64,000 nucleotides of DNA, taken from assembly GCF_023278565.1 (NCBI RefSeq), contig NC_064672.1, positions 1,612,001-1,676,000 of the forward strand, in the 5' to 3' direction. Origin of the DNA: Colletotrichum lupini (taxonomy: Eukaryota; Ascomycota; Sordariomycetes; Glomerellales; Glomerellaceae). Numbering within the stretch: position 1 is the stretch's first letter; each line of letters begins with the position of its first letter. Position numbers and translations under genes: made by a program. Below, one piece after another: positions 1 through 64,000 of this stretch. The notes under the pieces are model-generated. The model was given only the letters and a program-made list of their open reading frames with translations, was not told where the DNA came from and did no database searches.

Positions 1-71
1 TCTCCCTTGTGGATAATGCGTTGCTCTTTTCTGCCTTCTTTCCGTCTTCGAGATGCTGACGTGTTTATCTA

Positions 72-77
72 TATAAA
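72..77 (+). promoter_or_regulatory. TATA box of the FAD-dependent oxidase gene
   Basis: A TATAAA hexamer lies about 93 bp upstream of the ATG at 170, a usual position for a fungal TATA box. The rest of the 169-bp leader carries no other recognisable site. Confidence 0.5.
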
Positions 78-169
78 GACTCGAGCCGTGTCCGAAGTGA
101 TGTGAGATCTCCCTCGTGTTAGTTACAACCAGCTCTCAGAAGCAGATTGCATTACAAGAAAAACATATT

Positions 170-1662
170 ATGGCCAAGTCATCGCTATTCACAGCCCCTC
201 AGGGCACCGGCGTCAAGTCGGAAACCTACATCGTCGTTGGAGGAGGCATCTTTGGCCTCTCTACGATCATCTGGCTGCGTAAATACAAGCCTGACTGCAG
301 TATTGTTCTCATTGACCCTACCGCCCTCACCAACCCCAAGGCGGCGTCCCATGACATCTCCAAGATTGGCAGGAATGACTATCCAAACCTGCCTTACGCA
401 AAGCTGGCCATCGAGGCCTTGAGGTATTGGGAGACTGACTCCTTCTGGAACCCCTTCTTCCACCAAGTCGGCATGATCCGTGCTGAACCTCACAACAACA
501 AGGATAAGAACCACAACGACAAGGCTCAGGATGTCCATCGCGCCCTCGGCCACGAGTCTGGCGCCAGATGGATGACTCCTGACGAGGTGCGAGCCGAATG
601 GCCTGCCTTTGCCACGGCCGACTTTGAGGGACTCGACCGGGTGAGGTATAACCCTCAGTGCGGCTGGTTCGAGGCGGCCAACTCTCTCGAAGCTGCCCGC
701 CAGAGAGTTATCGATGAGGGAGCCAAGCTCATCACGGCCGAGGTCACGAGCTTGCTCTTCAGCAGCGAAGGAGACTGCACGGGGGTCAGGCTGGACAACG
801 GACACGAGGTCAAGGGCGTCGTGTTGCTCTGCACTGGTGCTCGTACCTCGTCGCTGCTCCTGGAGAGTGCCCCTGAGCGTAAGGAGCTTCATGCTGGGGA
901 TCGAGTCGTTGCTACCGGTGCCGTGAGCTTCACTACCAGCGTTCAGGGGGCGCATAAGGACAAGTTTGAGGGCATTCCCGTGCTCAAGAACCGTATTCCC
1001 TCGGTCAAAGGTGAGTCATTTGAACTGTTTCTATTAGTACAGATATTGACAAGAGACCAGGCGAGTCCATGTCTATGACTCCGGACGGAACACTCAAGTT
1101 CAACTGTGACATGGCTTTTACATATCACCAGTTTCACGCCATGACTGGCAAGACCATGTCACTCGCACCGTCGTCTCCAAGTCTCACCGAGTGGACCGAA
1201 GACGGAGTTCCCGAGCGCCTTAAGGAGCAAGCTCGCAAGACCCTCAAAGGTCTTTACGGGGACGAGATGAATGACAAGGTGATTGAAAAGTACCGTGTCT
1301 GCTGGTAAGTCTTGCCCCCCCCGTTGCTGCCATCGTATCATCTGTAAAACCTCGGCCCGAGATATGCTTACACCGCCACGCGACACAACAGGGACGCGAC
1401 CACGCCTGGGCACGACTTTCTTATTTCCCCTCATTCCCGCTGCAAGAACCTCTACGTCGCAACGGGCGGCTCGTTCCACGCCTGGAAGTTCTTCCCCGTC
1501 ATTGGCGAGTACGTCGTCAAGATGATGCACGGCAAGCTCGAGGCCGAGTACGCCGACATGTGGGCCTGGGACCGTAAGCCTGGGGGACAGGTCGCCAACG
1601 CGACGTATGATATCGAGGGAGACTTGGGGGAGTGGTTGAAGGGGGAGAAGCTTGAATGCTGA
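170..1662 (+). CDS. FAD-dependent amine/imino-acid oxidase (DAO fold; fructosyl-amine, pipecolate or sarcosine oxidase type)
   Basis: Flavoenzyme expected to oxidise an N-substituted or cyclic amino acid and release hydrogen peroxide. Three exons join in phase: 170-1010, 1061-1304 and 1392-1662, giving 451 aa; introns are 50 and 87 nt. The start is the first ATG in frame; the frame is open further upstream, but only from a GTG. The Rossmann motif VVGGGIFGLS sits near residues 24-33, followed by a SHDISKI segment typical of the monomeric sarcosine/fructosyl-amine oxidase group. Residues 359-362 read RVCW, the place where this group links FAD covalently to cysteine, so Cys361 is the inferred flavin attachment site. 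The ATGGSFHAWKF motif near the C-terminus is also characteristic. The C-terminus, EKLEC, is not a peroxisomal PTS1, unlike several relatives, which suggests a cytosolic enzyme. The substrate cannot be decided from sequence alone. Confidence 0.88.
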
Positions 1663-3364
1663 GTTCATCTCGGCTTCCACCTCATGATTTCGATTATCTA
1701 GGGATTGAGATAGAAGAAGAGGATGATGATGACGACGACGATGATAATGATGGATACATACATGCATTGCTGGCGTTATTAGACGAGGTGCATCCTGTGC
1801 CGCGGGGTGCCCGTTGTGATGGGAATTGCATTGATACTTATTCTTGCGTCCGGCACAGGGCATTGGGATGGATACACGGCATAACGCATGCGGGCATCGT
1901 GGCGATGATTATTATATCTGGAGGATATATGCAGGTAGTGACAATGCGCGTTGTTGTTCTCTTTTGCTTTCTTTTTGCGAGGTGGCGTTGTCGGGGTGTC
2001 AGTATATGGAGGTTTGATTGACTACCTCCAGCGTAAAATGAGCTTCACTGTCATCGGCACCCCGAACCGCAGATATGGATACGTGCCGATCTGCAGTGGC
2101 CGAGATATCGGATTTGCCGAAGGCTGGTCAGCCCGGCACGCCCCAGGTTCGCATGTCTGAACCAAACATGCTTCATTCTGTCCCGGTGGCTTGGTTGGTT
2201 CCGTTGGTCGTTGGTCGGTAGCCCAGGTACAACCTTCTTGACGTTTTGTACTCCCTTCCCAGAACGTCACCCGCCGTACCGTAGTGGACCGCTCAAAGAC
2301 AGCTTTTTTCTTCTTCATGTTGGTGTTGGTGGGTGTTGTTTTGCAACTTGCTTGGTTTTGGGGCGGGTGCAGTGTGCCGGGGGTATGGGTTGCGGATTTT
2401 GGTAAATAGATCGTGTGACGGGTAGCTTGGGAGAAGAGGGGAGCAGATCGACTAGAACGCTTTGCGTTGTTGGGTACGGCCATCATCGGGGACTATGTGA
2501 TGTGGCAATTATCTGGGATGAATATCTCATCTGTGCTGCTGCGGAGGGGTTCAGTCCGTTGGTCAAGGTGTAGTGCGGAGGTCGGGTTTTTGTACTGCAA
2601 AGGAATCATGTCTCAGCATACTCATTGCAGTGAAATAGATTATTGGTGTGGTTTTCTTTTGTTTATGTAGCGGTGTACCAGCTCGGGAGGAGCTTCGCGC
2701 GATACGTGAGTGATGGCCTTTTGTGATCCAAGGACGGTAGAGATAACGACCATCCCATTCTTTGATCTCGCAATTCGCGGATAGCCAGCCCCTTTGAGTT
2801 TTGATTCAATCACTTTGGGCTGAAAGCAAGCAGACAATGCCAACGTTGGGTTGGACTTGACAGCTGCGACTAGACGCCGCGTATGAGATTTCAGTACGAC
2901 TGAGATGTGACGCAGATGAGAGGAGTAAGATTCAGGGCACCCGTAAAGCGCCCATGTTGTTTTGTGGTGTTGAGCCATTGTCTTTTATAGTAACCCGCCA
3001 TGTCCAAAGATATACCAATGTATATACATATCGCAATATGCAATGTCCATCTTGCTCGATTCCTCGTTCCCTCTCTTCTCGGTGCAACTGCCCCGTAACT
3101 AGCCGCACCGGCCCAATGGCTTAGGATATTCTTTTTGCAACCTTCAAGTGGTGTTTTCTGACCTTCTCTTAAGCGGGAATGGCCTCGGTTCTCCGCAAAT
3201 TCTTCTCCCTTTGCGAAGGTGGCCTCTCACCCTCGCTCAACCCTCCAGCTGACCGGAGCTATTCGAACCTAACAATCGAGTAGACGTGACTTAACCTGCC
3301 ATCAAGCCGCGGTCCACCAGACCCGGGACCCAACCAGCGAAAATCAACAACCCCATCGCTCAGC
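1663..3364. other. Intergenic region between the convergent oxidase and RIB3 genes
   Basis: This 1.7-kb stretch between two convergent genes should contain both 3' untranslated regions. It starts with an aspartate-like GAT/GAC repeat (about 1718-1755). A 112-codon open stretch on the minus strand (2978-2640) has no recognisable motif. No RNA gene or mobile element is visible. Confidence 0.5.
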
Positions 3365-4205
3365 CTACGACGAGCCGTTTACAGCCAGCTTACCCTCCGT
3401 CTTCTCAAGGTAATTGACCAGAGCCTCGATAGTGCACACCTTGAGCCCGAACCGCCTCGCAAACTCGATGCACTGCTCGCCCCTCAACATGCCAGGCTCC
3501 TCGTGCACGGCCTGCCCCTCAACAGGAACACCGTCGTCGACGATCTCGCAAATCGCCGCCGCCTCCTTCTTGCCCGCCAACCTGCAGAAGTCGACCGCGG
3601 CCTCGGTATGGCCCCTCCGCTCGCGCACACCGCCCTCGCGCGCGCGCAGCGGCAGGACGTGGCCCGGTCTGCGGAGGTCTCGGGGGCCCGAGGCCGGGTC
3701 GGCGAGGACGCGGCAGGTCAGGGCGCGGTCGTGGGCGGAGATGCCGGTGGTCACCAGGGGGTCGGCGGCGTCGACGGAGACGGCGTAGGCCGTGCCGCGG
3801 GGGTCCTCGTTTGCGGAGACCATGGGCGGGAGGTTGAGGGTCTGGAGGAGGGAGGGGGCGAGGGGGGCGCAGACGTAGCCCGAGGAGTGGCGGATCATGA
3901 AGCCCATTTGGGCTGTGGTGAGGGATTCGGCTGCGATGATGAGGTCTGCTTCGTTTTCGCGGGAGGGGTCGTCCAGGACGACGAGGAATTCTCCGTTGCC
4001 TGGGGGGTTATGGTGGCCGAGTCAGTGGATGGTGTCTATGACGCATTGAAAGGGGAGGAGACCAGTGGACGCGCGCGCAAGGCGGAAGAGGGTTTGCGGG
4101 AGGGAGGTTGAGCGGAAGTTCCGGGGTAGAAGATTACTTACGGAATGCCTCAATGGCGTCCGGAATGGAGTCGAACTTTGACTCGTCTATTGTTGAGGAA
4201 GGCAT
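3365..4205 (-). CDS. RIB3: 3,4-dihydroxy-2-butanone 4-phosphate synthase (riboflavin biosynthesis)
   Basis: Converts D-ribulose 5-phosphate to L-3,4-dihydroxy-2-butanone 4-phosphate plus formate, supplying the four-carbon unit for lumazine synthase. Two exons, 4205-4142 and 3999-3365, join in phase across a 142-nt intron and give 232 aa, close to the single-domain fungal enzyme (about 210-235 aa); there is no fused GTP cyclohydrolase II. The acidic metal/substrate motif DDPSRENEADL lies at about residues 31-41, and the invariant RRGHTEA segment at about 148-154 includes the catalytic histidine His152. The start ATG opens the short first exon (MPSSTIDESKF), and the splice restores the motif region exactly. 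Minus-strand orientation makes it convergent with the upstream oxidase and divergent from COQ3. No targeting peptide is evident, so it is probably cytosolic. Confidence 0.93.
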
Positions 4206-5824
4206 TGCTGCGGCTGGTGTATGGAGAGGGCGGAATGGGGCGTTGTGGGAGGTGTGAAGAGGAAGAGGCGAGAGTGCGCAAGAGGTGGTGGTAGTTGAGG
4301 TTGCGGTCGAGGCTGAGGTTTCGCTCGTGACGGTGTGTTGTTGGAGTTGGCGGTGGTGGACGGACGGGACGGAGGGGTGAGGGGGAGGGGTTGTTGTTCA
4401 ATTGAAAAGGCCGATCCCCGCGCGCGCGCGTGTGGAAGATGGCAGAAATTAGGTGCTAGCTTGGGGGTTCTGCGGGCAAAGTTCGGTGGTCCAGGGGCTG
4501 GGAGGCGGGTGCGGGTACGGGTCTCCTTTATCGTCTTTTTTTCTTTTCCCTTTTCTTCAGCAGGAACGCACCCGATATTCCGTCATGCGGAAGGGGTGGA
4601 GGCAAGGCAAAACGGGCGGAAGAGGATGGGGCTTCCTTTGAGTGAGTTCTGGGCCGGTTCCGGTTTATTTGACCTTGAAAGTTGGCGGATCATAGGATCT
4701 GAGCCGATCTCTAAGGTGTTGTATCTCGGTGATGTTCAAATTGTTTGTCAATGTACTCAAACTTGTAACTTCAGGATGCACTTATTATATAACATCAGCC
4801 AAATAGTACAACGTGTTCAATAGAATATCTCAACACGCAATGTGGAGGATTGCCTTTATAAATGTGACATGTCGTCGTCGGCCGGCGCAAGGACGACAAA
4901 AAAAACAACCAAAAAAGGTCCCGAGGATCGCTCGGCTTTGTTGGTTGACTCATGGGATTCGCCGGCCGACTTGCACACTAGACTGGTCTGCGCCTGTCAT
5001 CCATGTGCTTGCGTCTTGCGTGCGTGCAACTGCACTTTGGACCCCTGGACAATTGTGGTGGGATGAGGAGGGGCTCAATGCTACTGGCGCCGAATGCGCC
5101 GAGGAATCGGCTAGCGGGCATGAAATCTCGGGCGGCGGTCGGGCTTTCAGAGTTCTAGCGCGGAGCCACCATTCCTGGCACCTCGGAGAGTCTGCTCATT
5201 CATATTACCTACGGAGTACGGAGTACCTTGGTAGGAACTCGAACAGCTGAGGTGAGATGCCACGGATGCGAAGGCATCCAGATGTGACCAACCGGCGCGA
5301 ACCGAGATCGTACGGATTACATAAGGTGCAGTCAGAATTACACATGAACTGGGCGCTGACAAAGCTTCCGAATAAGCACCCGCGCGCGGCCCTGTTCTAG
5401 CCAAGGCCCAAATGGTACGGTTTCCACGGTGCGGGTTCAGCCAATTTCTGGGTGGTTAAGGTATTCCAAAGTTGTGGGATTGAGCACATTTGATTCTTTG
5501 AGTGCTGTATTTGCTACAAATTCTGGTCGGTGTTTCTGCTATGCTCTAATGCACGCGAATGTCACCTGTAATGGAATGCCGCATTTGCAGATGAAGATGG
5601 GTGCAGATCAACCAGCAGGGGAAGCTGCCGATTCAAGTGCACTCTGATTCGGTGACAGCGCCGAGGTCGCGGATAGATTCTCCAATTTCTCCAACCACCC
5701 TAGCACGTCACAGCGATCTGCTTTGTCGTCAATTTTTCTCTCCAAGCTCTGGATTTCCCATCAAATCCTCACCAGCACATTCAATCCCCACACCTACGAT
5801 CCGTACCCACGACCACAAATCGCC
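4206..5824. other. Divergent intergenic region between RIB3 and COQ3
   Basis: This 1.6-kb region must hold both promoters. It includes a GCGCGCGCG run near 4420 and pyrimidine-rich tracts near 4527-4560 and 5685-5760, the latter just before COQ3. A short direct duplication (ACGGAGT, about 5211-5225) is seen. No other gene or repeat family is recognised. Confidence 0.45.
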
Positions 5825-6775
5825 ATGACATCTTCTCGCCCGGCCACAGCCGCCTTATTGCGCGCGCTGCGGCGGACAAGCACGGCACCCCGACAATCCT
5901 CCCGCGCGGCTGCAACGTCACTCCCCCTCCGAACGGGTCCCGGGCCTGCAGCCACCACCACCACCACCACCACCGCCGCCGCCGCCGCCGCGCCGCTCCA
6001 GTTCCGCCGGCCAAGCTCAACCTCGAGCTCGACTTACTCGTCCGTCTCCCCCGAAGAAGTCGAGCACTTCAACATCCTCGCCGCCGACTGGTGGGACCCC
6101 CACGGCTCCTCGCGCCTCCTGCACCTAATGAACCCCCTCCGCCACAACTTCATCCGCGACTGCCTCGCCAGCCAACCCGACCCGTCGCCCACGCCCACGC
6201 GCTTCCTCGACGTCGGCTGCGGCGGCGGCATCTTCGCCGAGAGCGCGGCCCGGCTGCCCGACACTACCAAAGTCACGGCCGTCGATCCTACGCCCGGCGT
6301 GCTCGCCATCGCAAAGGGCCACGCCCGGCGTGATCCGGCACTGCGGGGCAAGCTGGAATACAAGGCCGCCACGATCGAGACGCTTCCCGTTCCGACCGAG
6401 GTTGAGGAGTGTTTTGATGTGGTGTCGGTGTTCGAGGTCGTCGAGCACGTGTCGTCGCCGGCCGAGTTCCTTGACCGGTGCGCGCCGTTTGTGAGGCCTG
6501 GCGGGTGGCTTATCGGGAGTACGATTGCGAGGACGTGGACGAGCTGGTTCACGACGAATTTGATTGCCGAGGATATCTTGGGGATTGTGCCCAAGGGCAC
6601 GCACGATTGGCGCAAGTACATCAACGACGACGAGCTCAAGGGCATGTTTATGGGGAAGGGGTGGGAGATGCCGAGGGTCGTGGGGGTTGTGTATGTGCCT
6701 GGTCTCGGGTGGAGGGAGGTCAAGGGCAGCGAGAAGGTTGGAAACTACTTTTTCGGCGTGAGGCGGGCGGCGTGA
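5825..6775 (+). CDS. COQ3: Ubiquinone biosynthesis O-methyltransferase, mitochondrial
   Basis: S-adenosylmethionine-dependent enzyme that carries out both O-methylation steps of coenzyme Q synthesis at the matrix side of the inner mitochondrial membrane. Single exon, 316 aa. The ATG at 5825 (context CGCCATGA) is chosen because it opens an Arg/Ser/Ala-rich presequence (about residues 1-65) lacking acids, as expected for mitochondrial import; an in-frame ATG 34 codons upstream would put non-basic residues first. Family motifs are HFNILAADWWDP near residue 80, the SAM-binding motif LDVGCGGGIFAE at about 127-138, and SVFEVVEHV, a post-I motif of UbiG/Coq3. A run of about seven Thr then six Ala codons interrupts the presequence at about residues 44-56, encoded by an ACC/GCC microsatellite. 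Confidence 0.94.
   Translation: MTSSRPATAALLRALRRTSTAPRQSSRAAATSLPLRTGPGPAATTTTTTTAAAAAAPLQFRRPSSTSSSTYSSVSPEEVEHFNILAADWWDPHGSSRLLHLMNPLRHNFIRDCLASQPDPSPTPTRFLDVGCGGGIFAESAARLPDTTKVTAVDPTPGVLAIAKGHARRDPALRGKLEYKAATIETLPVPTEVEECFDVVSVFEVVEHVSSPAEFLDRCAPFVRPGGWLIGSTIARTWTSWFTTNLIAEDILGIVPKGTHDWRKYINDDELKGMFMGKGWEMPRVVGVVYVPGLGWREVKGSEKVGNYFFGVRRAA
5952..5994 (+). repeat. ACC/GCC trinucleotide microsatellite inside the COQ3 presequence
   Basis: A run of ACC codons passes directly into a run of GCC codons, encoding poly-Thr then poly-Ala in the mitochondrial targeting region. Length variation here would keep the frame. Confidence 0.8.
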
Positions 6776-7209
6776 GATTTGTCTACACGCGTGTATGAAG
6801 AAGTCGGGTGTGTAAAAGTAACTGTATAATAATGGGCACTGGTGATACCCCCTTTACCTAGAGTCGGCTGTTGTGGGGCGAGTTGACCATTTCGAAAGAC
6901 CGCTCCCATTGGGCAGCATGATCCAAGCACGTCACTTGTTCGAACCATAAGAGTTGTGGCTGACGAGGAATCACTCAGGCTATAGGTGAGTGATGGCTGG
7001 TTGGCATAAGGCGGGCTATCGTGATCTGTTTTGTTGATTTGACAAGTTTGAGTTTCGATTGCTAACGCATTCGTATTTTTGAGGTGGAAGTTCGAGAACG
7101 TTAGGGAGTCTGCGGTGCATCACGAACGGCATCATTATGTTCGCTCCAATAAGGCTCGTCCACATATCACACTACTCTAACCTGTTCCTACTACAGCCGA
7201 TGTCATACG
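6776..7209. other. COQ3 3' flank
   Basis: Expected to hold the COQ3 3' untranslated region. No open reading frame, RNA gene or repeat can be supported here; the degenerate tandem array starts just downstream. Confidence 0.4.
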
Positions 7210-7495
7210 GAAGGAGTCAGACGGTACAGTTCCAATTGCAATCTAGGAGATCTGGGTCTTATAGTTGCGACTGTAACCCAGAGGAGCTATGTTTTACAGT
7301 TGAGACTCTGACCTAGGGGGGCTGGATATCACCAATGCAACTGTGGTCTTGCTTGGAGGAGCTGGATCTTACAGTCGCGACTCTAAACTGCCTGAGGAGC
7401 TGGAACTTATACTTGCGACTCTAACCAGGAGGAGTCGGGCCTTACAGTCGCGACTGTAGTCTACCTAGGAGGAGGATGTGAGAAGCTGGACCTTA
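7210..7495. repeat. Degenerate tandem array of about 36-38-bp units with palindromic cores
   Basis: Roughly eight imperfect copies of a unit run head to tail. Each begins with a CTAGGAGGAGCTGG-like block and ends with a TTACAGTCGCGACTCTAAC-like block. The core is itself palindromic: 7443-7458 is a perfect 16-bp inverted repeat, TACAGTCGCGACTGTA. Copies differ by substitutions and small indels, so this is an old minisatellite. It lies 0.8-1.1 kb upstream of the nitrite reductase start codon. Confidence 0.65.
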
Positions 7496-7611
7496 AGCAC
7501 CTTCCTTACCTTACCTACCTTACAATGACAACTATAAGGTGCCCGGTCTCGGTACCTCAGCTTAAGTGGGTCTTGTAATCGCCGGGAGCAAGTGCAGCAT
7601 CTCCGTCTTTT

Positions 7612-8298
7612 GATAGGCATTGTATGTGTGTTGTCTCAGTAGGGTTGTCCAATCAGGCCTGGCTCAAATCAAATGAGACTGAGCTTATCTGCCGCACACA
7701 AACGACAGCGGAACCTCGTTTCTCTTTCTCCTAGGAGACTCAGAACAAGTCTCCCCACGCGGTTTGTGGTTTCGGGAGACTATTAACGCATAGCAGGTGG
7801 GAAGGTGGTGTCTCTTTCTCCGCGGCGCAACGAGAGCCGCCCGTTGTGGGTCCAGTCAACAGACCTGTGATTGGCCTGTTTCACTCTTATCATCCGATGG
7901 TCTCCCACCCCGTTATCATGTCACTCGACTTCAAGAGCGTACAATTGCTCAATGGTAATACCTATCCGTGCCACCACAAAGTACCTTGACCCCAAACTCT
8001 CTTCTATGCAAACCGTGGAGATGCTCAATCAGATGTCATCGTCTCAGCCCTGCGGCCAATCAGCGCTCGTCGCTCTTGGGCACCTCTGGCTGGTCATCCG
8101 TCTCGCCGGAGATGCTGATCCCAGCGGATCAAGCTTGCACTGACTTCATTGTGCGCCGAGGGAGAACGCTGCGTCTTTTATCATGGCCTAATGAACCCGA
8201 AGACCTCCGATATTAGATCTTGTAGGAAGTCCTATTGTTTTCTCGTTTTCTCTTTTTGATTCCCCTTCGCTCTCTGAGTGTACTCTTGCTGCTTATCG
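7612..8298 (+). promoter_or_regulatory. Cluster of GATA sites in the nitrite reductase promoter
   Basis: HGATAR-type sites, the core bound by the nitrogen regulators AreA/NIT2, occur at 7612-7615 (GATA) and, on the opposite strand, at 7685-7690 (TTATCT), 7887-7892 (TTATCA), 7913-7918 (TTATCA) and 8293-8298 (TTATCG). They surround the NirA-type site at 7818-7825. Binding is inferred from the consensus and from the nature of the gene. Confidence 0.6.
7818..7825 (+). promoter_or_regulatory. NirA/NIT4 nitrate-specific activator site
   Basis: CTCCGCGG matches the published NirA consensus CTCCGHGG exactly and lies 502 bp upstream of the nitrite reductase ATG. NirA/NIT4 is the pathway-specific Zn2Cys6 activator of nitrate assimilation and acts together with AreA/NIT2, whose GATA sites are on both sides. 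Confidence 0.65.
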
Positions 8299-8326
8299 CA
8301 TCTCGTTGGTGATTTGCGTTTTCAAC

Positions 8327-11300
8327 ATGGCGGAACGAAAGAGACTCGTTGTTGTCGGCCTGGGAATGGTCGGCATCGCCTTCATGTGAGTCCTGCGATA
8401 ATCAAATGGTGTGATCCGACTGACTAACTGTTCCAAGTGAGAAGATGCTAAAGTTGGACGCCCGCGCAAACGAGTACAGCATCACGGTGCTTGGGGAGGA
8501 ACCTCACCTTGCATACAACCGCGTTGGCCTAACAAGCTTCTTTGACCACCGAAAAGTCGAGAATCTCTACCTCAACCCAGAAGAATGGGTATGTGCACGC
8601 ACCCATTCGTCGACTCGCTACTCTTTGCTGATTCCTTGACCAGTACCACAGCACGCCTCAGGGCTCTTTCGGGTATCACGTCAACACCAAAGTCACTGAG
8701 ATTGACTCCCAAGCCAAACGGGTGGCCTGTTCGAATGGAGAGATCGTACCGTACGACATTCTCGTCATTGCCACCGGCTCAGATGCCGTTCTTCCCAAGC
8801 ACACACCCGGGCACGACGCAACAGGCGTATTCGTTTACCGGACGATTGACGACCTCATCAACCTCATCGCCTTCGCCGCCCAAAGGAAAGGAACCGTGGG
8901 AGCGGTTGTCGGTGGTGGTCTCCTCGGTTTGGAGGCGGCCAAGGCGATGATGGACTTGGACTGCTTCGACAAGGTGAAACTGATTGAGAGGAATCGGTGG
9001 GTGCTGAGCCGGCAACTAGACAATGACGCGGGGTCCATGGTCGTGGACCAGGTCAGGGACCTCGGCCTCGACGTGCTCCTCAGCAAGCGCGTGGGCAAGA
9101 TTGAGGTGACGAGCGACAACCACGTCCAGGGCGTAGTCTTCGAAGACGGCGAGCGTATGGACTGCTCCACGATATGTTTCGCCATTGGTGTCCGGCCACG
9201 AGACGACCTAGCGCGGAGAGCAGGCATCAAATGCGCTGACCGTGGTGGCGGCATCGTTGTTGGAGACGACTTGAGCACCAGCGCACCAGATATCTACGCT
9301 ATTGGGGAGTGTGCAAGCTGGCAAAGTCAGACCTTCGGTCTCATCGCTCCCGGAGTCGAAATGGCAGACGTCCTTTCGTTCAATCTCACACAAGCCAAGC
9401 TGCACCAGCCCCGGTTATTCAAGAGACCCGACCTCAGCACAAAATTGAAGCTCTTGGGTGTTGATGTTGCTAGCTTTGGCGACTTCTTCGCCGACCGAGA
9501 TGGCCCGCAATATTTGCCTCCAAAGGTGGCAAGGAAGGCGAAAAAGGAAGACGAGCAAAGCACTATCAAGACCTTGACAAACGGCCTACCACCGGCCCCT
9601 GTCAAGGCACTCACATATCGCGATCCGTTCCAGAATGTGTACAAAAAGTACATCTTCACTGAGGACGGCAAGTACCTTCTGGGTGGCATGATGATCGGCG
9701 ATACAAAAGACTACATCAAGTTAGTACCCATGGTCAAGAACATGAAGGAGTTGGACGTGGCGCCCAGTCAGCTCATCCTTGGTGCCAAAAAGGAGGGCGA
9801 AGACGACGGCGACGACTTGACGGACGACACTCAGATCTGCTCATGTCATAATGTGACCAAAGGCGATGTGGTCAATAACGTCAAGGATGGTACCTGCAAG
9901 ACGCTCGGCGAAGTCAAGGCATGCACCAAAGCCGGCACCGGCTGCGGTGGCTGCATGCCCCTCGTGACGACAATCTTTAACAAGACCATGTTGTCCATGG
10001 GTAACGAGGTCAAGAACTACCTGTGCGCCCACTTCAACTACTCCCGCGCCGACCTGTACAACATCATCCTCGTCAAGAAGCTGCAGACTTTTGAGGACGT
10101 CATGCGCGAGGCTGGTAACGACCGGACCTCACTCGGCTGCGAGGCCTGCAAACCTACCATGGGCAGCATCTTTGCCTCATTATGGAACCGTCACGTCATG
10201 GACAAGCCCATGCACGGTCTCCAGGAGACAAACGACCGCTTCCTCGGCAACATCCAGCGCAACGGCACGTACAGCGTGGTCCCGCGCGTGTCGGCGGGCG
10301 AGATTACGCCCGACAAGCTCATCGCCATCGGGAACGTGGCATCCAAGTACAAGCTGTACACGAAAATCACTGGCGGACAGCGCATCGACATGTTTGGTGC
10401 CAAGAAGCAGGACCTCTTAGATATATGGCGGATGCTGGTCGAGGCCGGTATGGAGTCTGGGCATGCGTACGCAAAGTCACTGCGGACGGTTAAGAGCTGC
10501 GTGGGCACGACGTGGTGCCGATACGGCGTCGGCGACAGCGTGGGAATGGCGGTGCGGTTGGAGGAGCGGTATAAGAGCATCCGCGCGCCGCACAAGATTA
10601 AGGGCGGCGTCAGCGGGTGCGTCCGCGAGTGTGCCGAAGCGCAAAACAAAGAGTATGTTGACACTTCCCCCGGAAAACCCGAAATCACTAACTCTCCCCC
10701 AGCTTCGGCCTCATCGCCACAGACAAAGGCTTCAACATCTTTGTGGCCGGCAACGGCGGCGCCAAGCCGAAGCACTCTGAGCTGCTGGCCAAGGACGTCC
10801 CGCCCACCGAGGTCATCCCCATCATCGACCGGTACCTCATGTTCTACATCCGCACCGCCGACAGACTCCAGCGCACGGCGCGCTGGCTCGAGAACCTCCC
10901 CGGCGGCATCAAGTACCTCCAGCAAGTCGTCTTGGAGGACAAGCTCGGTATTTGCGCCTCGCTCGAGGCCCAGATGCAGGAGCTCGTCGACAGCTTCTTT
11001 GATGAGTGGGCCGAGGCCATCAAGAACCCGGCCATCGCCGCGAAATTCAAGCAGTTCGACAACACGGAGGAGACGGTCGAGAACATGGAGGTCGAGCTCG
11101 ACCGCGACCAGCCAAGGCCGGTGTACTGGGCGCCCGAGTCCGCAAAGGAGGACTTCAAGGGGTTGAAGGAGAGGTGGAGCAGTACGACTTGGCAGCCCAT
11201 GTTGCCGGCGAGTCACTTTTTCGGCGCGGACGAGACGCCGAATGGTATCTCGGCGACGGTGAAGCGCGGGGATACGCAGCTCGCCGTGTGGCGGGTTCGG

Positions 11301-11861
11301 GGCCGGTATTATGCTACGCAGCAGATGTGTCCTCACAAGAGGCAGTTTGTGCTGTCGGACGGGCTCATCGGCGAGGAGCCCGGCGCCGGCGCCGACGGAG
11401 ACAAGTGCGAGGATGCGAAGAAGCCTGATTCTGGGTGTAACGGCGGTCACAATACCAATACCAATGGTAGCGGTAACGGCAACGAGACGAAGCGGCCGGC
11501 GCCGTGGGTCTCTTGCCCGTACCACAAGCGCAACTTTGACCTCGCGGACGGGAGCTGCAAGAACGACGACGAGGTGAGCATCGCGACGTTCGCGGTGGAG
11601 GAGCGTGCTGGCGACGGGATGGTGTACATCAAACTGCCGCCTGTCGAGGAGCTCGACGCGGCGCTGGGCACGAAGAAGTGGATGGTGAAGAAGGGGGAGG
11701 CCGGGGCGGCGCCGTTTGAGGCGCTGGATAAGAAGATCCGGTTCAAGGGACACCGGGCCAAGAGGCCTGGTGTCAAGCCGATGGGGGCTTTGGGGATGGA
11801 GAAGGCGAGGGCGATGGTTGTTGGTGGTGGTGGGGGGTGTGGGAGTGCGCCGGATTGGTGA
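8327..11861 (+). CDS. niiA: Assimilatory nitrite reductase [NAD(P)H], siroheme/4Fe-4S
   Basis: Reduces nitrite to ammonium with six electrons from NAD(P)H. Four exons (8327-8385, 8438-8588, 8644-10652, 10703-11861) join in phase and give 1125 aa, the usual size for the fungal NiiA/NIT-6 enzyme. Domain order: FAD Rossmann motif (G11-x-G13-x2-G16); NAD(P)H Rossmann motif [15 protein letters not shown]-type 2Fe-2S site with Cys469, 471, 504 and 507; ferredoxin-like half-domains; siroheme/4Fe-4S ligands Cys689, 695, 729 and 733 (C-x5-C and C-x3-C); and a C-terminal Rieske domain with CPH near residue 949 and CPYH near 1010. The Rieske pair is split by a Gly/Asn/Asp-rich insert, probably a surface loop. 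Introns are 50-55 nt; the third has a CACTAAC branch site. Nitrate reductase and the nitrate transporter are not adjacent, so the pathway is not clustered here. Confidence 0.96.
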
Positions 11862-13721
11862 TGGAGTGTTTGGATAGAAGGATGGGAGTTGATGTATTGG
11901 TTGATCAAGGTATACAGGTTAGCAAATATGAGCGATGCTGGTTTTGAAGACATACAGTGCTGTTGTAGTTACTGCCCTATGGGTTGTATAGTACTACCTT
12001 AATCATACTTTAACTAAGCAGGATACCGTAAATCGATTTGAATCTCTTGATTAAAAACTTTACTGATTCATATGAACATTAGGTGCCACTTTCAAAATCA
12101 CTGCATCTCATAGTCAAGACCGAGCGACCTGGTGATAGGGGCTATATAAGGAAGATCCCAGGGAGTGTAGAGTCTTTCGAATCAACCGCATGCCTCCTCA
12201 ACTGCGGACTGCGGCTTAGGCAGCAGCGGTGTGGGACGTGGAAATACATGAGAATCGCGCTGCTACAGGCTCGGTTGGCTGACTGCGGTATATGAGTCTC
12301 TTGCTAAACACCATTCACCCGTGAAAGCACAAGTCCTGAACGGCCGTCCTGTAGTCCCCAGCCTACCTAGTGACCAACGTATTCGCTCACGGATACGTAA
12401 TGCAAGCACGTGCTGGTACAGAGAGTCTAGTGTCAAGGGATCACATTTGAAGGGGAAAGAAAGAGAAAGATGCAGATTGCTCAGTGATCAGAGAGAAGAT
12501 ATAGGGCTCGCTCAGAGACTCCAACTCAACCATCTCTTTGTACTTCAGGACACAAAGATAGCCCTCGTGAGCGATTGATGCGCTGCAGATAATCGTCTTG
12601 TAGGTACTCACTATCGCAGAGGTATCAGGATGAGCACTATCGGCGTCACATTCACCTAAACTGTGAGACTTCAGCATAACATTCCCTGTCGAGGCGTGGA
12701 ATTGTCCAGATGTGCAGTGAGAAAGAACCGATGAATTGTTGGGAAGGGGCCATACAGTCAACTGCCCCGTACAGTCACCGGCTGGGTATGTTATATAGGG
12801 TGGCTAATTGCTTCATCTGTCACCATCGGATGAGGAGATGCCTTGGCGCAATAGTTGGGACTGCCCACTCCCGACCTCAACGCTAGGTAATTGACCCCGG
12901 TGCTTTTGTTTTTGAAGGTCTCGAGTTCGAATCCCCCTAGTAGAAGGGTTTGTTCGGGCTGTGTGCAGTGCGCATGGTGTTGAACGTGGTTTGCGAACGT
13001 CGTGGAGATAAGGTACGCGGCTTTCATATAGCTGCAAAACAGAGTTTTGGAGTGATTCAGGCCGAGTTACATTCAGGTTATTGGAGGAGTCAGAAAATGC
13101 CCGGAGCTATCAGCCTTATAGCGAAATATGTAGATTGCGTTCGAGTCTTTGAGTGTATTAAACCTCCGCGGCAGTACGGCAGTGCGGCACTCGTCGAGGA
13201 AGCCTCGGATTCCTCGGATTCGCATTAGTGAGACCGCATTCGTATCTCCCGCTGCTTCAGCGGCCCCACCCGCGGTTCCCCCACAGTCTTAGCGTGACGA
13301 CTAGCGGTTTGATCTGCAAGAGATTCCCCAGCAGCAGCAGCAGCCCGGCAGTGCTTGGTCAGGTTCCTCGTTTACCTCAACGGGGGCCCTCGTAATTGAC
13401 TTACGAACCCCCCCCGTATTCGGCATGTACCGGCCCTTATTGGATAACAAACTTCGTAGCCAGTGCACTTTGGTGCGTTCGCATTCTCTTTTTCTTTTCA
13501 TTGTCCTCCCTCATTTCTCTCCCGAGTCCTAACCCTTTTCCAACATTTCACCTGTCCCCCGCCCCTTCTTCCGAATCCGAACCCGCTTCAACACTGGACT
13601 TCCACTCCCACGGAATCCACGGTGTCTCTCTCACTCCACCACGAGAATCCAACCAACGGTGAACCTGAACATACCCCTTGTCCACCCTTGGCCCGTGCCG
13701 GCATCATCGCGCGCGCCGGCC
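11862..13721. other. Intergenic region between niiA and the Zn2Cys6 regulator gene
   Basis: A 1.86-kb stretch with no supported protein gene. It holds the niiA 3' flank, a degenerate tRNA-like segment (12843-12935), a short CAG repeat (about 13325-13345), a GGATTCCTCGGATTC duplication near 13207-13221, and a pyrimidine-rich tract (13485-13600) next to the regulator start, as is common in fungal promoters. Confidence 0.45.
12843..12935 (+). other. Possible tRNA-derived SINE or tRNA pseudogene relic
   Basis: TTGGCGCAATAGTTGGGA resembles a tRNA D-arm/A box, and GAGTTCGAATCCCC resembles a T-arm/B box, in the right order. However, the T-stem pairs at only two of five positions, the acceptor stem does not close, and the A-to-B spacing is longer than in an intron-less tRNA. 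It is not a functional tRNA; a decayed tRNA-derived element is the most that can be said. Confidence 0.25.
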
Positions 13722-13817
13722 ATGGAGAAGCGTACAAGACGCCTAGGACACAAGAAATCGAGGAACGGATGCCAGCGCTGTAAAGCACGTCGTGTCAAGG
13801 TACGATAAGGTCCCTCT

Positions 13818-13855
<38 letters not shown>

Positions 13856-15420
13856 CAACACAACTCTGTTATCGCTCTATGTATTAGCCAAAAAACTCAT
13901 GTCTTATTTGTGTGTGTGTCTCGTGTAGTGTGACGAGGAACGGCCGTGTCAGAAGTGTGTTGCCCATGGGGCACACTGCAGTCTCCTCGATCGTCCCGCA
14001 TCGGTGACGGCCCCTCTCACGCCACCCGCCGCAGCCAAGCTTGCCCAGCATGAACAGCGATACGCGCCTATTCAGCAGGCCGCGCCGGCGGTGACGGCCT
14101 CGTCAACCTCGTCCTCGAAGCAGTCAAGTCATGGCATGCAAGAAGCGGCGAGTGAAGCAGGTCTCACCCCCAACACTGCAGGTATGATATGATCAAAACC
14201 CAATCTCACATCACAGATCCTTGGCATCAACCTCTTCGGACTTAACAATTAACCTCGTCTCCTCAGTGAGCAGCACTTCTCCCTATCCCGGGGGTGAAGC
14301 GGCGCCAGACCCTCGCAACCCCGCCACGGATCCCTGGGATCTCTCGGAGGATTGGCTACAGAGTTTACGCCTGATGCACCACTACAGCACCAGTACCCGG
14401 CACGTCCTGCCAAAGGATGCCTGTACCGAAGAGCTCTGGAAGACGGCTATACCCGAGACGGCCTGCTCTCACGTATGTCAGAACCTTAGCCCGACAGGCC
14501 AACTATGCTTCCATTCCACACACCCCTTCTACTATCATGAAGACATAATGGGCGGGATGGAAAGAGGAGAGATTTGCGAACTAGTTCGTCTAACACGACC
14601 ATAGAAATTCTTAATGCACGGCCTGTTGGCCTTGTCCGCCCTCCACTACGCCCATGTCCACCCGCAACAGCGGAAAAAGTACGACATCATCTCGGTGAAC
14701 CACCAGAATGAAGCCCTGCGCTTCTTCGCCCTCCGTTTAAACGACATCAACAAGGACAACTGCGAGGCCTACTTCTTCCTCGCGACGCTCATCTTCATCG
14801 TCAGCATCTGCTCCGTCGCACATAGCGAGAGCTTCGGTAGGTCCATCGCCCTCAGCGACGTCTCGCAATCCTTCTCTCTCCTCCACGGCGTAAAGGGCAT
14901 CCTCGACTTCCAGCCCATAGAAGCCTGGAGGCAGCGCGGGGGTCCCCTCGATGGCCTGCTGCGCCCACCCGTACTAACGCAGGGCGGTTGGGTGTCGACG
15001 TCGGTGTTCCAGAAGCGCCTCGATGCCATCACCTCGCTGCCGAGAGAGGTGCCCGCGTCCTTCACCGACGTCATCAATCCGCAGTCCGTATGCGTGCTGG
15101 CGCTGGAGGGCTTGCGGAGGGCGCACCAGATGAGCAGGGGCGAGGGGGAAAAGCCCGGCGGGGTGTGGGGGTGGTCGGCTACCCTGCCCGCCATGTTTAT
15201 CGACATGGTGGCCAGCGGGCACCCTACGGCGCTCGTCATCCTGGCGCACTATGCCGCTTTGGCAAAGCCGTGTGAGAAGGCCGACTGGCTTTGCGACGGG
15301 TGGAGTGGCGCGGTGATGCGCTTGATTGAGAGGACGTTGGAGGATGAGTGGAAGCCGTGGATCGAGTGGCCGAAGCGCAGCGTCTTTGAGAGGATTGATG
15401 TTGATGATATGGAAGTTTGA
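13722..15420 (+). CDS. Zn(II)2Cys6 transcription factor, Upc2-like (fungal-specific)
   Basis: Sequence-specific nuclear regulator. Four exons (13722-13799, 13929-14181, 14267-14472, 14605-15420) join in phase and give 450 aa. The binuclear zinc cluster is complete, with Cys17, 20, 27, 33, 36 and 43 in exact C-x2-C-x6-C-x5-C-x2-C-x6-C spacing; intron 1 falls directly before Cys27. A Ser/Ala-rich linker follows. The C-terminal half begins with a CSHKFLMHGLLALSALHYA segment, typical of the sterol-uptake-control (Upc2) class of fungal C6 regulators, and continues with a helical middle-homology region. It converges on the P450 gene 307 bp downstream and precedes an ABC transporter, so control of those genes is possible but unproven. 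Intron 1 contains a long GT repeat. The start ATG opens a basic segment directly before the zinc cluster. Confidence 0.88.
13819..13854 (+). repeat. (GT)18 dinucleotide microsatellite in intron 1 of the Zn2Cys6 gene
   Basis: An uninterrupted 36-nt GT run starts 19 nt after the donor site of the intron that splits the zinc cluster. It offers many decoy GT donors and is likely to vary in length between strains. Confidence 0.95.
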
Positions 15421-15727
15421 ATTGATACCCCCATCGCTACTATCTCGTCTATAAAAGATCCTAAGAAAATAAACATCAAAAAGTGGCCGATTCCAGAAGC
15501 AGCATAAAGATCATCGGCACTATGTACATTGGATGCTGCCAAATACAAGATGACTTTTCTTTCAAGGAGTCCCGAGGACGCGGGCAGGGTGGTCCATGGC
15601 CTCAAAAGTAAATCGCTCGTTACTCCGCACTCTTCTCGGGTGGAAGCAACGTTTTGTTGCAAAAACTTCATTCCCCTCAAATCTCGTATCCGTATCCGTA
15701 TCACAACTTCCGCTTCCATGATGCCAT
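15421..15727. other. Convergent intergenic region (C6 regulator and P450 3' ends)
   Basis: 307 bp between two stop codons; it must hold both 3' untranslated regions and terminators. AATAAA at about 15467-15472 fits a poly(A) signal for the regulator. Nothing else is seen. Confidence 0.45.
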
Positions 15728-17685
15728 TTACAGCTTTCTGATCATGATTGTCTTTTTGGGATCCGGAACAGTCTAGCAGTCTACGTCAGCATCGCTCATC
15801 CCATTTGGCAGGGCATTCATATCCCCCAGATCGAGGCTCAGAAAAGGGGGGAAGAGAAAAAAAAAAACTCACAGAAGCGCCAAAAGCCAAATTCTCATAT
15901 CTCTCCGTCACCCCCTCAGGCAACTTGATCTCGTAATTGCAAATGATATTCGCCATAATCATCTTGATCTCGTTCACCGCGAAGAACCGTCCGGGGCACG
16001 CGTGTTTGCCGTAGCCGAACGTCAGGTGCGTGGTGCCGACGCTGACGAACTGGGCCTGCATGACGACCTCTGCCGCCTTGGTGCCCGAGGTGGCTAGCTC
16101 TTTTGCCTCGCGGAGCTTGTAGAAGCGTAGGGGGTCGAACACCTCCGGGTCCGGGAAGATTTCGGGATCGTTGTTCATGCCGCCTGCGGGAACCTCGATG
16201 AACATTCCTTCGGGGATGGTTTGGCCGTTTGGGAGGGTTACGTTTTTGAGGACTTTGCGGGTGAAGGATGCTAATGGTGGAAAAAGGGGAACGTGTTAGT
16301 TTTGGGAAACCGGACGGAGAAAGCCAGGTGTATGGTTTCCCAAGGTGTGATACGTCGAAACATACCTGCTGAAATCGGGTTGACGCGCATCACCTCCTTC
16401 AGGAAACTATCCAGCTTCTTCATATTCTGCAGGGCGCTGCTAGAGAAGTTCCCACCAGACTCAGCAAGAGCCGCCTGAACATCGTCCCGGAGCAAGGAAT
16501 TGATCTCAGGCTTCGCCGCGAGCCAGTAAATCGCATTCAGCGTCGTCATGGACGTCGTGTGAATCGCAGCAAAGCTGACCCCCAGCTGCGCCATCGCCAT
16601 CTCGCGATCGCTCAGCTCGCCAAACTTGGGCTGCGCGTTGAGGAGCCACTGCAGCATGTCGTCCGGCTCGCGGTAATCGTCCCTCCTCGCCGCTTCCTTA
16701 CGGGCCGTCACGATGGGGCGGAAGACGGCGTCGGCGTCGGCGATGCGCTTGTAGAGCTTCTTGGTGGTGGGCAGCCAGGAGGCGACAAAGGGGCGGAGGA
16801 AGGAGGGGACGAAGGCGATGACGTGGACTGCGGTCATGAGGTCTACGGTGTAGGAGATTGAGGCGTCGAGGTAGCGTTCGTCGCGGCAGAGCTCGGAGCC
16901 GATGAAGACGCGGCCCGAGACCATTGCGATGATGCGGAGGAGTTTGGCGTTGATGTTGATTTCGGTCCAGGCGGGGGATTGGGGGAGTTCGAGGCGCATT
17001 GAGTCGATGACTTCGTCTGAGATGCCTTCGTTGAGGCGGGCTGTTTTTGAGGGGGGATGTTAGCTGAGGGGAGAAGGTCCTTGATATTGGGTGGATTAGG
17101 GGGTTTACGAACGTAGAGCTGGGGTTAACGAGGCTCTGACGGCGTGGATGATGATGGGCATGTCGTTTGAGATTTGGGTGTATTTGACTTGCATGGACTT
17201 TGGGCAAGTCAGCTTTCTGGAGTATTGTAAGATCTAGGGGTGGGCTCTTCGGTACCTCGTCAATGGCCTTGGTGAAGCTGATGACATCGTCGGGGACCTT
17301 CTTCAACTCGGGGAGGTACTTGGGAGGCACGCAAATGGTATCCTTCTCTAAGGCGTGTAAGTCAACGTGAGTCCGTCGTTAACAATAATCTTGACCTATT
17401 TCTGCAATACTCACTCTTGGACGTTGTGATGCGGAAGATGCTGTCCTTGAACTGCTTATACCCGTCCGCGTACATCTGCGGTCCTTTGCCTGCCAGAAAC
17501 GCTTTCCTACGTGCCCATTTTCCACCCTTTCCCACAACGGGAACGTGAGCCACGGGGTCAACCTTGAACCAGCTCTGCGCGAGGAGGGCGAAGACGATGA
17601 AGACGAGGCCGGCTGTCGCTGCTGGCCAGTGTTGAGGGTCGAACGTAGTGCCTGCAGCGGCGACAGGGTCGGTTGCGTTTGCCAT
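15728..17685 (-). CDS. Cytochrome P450 monooxygenase (ent-kaurene-oxidase-like fungal type)
   Basis: Haem-thiolate monooxygenase anchored to the ER. Six exons (17685-17415, 17347-17256, 17197-17113, 17040-16366, 16270-15873, 15772-15728) join in phase and give 521 aa, the usual P450 length. An N-terminal membrane anchor covers about residues 20-38; the I-helix motif AAIHTTS is at 307-313, with His in place of the usual acidic residue, a variant seen in this fungal group; the ExxR motif is Glu365-Arg368; the haem loop FGYGKHACPG has Cys466 as the iron ligand. The short last exon restores the conserved C-terminal VPDPKKTIMIRKL segment. Intron 3 uses a GTTCGT donor, so its exact boundary is the least certain. 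Resemblance is to ent-kaurene/terpenoid-oxidising P450s, but the substrate is unknown. It is convergent with the C6 regulator and divergent from the ABC transporter. Confidence 0.9.
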
Positions 17686-19094
17686 GTTTTGTGTGGCGAG
17701 GGTGGGCCTTTCGAGTTACGAGTAGGTAGGTAGTGGGAGGGAGACTAGTTGTGAGGGCCTGAGAGTACGGACGAACTTGGATGTTGATGAAGGGTGTCTA
17801 GTCTTTATGTAGTCGTCTCATCGTCGACCACACACCTATGCACCTCCACACACGACGGTGCAACGGTGCGTATGGGTTCGCATAGGAAACCGGTAAGTAG
17901 GCCATGTTGTTGCTTGTCCATCGCTAGCCTAACCCCTGGCTCGGGGTCCAGCGCGACTATGACGCTTAGGGAGGGAGATGAGTTGTATGCTAAAATCACC
18001 TCCCACATAAGCGTAATTCTTGCTTCTCTGATTAGAGACTACGGTGCCAGGGCTCCACACTGATGGAGCTTGGTAGACGGTAACACTCGCGTAGGATATG
18101 CCTAGCTGCCGCGATGTCTGGCAATGCAGATCGATGGTGGTTTTGGCGCGGGGGGTAGGGGTGACTGTGGTTGACGATAGGTGTGGTTAACGGGTGTCAA
18201 TGCATGGATGATCGGGTTCGTGTTCGCATTGTGGGGCCGTCTCGTATGGGAAACACGCTGGGACGAACCAACATTCGTCTCAGATTGCACTGCCTAGACG
18301 GATCGGGGCCCGGAGAGTAAGTGCCGAGTGGCAAACCGGATCAATTTTGTGGCCGGAGGCCGGTACCTGAGTTCCGGTTCCCGTTCGGAAGCAAGAGTCG
18401 GCGGCCCCACATCTGTGGAAAAACGTACCTTAGTATGTCATCCGGTCGTCTCACAAGGTCAAAGGATGTGCTTACCTAAGAGATCTATAGATCACGTGAG
18501 CTGCCTCATTCTGCCCCGAATGGCAGACGGTGCCAGCGGGAAACGGCACTGCGGCCGCCAAGCCCCTCCGATTCGCCATTTCTTTACCCCTTTGTCCAGA
18601 AACAGACCTTGAAGGACTTGGTCGCGAACATGCTTCATTGTCATACCTAACGCAGCGTATTTACCGCCCAATCTTGATCACCAAGCACCTGAATGCGGCC
18701 GATGGTTTTTTCCCATGTTTCGCGACACAATGCAGCGCTTATCCGAAGATGACACGTGAGCAGTCAGGTGCAGGCATGATTTCGGGAATAAGATTGACAA
18801 GGCTACCACTTTCTGCGCCCGATCCTTCGTTACATTAACCAATTGACGCTTCGTTACATTGCCCAATTGACGAATTGAAACCGTGAGAACCTTTGGAGCG
18901 GTGAGTTCCGGTACTAGTACCCGATTTTCCAACCTCACTCCGTTATCTGTGCCTCCCCCCCGCCGTACAACCTACGCAGTAAGACATAACCACCACCCCG
19001 CCCCGCGGTTTGGGAGCTTGATGGTATCACAACCACGCTCCGGGTTCCACACTTCTCAGACGGCGGCAATCGCTGCCAAACTTTTATCAGAAAG
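17686..19094. promoter_or_regulatory. Divergent promoter region between P450 and ABC transporter
   Basis: 1.4 kb lies between two divergently transcribed genes and must carry both promoters. The clearest element is a 24-bp tandem duplication with CCAAT boxes at 18825-18872. A CGTTAC/ACATTG-rich segment and several CACGTG-like and TTGAC stretches are present but cannot be assigned. No open frame with a recognisable motif occurs. Confidence 0.5.
18825..18872 (+). repeat. 24-bp tandem duplication carrying two CCAAT boxes
   Basis: Two head-to-tail copies, 18825-18848 and 18849-18872, differ only at two adjacent bases (AA versus GC). Each holds a CCAAT box followed by TGACG. It lies 222-270 bp upstream of the ABC transporter ATG, the usual range for a CCAAT-binding complex in fungal promoters. 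Confidence 0.7.
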
Positions 19095-22000
19095 ATGAGT
19101 AGCTTTGCAGACCTGGACGGCGGCGGCGGGCTGCCGTCTAGTGGTTTGCCGTACTATAGCTATGTCGCCTTCCAAGATGTCCTCGCCGGCCCGTCTCACC
19201 TTCACTCTCCATCATACGCAAAGTTCCAAGCAGAGAACGCGACGACGGCGAAGATCCTAACTACGGCACAACTTTTCAATGCTTCCAGAGTCATGGATAT
19301 CACCAATATTGTCCGCGCCTCGGTCGCGGTAGTGCTGCTGTTCCTCGTTCTCCTGAGGCCGCTTCTTCGCAGGAGACCCGCGTGGTGCTCTGGCTTTGCC
19401 CAGGAGTCTTCGTACGGGGATACGACACATTCATCTCTGAAAAAGGCCTGGACGTTCTGGACAGTCTACCTCTTCGCGGTTACGCTGGCTGGGCTGGTTC
19501 AGGGCGTGTCTTCTACTCTCGCACAACCACGCCGCGTTTTTGACTTACTAGACTTGGTGCCCTGGATTGTTGCCGCTCTAATCACCGCCATGGACCGGCC
19601 TACCAAGACGCCCAAGACGCTGTTGTTTCTCTACCTGACGATCCTGTCTTGTGGCGTTGTCTCGACGGCATTCAGTTACAGACTCCACAGACTAGTCCAT
19701 ACGCTCATCCTAGCGGACCCGGTCATCAGCATGGCCGGCATTATTGGTATTGTAGCCATGCCGATGCGGGACCCATCGCTCGGCGACTCTGACATTGCGC
19801 GCGCCGAACCCACCGACCAGCTCCGCAGTCCCGAAGACAACCTCTCTCTGTGGAGATTCATGACCGTGTCGTGGATGGCGCCCATGATTTCAAAGGGCTA
19901 TGAGAAGCAGCTGCATAACGAGGATGTGTGGCAACTGCCGTTTGATTTTCAGCATGAGCGCCTCCACGGGCTATTCCACGAGCTTCGTGGGTCTATGACT
20001 GCCAAGCTATTCTCGGCAAACGGTCTAGATTTGATCATTCAGTCGTTTCTTGGAATCATTGAATGCGCTGCTGCGCTCTCCGTCCCCATGTTGCTGCAGC
20101 AGCTCCTTAGGGCCATCCAAAGCGGGTCCAAGAACATTGAAGTGTCCATCCTGTACGCCATTGGCATTTTGGCCGTTCGTCTTATCGCCTGCCAGGCTGC
20201 CGTTTTTCAACTCTGGTTCTCGAGACGCTGCTATGAGCGGTCTCGCGGAGAGATGATTACCACACTTTACGCCAAGACCTTGTCGCGGAAACACTTTGGT
20301 CAGCCGGCTGCCGAGAAGATGTTGAATGGAGCCCAGGAAGACGGAAACGATGAGAGCGACGACGATGATGAAGATACAGAAGTCGCTACCGATGACAATG
20401 AAAGCGGCAGCGAACCCACCAGCCGGTTCGGGAAGCTGTTCGGATGGTTCAGACGTGGACGATCGACAAATCAAAAGTACCGCCGGGTACAAGATCAGAG
20501 ACCATCGAGGCAGCCAGCTACCACTGGAAAGATTCTCAATCTGATGAGAAATGACGTCTACGAGGTTGCCCAGCGCTTCTGGGAGTTCCCGGCACTGGTC
20601 GTGAAACCGCTCCAGTTCATCTTCTCCTTCTTCCTCGTCTGGCAGCTCCTTGGCTGGTCGTGCATGTTTGGCATGCTCTGCGTCTTGCTTGCCCAAATGC
20701 TTAACACCGTCTTCATCACCCAGCTTCTCAAGAAGGAGCGCGTGCGCAGGGCTGCCACTGATGCTCGGTTGCAGTCGACGTCCCAATTTGTCGAAGGAAT
20801 AAGGCACTTGCGATGGTACGACTGGCAGTCAAAGTGGCTGGACGCTATCATGGTCACTCGACGACATGAACTGAGGACGAGAGTCGTGACTGGATTGTGG
20901 AGCATCGCGATTTCCACACTCAACATCACCTCTGGCACACTTTTCCCGGTTGCGACCTTCTTCGCCTATACGTTCATTGCCGGAAAGACTCTCTCCGTTG
21001 ATGTGGCCTTTCCCGCTCTATCCCTCTTCACTCTGCTAGAGACTAGCTTCAAGGAGCTGCCGGGGCTCATCACAGTTGTTCTCAATGCATCTATCGCCAT
21101 GGGCCGTATCGAGGAGTTCATGAGCGAGCCGGACAAGGATGGCGTGTTCTCGGACCACCTCACAAACGATATCAAGTTCACAAAGGCAACATTTGCATGG
21201 CCTGGATACGAGCAACCCGTGCTTAGAAATCTCGACATCAGCTTCCCGCAGGGCCTTACGGTCATATTTGGCAAAGTCGGCTCTGGCAAGACCGCATTAC
21301 TGCAGGCGATTCTCGGAGAACTCGACCGGCAAATAGGCGATGTGGTCATCCCAACTGAGCCCATTGGGTACTGCGCTCAAAGCCCTTGGCTCCAACACAT
21401 GAGCATCCGCGACAACATCCTTTTTTCAGCACCCTTTGACTCCGTGAGATATACCCAGACTCTTGATGCGTGTGCCCTGCTTCCCGACTTGGCCACATTC
21501 AAACACGGAGACCTGTCCGACATGGGCGAGAACGGTATCGGTCTGTCGGGCGGACAAAGGGCGCGAGTTGCATTGGCCCGTGCTGTGTACAGCCGGTCTC
21601 GCGTGCTGTTGCTGGACGACCCTCTCGCTGCTCTGGACCATAACACGGCTGAATCCATCGTTAAGAAGCTCCTACAAGGCCCGCTGGTGGAAGGCCGGAC
21701 CGTGGTGCTTGTCACTCACAGAGTAGACTTGTGTCTTCATCTCGCTGGCCAGATGGTCGAAGTGGTCGACGGCACCGCTCGTGTCTTGAACTCGGAGGAG
21801 GCATCGGCAGAAGTCGCCAAGTTTCTCCTGGAAGACGAGGATCCAGCTGCTCACCAGGACGAGCATGAGCACACCCTCGACGAAACTCAGCAAGACGCCG
21901 CCATACCGTCTAAGTTCATCGAAGAGGAGCACCGCGCCCACGGCGGCGTCATGTTGTCGGTTTACTGGACCTATATCAAGGCTGGCAAGCTCAAGTGGTG

Positions 22001-23657
22001 GGCTGTGTTGGTGTTGGTCTTTGCATTGTTCAGACTGGGCAGTCTCCTCAACTACTGGTTCCTCAAAGCTTGGGGTGAAGCGTACAAGCACGAGATATCG
22101 ACAAAGGGAGCGTCCGCCGGCATTGACTTCTCCAAGCTTTTTGCTGGGCTTCCGGATCCAGACACCGATCTGAGGCCCTGGCTGTGGGTGTATCTCGGAA
22201 TCGCAGTCACTCAGGCTGTGATTTACACGTTGTCTGAAGGACTGACCTTACTCATGATCATTACCGCGGCAAGGGATCTCTTCAAGAGGGTCATCAACAA
22301 AGTCGGCCGTGCAACTTTCCGCTTCTACGACGTTACTCCAGTGGGGCGCTTGATGAACCGCCTCGTCTCTGACATTGGAATGATCGACGGCGGCATCATG
22401 AGACCGCTACGCGAAGTTGCTGTTCAGTCCATCACTTGGTTCTCAAGCATGGTCGTCATCGCCTCCGTCACACCACTTTTCCTCCTCTTCTCGGTTGGTA
22501 TGACGCTCTGGTTCGTCTACATCTTTATGCGATTCCTGCCCACTTCTCAGAGTCTACGAAGGCTCGAAATGGTCTCCCTCAGCCCTCTCATGTCTAATTT
22601 TGGTATCTTGCTCGACGGGCTGGCAACCATCCGCGCCTTCAAGGCCCAGCACCACTTCCAGAACATGAACATTGTCGTCACGGATGCCTTCCAGAAGATG
22701 GATCACTTCTACTGGAGTCTTCAAGCCTGGCTCATGTACAGATTCGATGCCCTCTCCGCCATCTGTACCTTTGCTCTCACTCTGCTTGCGCTGTACAAGG
22801 GCCTCTCGCCCGGTTTGACCGCCTTCGTCTTGACGACTGCGTCCGCATTTGTCGAGGCAACACATAACCTCTGCAAGCAATACGGCACCCTGCAGATGGA
22901 CTTTGTCTCAGTCGAGCGCGTGATTGAGCTCCTGGACATTCCCGAAGAGCCTTGCGGCGAACTGACGCCGCCCACGAGCTGGCCTCACCACTCGGACGAC
23001 GTCATCTTTGATAACGTCACTTTGAGGTACGCATCTCACCTGGACCCTTCGATCTCGGAAGCCTCCTTCACTATCCCTGGGGGCTCCACTTGCGCGGTGC
23101 TCGGCAGGACGGGGTCTGGTAAGTCCACCCTGGCCCTCGCCCTCCTCGCGACCATTCACCCTTCCGAAGGCGCCATCCGCGTTGGAAACTACAAGCTGTC
23201 AGACGTAGACGTTCATGTGTGGCGGCAACGCGTCAGCTTCGTCGCGCAAGATCCTGTGCTCTTCCCCGGCACGCTGCGGGACAACCTCGACCCGCTACAC
23301 CAGTACACCGATACCGAGTGCGTGGTCGTCCTCCACCGGGTCCTCGGCGCCGGGTGGGACCTGTACTCCCACGTCGAGGGCGGCGGGAAGAACCTGAGCC
23401 AGGGACAGCGGCAGCTCATCGGGATCGGCCGGGCCGTCCTCCGGAGGAGTCCTATTGTGGTGTTGGACGAGGCTACCGCGTCGATTGATAAGGAGACGGC
23501 GGCTAGGGTGCAGGAGGTGCTGAGGAATGAGTTGACTACGAGCACCGTCATTACGATTGCGCATCGGCTTGAGGCTGTTCAGGATGCAAACTACTTTATC
23601 CGCTTGGACAAGGGGAAGATTGTTGAGCATGGACCGGCGCAGGGGATTCATCAGTAA
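19095..23657 (+). CDS. ABC transporter, ABCC/MRP subfamily, full-length
   Basis: ATP-driven exporter of the multidrug-resistance-associated type, expected in the plasma or vacuolar membrane. Single uninterrupted exon, 1520 aa, the normal length for fungal ABCC proteins. An N-terminal membrane extension (first span about residues 68-90) precedes TMD1-NBD1-TMD2-NBD2. NBD1 has Walker A GKVGSGKT (about 725-732), signature LSGGQRARVA (about 816) and Walker B VLLLDDPLAALD. NBD2 has Walker A GRTGSGKST (about 1335), signature LSQGQRQLIG (about 1432) and Walker B IVVLDEATASID. The NBD1 Walker B ends in DDP rather than DEA, so its catalytic glutamate is replaced by aspartate, a known ABCC asymmetry. 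A strongly acidic Asp/Glu loop (about 414-440) breaks TMD1. Its position beside a P450 and a C6 regulator fits export of a metabolite or xenobiotic, but the substrate is unknown. Confidence 0.95.
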   Translation: MSSFADLDGGGGLPSSGLPYYSYVAFQDVLAGPSHLHSPSYAKFQAENATTAKILTTAQLFNASRVMDITNIVRASVAVVLLFLVLLRPLLRRRPAWCSGFAQESSYGDTTHSSLKKAWTFWTVYLFAVTLAGLVQGVSSTLAQPRRVFDLLDLVPWIVAALITAMDRPTKTPKTLLFLYLTILSCGVVSTAFSYRLHRLVHTLILADPVISMAGIIGIVAMPMRDPSLGDSDIARAEPTDQLRSPEDNLSLWRFMTVSWMAPMISKGYEKQLHNEDVWQLPFDFQHERLHGLFHELRGSMTAKLFSANGLDLIIQSFLGIIECAAALSVPMLLQQLLRAIQSGSKNIEVSILYAIGILAVRLIACQAAVFQLWFSRRCYERSRGEMITTLYAKTLSRKHFGQPAAEKMLNGAQEDGNDESDDDDEDTEVATDDNESGSEPTSRFGKLFGWFRRGRSTNQKYRRVQDQRPSRQPATTGKILNLMRNDVYEVAQRFWEFPALVVKPLQFIFSFFLVWQLLGWSCMFGMLCVLLAQMLNTVFITQLLKKERVRRAATDARLQSTSQFVEGIRHLRWYDWQSKWLDAIMVTRRHELRTRVVTGLWSIAISTLNITSGTLFPVATFFAYTFIAGKTLSVDVAFPALSLFTLLETSFKELPGLITVVLNASIAMGRIEEFMSEPDKDGVFSDHLTNDIKFTKATFAWPGYEQPVLRNLDISFPQGLTVIFGKVGSGKTALLQAILGELDRQIGDVVIPTEPIGYCAQSPWLQHMSIRDNILFSAPFDSVRYTQTLDACALLPDLATFKHGDLSDMGENGIGLSGGQRARVALARAVYSRSRVLLLDDPLAALDHNTAESIVKKLLQGPLVEGRTVVLVTHRVDLCLHLAGQMVEVVDGTARVLNSEEASAEVAKFLLEDEDPAAHQDEHEHTLDETQQDAAIPSKFIEEEHRAHGGVMLSVYWTYIKAGKLKWWAVLVLVFALFRLGSLLNYWFLKAWGEAYKHEISTKGASAGIDFSKLFAGLPDPDTDLRPWLWVYLGIAVTQAVIYTLSEGLTLLMIITAARDLFKRVINKVGRATFRFYDVTPVGRLMNRLVSDIGMIDGGIMRPLREVAVQSITWFSSMVVIASVTPLFLLFSVGMTLWFVYIFMRFLPTSQSLRRLEMVSLSPLMSNFGILLDGLATIRAFKAQHHFQNMNIVVTDAFQKMDHFYWSLQAWLMYRFDALSAICTFALTLLALYKGLSPGLTAFVLTTASAFVEATHNLCKQYGTLQMDFVSVERVIELLDIPEEPCGELTPPTSWPHHSDDVIFDNVTLRYASHLDPSISEASFTIPGGSTCAVLGRTGSGKSTLALALLATIHPSEGAIRVGNYKLSDVDVHVWRQRVSFVAQDPVLFPGTLRDNLDPLHQYTDTECVVVLHRVLGAGWDLYSHVEGGGKNLSQGQRQLIGIGRAVLRRSPIVVLDEATASIDKETAARVQEVLRNELTTSTVITIAHRLEAVQDANYFIRLDKGKIVEHGPAQGIHQ

Positions 23658-24942
23658 GGAGTTGGTAGTTTTTCTGCATTTTGTTTTCTGGTTGTTGTTT
23701 GTCCGGTACCATACTATAAAAGCTTCTATTGTCCCTGTTGTGGTTCGGGCTTTAGAGTACGTTTGAGAAGAAATGGCCACAATCCATGAGTCTAAATGAG
23801 TCCCCATGAGTCCAAAAACTGTCGACTTCGGTCTCGGGTTATAGAAAGCTCGCGATTGTAATGGTGATTAAGCCAGGTCTCATGTTTGCAGAGTATCTAC
23901 GAAGTCGGGGCTTGGCTCAGCAACAGACGGTTGTATCGGCTCGAGGCTTTAGTCTTGAGGCCCCATAAGGCTTGGAAGAATACGACATTGAGGCTTGTGA
24001 GAGTCTGAGTGGACTGACTTGAATAACGCATTGCGGTATAGCCATCGCCCCCCATAAACTCCAGACGTGATCTGTGCAGGACACCCCTGCCATCCCATGT
24101 GTCAAAGTGATGAACCAGTCGGGTCCTCCCGAGTGCTGGGTGTGTACGAGGAGCCTTACGACTGGAACAGTCCATTTTGTCCGAACTCCTTCGCGGGTGG
24201 ACTCAAGGAGTTACATGGCCCCCATTTGCCTCTGTGAAAAATGCAGACGAATAGTTGGCATTTTGACACCTTTCACGGAGTCGTCTGTGTTCATTTGAGA
24301 GAGCTGCCGCTTAGCCGACTTAGTCGACGACTCGCCTGGCCATCTCACGATACTATACCACTCCGTATACCACGGGCTTTTAGGTTTTTCTTCGTTTTCG
24401 CTTGCCGCGCGCGCGGCCCCCCGAGTAGGAAATGTCTTGATGAGGCTCTCCCTCCCCCGGCACGGCCGGCCGAAAAGGCCACCGATTGTGGGCGCGGGCT
24501 ACGGGGAGGGCGAAAAGAGCGAAAAACTCTAAACCGGGGTTTGCGAACTTGCGTGAGTCGTGATCCCGGCACCACGCCAGTACGCCTCCTATTTTCAGAC
24601 GCGTTGCTCCGCCACGACTGGATGAATTGCAATTAACTCAATTCCAGCCTTTCGGTTCGCCAAGCGGGGGAAGAGAAGACGACTAGGTATCCGTAGCTAG
24701 GGGAGATGAAAGGAAGTCAAATGGCGATTGTGTATTTAATTACACGATGGTTCCTCTGCCTATTCTAGAATTCTTCTTTTTTCTCCCTCACCCTCATCAA
24801 TCGCTTCGCTTTTGGATTTCCCAAATCGCATCGTCTCTCACTTGAGTCTCTCACTCTTTCGTGTTTGTTTTTCCCACACATTCTTTTTTCTTAACCAGTC
24901 ACCACATTCTTTCTCTGTGATTTAACAAAACAACCCGCCAAA
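23658..24942. other. Intergenic region between ABC transporter and secreted hydrolase
   Basis: 1.3 kb with no supported gene. AT-rich DNA follows the transporter stop. A pyrimidine-rich stretch at about 24770-24930 leads into the hydrolase start and is probably its promoter and leader. A minus-strand open stretch (24175-23897) has no recognisable motif. Confidence 0.45.
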
Positions 24943-25815
24943 ATGCACTTCAACAACGCCCTCATGGCCGCCGTCGCCGTCGCCGGCTCCGTCTCCGGCC
25001 TCGCCGTCCGCCAGACCCCCATCTGGCAGACCCTCCCCGCGACCCCGAACCTCCCCACCCCCATCTCCACGGCCAAGACGGCCATCAACGGCATCCAGAT
25101 GTGGTTCCAGGAGTACAACAAGGCGGCCGGCGGCGTCCCCATCGTCATGGACCACGGCGGCCTTGGCTACTCTGCCTACTTTGGCTCCGTCATCTCCCGC
25201 CTCGTCTCCGCGGGCCACTACGTCATCGCCGTCGACCGCCGCGGCCACGGCCGCACGACGTACAACAAGGACGACGTCTTCACCTACGACCAGATGGCGC
25301 TCGACATCCACGACCTCCTCGCCGGCGCCGGCGTGTCCTCGTACAACGTCGTCGGCTGGTCTGATGGCGGCATCACCACTCTCGCGGCGCTCATCAACTC
25401 CGTCACGGCCAAGCCCATCAACAAGGCCTTCATTTTCGGCGCCTCGGCCAAGCCTGACCAGACCAACGCTACCTTCAGCGACACTGCCATCTTCTCTACT
25501 CTGGTCGCTCGCTGCAGGACCGAGTACGGCACCCTCCAGCCCGGAGCCAACTTCACCGAGTTCGCGACCAAGGTTGCCACCATGGAGGGTACTCTGCCGC
25601 AGTTCACCGATGCTCAGCTTAAGAGCATTCCTGGTGCCAAGGTCATGATTGCCGGCGCTGAGCACGAGGAGGCTGTCAACCGCGATGTCCCCGGCATCTT
25701 GAACAAGGCTATCCCCGGCAGCAAGGTTACCATTCTCACTGGTGTCAGCCACTTTGCGCCCATGCAGGACCCTGACCAGTTCACCAAGGCTGTTACCGAC
25801 TTCTTCAAGGCATAA
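24943..25815 (+). CDS. Secreted alpha/beta-hydrolase
   Basis: Serine hydrolase of the alpha/beta fold, probably secreted. Single exon, 290 aa. Residues 1-18 form a signal peptide (hydrophobic MAAVAVAGSVSG core, likely cleavage after about residue 19). The oxyanion-hole segment DHGGLGYSAYF is at about 70-80; the nucleophile elbow G-W-S-D-G places the catalytic Ser at 140; VSHFAPMQDP supplies His270. The usual acid position reads AGAEHEEA (about 238-244), so Glu rather than Asp probably completes the triad. The start is set by the signal peptide and the strong context CGCCAAAATG. The DRRGHGRT block places it near esterase/haloperoxidase-like families; the substrate is not deducible. It is the last gene before the retrotransposon block. 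Confidence 0.9.
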   Translation: MHFNNALMAAVAVAGSVSGLAVRQTPIWQTLPATPNLPTPISTAKTAINGIQMWFQEYNKAAGGVPIVMDHGGLGYSAYFGSVISRLVSAGHYVIAVDRRGHGRTTYNKDDVFTYDQMALDIHDLLAGAGVSSYNVVGWSDGGITTLAALINSVTAKPINKAFIFGASAKPDQTNATFSDTAIFSTLVARCRTEYGTLQPGANFTEFATKVATMEGTLPQFTDAQLKSIPGAKVMIAGAEHEEAVNRDVPGILNKAIPGSKVTILTGVSHFAPMQDPDQFTKAVTDFFKA

Positions 25816-26120
25816 GGGAAGAGCCTTCCAGCGGTTGTTTGTTTTGATTTTTACCTGTTCTTTTATTTATAGAGAGAAAGTCTCGGGACTTGGGAGGCAT
25901 TTGTGTTGTAAAAAAGCCCATCGGCGTAGCACTGATGAGATAGTTTGAATCCAACGACTGGAAGAACCTTCAATGTCCCAAATATAGGTCTAAATGTGGT
26001 ATGCTGAAGAGATCCAAAATTAAGATATTGAGAAAAAAGCGTAGTCTATTGAAATCTGGCTTCGAACTCGTTTTCCCACTCCATTCTTAAGAATCTGCTC
26101 CGAGCCGATTCAATTGAGAT
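25816..26120. other. Hydrolase 3' flank up to the first LTR
   Basis: 305 bp of ordinary composition, expected to hold the hydrolase 3' untranslated region. CpA and TpG are still common here, so the RIP signature starts sharply at the LTR and has not spread left. Confidence 0.5.
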
Positions 26121-26325
26121 TGTCGGATTAGAAGTCCAATTCGACCGCGGCATATAGCCGACTGCGCAGGGGCTAATTAGGGGCCCTATTTACGATTATC
26201 GTAGCTAGCCTAACTTATAGTTAGAACCTCCTTTTTATACCTATTACGCAGATATTTATATAGTTTAATTAATCTCTTTATTAACTACGGTTCGAACTAA
26301 CTACTTTATAATAGGGATACTAATA
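26121..26325 (+). repeat. 5' LTR of copia copy 1
   Basis: Starts with TGTCGGATTAG, keeping the canonical TG end; the 3' end reads CTAATA. It is the least mutated LTR start of the four. Confidence 0.88.
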
Positions 26326-29300
26326 CTAATTAGTAATTAAATTCTATTATTATAGATTAGTAAGGTATCTTATTACGTAAAAAAAATAACTTCTTAATAC
26401 CGTACGGGATAAGAGATTCGTACTAATTAACTTTATAGAAGTAGACGAAAAAGGAGGCAATTCTTAAATACTATTCGGAATTGAGTAATTATAGCCCTTT
26501 ATTACCTATAAGAGGTTAACGTTTATTATGTTAAAATACGTTAATTAATAGAACTACTTAAGTAACTAGCCTTTTGCCGTTACCCCGAGTAACTTTTTTA
26601 CTAAATAACTTTTCCGTAGCCGGCCCGTAATTAAAAATTAACTAGTTAAATTAAAAAAAGAAAATACTTACGTAATAAATACCTACCTAATTAATTAGCG
26701 TAATAAATAAGCTTAATAATATAATATAAAAGAGTACCGCGCGATTAAAAAAGGGGATTTTTAAACGTAAATATTCTTACTTAGTAGCGAAGGTAACCCT
26801 ATAAGAGCTATTAAACTAAGAGATCTATAGTATATAAAAAAGTCTATTACTACGAGGATTTTATAAGTACGACCTTAAGCCCGTAATTTAAATAACCTCT
26901 TTATAACTCTCTTAACTACCCTCCGGGTATTATTTAAAAATATAATATAGAGGACGGTTTAATAAAGGAGGAGGGGATTTAGAAGTCCTAATAGTATCGA
27001 GTTAAGAATATTATAAATCTCGGAGATTAACCTAAGAAAAAGGTAGCTACCCTAAAATAGTCCTATAACCTCTTATTAGAGTTATTATTAGCCTAAGAAA
27101 AGGCTAAAAGGACGAGGATTTAAGGAGAGAAAAAAGAATCCTCTAAAGGGCTACTAAAGGGCTTCTTTTTATACTAACTCCCGGCGCGAGATTACTAATT
27201 TTAAAAAATTAACTAAGTAATAAAAAGGATTACTAGTAAATAATAATTACCTAACCGTAATTAAGCTACGAAAAAGACTACTTAAAAAATATAAAATAGG
27301 GTACTAAGAGGCCATAAAAAACGAAATCTCTAAAGTATCTAACTCTACCGCGTACGAGTAATAAATAAACATTTTTAATAAGTCCTTAAAATCCACGATC
27401 TTACGAGAAAGAGGGCTTAATTTCGTTAACTATACTTAACGGCCTATATAGTTCTTAATAGCCTATATAGCTCCTTTACGAGCCGCACGGCGTCTACTTT
27501 TAACTATTCTTATAGAATACTACTTTAAAAAAGGTAGGTTAGAAAAAGAAGCTATTTAAAAATTATAAAAAGTACGAGGCTTAGGAGGCTAAAAGTATAC
27601 GGGATAATAAGAATTAATAACTAATAAAGATCTTAAAACTAATTACTATATCTTCTTATAGTAATATAAACGTCTACCGCTACTATTATTAAAAAGAATT
27701 ACTAAAACCTACCTTTTTATACTAAATAAAAAAGAGGATCTTAATAAGTATAATAACTAGCGATCTAAAAGGGTAGTAATAATTATTAAAAATAATAAAA
27801 ACAAAAGTAATAGTAAAATAGTAAGAAGAAGCGAGAATCTCCTAAACCCTAACAAATTTATTAAGTAGTAAAAGTACGGATTTGCTATAACTAGCGCGCA
27901 GATTAAATATATCCCTATTAAAATTAAATACGCTAGCGACTATTAATATAGGTATAAGCTAGAGCACGACCCTTAGTAAGTTAGGATAAAAAAAAAGAGG
28001 ATAAAACCTAATCCTAAATAAAATCCTAATCCCTTATAAGTAAGTAAATATTAACCCGGACTATTAAGGGACGTAAATATATAAAATCGTAAATTAGCCT
28101 AACAGCGAGCAAATTAACGCGGTATTAATCTATTTAACTAAGGTTTATAAAAAAAAGGGGCTATAGGGGTAACCCCTATTCTATAAAATCGTAAATAACC
28201 TTAGCTACTAGCTAGATAAATAGTTCGTAATCGTAAGCTTAGAAATTATAAAAGTAGTTAATAGATTTTTTTATAAGCGAGGGGTATTATTAGCGTAATT
28301 ATAATTATAAGAGCTATATAAAATATTAATAGCGATAATTATAAAGGAGGAATTCGTACTATAGAACTAAGTATAGGTTAATAGAGCGTATAATCGCTTT
28401 AACGAATTTAAAAAAAGGGTAAACGACTTAGATTTCCTCTTTATAATTACTAATAAAAATCTATTATTATAAAAGGATATACCGGGGTAAAATATAATAC
28501 TAAAAGTACGATAATCGATAATTCTATTTATTTTGATTTATAACTCGTTATTATTACTAATACGAAATTCGGTACCGATTGGCTAATAAAAAAAGAGGTA
28601 AACGACTTAAAGTTATTAATAATACGTAGCGACGCAGGGATCGTATATAAATATTAAAAATCTAGTAGTAAATATAAAGTAATTTATAAACCTTAAAAAG
28701 ATCTTCTTAAAAAAGAAATTATACTCTAGGGGGAAGTATAAGGTTTTATAGAAAACCCTAACGATATTTTACGATTATTATAAAAAAGTCAGAATTAGGG
28801 AATACTAATACTATTTAGTAATTAATATCGTACTCATAGGCAAAGCCTCTAATTATTATTACGAAGCGGTATATAATCTTAATCAAAACGACTTTCTTAG
28901 TATAATTAACGTAATCCGAAGCCGCTTCGAGACCTATAATAAGAACCTAGAGCTCCTATTAAAGCTATGAGTAATTTCTTTTATATCTATAGCTAGGATA
29001 ATAGAGGGTAAATCGTAAGTAAAGATCCTTAAAAAGCTTATCGATCGAATTAATAAGCTAATAAAAACCTAACTAAATAAGGGGATAAATAAGTAAAAAG
29101 TTAGATATCTCTATACCGTAGTTTAGCGTATATTAAAAGCAAAAATAACCCTATACTAGGTACCCGAAAACTATAAAACGCTCTATTTAAAACTAAGATT
29201 TAGCTTTAATATTAAAACGAGAATACTATACTAAACCTACCTCTAGGTATATAACGGCCCTTATTAATAATATTAAGTTAATTAAACGTATAATAAAAAA

Positions 29301-32300
29301 AGAAAAGAGGCTAAATATAGTAATCGTTAGTAAGGAGGCCTAGATTTGTTAAATAAGTAGAGATTTAATTTACGGGTAGGGTAATAAAAAAAGTAATATT
29401 ATATTTATAAAAAGGATAGATATTAGTTAAGTAACTACTCTAAAAAAGAGCGTACTAAATCGTATAAATAGTATAAAAAGTTAAGGGTAGTAAATAGTAA
29501 AACTAGCCCTTATTAGTTTAACTAATTCCTTATTATATATAAAAGAAGATCCGGGGGTATAGAACCTAGCGATAATAGCTAAAGTAGCGGCCTAAAGTAT
29601 ATACCCCCTATAAAAGATTTAGAAAATAAGGAAGATCTTACCCCCTATATTAACGAATTAAATTATAATAAAATTAATAATATTAACTACTCTTTTTTTA
29701 CCCCGTTAGCCTCTAAAGGATATACGAGGCTAAATAAATAGAGAGTAATAAAAGCTCTTAATAAGTAGGCTTTTATTTACGGATAGTAAGGGAAGGTCCC
29801 TTAGATAACGAATACGGAGGCGGCTAAAAGGGCAAATTTAATAGGGCTAAAGCCTATTCTCTTAACGATTAAGGAAAAGACGCTATCTTTTTTAATATTT
29901 AAAGAAAAGGAATATAGTACTAAGTATATTTAGGGGCAGCTAGAGGGGTCCTTTTTATACTACCTAGATCCTTTAAATACTAAGCTTATATAAGCATTTT
30001 ACGTAAGCGAAAAGTACGGCTTAGATAATTTTTATAGAATTATCCTAAATACTAGGGTATCGTAATAGTTAACTAAAAAAAAAAGGTAATTCTAAGCGCT
30101 ATAAAAGATTATACTAATAACGCTTAATACGTTAATAGCGGGTATTACGAGGATTAGTTTTAGCTTAAATAAGGAAATTATTACCCTAGGTATAATAGAA
30201 GTAGAGACGTACTTCGGAATAATAACTTTCTATATTTTACCCGTTAATACCCCATTTCTCTTATATTTAAAAGATATAGATTAACTAAGTATTATATTTA
30301 ATAATACGAGGAATAGAATCTCTAGCGGTAAGTACTTTGAAATAGTCGAACGATAATAGGGGTATACGTTTATAAAGCTTACTAATAATACGAAGTTAAT
30401 TAATTATTTAATAAAAAGTAAGCTTAGAAAACTATATTAGAAATTCGGGTACCCGTTAGTTACGAGGCTATATAACCTCTTAAAGTAATTAGGTAATAAT
30501 AATATCGAAATAGGGGCGCTAGAATAGTTAACGAAAGTATATTATTAATACTAAATAAATACGTAGAGCCTACGCAGATTTAAGTTTAAATTACGTAATA
30601 AGTTTAATTTTAACTAAGAAATTGTCGTCGATATTTTTTATTTAAATAGTCGGCTAGTATTATATATAATTAACGTAGCTATATTTTTTTAAGTAGGGTA
30701 ATTCTTTTAGGATTTATAAATAAAAATAGTATAAGTAGCCTTATAAAAAAGCTAAATCGATATATATTAGGGACCGCTAGATGGTATTAGAACCGACGCT
30801 AGTACTAGCTTTAAGTTAGTAAAATTTAAGAATAATACGACGGCTTATAGTATATAGCTAAAGGTCGTACCCGTTAAAGCGTACTGTAGTATTAGAAAGG
30901 TAGAGAGGGTATATTAGTAATTAAAAAGGGCGTTTAGAATTATTAAAAAAGAAAATCCGGATTCTACTAATAACGAATACCTCTAAATAGTACTTAAATA
31001 CTATAACGATACTATGGGGCTTAACGGATTTATATTAACGCTATTAGTATTTAGAGTATATTTAAAAACGACCTTAGCCTTACTACCGTTACTAAGTATA
31101 AGCTAACGAGCCCGAGTAATTAAAAAAGTAATACGGGTACTGCGCGAGGTAAGTATAAAAAAGTAAGTTAACGAGGTAATTACTATATATAATAGGCCCG
31201 ACATAAGGGATAATCTAGATATATTACTAAATTCGGATATATAAGTATAGTGCGAAATTACTTAATAATAGGCTAGGCTATATAAGTTAATTTCTATTAA
31301 CGAGCGCTCTTATATAATTATAAGAGATCGTAATTAGTTACTTAAAATATTAATTATAGTAATCAAACCGTACTATAAGGATCCTAACGAGGTAATTTCT
31401 AACTTATAAAAAAAAAAGAGCTAAGGGAAACTATACAACCTATAGTAGAGGTATAAGAAATTATCCTTAATAAAATCGTCGTAATAATACTAATAAATAA
31501 CGAGGAAAAGGAAATTACTAAAAAGGCACTAATATTACTAGCGAGACGTCGTAAAAAACTACGACAGTAAGCCCTAACGTAGTAATTTATTACTAGCGAC
31601 GAGGTAATTAATACTTTTTATATAATAAAAGAGAAAGCCGATTTTAAGCTAGTAATTAAACTACGTAAAGAAGGCGTAATTATAACTACTAAAAAGCCGT
31701 ATAAGGGATTAGATCTTATTAAAGTAAATACTCTTTACGATCGAGGGGTCTATTAATTTATCCTATACGACCTAAAAAAATATATAAACCTCCGTATATT
31801 TAAATTATAAATAGTTTATAAGATTAAAAAGAAAGGAATACCCTAGCCATACGAGAAGTCTAAATATATAATTTAAGAGTACGGTAACGTTAAAAAGGCG
31901 ACGTTACTTATATAATTACCTACTATATAGTACTATAGCTAACGATTAATAATAGTACTAATAATATCGTTACGAAAAAAGGGATACGAGATTTAGAGCC
32001 GTAATATTACCTAGGCCTATACTTAATCGGCCACAGGGCTCATAAGGAAAATCCTAGCCTATTTACTAAAAGAAATAGCTAATAAGTACCCAGAAGGCAC
32101 GATTATTAAAGTACTTAAGCTACTATATAGGCTCGTAGAATTAGGTACTTATTAGTAAGCTATATACTACGATTTTTATATTAATTAATTATTAATAGTT
32201 ACTTCTATATACGACCCGTGCTTATTAGTTACGGAGTACGAAGGTAACTAATTTAGGATTATTAGAATATAAACTGACGATATATTAAGCCTATCTGATA

Positions 32301-33334
32301 TTAATTTTATAAAGAAGGAGGATAAGGAGCTCTAAAAAACGGGCTTCGTAACGAAGTTAAAAAAGGTCCTTATAATAAATACCCCCTTAGTATTTAATAA
32401 CGGGATTTTTATAATTAAAAGGGAAACTGTCCTTTTTTAATAAAAGGGGTAGGGTAAGAAAATTAACTTTATTAATCTAAACGTAACTGACGTTAAGAAG
32501 CGGTATAAAGCTAAGCTCGCGCGAGGGGTATATATTATAAGTATTTATTAGCCCGAGGTAATTTTTAATTACGCTAGGGTAGCGCAGGCTATAAATTTAA
32601 CTAAATAAAACGTTAAGGTACTTAATAAGTAGCTTAAGTAGTAATAAATAAATCTCGATCGAAGTCTTATTTATTACTTAATTAACTTTATAACTAATAA
32701 GCTTTACGTCTTTATTAATAAATTATTTACGAATAATAACGACCTTATTTCGTAATTAAAGTATATTATTATCCTAACTAACGAGAGTATAGGCGAGAGC
32801 GAATTTATTATATATAGTAATATAATCCACTACTTATTAACTAAAAATAAGCGGGTAATAAGAAGTATATTAGCGTTAGAGGTCTATAATATAGTTAATA
32901 GTATTAACCTCTCCTACGCGATTTTAATAATACTAAAAAAAATTATTAATTAAATTAGCCTTCTACTTATTCTAATAGTTATTTATACTAATTCCTACTC
33001 GCTATACGAATACTTTATTAAATTAGGAACGATAAAGGAAAAGAAGTTTATAATTAATATTATAGCCCTTAAGTAATCGTATAAAAGGCACGAGATACTC
33101 GAGATCCGTTAGATTAATAATAAAGATAACTTTATAAACGCTTTTATAAAAGTAATACTAAATAAGGGATTAGAATAATTCGTAAGTAGTAAAAAAGTTA
33201 TTATATAAATAAAGGGATAGGTTATATAAAAAGAGTAGAGAAAAGGGGGAAAAGGAGACGACTTAATAAACGGGCCCGAGGTCGAATTATACCTCTAACC
33301 GTAGTAGTTAAATTAATAAATAAAAAAAAGTTAG

Positions 33335-33539
33335 TATTAGATTAGAAGTTTAATTTAACTGCGGTATATAGCCGACTACGCAGGGGCTAATTAGGGGCCC
33401 TATTTACGATTATCGTAGCTAGCCTAACTTACGGTTAGAACCTCCTTTTTATACTTATTATGTAAATATTTATATAGTTTAATTAATCTCTTCGTTAACT
33501 ACGGTTCGAACTAACTACCCTATAATAGGGATACTAACA
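33335..33539 (+). repeat. 3' LTR of copia copy 1
   Basis: Starts TATTAGATTAG, which is the 5' LTR start after G-to-A and C-to-T changes, and ends CTAACA, keeping the canonical CA. Length is 205 bp, as for the other three LTRs. Confidence 0.88.
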
Positions 33540-33781
33540 TAGACATAGAGAAAGTCTAAAAAGTGTAGTATGACCTAATAGAAGCTCAAGAGCTAGAAAA
33601 GCATCATTGCACTTATCTCTAATGGTCCTATTGCGCTCTCAGCGCACAAGAAGCTGTCTATGTCAGAGTTGAAGTCACATCAAAGGGTGTTGTGTCTAAT
33701 AATGAGTTCATAAGTCTGCTCCTCGTAAGTCGAAAAGAAAAAATGGGACTAATACAAATCGATAAGTCTCGTCTCCCTTGA
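33540..33781. other. Unmutated host spacer between the two inverted copia copies
   Basis: 242 bp of ordinary composition, rich in CA and TG, flanked on both sides by RIP-saturated DNA. Its minus strand holds a 22-codon open stretch ending at TGA (33710-33708) that is in frame with an open reading frame on the far side of copy 2. Confidence 0.7.
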
Positions 33782-33986
33782 TATTAGTATCTCTATTACA
33801 AGGTAGTTAGTTCGAACTATAGTTAACGAAGAGATTAATTAAACTATATAAATATCTGCGTAATAAATATAAAAAAGAGGTTCTAACCGTAAGTTAGGCT
33901 AGCTATAATAATTATAAATAGGGCCCCTAATTAGCCCCTACGTAGTCGGCTATATACTATAATTAAATTAGATTTTCAATTTAATA
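33782..33986 (-). repeat. 3' LTR of inverted copia copy 2
   Basis: 205 bp; begins TATTAGTATC on the plus strand (from TGTTAGTATC) and ends CAATTTAATA, the mutated complement of the LTR start. Confidence 0.86.
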
Positions 33987-36900
33987 CTAATTTTTTCTTT
34001 TTTTTATTAATTTAACCGCTATAGTTAGAGGTATAATTCGACCTCGGGCCCGTTTATTAAGTCGTCTTTTTTTTCCCTTTTTTTTACTTTTTTTATATAA
34101 CCTATCCCTTTATTCGTATAATAACTTTTTTACTACTTATAAATTATTTTAATCCCTTATTTAGTATTACTTTTATAAAAGCGTTTACGAGGTTATTTTT
34201 ATTATTAATTTAACGGATCTCGAATATCTTGCGCCTTTTATATAATTACCTAAGGGCTATAATATTAATTATAAGCCTCTTTTTTTTTTTTTCCTAATTT
34301 AATAAAGTATTCGTATAATAAGTAAGAATCGGTATAAATAACTATTAGAATAAGTAAAAAGCTAATTTAATTAGTAATCTTTTTTAGTATTATTAAAATT
34401 ACGTAAGAGAGGTTAATACTATTAACTATACTATAAACCTTTAACGCTAATATATTTCTTATCATTTACTTATTTTTAATTAATAAGTAATAGATTATAT
34501 TACTATATATAATAAATTCGCTCTCGCTTATACTCTCGTTAACTAGGATAATAATATACCCTAATTATAAAATAAGGTCGTTATTATTTATAAATAACTT
34601 ATTAATAAAAACGTAGAGCTTACTAATTATAAAGTTAATTAAGTAATAAACGAGACTTTAATTAAAATTTATTTATTATTACTTAAGCCGCTTATTAAGT
34701 ACCTTAATATCTCGTTTAATTAAATTTATAACTTATATTACCCTAGTATAATTAAAAATTACTTTAAGTTAATAAATATTTATAATATATATCCCTCGCG
34801 CGAGCTTAGCCTTATATTACTTTTTAATATTAGTTATATTTAAATTAACGAGGTTAATTTTCTTACCCTACCCCTTTTATTAAAAAACGACGGTTTCCCT
34901 TTTAATTATAAAAATCCTATTATTAAATATTAAGAAGGTATTTATTATAAGGACCTTTTTTAGCTTTATTATAAAGCCCGCTTTTTAAAGCTCTTTATTT
35001 TCTTTTTTTATAAAGTTAATATTAAATAAGCTTAATATATCGTTAGTTTATATTTTAATAATCCTAAATTAGTTACCTTCGTACTCTATAATTAATAAGC
35101 ACGGGTCGTACGTAAAAATAATTATTAATAATTAATTAATATAAAAATCGTAGTATATAGCTTATTAATAAGTACTTAATTCTGCGAGCCTATATAGTAG
35201 CTTAAGTACTTTAATAATCGTATTTTCTAAATACTTATTAACTATTTTTTTTAATAAATAGGCTAGGATTTTCTTTATAAGCCCTATAGCCGATTAAGTA
35301 TAGGCCTAGGTAATATTACGGCTCTAAATCTTATATCCCTTCTTCCGTAATAATACTATTAGTATTATTATTAATCGTTAGCTATAGTACTATATAGTAA
35401 GCGATTATATAAGTAGCGTTGCCTTTTTAACGTCACTATACCCCTAAATTACGTATTTAAACTTTTTATACGGCTAGGGTATTCCTTTCCTTTTAATCTT
35501 ACGAATTATTTATAATTTAAATATATAGAAGTTTATATATTTTTCTAAGTTATATAAGATAAATTAATAAACCCCTTAATTATAAAGAATATCTACTTTA
35601 ATAAGATTTAATCCCTTATATAACTTTTTAATAATTATAATTACGCCTTTTTTACGTAGTTTAATTACTAATTCGAAATCGGCTTTTTTTTATATATATA
35701 AAAAGTATTAATTACCTCGTTATTAATAATAAATTATTATATTAAGGCTTACTATCGTAGTTTTTTATAACGTCTTACTAATAATATTAATACCCTTTTA
35801 ATAATTTCTTCTTCCTCGTCGTTTATTAATACTACTATAACGATTTTATTAAAAATAATTTCCTATACCTCTACCGTAGGTTATATAGTTTCCCTTAGCT
35901 CTTTTTCTTTTTATAAATTAAAAATTACCTTATTAAGATCTATATAATACGGTCTAACTACCGTAATTAATATTTTAAATAATTAGTTATAATTTCTTAT
36001 GACTATATAAGAGCGCTCGTTAATAAAAATTAACTTATATAGCCTAGCTTATTATTAAGTAATTTCGTACTATACTTATATATCCGAATTTAATAATATA
36101 TCTAGATTACTCCCTATATCGGGCCTATTATATATAATAATTACTTTATTAACTTACTTTTTTATACTTACCTCGCGCAATACTTATATTACTTTTTTAA
36201 CTACTTAGGCTCGTTAGCTTATACTTAGTAATAGTAGCGAAGCTAAGGTCGTTTTTAAATATATTCTAAATATTAATAGCGTTAATATAAGTCCGTTAGG
36301 CCCTATAATATCGTTATAATATTTAAGTACTATCTAAAAGTATTCGTCGTTAATAAAATCCGGATTTTCCTTTTTAATAATTCTAAACGCCCTTTTTAAC
36401 TATTAATATACCCTTTTTACCTTTCTAATACTATAGTATACTTTAATAGGTACGACTTTTAGTTATATACTATAAGCCGTCGTATTATCCCTAAATTCTA
36501 CTAACTTAAAACTAATATTAATATTAGTTCTAATACCGTCTAGCGGTCCCTAATATATATTAATCTAGCTTTTTTATAGGGCTACTTATATTATTTTTAT
36601 TTATAAATCCCGGAAGAATTATTTTACTTAGAAAGATATAGCTACGTCGATTATATATAATACTAACCGACTATTTAAATAAAAAATATTAACGACGATT
36701 TCTTAGTTAAAATGAAGCTTATTACGCAATTTAAACTTAAATTTACGTAGGCTCTGCGTATTTATTTAATATTAGTAATATACTTTTATTAACTATTTTA
36801 GCGCCCCTATTTCGATATTATTATTATTTAATTATTTTAAAAAGTTATATAGCCTCGTAACTAACGAGTACCTAAATCTCTAATATAGTCTTCTAAACTT

Positions 36901-39900
36901 ACTTTCCGTTAAGTAATTAATTAATTTCGTATTATTAATAACCTTTATAAATATATACCCCTATCGTCGTTTAACTATTTTAAAATACTTACCGCTAGAA
37001 ATTCTATTCTTTATATTATTAAATATAATACCTAGTCGATTTATATTTTTTAAATATAAGAGAAATAGGGTATTAATAAGTAAAATATAAAAGGTTATTA
37101 TTTTAAAATACGTCTTTACTTTTATTATACCTAGGGTAACGATTTCCTTACCTAAACTAAAACTAATTTTTATAATACTCGCCGTTAACATATTAAGCGT
37201 TACTAACGCGATTTTCTATAATACTTAGAATTACCCTTTTTTTTTAGTTAACTATTATAATACCCTAGTATTTAAAATAATTTTATAAAAATTATTTAAG
37301 CCGTACCTTTTACTCGTATAGAATATTTATATAAGCTTAGTATTTAAGGGATCTAAGTAATATAAAAAGGACCCCTCTAGCTACCCCTAGATTTACTTAG
37401 TACTATATTTTTTTTTTTTAAATATTAAAAAAAATAGCGTTTTCTCCTTAATTATTAAAAAAATAAGCTTTAGCCTTATTAAATTTACTTTTTTAGCCGC
37501 TTCTATATCCGTTATTTAAAGGACCTTCCCTTACTATTTATAAATAAAAGCCTATTTATTAAGAGCTTCCGCTATTCTTTATTTATTTAGCCTCGTATAT
37601 CCTTTAGAAGTTAATAAGGTAAAAAAAAAAGTAATTAATATTATTAATTTTATTATAATCTAATTCGTTAGTATAAGGGGTAAGATCTTTTTTATTTTCC
37701 GAATCTTTTATAAGGGGTATATATTTTAAGCTACTACTTTAGCTACCGTTACTAAGTTTTATACCCTTAGGTCTACCCTTATATATAATAAAGAATTAAT
37801 TAAACTAATAAAAGCTAGTTTTACTATCTATTACCCTTAACTTTTTATACTATTTATATAATTTAGTACGCTCTTTTTTAAAGTAGTTACTTAACTAATA
37901 TCTATTTCTTTTATAAATATAATATTACCTCTTTTATTACTCTACTTATAAGTTAAATCTTTACTTATTTAATAAATCTAAGCCTCCTTATTAATAATTA
38001 CCGTATTTAGCCTCTTTTCTTTTCTTATTATATATTTAATTAACTTAATATTATTAATAAGGGCTATTATATACTTAAAAATAAGTTTAGTATAGCATTC
38101 TCGCTTTAATATTAAAACTAAATCTTAGTTTTAAATAGAGCGTCTCGTAGTTTTTAAGTACTTAATATAAAGTTATTTTTACCTCTAATATATACTAAAC
38201 TATAGTATAGAAATATCTAACTTTTTACTTATTTATCTCCTTATTTAACTAGGTTTTTACTAGCTTATTAATTCGATCGATAAGTTTTTTAAAGATCTCT
38301 ACTCGCAATTTACCTTTTATTATCCTAGTTATAAATATAAAAAAAATCGCTTATAGCTTAAATAAGAGCTCTAGGTTCTTATTATAAGTCTCGAAGCGGC
38401 TTTAGATTACGTTAATTATATTAAGAAAGTCGTTTTAATCGAGATTACGTACCGCTTCGTAATAATAATTGAAAGCTTTATTTATAAATACGATATTAAT
38501 TACTAAATAGTATTAATATTCCCTAATTCTAACTTTTTTATAATAATTATAAAATATTATTAAGGTTTCTTATAAAACCTTATACTTCCCCCCAGAGTAT
38601 AATTTCTCTTTTAAAAAGATCTTTTTAAGGTTTATAAATTACTTTATATTTATTACTAAATTTTTAATATTTATATACGATCCCTGCGTCGCTACGTATT
38701 ATTAATAACTTCAAGTCGTCTACTTCTTTTCTTATTAACTAATTAATACTAAATTTCGTATTAATAATAATAACGAGTTATAAATTAAAATAAGTAGAAT
38801 TATTAATTATCGTACTTTTAGTATTATATTTTACCCCGGTATATCCTTTTATAATAATAGATTTTTATTAGTAATTATAAAAAGGAAATTTAGGTTATTT
38901 ACCCTTTTTTTAAATTTATTAAAACGATTATACGCTCTATCGACTTATACTTAGTTTTATAGTACGAATTCCTCTTTTATAATTATTATTATTAATATTT
39001 TATATAGCTCTTATAATTATAATTACGCTAATAATACCCCTTATTTATAAAAAAATCTATTAACTACTTTCGTAATTCCTAGGCTTATGCTCGTAAACTA
39101 TTCGTTTAGTTAATAACTAAGGTCGTTTACGATCTTATAGAATAAGAATTACCCCTATAACCCCTTTTTCTTATAGACCTTAGTTAAATAGATTAATATT
39201 ACGTTAATTTACTTACCGTTAGGCTAATCCGTAATTCTATATATTTACGTCCTCTAATAATTCGGGTTAATATTTACCTATTTATAAAGGATTAGGATTC
39301 TATTTAAAATTGGGTTTCGTCCTCTTTTTCTTTACCCTAACTTATCAAAGGTCGTATTCTAACTTATACTTATATTAATAATTACTAACGTATTTAATTT
39401 TAATGAGGATGTATCTAATCTATATATTAGTTATAATAAATCCGTGCTTTTATTACTTAACAAATTTATTAAAGTTTAAAAAATTCCTATTTCCTCTCGC
39501 CGTCTTATTACTACTCTCGTTTTTATTATTTTTAATAATTACTACTACTTTTCTAAATCGCTAGCTATTATACTTATTAAGATCCTCCTTTTTATTTAAT
39601 ATAAAAAAGTAAGTTTTAATAGTTCTTTTTTATAATAGTAGCGGTAAACGTTTATATTACTATAAAAAGATATAGTAATTAATCTTAGGATTTTTATTAA
39701 TTACCGATTTCTATTATTTTATATACTTTTAGCCTCCTAAGCCTCGTACTCTTTATAATCTCTAAATAGCTTCCTTCCTTAACTTACTTTTTCTAGGGTA
39801 ATATTTTATAAAAGTAATTAAAAATAAACTCTAGGTAGCTCGTAAAAGAGCTATATAAGCTATTAAAAACTATATAAGTTATTAAGTACGGTTAACGAAA

Positions 39901-40994
39901 TTAAGCCCTTTTTTTTATAAAATTATAAATTTTAAAAACTTATTAAAAATACTTACTTATTACTTATACATAATAAGGTTAAATACTTTAAAAATCTTAT
40001 TTTTTATAGCCTCTTAGTACCCTATTTTATATTTTTTAAATAGTCTTTTTCGTAGTTTAATTATAATTAAGTAATTATTACTTACTAATAATCCTTTTTA
40101 TTACTTAGTTAATTTCTTAAAATTAATAATCTTATACTAAGAGCTAATATAAAAAGAAGCTTTTTAATAACCTTTTAAAAGATTTTTTTTTTCCCTTAAA
40201 TCCTCGTTTTTTTTAGCCTTTTCTTAAGCTAATAATAACTTTAATAAGAAGTTATAAAACTATTTTAAAATAGCCGCTTTCTTTTTAAGTTAATCTCTAA
40301 GATCTATAATACTCTTAACTTAATACTATTAAAACCTCTAAATTCCCTCTTTTCTTATTAAACCGTCCCCTATATTATATTTTTAAATAATACTCGGGGA
40401 GTAATTAAAAGAGCTATAAAGAAGTTATTTAGATCGTAGGTTTAAAGTCGTACTTATAAAATTCTTATAATAATAGACTTTTTTATATATTATAAATCTC
40501 TTAGCTTAATAACTCTTATAAAGTTATTTTTATTATTAAATAAAAATATTTATATTTAAAAATCCCCTTTTTTAATTATATAATACTCTTTTATATTATA
40601 TTATTAAACTCGTTTATTGCGCTAATTAATTAAGTAAATAGTCGTTATATAAGTATTTCTTTTTATTAATTTAATTAATTAATTTTTAATCGTAAGCCGA
40701 TTATAAAAAAGTCGTTTAATAAAAAAGCTACTCGGGGTAATAATAAAAGGCTAGTTATTTAAATAGTTTTATTAATTAATATAGTTTAATATAATAAACG
40801 TTAATCTCTTATAAGTAATAAAAAGCTACGATTATTTAATTCCGTATAGTATTTAAAAATCGCCTCCTTTTTCGTTTACTTTTATAAAGTTAATTAATAT
40901 AAATCTCTTATTTTATATAATATTAAAAAGTCGTTTCTTTTGCGTAGCGAAATATTTTATTAATTTATAATAGTAGAATTTAATTACTAATTAG

Positions 40995-41199
40995 TATTAA
41001 TATCCTTATTATAAAGTAGTTAGTTCGAACCGTAGTTAATAAAGAGATTAATTAAACTATATAAATATTTATATAATAAGTATAAAAAAGAGGTTCTAAC
41101 CGTAGGTTAGGCTAGCTATGATAATTATAAATAGGGCCCCTAATTAGCCCCTGCGTAGTCGGCTATATGCCGCGGTCGAATTAGACTTCTAATCCGATA
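40995..41199 (-). repeat. 5' LTR of inverted copia copy 2
   Basis: 205 bp; ends CTAATCCGATA on the plus strand, the complement of the LTR start with its terminal CA changed to TA. Confidence 0.88.
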
Positions 41200-41514
41200 C
41201 TTAAAGTTAGATCGGAGTACCGACGTATTGTCGTTGGCTATAGCGTTTAATGAACCGCTGCAGAGAAAATCTCGGAGTTGTTCGTCGCTGTGAATTTTGC
41301 TTTTCTTCACTGAGCCAGATGCGGATATATCTCGGAACGGAAGATAGTATCCCTTCTGGAGACCTTTGGCAGTGAAGAGTTGATCCTTGCACTCCCACAG
41401 CCTCTTCCGGTGACGATCAAGCGCCGCTGTGCCGTAGGCAGCGGCAGACAGATGGTTCCGTGGATATTGACCATACGCGTTGTACGATGTCGTAAAACGG
41501 GTCGCAGTCGTCAT
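41200..41514 (-). pseudogene. Possible host gene fragment interrupted by copia copy 2
   Basis: An open frame starts at ATG 41514 on the minus strand and runs 105 codons to the edge of copy 2. If the element and one copy of the target duplication are removed, the frame continues without a stop from 33776 for another 22 codons and ends at TGA 33710-33708, for 127 aa in total. The composition is mixed and no known domain is recognised. Continuity across the insertion site is suggestive, but a stretch of 22 open codons could arise by chance. Unrecognised; function unknown. Confidence 0.35.
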
Positions 41515-42056
41515 CGTGACAGCTTGGAACGTAGAAAGCTACTGCAAGGCCTGTTTCTGTTGTCTGCATCGAGACTCAGACTTCGAGAAGGCCGTGTTAG
41601 TGCAAGGTAGGAGGATGATATGTCATGTCTTTTTGGGCGATGGGGACTATGCACATGAAGAAAATGTTCAAAGCCGCACATAAGGCATACACACTGGGCG
41701 CCCGGGCTTTTGAGCTGATTGGAACACATGGCTGCGTTTTGGTGGCTGTGCAGGACGCAGCCCCCGTCTCACCGAAGCCTACAAGAAGACTGGCATAGGG
41801 AGGCATTCTTATCATTATACCTAACAGCTAACCATGAGCGGCTTAAGAAGAGGCGGGTGACACAAATGGCCTCAATTCAAGCCATGGAGAGGCTTTGTTT
41901 TGTACATTCAGTTTACCTGATTATGAGTTACATGTAAATAAAGCGAAAACATAACGTAATCTCTTCACACGTACTACGATAATTGATAGCTGCCAACCCT
42001 TTTCCATTGAACGCCAAATCCACATTATTGCCTCCATTACTTCAATCAGAGAGTAT
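41515..42056. other. Intergenic region right of the repeat block
   Basis: 542 bp of ordinary composition. Short overlapping open frames exist on the minus strand, but none has a recognisable motif. No repeat or RNA gene is seen. Confidence 0.4.
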
Positions 42057-42550
42057 CTAGTTGAAATTGAAGTCATCTGAGACCATTCCAGCGGGGTCAG
42101 GTGAGTTGTCTCGTTGATCCCTGTCGTCAGGGCGAGCACGGAGGGTATCGATGGTCCTTTGCTCAGCCTATAGCACAGAGTCTGAGTCTCCGTCACTCAG
42201 AGGAGTAAAGTTTAGAGTTCTACATACCTCACTCAACTCCCGTGGAACCCAAAAATAAAACTTATCTTCGTACATCTCCTATGAGTTGTCAATATTGTCA
42301 GTGGGATGGACACTGCTGTACGAACTTGTCTTTCGTTAAGTCGTCGCCCGTCCGTTATTTGGTATAGGCCTATTAGATAGCGTCGAAGATCGGGCCATTT
42401 CAAGTTGTATGCCGAGACAGTTTGCTCAACCCAGCCGCGAGGTGACGGAGGTAACGTTGCTCTACGCGGAGGTGGCGGCGGCATCTCGTCATTACCTGAT
42501 CTCCTCCAACTAAAAGCTTTCTTGATAGAAAACGAGGGATCGGTAGACAT
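42057..42550 (-). CDS. Small spliced hypothetical protein
   Basis: Three exons (42550-42326, 42278-42228, 42167-42057) join in phase 0 and give 128 aa. Intron 1 is 47 nt with a GTTCGT donor and a CTGAC branch-like site; intron 2 has a canonical GTATGT donor and a TAG acceptor. The product has a basic/proline-rich N-terminus (PPPPPRRATLPPSPRG), a Trp-rich middle (GWVEQTV, LKWPDLRRYL, FYFWVPRELSE) and an acidic, charged tail ending VSDDFNFN. The regular WPDL and FWVPREL blocks and the clean splicing argue for a real gene. I do not recognise the family. There is no signal peptide or membrane span. It lies 0.86 kb from the repeat block and is divergent from the kinase-vWA gene; intron 1 is the least certain part. 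Confidence 0.6.
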
Positions 42551-43991
42551 TCTGAAAATCGGAACTATCTTTCTCTATTTGGACCGAGCTAGCGCGCGAG
42601 TGGCAGTGAGGAGGCACAGTCTTTGAGAGGCAGGCTGTCAGACGAAAACTGCCCAGGGAGACGGAGGCGATGGGAGGGCCGACTTCGGTATTTGAAGGCA
42701 GGCTCGGGCGGAAAAACGGTAGTGGAGCAATGTGCTTTAAGCCCCCTCCAGCCTAGAGAGGCCCGAGGAGGGGTATTAGACGAGAGCGAGACATATAGCA
42801 TGCTGTGCCACCGGACAGGGCGATCAATTTGCGGTCCAGTCGTTGACCGACTTCACAAGGACGGCACAGGCTGCCGCGAGGCAGACAAGCCAGTGGCTTG
42901 ATTGAATTGCCTCGACTGCCTGGGAAGACTGGCATATATTGCCTTCACACCCTCTTTTAGGACGAGCCGCACCCCAATTGCAAGGTTATGAGGTGTGATC
43001 AAAATGCATGTGCCTTACTTACACCCTCAGCCTGATTCTGACTTAATCTGACTGAGGCGGCTGCCCATCCCATCTGCGTTCTACATAGCCAGACCAGGCA
43101 GCAGATGAGGCGTCGAAATTTGCAAAAAAAAACGAGGGGAAATCCGAGTTTGGGTTCGTATCTTCGTAACGTGGAACGAAAGATCATCCCAAGCTATTTT
43201 TGCCATGCCTCTGGTTGACATTCCGCTAGGCTGGGTATAGGGCTCTCCTCTTCGTCAGTCATTGGACAATGTGGTAGGGGCATTGATCAGTATTGGGGAT
43301 ACTCGATCTGAGGAGGTTCGGTTTTCTGGTCCGCGAACCTCTGTCAGGCTGTACTTGACGCACTGTGATGGCGCTTAACTCAGATGACGGCATATGTGGT
43401 ATGCAGCCGGGAGCCTTTTCAACCCCTCTTTCTGTCCACCCTCTAGTTCAGCTTGTCTGTCGCCTAAGAGGAGACCTGGCTTGAGACTTCTCACCGGTCT
43501 CGAGAATGAGATCCAGTCTTAGCAGCTGGGTATTTATACCAAGCGCCATGCTAGCGTGAATGACTGCGGGTACATGTGGTTTGGGAAAGAGATGTATTTT
43601 TCTGCTTTTTTCACATAACCCTACATCGTAATCCCATTCTGTAGGTCATTGATCAAAGAAGCACGCGACATACACGGAAAGCTAGGGGGGTGGTCTCAGC
43701 CGCACATGGGAGTTCCTAGTCCGAACAGTATTAACACTACGCCCTCTTTCTTCCAGTGGCAAGGCTCCCGGCGCTCTTAACAGTCTGCTGTTCTAAAATC
43801 TTACTTGTACGCACCTAAAACCTGACACTTTAATTTCTTGCCTAAATTTCTGGGGATTCCCAGGAATCTTTCGTTTCATCATTGCTTTGCGCACTTTTGC
43901 GTGACGCTGAGGATTTGTCGCACGGAATAACTTACATCGTCCTCCTCTCCCCTTTTCCCAATTTTACCATTATACTTCGTCTTTTGACGAC
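42551..43991. other. Divergent intergenic region upstream of the kinase-vWA gene
   Basis: 1.44 kb between divergent genes. Pyrimidine-rich DNA at about 43935-43985 leads directly to the kinase start. No protein motif, RNA gene or repeat is recognised. Confidence 0.45.
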
Positions 43992-46900
43992 ATGAATCAT
44001 GACAGTAAATCTGATTTCAAGCTTCAGTATCAGATTGCATTGTCTGAATTTGTTGAAATACGACGGGAGGAGACGAGAACCTCTGCATGTAAGCAAAAGT
44101 TTGTACTTGTAGACAATGTCACCAAAAGGTTGAAGAGTCGTTCTGCCACCTGTTCCACTCAGTACGACAACAATCTCGACAGATTACAGCGCACCGCATA
44201 CCTCCAGTATGAACTTGAGCCGCCTCAAATGCGAGCGCAGCATTATGAGGAAGACGAGTATCTCGCCATATTCTACACCTTACTCGACATTCAAGCGCCG
44301 TCGCTTATAAACCTTTTCCGCGATAATGGACTCAACAAGCTTCCGATCGAACTCACATACCTGAAGAAGTGCATCAAGCCCCCACCGAAACCTCGATTTC
44401 ATGATTTTCACGAGCGATTCTATAAAACGCAATTCGACTGGTGTCCGATACGATTTGACATGGGCATGCGTCAAGTCTATCGCGATGCAGTCAGTCCACT
44501 CTCGCGCAAGGAGAAGATCACGCCGTATCGTGAGGGCAAGGGACCAAAAGAGAACAACGCCACTCTGTATGCGATCGACGTTCCAGAAGAACTCGTTGGC
44601 CGGCAGCTACGGGAGAAAATGGCATCAGCCAAGATTGAAAGACAAGGGGAGGGGAGAAATGGTAAGGGTCTAGTAAGTCTTCTCCCAAGCATCTCTTGAA
44701 AAGGAATAACAACTGACAAAACATCCATCATAGACATATCGCTTCGCTTTAAAACAATTCAGGCCACACAAGCATGAGCACTTCCTCAATGAGATCAAGA
44801 TGTTCAGCAATCTTGAACATGAGGAAGGAATGATACAATACATCGGATGGTTCGGGAGTTTCGAACTTGGCGATGACGGTGCCAAACAAGAATACTTCAA
44901 TATTGTTCTAGAGCTCGCCGACTTCGACTTCTATGAGGCAATGATGAGGCTATCACCGCCAATATCCTCAGAAGAAATTCACGGCTTCTGGGAGTCTATG
45001 TTTGAGATCTCGAAGACACTGGCATCTATCCACACAATCACGATCGCTGGCATGAAATATTGGACGTAAGTTAACGTCTACGAGGGGTTTATGGCCAAAG
45101 CTAAATGCTCTCTCCTAGATGGCACGGAGATATCAAGCCAGAGAACATTCTGAGAGTCAATGATCGCTTCAAACTAGCCGATCCTGGTGAAGCAAGCATG
45201 TTGCTCAAAAATTCCGCAACACCGTACCTACCGCCGTCAAAATCATTGGGGGGAACAAGAACTTATGGTGAGTCCGCCAGCCACATGATCAGGAAACAAC
45301 TAGTTGACCAAATTTATGATCAGCGGCACCTGAAAAGACAGCTTATCTAGATGATATCAGCACCAAGAGGCCGAAAGTCACTCCAGAAAGTGATGTGTGG
45401 TCTCTTGGGTGCGTCTTATCAATTGCTGCGACCTATGTTGTTCTTGGGACTCAAGGAGTCCTGATCTACCAACGGCTCCGTCGTCAGGACACTCAGAATG
45501 CCAGGGGGAGAATGAGTGACGCATTCCATGACGGCGAGCAAGTCCTACCTGAGGTTCTTCATTGGCACCAGTATCTGCGCGAAGCAGCCAGAAGGACAGA
45601 CCCGTACACGTCCGCCATCTTGGACATGGTCGATGGCCACATGCTTGTGCCCGGAGATAGGCGGGAAACTGCGAAGAAAGTTTGCAGCAGCTTCAAAAGC
45701 ATTATCGCGAAGAATGATACCCGCCCTTCCAAAGTCCCTCCTGGCTTGCAACATATGCTTCAAAGCATTGAACTCGAGGTTGAACGTTCTTCGGAACATA
45801 AGTCTGGAATCAAGAGAGTTGACTCAGACGATATCACAAAACCGATGGAACGGTTTGACTTGCCCTTACCTGAGATTGAGTTTGAGAGTCAGAAGAAGTT
45901 GTTGGATCAAGCCATCCAGCCAACAGCGCAACGGCCACGCACGATGCGTGGATCCCCCACCCAGTCACCACATCAATCGGTGAGATATCCTATGCAGAGC
46001 TTGGATAGACAAGGTAGCACGCACTCCCATAGTCATGGGTATCCAGATCCTCCACGCGGAAATTCGGCAATCTCATCCTCAAGCCAGCCAGTCAGCGCTC
46101 ACCCGACCTCATTGAACCCGAAACCTCCGAGTCACCGATCAAGAAGTCCGATACGACGTGAGCCTGTCAAGGCTTCTCAAGTCAAACAAGAGCTGAAGAA
46201 AGTAGGACTCAGTTTCAAACCGTCGCCCAAGAGTCTCAGTTCCCTCATTCAGCGACAAAAGACTTCCGTAAAAGGGAAAACCTCCAACAGTAAGGAGAGC
46301 CTAGATGCTTTGACTGAACTGGACTCTCGTCTGGAGGAGGAGTACAAGGGGCGTGATATCGTGAGTACATCAAACGTTGTTTGAAAACCCTGTAGGCTAA
46401 AAGTAACAGGTCTTCCTCGTGGACAATGGCACTACCATGCGGAAATGGTGGTCTTCAGTCATCGACTTACTGGAGGTCATGGTATGGAGGGCGCTGGCGT
46501 ATGATGACGACGGGATGGAGATGTACTTCACAAACCCCGACACGAATCCAAAGGCCACCGTCAGGGGTAGCAAGTCCCAGTCGGTAAGATCTTTCACCAA
46601 GGCGCTGGACCTTGCAGAGCCTGCAGCAGCCACTTCGCAGACGTCTGTCGAGACCACCATTATCCCCGAGCTCGAGCGGATCATCAACGACTACACACGA
46701 GCAAAGACCTCAAAGTACGAACCACGCAAAAAGACCATCATTGTGTTGACTGATGGCATCTGGAGGGGCATGCATGATGAATACACCGTCGACACGTATC
46801 TCCGATCGACTTTCCATTGTCTGAGAGATCTGCATGGCGACCTGACGTACATTCATCCTGACCAGCCACATAGTCGAAAGGACGTGTCAGAGATCAGACC

Positions 46901-47601
46901 TGTGACAATTCAGTTTGTTCAGTTCGGCGATGACAAGGAAGCGAGAGAGCGACTCCGGCGCCTCGACGACGACCTGGCTAAATATGGCTGCCCGTAAGTA
47001 CCTCTTTCAACTTCCCTGTAGTATCTTTAGCGATTGGAATAATCTAATGCCAATTAGCGACCTAATCGATACGGAACACGCTGAAGGCGATCTATACAAA
47101 ATGTTCCTGGGAAGCCTATGCCCAGACATTGATCGCACTTTAAGATACAGCATCGGACCCCAGTCTCCATCTTCAATTCCCCACGTCCCGCCGGGGCAAG
47201 GCTCCGGTACATCCACCAACGTTCTCAGTCTCCGGACGAACACGTTGAATCAACCTCCGCAAGAACCATATAGCCTAGCACCTCTACAGACATCGCCTTT
47301 AGCAATAACACCAGTCGATTTCTCCGTGAATCATCACGGAGCGTTCATGCCAACTACGCCAAACTACGAGCTTCCTGCCTCTTCACATGACGGCCCGTCT
47401 CACGCCGTGTCTCCCATGTCACCTCAGTCTTCTCCCCCGCAAAGAGATACCAGGTGGCAAGTCGCCGGCCCATCGTCGGAGAATGCATCACCGTCGTGGC
47501 CAACAGTGGAATCGAGTTCGTCCAGCGGGCAGCATGAGCAGACGCCCCGATCACCGGCAGCTGCCTCACCAATCCAGTACTACAGACATCCGTACAATTA
47601 G
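43992..47601 (+). CDS. Protein kinase fused to a von Willebrand factor A domain
   Basis: Six exons (43992-44672, 44734-45065, 45119-45267, 45324-46360, 46410-46993, 47058-47601) join in phase and give 1108 aa. Residues 1-210 form an N-terminal region seen in fungal-specific kinases (DEYLAIFYTLLDI, then RFYKTQFDWCPI). The kinase domain follows: glycine loop GEGRNG near 219-224, ATP-binding Lys234 (FALK), catalytic loop HGDIKPEN with Asp342, Lys344 and Asn347, DPG in place of DFG at 359-361, APE ending at Glu391 and the DVWSLGCVL helix. All catalytic residues are present, so it is probably active. A Ser/Pro-rich linker with basic patches (about 560-720) leads to a vWA domain: VFLVDNGTT (734-742) is a variant MIDAS start, and IIVLTDG (Asp848) its second strand. 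The tail after about 960 is Ser/Pro-rich and disordered. Partners and substrates are unknown. All introns are 49-64 nt. Confidence 0.85.
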
Positions 47602-49129
47602 TGTGTTTTTTTTGCGTCGCAATGCTTTAGTGACGCCTTAGATCGAAAGAAGCACTCATTTCTAAAGAACTTTGGTGGTTTAATGTTCTTCATACTAGGG
47701 TTCATGTATTTTCGTGCGGTGTAAGGAGTTCCAAGGCGGCGTATGATGTTCTCCTTTCAGCGGTTAGAGATGGGTTTCGGTTAACGACAGTGATAATGAA
47801 ATGTAATGACGCCTCGTCTGTCATGGTTATATAGAAGTCGAACAGCCATTACGACAGTATTCCTAGAGATTCGAGATTCGCAGGCCTTTCCTGCAATGCC
47901 TTCACTGTCACCCATGGATTGAGATGATCGCATCCCCGCAATCTGACTCGATCTGTTACCAACCGGAATCAGGATCAATCTGGGTCAATGAGCCCCCTCC
48001 TGACGTGGAATATGAAAGCCCCAAGGCCCGCATAGAGCGGACTAAGCAACATTTTCCGGCGCAAGGCTCAAGACCATCCTATTTCGGCAAATGATTGTAT
48101 CACGTATTGACAGTAGGTTATGAGGGAAAAGGTGACGAACACCTAGTTTACTTGTTTCGTGCTATACACCCCAGTGGAACATTTGCCACATGTTCTCCGT
48201 ATTCCTGAACCCATCCAACGCAAGCGCGTGCTGTGCGTCTTGAACCCAACCTGCCATCCAACCCATGTATATACATGTCTACGGGACGAAGCCTTTCGTC
48301 TTCCCCGAAAGCGTGAACAGCCTTTCCCAAGTCCCCAACACCTTGCAAGAAATACCAGTATTGTGAATTCCAAAAATAAAAGGAAGAAAACTCTCCTTGC
48401 GGAGAGGGAGACAACGCCTGTGTACCATATCGGGATCGGTGGAGCGACGGTTGCCATTCCGCTCGCCTCCCACCACCCCTTTTGATCCATCCGCTGGAAA
48501 CTGTTTTAGTCGTCCAGAAACGTGGCCGTTTGTGTGTGTATATATACAACAATGATTCCAAGGCCTCGGTTGCACCACCGAAAGGCATTCGGCTCTTGAG
48601 GCGCGAAATGCTGTCACCGCATTCCACTGAGCCATTGTGAAACGTATCTCGACCCGACCGGTTGAGAGAGATATAAATAGAGATAGGTCGATATCGAAGA
48701 GAGTCCGGAAGTGACTGAGAACCGAAAAGACGGAGCATAGAAATAAATCCGGCTGCGCGGGTGTGACCCAGCGAGTGTCTCCACTCGGCCGACGACACCG
48801 GGCAGCCGTGGTGGTACTGATCATGATGTCATGACAAAATTGCCAATGAAAGGAAAACCGTTCTCGCTTTTTTTTCGTGATTTCTTTTTTCTTGGTCGAC
48901 CCTGCGGAGGTCGCGTGGTGGAGGGCGATGTTGGGCAGAGCCGCGTCATGCAGATGGTCAACTGAAAGTCGGCCCAATGAACGCCTGAGCGCGGCCCAAC
49001 TGCCTCAGATCTCAACCCCAATCACGATTTGCGGGAAAAAGTGCGACTTGAGTGACACGATTGTGTGAAATATTCCGAAATTAAGAAAAATTAAATCCGT
49101 GAGAATTCAACAACGATCCCAATTAGTCT
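47602..49129. other. Convergent intergenic region between kinase-vWA and C2H2 genes
   Basis: 1.5 kb between two stop codons. It should hold both 3' untranslated regions. Several overlapping minus-strand open frames (48977-48148) have a random-looking composition and no motif. No RNA gene or mobile element is seen. Confidence 0.45.
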
Positions 49130-51229
49130 TTAGTAGGCGGTGTAGCATTCAAAGCCCTCCGCGACAAGCGGGTCCTGGTGGTAGTTGGTGGGTGTGACAG
49201 TGTTTGACGACGAGATGGAAAAGGCCGTCTCGTGCGACAAACCGTTGTTCATTGGCGAGTTCTGACCAAACGGGGAGAAGGCAAAGGCTTCCGACGCGGA
49301 GGAGAGCGGCATGTTGGAAACAGCCAGGTACGAGGCCTGGGTAGTGTCGATCGCCGCCAACTCAGGCATGTGGTAGGACGGCGGGAAACCCATGTCGTAG
49401 GTCATGTTCTCGCCCATGTGGCCAAGAGACAGGTCCATCGACATGGAGGGTTCGAACTGTTGGGCAGTGGCCTGAGTCTCCTCCTCATCTTCCTCTTGGG
49501 CCTCGCCCTCGGCAACCTCGTCGTCGGCAGCCACAAACACCTCTTCCATCCACTGCTTGAGCTCGTTCATGGGGGGCCAGTCGCCACCGCCCTTACCACC
49601 GCGCTTCTCCTCGTCGTCACCCCGCTTGTTCTTGCCACGGGGAGTCTTGGGCTTGAAGTGCGTGCGGCGGAGATGGGCAGCGGCGTTGTAGTAAGCGCCG
49701 TATTGCTTGCGGGCGACGCACTGCTTGCACTTGGAGAGCGGGTTGATAGCCTGAACGCCACTTTGCATGCCGACCGTGCTGGGGTCGCGGCATACAAACT
49801 TCTTGACGATGCCCTCGTGCTTAGCGTTGATGTGTCGGCGCAACTCGTGGTCGCCGCGGAAGCCATCGGGGTGATCGCTGCACATGTCGCAGAACACCTT
49901 GGGGTGCTTGGGACGGGTGTAGCTACCCTTAGAGACAGCAACCTTGCCTTCCTTCTTAGCAGAAGCTGACTGGGACTTGACAGCGTCGTGAGGCTTGGGG
50001 CAGATCTTTGTGCGGTTCGCATTTTGAATCTGCTGGAGGCGTGCTTCTTTTGCCCTGCGCTCTGTGCTTGACTTGGTTGATGCGTTGCTGGTGGCGGAAA
50101 TAGAGCGCTCCATCATCGAGGAGCCTTGGCTGAGGAACTGCTCATCAATGGGCGACTGCTGAGGATATTGAGGCGACAGGCTAGTGCCGGCGCCGACGTA
50201 GGCGAGGTAATCTGACTTATTCGGTGACGTGCCGGAGGGGACAGCGTAAACTTCCGGAGACATGAAGTCGGCAGCACCTTGGGAATGTGCCGAGTTAATT
50301 CTCGTCATACCGAATGCGCCGCTGAGTGACTGGTTGTCAAAAGAGCTGTTTTCCCTCGTAAGAGGCATGGTCTCGGCAGCCGATGTGCCAGAGCTCATGG
50401 ACGGGCAAACCGAGTTGATGAGGCTGGCCTGTGAATTCCGGCCATCGTAGGGCGTCAGGAAGTTCTGCGGCGGCGGGACCATGGCTGGAGATGGTATGCT
50501 CTCGTCTTGCGCAGCGAGGAAGTCGAGAGGGTTCATGCCGACCTCTGGGAAACCTGCGTTCTCTTCGACAGGAGAGAGACCCGAGTGGCGTTTATTTGTT
50601 GGCGATCGCTGAAGGGAGGACTCGAATAGGACATGAGGGTCATCTTGGCTCTGGTAGAAGCGGTCCATCATGGGATTGGGGTTATTTGACGTCTGGAGGG
50701 GCTGTAGAGGGCCCTTGACGACAAAAGGGATAGACTTTTCTGATCTGTTGGAAGCACTTCTAGACATGCCCGTCATGGGCGTGGCGCGGGGGTGCTGCTG
50801 GGACATGACCCTCGCGCGCTTTACGGGATGGGGCGAGTCATCACTTGTGCGCTCCTGGAAGAGAATGTTAGCACACGGACACCTGATTCACGATGGTCAC
50901 GAGCAGTGAAGATGGTGATGGGAGCTGTGGTGATGCATTACCATCATTCTTGTGGGTTGGGCAGCGTAGCCCATGTTGGACTTGCTTCTGGGTATTGTGG
51001 CCCTGCGGTTGAGCAGAGGAGCAGCATTGGGCTGTTGGTGTTGTGTGAAGGCGGCGGCGTCTACATGGTAGTCCCCTTGTGATTGGAGCAGGTTGAAATT
51101 GCTCTGGGCAGCTTGCGGTGCTACTGATGCATTTTGCTGAAGAAGAAGGTTTTGGAGATTTGCCAGCTCTTGTTGCTTCTGTTGCATCTGCCTCTGAATC
51201 TCCTGGACGTTATTGTAAGGATGGTTCAT
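49130..51229 (-). CDS. C2H2 zinc-finger transcription regulator
   Basis: Nuclear regulator. Two exons (51229-50942 and 50854-49130) join in phase 0 across an 87-nt intron and give 670 aa; the splice restores a basic ERTSDDSPHPVKRARV segment that looks like a nuclear localisation signal. The N-terminus is a Gln-rich coiled stretch (QRQMQQKQQELANLQNLLLQ). The middle is Ser/Pro-rich. A classical finger has Cys418, Cys421, His437 and His442 (FCDMC...HINAKH), followed by a second, unusual cysteine/histidine module (Cys451, Cys472, Cys475, His490, His495; KQYGAYYNAAAHLRRTHF). This pair is characteristic of a conserved filamentous-fungal C2H2 group, which I recall as the DUF7896 group, whose targets I cannot name. 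A basic linker and an acidic Glu/Asp stretch (about 540-570) follow. An 11-kb gene-free region lies upstream. Confidence 0.88.
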
Positions 51230-52242
51230 GTTGGCTCAAGTTGGCGGAGAACAGCGGGGTGATGGGCGTAGCAGCTAGGGTGGGTTGGGTATGGTGAGGA
51301 AGAGTGAAGCGTGTCGGGCTACCACTCGGTTGAGGAATTCAAGGCCGTCCGAGTCAAGACGGAGGGATAGAGTGTGGTGTTAGACGTCGGTAGTAGACGA
51401 GGTGTGATGTGACACGATGTTGCTGCAGCCTCGTTCTTCTTTCTCCAACGCATTCAAGGTCTCCCGAGTGACGAACTTGTGGAAACCGGGCGGGAAAAGT
51501 TAATTGTTTTCCTAAGAGCGAGACAAGCAAGACAAAACGCTGTTGTTTGGTTCTTGGTCTTGTCTTTCTATGGAGTATGGCTGGTGCTGCGCGGCGAAAC
51601 AATAAGACCCAGCGGGAGTCAAGATTTGTTTCCTGGTATTCGAGACTCTTTTGGTGGATTGTTGGGGGGTCTCGAAGATTTGTGCGAGCAGCAGGATTCA
51701 AGGTTGACTTGTCTTGAAGTTTGGCGAGGCGGGTTGAGGCGAGTTGATGTTCGATGGTACAGGGAAGTCTGTGGCTTCGAATAGGAAGACGATCGCAGGA
51801 GAATTCGGGAAGGCGGACGGCGAGAGGCCAGTGGTTTAAAGAAGTCGACAGGATCAGCAGCGCAACGAATGTCCAGTCATGGAAGTGAGGCTTTGCGGCG
51901 TCTCCACAGCGAGCTGGTAATGTCGGTGGAACAGGCAAGACAGAGCACGCTAGACGAGCAGGGATGGAGGATGGAGATGGATGTGAGGGTGGATGAATGA
52001 TGGTGGATGGGAAGGGGAGGGGAGGGGGGTGCGAGGATGTTGGTGTGTGGGTGGTCGTGGTGGGTGGTGGACGTGCGTTGCGTGTGTGTTGCGATGATGA
52101 TGTGGTGGTGTGCGGGATGGATGGAAGGATGGGGGTGTGGGTGTTTCTGTCCAGTGTCTTTTTGGGAAAACTGTGAGATGGTTTGGATTGGCCGAGGATT
52201 AAGCAGCATTGGGGTTGGATGGAGGGTGTGATTGAGACTGAC

Positions 52243-53466
52243 GAGTGAGAGTGAGAGTGAGAGACCGAAAAGAGTGAATTTGAGAGTGAGACTGAGAGCA
52301 AAGTACAAGTGAGTGAGTGGTGGTGGTGATGATGAGCTGGCAGTCAAGAAACAGCCGCCACTAACAAACACGGGGCAAAACACAATGACATTCACTGCTC
52401 TTTCGGTATTGCAAATGTTACTGCAGTTCCATCAATGTTACAATGGAATACATAGGTAATTGCGCTGCTCCTCTGCTGCTGGGCTGCTATTCTGCCCGGC
52501 GGTCAAAGGTGCGGTGAGAAGAAAACGACTGGAAGGGGGGTGTGGGACGAGCGGTGGGAGGGACGATCAAGACCACGAGTGGTTGATCACCGCCGGCACG
52601 ACCAAGGATGAGGGGACGACGAGAAATGGAACTCTCGACAGCACAGCACGCTGGAGGAAGACCAGCCAGCAGTGTACCGTGGGTATCCATACGAATATCC
52701 GTAGCATGGCAGAAAAGAGAGAGTAGGAGAAATACGTGGTCGGCATCGCAATTGGCGGCACAGGGCCGGCAAAGAACGAATGGAAGCGAGGAAAGAAGGT
52801 TAAAGTGGGTGCAGCCGCCCGCCCGTGGCCCCTCTCACTCTCACTCTCACGCCGGCCTCTCACTCCGCCTCTGGGTCTTTCCGTCCCCTCAGACTTCAGT
52901 GGGTTTGGAATGAGCTCAGTAGCGTGCCTCAGTGAGAGCATCACTCTCACTCTCACTCTGATTGACAACACGTGGACCACTTTACAGATGAAAAGCTGCT
53001 CTGCGACTGGATGGAAATTCATACAATTGCATTCACTCCCCAGGGGAACTGAGAGCCGTTTGTCTCCACTGAGCAAGTAGAAAGAAAATAAAAAGGCGTA
53101 GTGTAAAGGTAAACACGCAATATGAAAAAGGGCTGACTGGGATCTGCCCGTCAACACATCCGGCCGAACGAAGCGTCGTCGCACACGGCGTTTCCAGTTT
53201 CTCCCCAATCTGTCTGTGGCTCTCTCTCTCACACACACTGAACACACCCAGCGGCTCCTGAGAACGTGCCTCCCTCCAACCGCATCTCGGCTTCGGTGAC
53301 GACTTGTCCCAGTTTCCAGTGGTATTTTTGGGAGGTGTGGGTGTAAGTGCTGGTCACCAGGGGGCGTGTGGGCACCGAACACGTCTGCTAGCGCGTGTGA
53401 GGCAGGGGTATGACGCCTAATCATCTCTCCTCTCATTGATGCTCGCCGAGTCACTCTCACTCTCAA
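52243..53466. repeat. Dispersed TCACTC/GAGTGA microsatellite clusters
   Basis: Runs of the hexamer lie at 52243-52264 and 52279-52300 (as GAGTGA on the plus strand) and at 52831-52866, 52941-52960 and 53451-53466 (as TCACTC on the plus strand). The strand preference switches between 52300 and 52831. Confidence 0.75.
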
Positions 53467-56400
53467 TCAGGTCTCTCTCACTATGGCTAGTGGTCACTCA
53501 CTCTGGGTATCTCCATCTCCATCACGTTCTCTGGCATTCCCTATTCTGATACCGAGGGATAGGTAGAGAGAATTGAACTGGGCAGCAACCTTCTCCAACT
53601 CTTTGCCCGGCTGGCTGCCGTCCAGCTCACCCACGGACCTCTCCTGCTCACACCTCCGACGCGGAACACAACATTGGAATATACCACCCTCATTCTAAGC
53701 TACGAGGATGAGCAAGATGAAGTCGTATTCAGCAACTCCCAGTTGGGCACTCTTCATCTTGAATCTTGTCCGTATCGAGACTGGCCCTGAACCCACGGCT
53801 CAGGAACCTTGCTCTTAGCTTGGGCTATCACGGCTCTTCTAGACCTCTTGCGCGCGCCTGTCTAGCACCTACTAGGCCCCGTAGCTGGGCAGCTGTCTGT
53901 CATTGTCAATCTTGGGCCCCGGGGGCGGCGCGACCTTAATCTTGAGCCCTTACCAAACCCAGCCTGGTGCTGGCCATAACGTTCCCTAGTGCTGGCTATC
54001 ATGACCTGACCTTCATCAAAAAGTGCCACTGTCCGAGGGCAAACTCATATTAACAAGGTCCCCCAAATTTCACTACCGCCAGGCGCCAGCAGCACCAAGC
54101 AACAAAGCACGACACGACGCAACTTTGGGGTTCGGGCCGCCGTGCTGTATGTCTGTCACATTGAGAGGAACCTGGCCAAGAAAAACGTGGACAGCCGCAG
54201 TCTGGCCGGGCCTGAAAGGCAACTCAAAAAAGCCCGGCCGTCGGTCTGAGAGCTACCTCACAGTACCCTCGTCCCCTTGATATTCGGCGCCTCTCCACTA
54301 GGTAGTGACCACCTCACTGTTAGTAATTATACGGATTCCGCAAGAAACCTGGCAGAATGGGCCGACATCGTGATCGTCCCGAACTTTCACAAACCAGGCC
54401 CACCTTTGCGGATCCTCCTCGTTGCGGTAAAACGAGATCGCGATGCGATGGAGATATGCTATGCTCTGCCATGACTTGTTGTTGGTGTCTCTTTTTTGGA
54501 ATTGGCCCATTATCGTCTCTCAACACCATATGCCGTCCAAGCAACCGGATCCAAACACACCTCACCTCAACCCTTCCGATGCCGTCTCTTGTTGCAAACA
54601 CCGCGCGTCCATTTCGCATCCATATGACAATCCGAGCCGATATGAATGACTCTTGTTGACTCTGCTCATCATGCTTGACTTTAATCCGTGCCCGTGGCTT
54701 TGATAGAACCCCTCTTCTTGAGAAAGAAGCACCAGAAGAACGATTAATGCCGCGACTTATCCTAAGACGGTGACCATCGCGCGCAACTGTGCGCAAGCAG
54801 AAAAAGAGAATGCGCACGAAGCAGCAGCTTAGCCGCTTCAAACGGTCGTTCGGCAACAAACACCCACCATCATCACCAACACACACACCATTGATGAAGG
54901 CCCCGCATAGCGATTGCATGAAGATCGTCCGCAAAAATAAACAGACCAGACCACGATCAAACCAGACCAGCCAAACTATGCTCTTGCGAAAACGGGCACA
55001 AGTTGCCCTTCTTCCTTTTGTCACACCCCGTTTACTTCGGTGGGATGCGTGGCTTCGGGAGGGGAGGGGAGCGAGAGGTCTTACCGCAAAGCGCGCCGTT
55101 TTGAACCGCTTCTTCACACCAAGTTCCAACCGCTTCTCTCCCCGTCACGCCCGTCTGACAAGAACATGACTCGTTCCTGGCGCCATTGACCGTTAGGCTT
55201 TCTCTCATGCGGTTGCGGCAGCCGCTAGAGCTGACAGCCCATACAGCCCACGGCAACCCGAGAGCCAAAAAAGGTAAAACAAGAAAAGTCAACCATTCTT
55301 TTTGAGTTTCCATGTTAAGTTCCCGCGTCGGGCTTGTTCAACGGGACCAAGAAACCTATTGGACGGGTTGAGATCGTTATCAAGCCTGACGGATACCATC
55401 ATCATGACTTGTCCGGTTGTAATAGCCGCAAATGAAGGGAAAATGGTAGAGCAACTCTATTTCGTCTGGACTTCTGTAACCCTTTCCCCTCATGTATTCG
55501 CGTCCTTCCTCGTCCTTAATTACCCTTTTTAATATCAACATAGCTTCAAGTTCGTTCATGCAAAGCTTCCCTTAGCTCCCCTTCAACACACATACACCAC
55601 CCCATTCTCACGACTCTCACAACTTTTCACGCGTCAGTCAACCGCGAGCTTCCACTGCTCCTCTTCATCTCACACATAAGCGAATGGGTCAAAGAGTGAA
55701 TTGGCTTTTGCTTGTCTTTCGGGACGAGATCGGGATGAGGGGGGGCGGAAACTTCTTTTCCCATTTCCCCTTCCTGCCTTTGCTTGACACAACCTAGATC
55801 CTTGGGTTTTCATCTCATTTCTCGGATCATAAATTTCTCTGCTGATTTTCTTCTCAACGGTCCAAACTTCACGCACTAAGACGGTAGGCCATCCATGAAG
55901 AGTGGGCGATAATTACTCCGTTATTAATGACGATGCGATGAAAAAAAATGTCCATGAGGGAGACTTGTAAGATCTTCAATGACGGAACGTGTCACACGTT
56001 AGACAAAACCGAGCGCTTAGTAGTAAGTACATGCGTACGGAACCAAGAAGAATTCCAATGCAGGCACTTACACGTTTACTGAACCAAACAACGATTCAAT
56101 CCTCTCCTAATTAGTAGAGTGCAAGACATCCCAAAACACGTTCTTACGCAGGGGGGGCCCGAGGTTTTGTCGAACAGAGCCCATGCCTGGCGACCTAATC
56201 TGCTTGATCTCCAAGTCTGGACCAGGGACGGGGGGATCGGAAGAGACTCCGGGAATGCATTCCCCCAAGACAACCATTACCAAGACTCACTCAACACGCA
56301 GCAGAACGCGGGATGTTTGATGCACCACCACCCCAAGAGAAAAAGCAAAATTACAATATGACGGCAGTGGGTTTTTTTGCATGTTGCTTGGAATTCCCGA

Positions 56401-57311
56401 CTCAAGGGGGCACGGCGGGGGCGTGGTATCTTAGTGCAATGCTTGCTCAGCCCGAGGAATAAGAAACTCCAACAGAGACAAATTCGTCATTGTAGGTCGA
56501 CACTTGTGACGTTGGAGGGCACAGGCGGGCAGATCACCACATCCTTCGGGCCCTTTTAGGCTTCATCCATCCACGCATCTTGTTGCGCACCGACATGCGG
56601 CTTGCCGTGGGCCCACGGGCACTTACAGATGGAGATGACAGAGACAAGAGGAAAAGAGCTGAATGTGAGATGTCCATTTCCCAAGCCAAGCCATGTCACC
56701 CCATGCCTCGGCGCACCCACGGACGCAACCTCCTTCATGATGTTCAGGCACGATATCCCATCACGGGCATGTCTTCCTAGCCTCCCTCTCTGGTGTGGTG
56801 AGTCTTTACGTGCTTGCCACGGCCAAGGAGATCGCATTTTGATGGGCAACCATCGCCAACGACACATTAAAAGTGCCTCCTCTCAAAGCGGCAATGATAT
56901 GACAAGCTCTGGATCTGGACCCCAGACGCCCGGATGCTGGCTGACCACCACTACTTTAGTCCGCCGGCCGTTGCCTTTGTATCACATCACGTTGAAATCC
57001 CATTTGATGGAATTTACAAAGATGCAAGTAGGAAAGCAAAACATTGCAAGATCTAGCAAAGTCGAAAAAAACGCCTAATCAGTAGAATACGGGCTGTCGA
57101 GCGTTGGCTTGCATGCGGCTTGCAGACTCGTGTGAGAGACAGCCAATGCTGTAACGACCACGCCGCGGCCCTGGGCACATCACATTCCATCAGCCCAATC
57201 CCCATCCCATGCACAGCACCCACAAAGTGACGCCGGCAGAATCTGTCTCTTGTGTTGTTGTTGACGATACGGGTGACGGTCAGTGGACGCATCTCATCCC
57301 CTTCCGCATCC

Positions 57312-57345
57312 CAGTGGCATCGAGTGGCATCTGGTGGCATCCAAT
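57312..57345 (+). repeat. Three short GTGGCATC tandem units
   Basis: Three GTGGCATC copies, each followed by a two-base spacer, occur in a row inside the gene-poor stretch. Related GGCATCC sequence recurs near 57568. Confidence 0.6.
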
Positions 57346-60300
57346 GTGATGCATTGGCGATGTTGGTCCAATCGACAGCGTTTGCCTCGTTTTCGAGAAG
57401 TACGTACCTCTCTCTACCTCAATGGAGGTACGTAGTTTACGCAGTAAGGTACGGATACCTCTAGTCATCACTGAACAGGCGTTGGAGAACCCCCCACACT
57501 AGACCGCCATCAGCGCCGGTTTCCTTCCATCATCCGCTGGCAAACCAGACGCTAGTGAGGGTTAGGTACTGGCATCCACTGGAGAGTTGCTCTGTATAGG
57601 TCCGTATAGACAGCATTCTGCCCGGTGAGCGAGATGAAGTGGTCCACGACTCCACGATGCTGCGGCTGTTCTATGCGTCCCTGTGTCTCATTCTCTACAT
57701 GTATCCGTACAACTTCCAAGTTCCCCAAAGTCACAGATCCCCAGCTTCAATCTCCACTTTTGGCCGAGTTCAGCTTTGACGAATCACAGCTCGCCCACGC
57801 AGCTCTAGAAGGAGACTAGCGTCGCGGGGCGAAGCTCGATTGGCTGCGGCTTGTTCCCGCAAAGTGAGGCTGCCGCCCCGCCGGCTCCGACGATTGGCTC
57901 TTTGCGTTCGGGGGAGACAGAGGAGGTACGTACCGTTCCCTTTCCTCTTCCTCCTCTTCCTGAAACCTCGTCTTCCTCCTCCACCAACTGTGCAAGTCCA
58001 TCACCATCCATCCATGGAGCATGGCGGCATGGCCACTCCCTACACGGCCAGGCTGAGTCTCGTCTCGTCTCATCTGCCCAGGTGTGCCAGACCTCCTCCT
58101 CCACTCGAACGAACTCTCTCGCTCGTGACCGACCCGTTCCTGGGGCCAAGGAACGTGCAAGTGCCAGTTCTCTCTCTCCAGTCTCCATCATCACGGCATC
58201 GCCCTCACCTAGCGTCATCTCCTTCATCTCGCAACTCCGTCTACACAGTCACCTAATCTTGGCTACCATGATCCATCGGCATCAGATTCAGATGCCAATT
58301 TGTCAAAACGTGACGCCGCACGCGCGAACCGCAGCGGGTCCCTTTTCATGTCCCCATTCTCATGGCCCATGGGATCTGGAATTTCCAATACCTGGGAACA
58401 TCACGAAGAAACTGACCAGCCAAGCCAAACATTTCAAGTCTCCATACCAAATCCCACCCCCAAAAGAAGCTTGGGATCGTCCCGCACCACATCTCGCAAC
58501 AGCTCCGCCTCGAGGGATCATCGCTGTTGATCCTCTTCGGCTACTTCCAGCTGCTCGAGCTGAATTGGGCCCCAAGGTCCCGACTCTCCCACCCTTTTCC
58601 CTCCTGTGCCCCAAACCATCAGCCAGCCCACAGCATGCACCGTAACCCCCCAAGGAAGCCCCCAGCCAGAAGCTATTAGTTGGCAGAAGCCCGCAAAGTC
58701 TCTCTTGCCGCCGGGGGAGTCTGGGAGAGAGAGATGAGGTGTCATCAACCGCGACCCTCCTTGTAGATGACCCAGTGGCCCAAGCATCTCTGCGACAATC
58801 TCCCGTCATCAGACGGCTTCTGGCATTACCGGTGGGGGGTGTCCCCGGCACGTCCGGGTCATTCTCCCCAATTCCCCCCTACCGTCTCCTCACCATCCCA
58901 ATCCCAAGGTTTGGTGTATTGTTTCCGTCTCTCACCTTTCCCAGTTGGATGGCAGCTTTTGAACGCTGGAGAATGGAGACGCCCAGAACCAGTTGCCAGA
59001 GGCTCTAGTGTATTGCAGATCTGCACTCCGTTTGTCGAACCCTCACCGAACTCTGTTCTCTATCTCGCCAGTACGGATACAAGCGGCGCCCGCTGCACCC
59101 TGCACAACTGCGCGCGACTCAGGGCCAGCCAGCGAGATACCTGTTTATGACAGTCGCAGAGCTAAGGACTGACCGCAGTTTGCAACGGATTAGGTACGAA
59201 TACTGACACGATACGCCAATGCACAAGTGGGTTATTTCCTTGTATCTCATCTTCCCCCACGATGCCGATGTTTCCCATCTCGCTTTCGCCGTCGCTTCTA
59301 CTGTTAGACTGTCTCACGAATACAACGCTACAGCCTGACTGAGTACGGGAGTATGGCGGTGACCCTTCATTATCGCCGAAACTGCGCTTACCGCCAAGGA
59401 TCATCAAAATCATCAATCTTATTAGCGATTTCACCTTGACTCCCTTTGGCAAGAAAGCAACGCAAGACTCTATGAATCTCAATTTTACGGATAAAGCCAT
59501 TGGCCCTTTACGTGCAACACCAGCAGAACTCAATCCTCGTAGTGGAATGGCGCCAACTTCTGCCACTCTTGGCACGGCACGACTTCCAAAGTTCCAAGAC
59601 TCAGATCCAAATCTGTTTGCCAAAGTTCCATCTCAAGTTCCTCAAAGTTCCCTTTTCGCCAAGCACGATGCTCGTCAGTCGTTTCTTCTGTGCGGCGGCT
59701 GTGCCAGACACAAGAGGGAAGAAAATTGACATGACACCAAAAGTCCAAGCAAACGTCGGCATGGCATGGCACTCGCATGGCCTGTCTCTCAACGCCTACT
59801 TGATATCTCAAATCAGTACCCACTGCCGAGTGGGCTGAAGTATCGTGTGTCTTGAACGGCTTCTGGCATGACACGGCCCATTTCGGTGAGATTCGAGAGA
59901 ACTAAGAGAGGGGTAACACCATCAGTATCCTACCTTACCAAACTATCCATCCACCCAACCATTCACACGGGACGGGACAGATACACAAGATACACGGAGT
60001 AGTCCCTAGGAAAACTTGAATAGCCTACCGCCGCTAGGACTTCTGCTTTCCTGAACCGTCTGCCGTCATCCAATCCGGGACGGCATGAAGAGGCGCCTTG
60101 GCTTTAACTGCCCAGGGAGCAGATTCATGCCTTCTTTTCCTTAGTAGGCTGCGTCCGAGAGCGAACTGTCAATTGTGAGTTTCTGGAAAGTCTGTAGTCG
60201 TACCGTATAGCGTCTCTTTTGGATCGCCGAATGGGCATCCGTGCTCTACTCGGCCCCGAGCCGCATCGCATCGCATCACATCGCAGTGATACCACAACCA

Positions 60301-62248
60301 CCCGCATCCGCATGGCGTAGCGTTGATACGGATACCGCACACAGTGATACACGCACAATATCTTTGCTGCGTGGTACTTTACCGCACTGCGGCGCAGCGC
60401 CGGCTTCTGATAGGAGCTGTGTTGGATTCCTTTGTTGTTGATCTGTGTCGCTTTTCTTTCCCACCCCGGGCGGCCGCGGCTGACTGGGTCATGTAAGTCG
60501 AGCCTGCAGGAGGAGTGTTGCCTGGTAGCCTGCCGCGATGTTTGGCCTCCTCCGATCACGCGCGGCACGGATGATGCTGTCGGTTCTGTGTGCTGCGGTC
60601 AGCATTCTACCTTGAGCGACCAATGAATTAGTCGTCGAGGGGGGACTTCGATGTGGCGGCAGCGGGCGGGGAAAAAGTACGCTGCGTGATCTGCGCGTGT
60701 TGGTCGTTCTCCAGACCGGCGACGGTATATCTGCGCGCGAGGGGCGGGCTTGTCGCCGATACCGCGACGGCAATGTGTTTTCCAGCGACAGAGAGATGCC
60801 TTCAAAGTACTTGACAGTGCGGCTTTGAGCTTGGATGATGTTGAGCCTCAGTGACACGCCATGATTGTCGCCGCTCTTAGTTACGTCTTCACAGCCTGAG
60901 TGCGTGGAGCGTGCTACTGCTCGCCATGAAAAGGAGTCTCCCAGATGCCAACTGTAAAGCCACAATCCAAAGTCTTACCTATGGGAGTCTTCACTGCGAT
61001 CTTAACGCCACTGGAGGCAATTTTGTGCCCTAACCGTCCTCATGCTTCGTCGGGACGGGCCTTCCTGTGGCGGCAAACCTAGGTATACTTTGACGTAAAG
61101 ACCTGGAAAGTTTACTCGCTATTATCGAATCTAAATACGTGGTGCGCATATCATCAATACTATCCAGTCTTTACAACAAGATGACTGTTATGCATCAAAG
61201 ACGCTTGCACTCCATCAACTGAATACTCGGCTGTTCGTGTTACTCAGACCAAGGCCCCTAGGCATTGATCTCCCGATTCCCGTGAGACTCGAGAGATTAG
61301 CTAGACGACCCACAGCAGCCGTGGACCTACAACTCGAGCTCTGTTGGCGAAATGAAAGCAACCATGTGATAACCATACTTCGTCCAGATAGCATCTGGCT
61401 TGTCGGTTCCGAAGACGGTGGATGTGAATATAGCGCCGGAAGGCAGCATAGTTCGCCAGCCTCACCCGACGAATCATGACGGCTCCCCGAGGGAGGAGAG
61501 GCGGGGTCAACGACACAGCCTTTTCACTGCAGTGTTAACTCTTCTCAAGTGGGTTGTATTCACCCTAGACGTATTGAAATTCCAACGATTCTATCTTGCA
61601 TCACTACTTGTGACTAGGTTCTGGGGGTTGCCGCACCTTATGTTGGCAGAATCGTATTTGTGTATCGCCTCCGAAGGCTGAAGTCACCACGCGAACTCTG
61701 AAAGGGAGTCATAAAATACAGGTGAGTACCCAGCTGGCTTTTCTCGTAACCTCAATCTCAGAGTCTGGGCGGTCGATATGGCTTGAAGGAACTATGCTCC
61801 AGCTAGTGATGCAAGTTCTCAATCACGCATGCTAATTAACAGGAGACTGACACTGCAGTAGATTCAATTGTGTGGATTGATAATCATATTTACAGCATGA
61901 ATTATAACACGATAATCTTTTGTAACAATTGCCCAACTTATTCTGTAGAGATAAAACCGCAGCAATTGATATTTCACAGTCCTCGAGGTGGTTGTTCCTG
62001 ATGTCCAATAATAGCTTCACGGCACGTGACCGCCTTCGTTATCGGAGCATCCCCACCGGCAAAACACCGGCGATCTTATTTGGGCGGGACCCTGCTGTAG
62101 ATGACACCTGTGAGCTACGGAACCACGGTAGCCAATGCGCGGCGCGATTGTCAAAGCAGCTTCAAGGTGGCCACACGAGCAACGGGCACCTCACCACCAC
62201 AACTTTCAACTTCTCTGTATGTGAGCGAACCTTCATTCACACGGCACG

Positions 62249-63917
62249 ATGCGCCGTTTCAGTCTACTTTTGCTGGCCACGGCTCAGCTTTGCGGGGCTC
62301 GTCATCCTGGCTTTAGTATACACGATGACCTCGTGGCATATCCTCAGGTTCGTCCGATCCAAAGGAGTTCCATGGAAGCTCTGGCGGGCAAACTGACAAT
62401 GAGCGCACCTACAGTACGAGATAGTCTTTTCGGAATCCTACATACTAGAACACGAAGCGCAGGCGTTACTGGACCGCACAAACCCGCATTCTGCCTACTC
62501 GGCCGAGTTCTCGACAGCTTCCGACGTCTCCCAGAACGTCAGAGAGGCCACCGACTCCGACAATGGCCGTTCCTCTGAGGTCTTTGAGCGATACGAGCTC
62601 ATGAACACGGCTGACTTGAAGTACCTCTGCTCGATACCCATCTTGGAGCCCCAAACTCCCGAGAACCACACGGCGACGGAGCTCGCGAAGCAGGAAGAGG
62701 CACGCGAGCTGGCAAAGGCCTCGGCGCATGGCTGGGAGCTGCTGGACGAGCTGGATGGGAACTGTCTGTACTTCATGTCCGGTTGGTGGAGCTACAGCTT
62801 CTGCTACAACCGCGAGATAACCCAGTTCCACGCCCTCCCGACGGTCCCCAACGGGCAGCCGCCCGTCCGCGACCCCCACACAGCCGAGTACGTCCTCGGC
62901 AGGGTACAGAAGTCGCCTAGCCAGCGACAAGGCCAGGAGCAGCAACACCAGCAGACGACAAAGTCGGGAGACCCTCCCGCGAACACGGATCTGCAGATTA
63001 AGGGCGACCAGCGGTATCTCGTGCAAAAGATGGAAGGCGGCACCGTCTGCGACCTGACGGGCCGCGACCGGACAATCGAGGTGCAGTACCACTGTGTGCC
63101 GGGCATGAAGGGAGACCGCATCGGTTGGATCAAGGAGGTCACCACATGCGCCTACCTCATGGTCGTCAATACGCCGCGCCTGTGCGACGACGTCGCCTTC
63201 CTCCCGCCGAGGGCCACGAGCGCGAACCCAATTAGCTGCCAGCTCATCCTCCCCTCCGACGACCCCGCCGCTCAGGCCGAGTGGCATCGTCGGAAGACGT
63301 TGGAAGCCGCGGAATCTATGGTTGGCAAGCAGGAGGGCGCTGCCGCAACGGATGAGGAAGAGGCGGCAGAACTCCTGAAGCAGGCCCAGCAAGACCCTAA
63401 CGTCAGAGACAAGGCCCAAAAGGGCGTCAACGTGGGCGGCGTCATTGTTGGTGCGCGAAACGTGCTCGGCGATGCAGACGAGGAGGGCAAGCCACCGACG
63501 AAGCTCTCGCCGCCGCGCAGCTACCTGCCTGGACGCGGCCACGGCCCGCTGGTGGAAATCATTGCCAGCGCCAAGAGCAAAGCCGAGGGCGGTGCGACGG
63601 AGATGCTCGACGACGATGAGCTCAAGAAGCTGGATCTGAGTCCCGAGCTCGTCGAGGAGATGCGGGCTGAGCTGGAGCGGATCGCTGGCGACAAGGGATG
63701 GAAGCTCGAGGTGGTGGAGCAGCCGGGTGCGCAGAGAGAGATCCAGGGCATTGTTGACCACGGCTCTGACGGCGAGGATGGCGAGGAGGCCAAGGGAAAG
63801 AGGAAGAAGAAGGTTGTGGAGGGGGAGAAGAAGACACAGCAAAAGGGTCAGAAGCAGGACAAGCAGGATCAACAGCAGGAGGGTAGCGAGGAGCAGTTCT
63901 TCAAGGAGGAGCTGTAG
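62249..63917 (+). CDS. YOS9: ER lectin of ER-associated degradation (Yos9/OS-9)
   Basis: Soluble ER-lumen lectin that reads trimmed N-glycans on misfolded glycoproteins and passes them to the Hrd1 ubiquitin ligase. Two exons (62249-62347 and 62415-63917) join in phase 0 across a 67-nt intron and give 533 aa. Exon 1 encodes a signal peptide (MRRFSLLLLATAQLCGA). The mannose-6-phosphate-receptor-homology domain spans about 148-292: Trp157-Trp158 in GWWSY, Gln170, Arg252, Glu274 and Tyr280 match the glycan-binding set, and six cysteines (150, 163, 245, 260, 278, 290) can form three disulfides. A Gln-rich insert (about 200-220) and an acidic/basic C-terminal tail follow. The protein ends in KEEL, a KDEL/HDEL-like retrieval signal; yeast Yos9 ends in HDEL. 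The intron uses a GTTCGT donor; joining it restores the conserved YEIVFSESYIL segment. Confidence 0.92.
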
Positions 63918-64000
63918 TGATGCCCTCCCCTGATTTGATGGCCTAGCATTGGCGTTTGGAATGTTTCTTGTATTGATATGCTGAATGATACAGAGGGCCG

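What the first reader, a model, noticed from the sequence alone, without database searches (positions are those of the whole stretch)
43992..47601. Protein kinase-vWA fusion with an atypical DPG motif
Six exons join into one 1108-aa frame in which a complete Hanks-type kinase (Lys234, Asp342, Asn347, Asp359, APE) precedes a vWA domain. A kinase-vWA combination is unusual, and the kinase carries DPG in place of DFG. The vWA MIDAS start is also a variant (DNGTT for DxSxS). vWA domains mediate metal-dependent protein contacts, so the protein might act as a scaffolded sensor kinase. It lies 2.8 kb from a RIP-silenced repeat block, in the kind of setting where lineage-specific fungal genes often occur. 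Function is inference.
Basis: partly seen in the sequence, partly recalled or inferred. Interest (0 to 1): 0.78.

Follow-up and report, generated by a model that had tools for sequence, protein, structure and literature searches.

The report
Fungal kinase-vWA protein with DPG motif
A signalling protein of the lupin anthracnose fungus joins a kinase to a docking domain; it belongs to an old, widespread fungal family in which one branch has rebuilt its ATP-binding site yet kept its catalytic residues.

Summary
The gene is real: its six-exon model equals, letter for letter, the 1108-residue protein CLUP02_00469 of Colletotrichum lupini. It has three folded parts: a helical N-terminal domain, a two-lobed protein kinase, and a vWA fold that is below Pfam's cut-off but clear in the predicted structure.

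The combination is not a local oddity. Of 191 aligned proteins (this one included), 177 hold kinase and vWA together. DPG marks one ancient paralogue; the sister paralogue has DFG. Trees of the N-terminal domain, kinase and vWA each show one DFG/DPG split, so the domains have travelled together since before it.

Within the DPG side, the branch holding this gene has also lost the glycine-loop signature (0 of 45, against 20 of 20 DPG-F and 89 of 90 DFG) and lengthened the loop by about seven residues. Yet Lys-Glu-Asp-Asn-Asp are intact in 41 of 41 assessable proteins.

Best reading: a nucleotide-binding, probably still catalytic kinase with a re-tuned ATP site, aimed by a vWA domain with a weakened metal site. 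Main rival: a JAK-JH2-like pseudokinase scaffold. Activity and function are inferred. 'Lineage-specific' is not supported.

The parts
43992..44672 (+). Exon 1 (residues 1-227): N-terminal helical domain and start of the kinase N-lobe
   Evidence: predicted helices 5-150; no Pfam match at E<=1
44734..45065 (+). Exon 2 (residues 228-338): kinase N-lobe with Lys234 and Glu247
45119..45267 (+). Exon 3 (residues 338-388): HGD catalytic loop and DPG
45324..46360 (+). Exon 4 (residues 388-733): APE, kinase C-lobe, low-confidence linker, first residues of the vWA domain
46410..46993 (+). Exon 5 (residues 734-928): vWA core
47058..47601 (+). Exon 6 (residues 928-1108): end of vWA and low-confidence Ser/Pro-rich tail, stop codon included
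44511..44567 (+). Degraded, lengthened glycine-loop region (residues 174-192)
44752..44754 (+). Lys234, beta-3 lysine
45129..45131 (+). Asp342, catalytic aspartate of HGD
45180..45188 (+). DPG (residues 359-361) in place of DFG
46422..46439 (+). MIDAS motif 1, DNGTTM (residues 738-743)
46653..46655 (+). MIDAS Thr815
46749..46757 (+). MIDAS motif 3, TDG (residues 847-849)

Best explanation
A three-domain intracellular signalling protein of an old paralogous family of filamentous ascomycetes: N-terminal helical domain, Hanks-type kinase, long low-confidence linker, vWA fold, Ser/Pro-rich tail. Shown by sequence: the architecture, the single DFG/DPG paralogue split, the later loss of the glycine-loop signature in the DPG-E/D branch, and the retention of the ATP and catalytic residues. 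Inferred: the kinase binds nucleotide and still transfers phosphate, but with an ATP site that lacks the DFG phenylalanine (a regulatory-spine residue, from established kinase knowledge) and the usual loop over the phosphates, so its rate or activation differs from that of the DFG paralogue. The vWA domain, with one of five canonical metal-site side chains replaced, is inferred to dock the kinase to a partner with weak or no metal dependence.
Against: No activity, ATP-binding, expression or localisation data. Loss of both the DFG Phe and the glycine loop is the sort of change seen in pseudokinases. Catalytic residues can be kept for ATP binding alone. Related sequences are not independent observations. 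The vWA domain fails Pfam's cut-off, and Foldseek's best vWA match has E=1.4e-3.
Confidence: 0.55

Rival explanations
1. A pseudokinase scaffold: the domain binds nucleotide structurally, as JAK JH2 domains do, and signals only through conformation and the vWA domain.
For: DPG is the motif of the JAK1, JAK2, JAK3 and TYK2 second kinase domains (table passages of PMC2639636; DPG in JAK JH2s, passages of PMC6287396). The same table lists HSER as binding ATP with a highly degraded glycine loop and inactive. The glycine-loop signature is absent in 0 of 45 kept, i.e. lost in all 45 assessable DPG-E/D proteins.
Against: JAK JH2 domains lost the catalytic Asp (HGN) and the alpha-C Glu (passages); here both are kept in 48 of 48 and 44 of 44.
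Confidence: 0.35
2. Ordinary active kinase: Pro is tolerated at the DFG Phe site and the longer loop does the same job as a glycine loop, so the changes mean little.
For: Catalytic residues intact; other non-Phe states, DLG and DSG, occur in the family.
Against: The two changes are nested and fixed over long distances rather than scattered.
Confidence: 0.1

Closest known systems
JAK-family JH2 (second kinase) domains, JAK1/2/3 and TYK2
   Same: DPG for DFG; regulatory kinase domain in a multidomain protein (passages)
   Different: JH2 has HGN and no alpha-C Glu; here HGD and Glu247 are kept. No tandem active kinase. Not homologous as a family as far as tested.
Grass kinase-vWA and tandem kinase-vWA proteins (Lr9/WTK6-vWA, Pm57)
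   Same: Kinase(s) followed by a vWA domain in a cytosolic-type protein (passages)
   Different: Grass fusions arose at least three times in grasses and carry a Vwaint domain (passages); no Vwaint match here at E<=1.
Dictyostelium VwkA, with Neurospora relatives
   Same: Kinase plus vWA in one protein, including fungi (passages of PMC1420674)
   Different: Alpha-kinase fold class with vWA upstream; here a Hanks-type kinase with vWA downstream and no alpha-kinase match.
TTK/MPS1 kinases
   Same: Best sequence match among solved structures, and the name some sources give to relatives
   Different: Weak (39.1 bits over residues 276-421); the vWA domain and N-terminal domain are not part of TTK (recalled).

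Membership tests
Hanks-type protein kinase (PF00069) | Score over the curated cut-off | tested here: met
   67.6 against 31.7 bits
Hanks-type protein kinase (PF00069) | Two-lobed kinase fold | tested here: met
Hanks-type protein kinase (PF00069) | Beta-3 Lys, alpha-C Glu, catalytic Asp, Asn, metal Asp, APE | tested here: met
   Lys234, Glu247, Asp342, Asn347, Asp359, APE 389-391
Hanks-type protein kinase (PF00069) | Glycine-rich loop | tested here: not met
   signature absent in this protein and in 45 of 45 assessable DPG-E/D proteins; present in 20 of 20 DPG-F and 89 of 90 DFG. Filed as a divergent kinase domain, not as a standard active kinase.
Hanks-type protein kinase (PF00069) | DFG and HRD in full | tested here: not met
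   DPG and HGD
vWA domain | Score over Pfam cut-off | tested here: not met
   15.0 against 23.8 bits
vWA domain | vWA fold | tested here: met
vWA domain | Canonical MIDAS DxSxS ... T ... D | tested here: not met
   first Ser is Gly here; Ser at that place in only 7 of 179 aligned. Asp738 177 of 179, Thr815 177 of 183, Asp848 157 of 184
JAK JH2 pseudokinase | DPG | tested here: met
JAK JH2 pseudokinase | HGN, no catalytic Asp | tested here: not met
   HGD; Asp342 in 48 of 48
Grass kinase-vWA | Vwaint domain after vWA | tested here: not met
   no Vwaint match at E<=1
Alpha-kinase VwkA | Alpha-kinase domain | tested here: not met
   no alpha-kinase match at E<=1
TTK/MPS1 | Orthology to TTK | tested here: inconclusive
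   best PDB match at 39.1 bits; no reciprocal search or tree with MPS1 was made

The most novel reading that the evidence does not exclude
A large class of fungal kinases that lost first the DFG phenylalanine and then the glycine loop yet still transfers phosphate, using a new clamp over ATP (the conserved longer loop) and controlled through a vWA domain: a natural step-by-step series from ordinary kinase to atypical kinase inside one family.
Probability: 0.3. Interest if true: 0.75.

Novelty: new variant of a known kind. Interest (0 to 1): 0.5.

Why it matters
DPG kinase domains are best known from the JAK JH2 domains, where the catalytic Asp was lost too. Here one family offers the natural intermediates: DFG with intact glycine loop, DPG with intact loop, DPG with lost loop, all with catalytic residues kept. 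That makes it directly testable how much of the DFG Phe and glycine loop a kinase needs. It also shows a kinase-vWA fusion much older and wider than the grass fusions, which suggests vWA is a recurrent way of aiming kinases.

Tried and rejected
Two separate genes split near 46361-46410: rejected, 177 of 191 proteins carry both domains.

Lineage-specific gene: rejected; relatives in many genera of several ascomycete classes (classes assigned from recall of genus names, not looked up).

True TTK/MPS1 orthologue, as some sources name it: not supported by the weak match but not formally excluded.

Second kinase-vWA copy in the same genome: none seen with this protein (9 matches, 6 on this gene, 3 weak kinase-only ones, best E 6.8e-10) or with the C. 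acutatum DPG relative. The three weak loci compared with DFG-clade proteins gave 22-28% identity, so none looks like a DFG paralogue. A direct search with a DFG-clade protein did not complete, so absence of the DFG paralogue is not proven.

Literature: searches found no paper on this fungal family; a fungal kinome paper (PMC2838846) holds no 'willebrand' or 'vWA' in its main text (word search). This covers only the held open library. One C. lupini paper (PMC11645255) mentions an in-planta upregulated protein kinase orthogroup; whether it is this gene could not be told from the passages. Exact PTA.R linker motif: 22 of 72 DPG-type and 1 of 96 DFG-type proteins, so not a family mark.

Rows dropped: P0080-P0082 before alignment; tree used 65 of 83; tree used 139 of 191 (142 chosen by me, 3 too short); one search used 56 rows thinned from 140 P/F rows of 191. 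One search listed 120 of 207 hits. The tree needs 6 changes for DFG/DPG/DLG together (least possible 2), because DLG arises several times.

Full report
What was checked. The window lies on contig C1 of an unnamed 63.4-Mb, 12-contig genome; the protein's database match names it Colletotrichum lupini. Joining 43992-44672, 44734-45065, 45119-45267, 45324-46360, 46410-46993 and 47058-47601 gives 1108 residues with canonical intron ends, identical to CLUP02_00469.

Family. A search with this protein gave 82 proteins, a search with the vWA region 29, all of them also carrying a Pkinase annotation, and a search with a DFG-type relative 207, of which 120 were listed. After dropping P0080-P0082, 191 proteins were aligned. 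Kinase and vWA are both covered (60% or more of the columns) in 177 of 191, and all three domains in 161 of 191. Named genera belong to Sordariomycetes, Dothideomycetes, Leotiomycetes, Eurotiomycetes, Lecanoromycetes and others (class names recalled).

DPG is old and structured. At the DFG Phe site 96 of 191 have Phe and 72 Pro; the rest are mainly Leu, Ser or gaps. In a tree of 139 rows, one branch separates 36 rows (31 DPG, 2 DLG, 3 others) from 103 rows (91 DFG, 10 DLG, 2 others). The motif columns were left out of the tree. The root is unknown from these data; that DPG is the derived state is inferred from DFG being near-universal in kinases. With 56 thinned rows holding Pro or Phe, the kinase, vWA and N-terminal parts each give a tree needing one Pro/Phe change (support 99, 99, 95) and one glycine-loop change. 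The three domains therefore share one history. Colletotrichum fructicola, siamense and salicis have both paralogues; in C. lupini only the DPG copy was seen, though the direct search for the DFG copy did not complete.

A second change, nested in the first. A GG[ST]-type glycine loop is found in 89 of 90 DFG and 20 of 20 DPG-F proteins but in 0 of 45 DPG-E/D proteins, the group of this gene. The stretch equivalent to residues 174-192 has a median of 19 residues in DPG-E/D against 12 in the other two groups. All named DPG-E/D members are Sordariomycetes (class recalled; one, P0032, is unnamed). The catalytic residues did not decay: Lys234 42 of 42, Glu247 44 of 44, Asp342 48 of 48, Asn347 48 of 48, Asp359 49 of 49, all five in 41 of 41. 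Seven key residues all fall among the 56 of 291 kinase columns that are at least 97% uniform; by chance this is about 7e-6, but related sequences and long-standing conservation make that figure too favourable.

The vWA metal site. The first Asp is kept in 177 of 179, Thr815 in 177 of 183 and Asp848 in 157 of 184 aligned proteins; the first Ser is Gly, Ala or Asp in 170 of 179 and Ser in only 7. So one ligand is lost family-wide and metal binding is probably weak; the loss of Asp848 is concentrated in the DFG group (22 of 92).

Comparison. DPG occurs in the JAK JH2 domains (table passages of PMC2639636; passages of PMC6287396; motif tables of PMC2754085), but with HGN and without the alpha-C Glu, both of which are intact here. 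Kinase-vWA fusions are described in grasses, where they arose at least three times (passages of PMC10260399; PMC11153570), and VwkA of Dictyostelium joins vWA to an alpha-kinase (passages of PMC1420674). This fungal family is a third, separate case by domain content, and I found no paper on it in the searches listed under Tried and rejected.

Mechanism. Shown: architecture, shared history, stepwise change of the ATP site, retained catalytic residues. Inferred: ATP binding and phosphotransfer with altered kinetics or activation; docking by the vWA domain; intracellular location. The pseudokinase rival is a serious one (0.35).

Setting. The AT-rich block of 26.2-41.2 kb has strong RIP indices (TA/AT 1.56, (CA+TG)/(AC+GT) 0.11 over 26-41 kb); the gene has none (0.56, 1.25). 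Nothing links the block to the gene's function.

Noticed in passing
window 26200-41200: 15-kb AT-rich block with strong RIP indices, in two parts that differ in GC (about 0.29 and 0.22) and have opposite GC and AT skews.
   Followed up: partly
relatives P0001-P0018: Colletotrichum acutatum-complex species (membership recalled) fall on separate DPG branches (lupini+godetiae; salicis+paranaense+acutatum; scovillei), which suggests old copies lost in different species.
   Followed up: no
relatives: Sources name some members 'Dual specificity protein kinase TTK', 'mph1' or 'mps1', probably by weak homology (best PDB match 39.1 bits).
   Followed up: partly
window 49133-50887 (-): Open frame with DUF7896 (127.2 bits), the nearest large frame downstream of the gene.
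   Followed up: no
window 8632-11163, 18990-23654 and 5648-6772: Nitrite-reductase-like, ABC-transporter and methyltransferase frames on the other side of the AT-rich block.
   Followed up: no
relatives P0141, P0142, P0146, P0148, P0149, P0170, P0173, P0181: Eight Apiospora proteins of the DFG side carry DLG, a separate change at the same residue.
   Followed up: no
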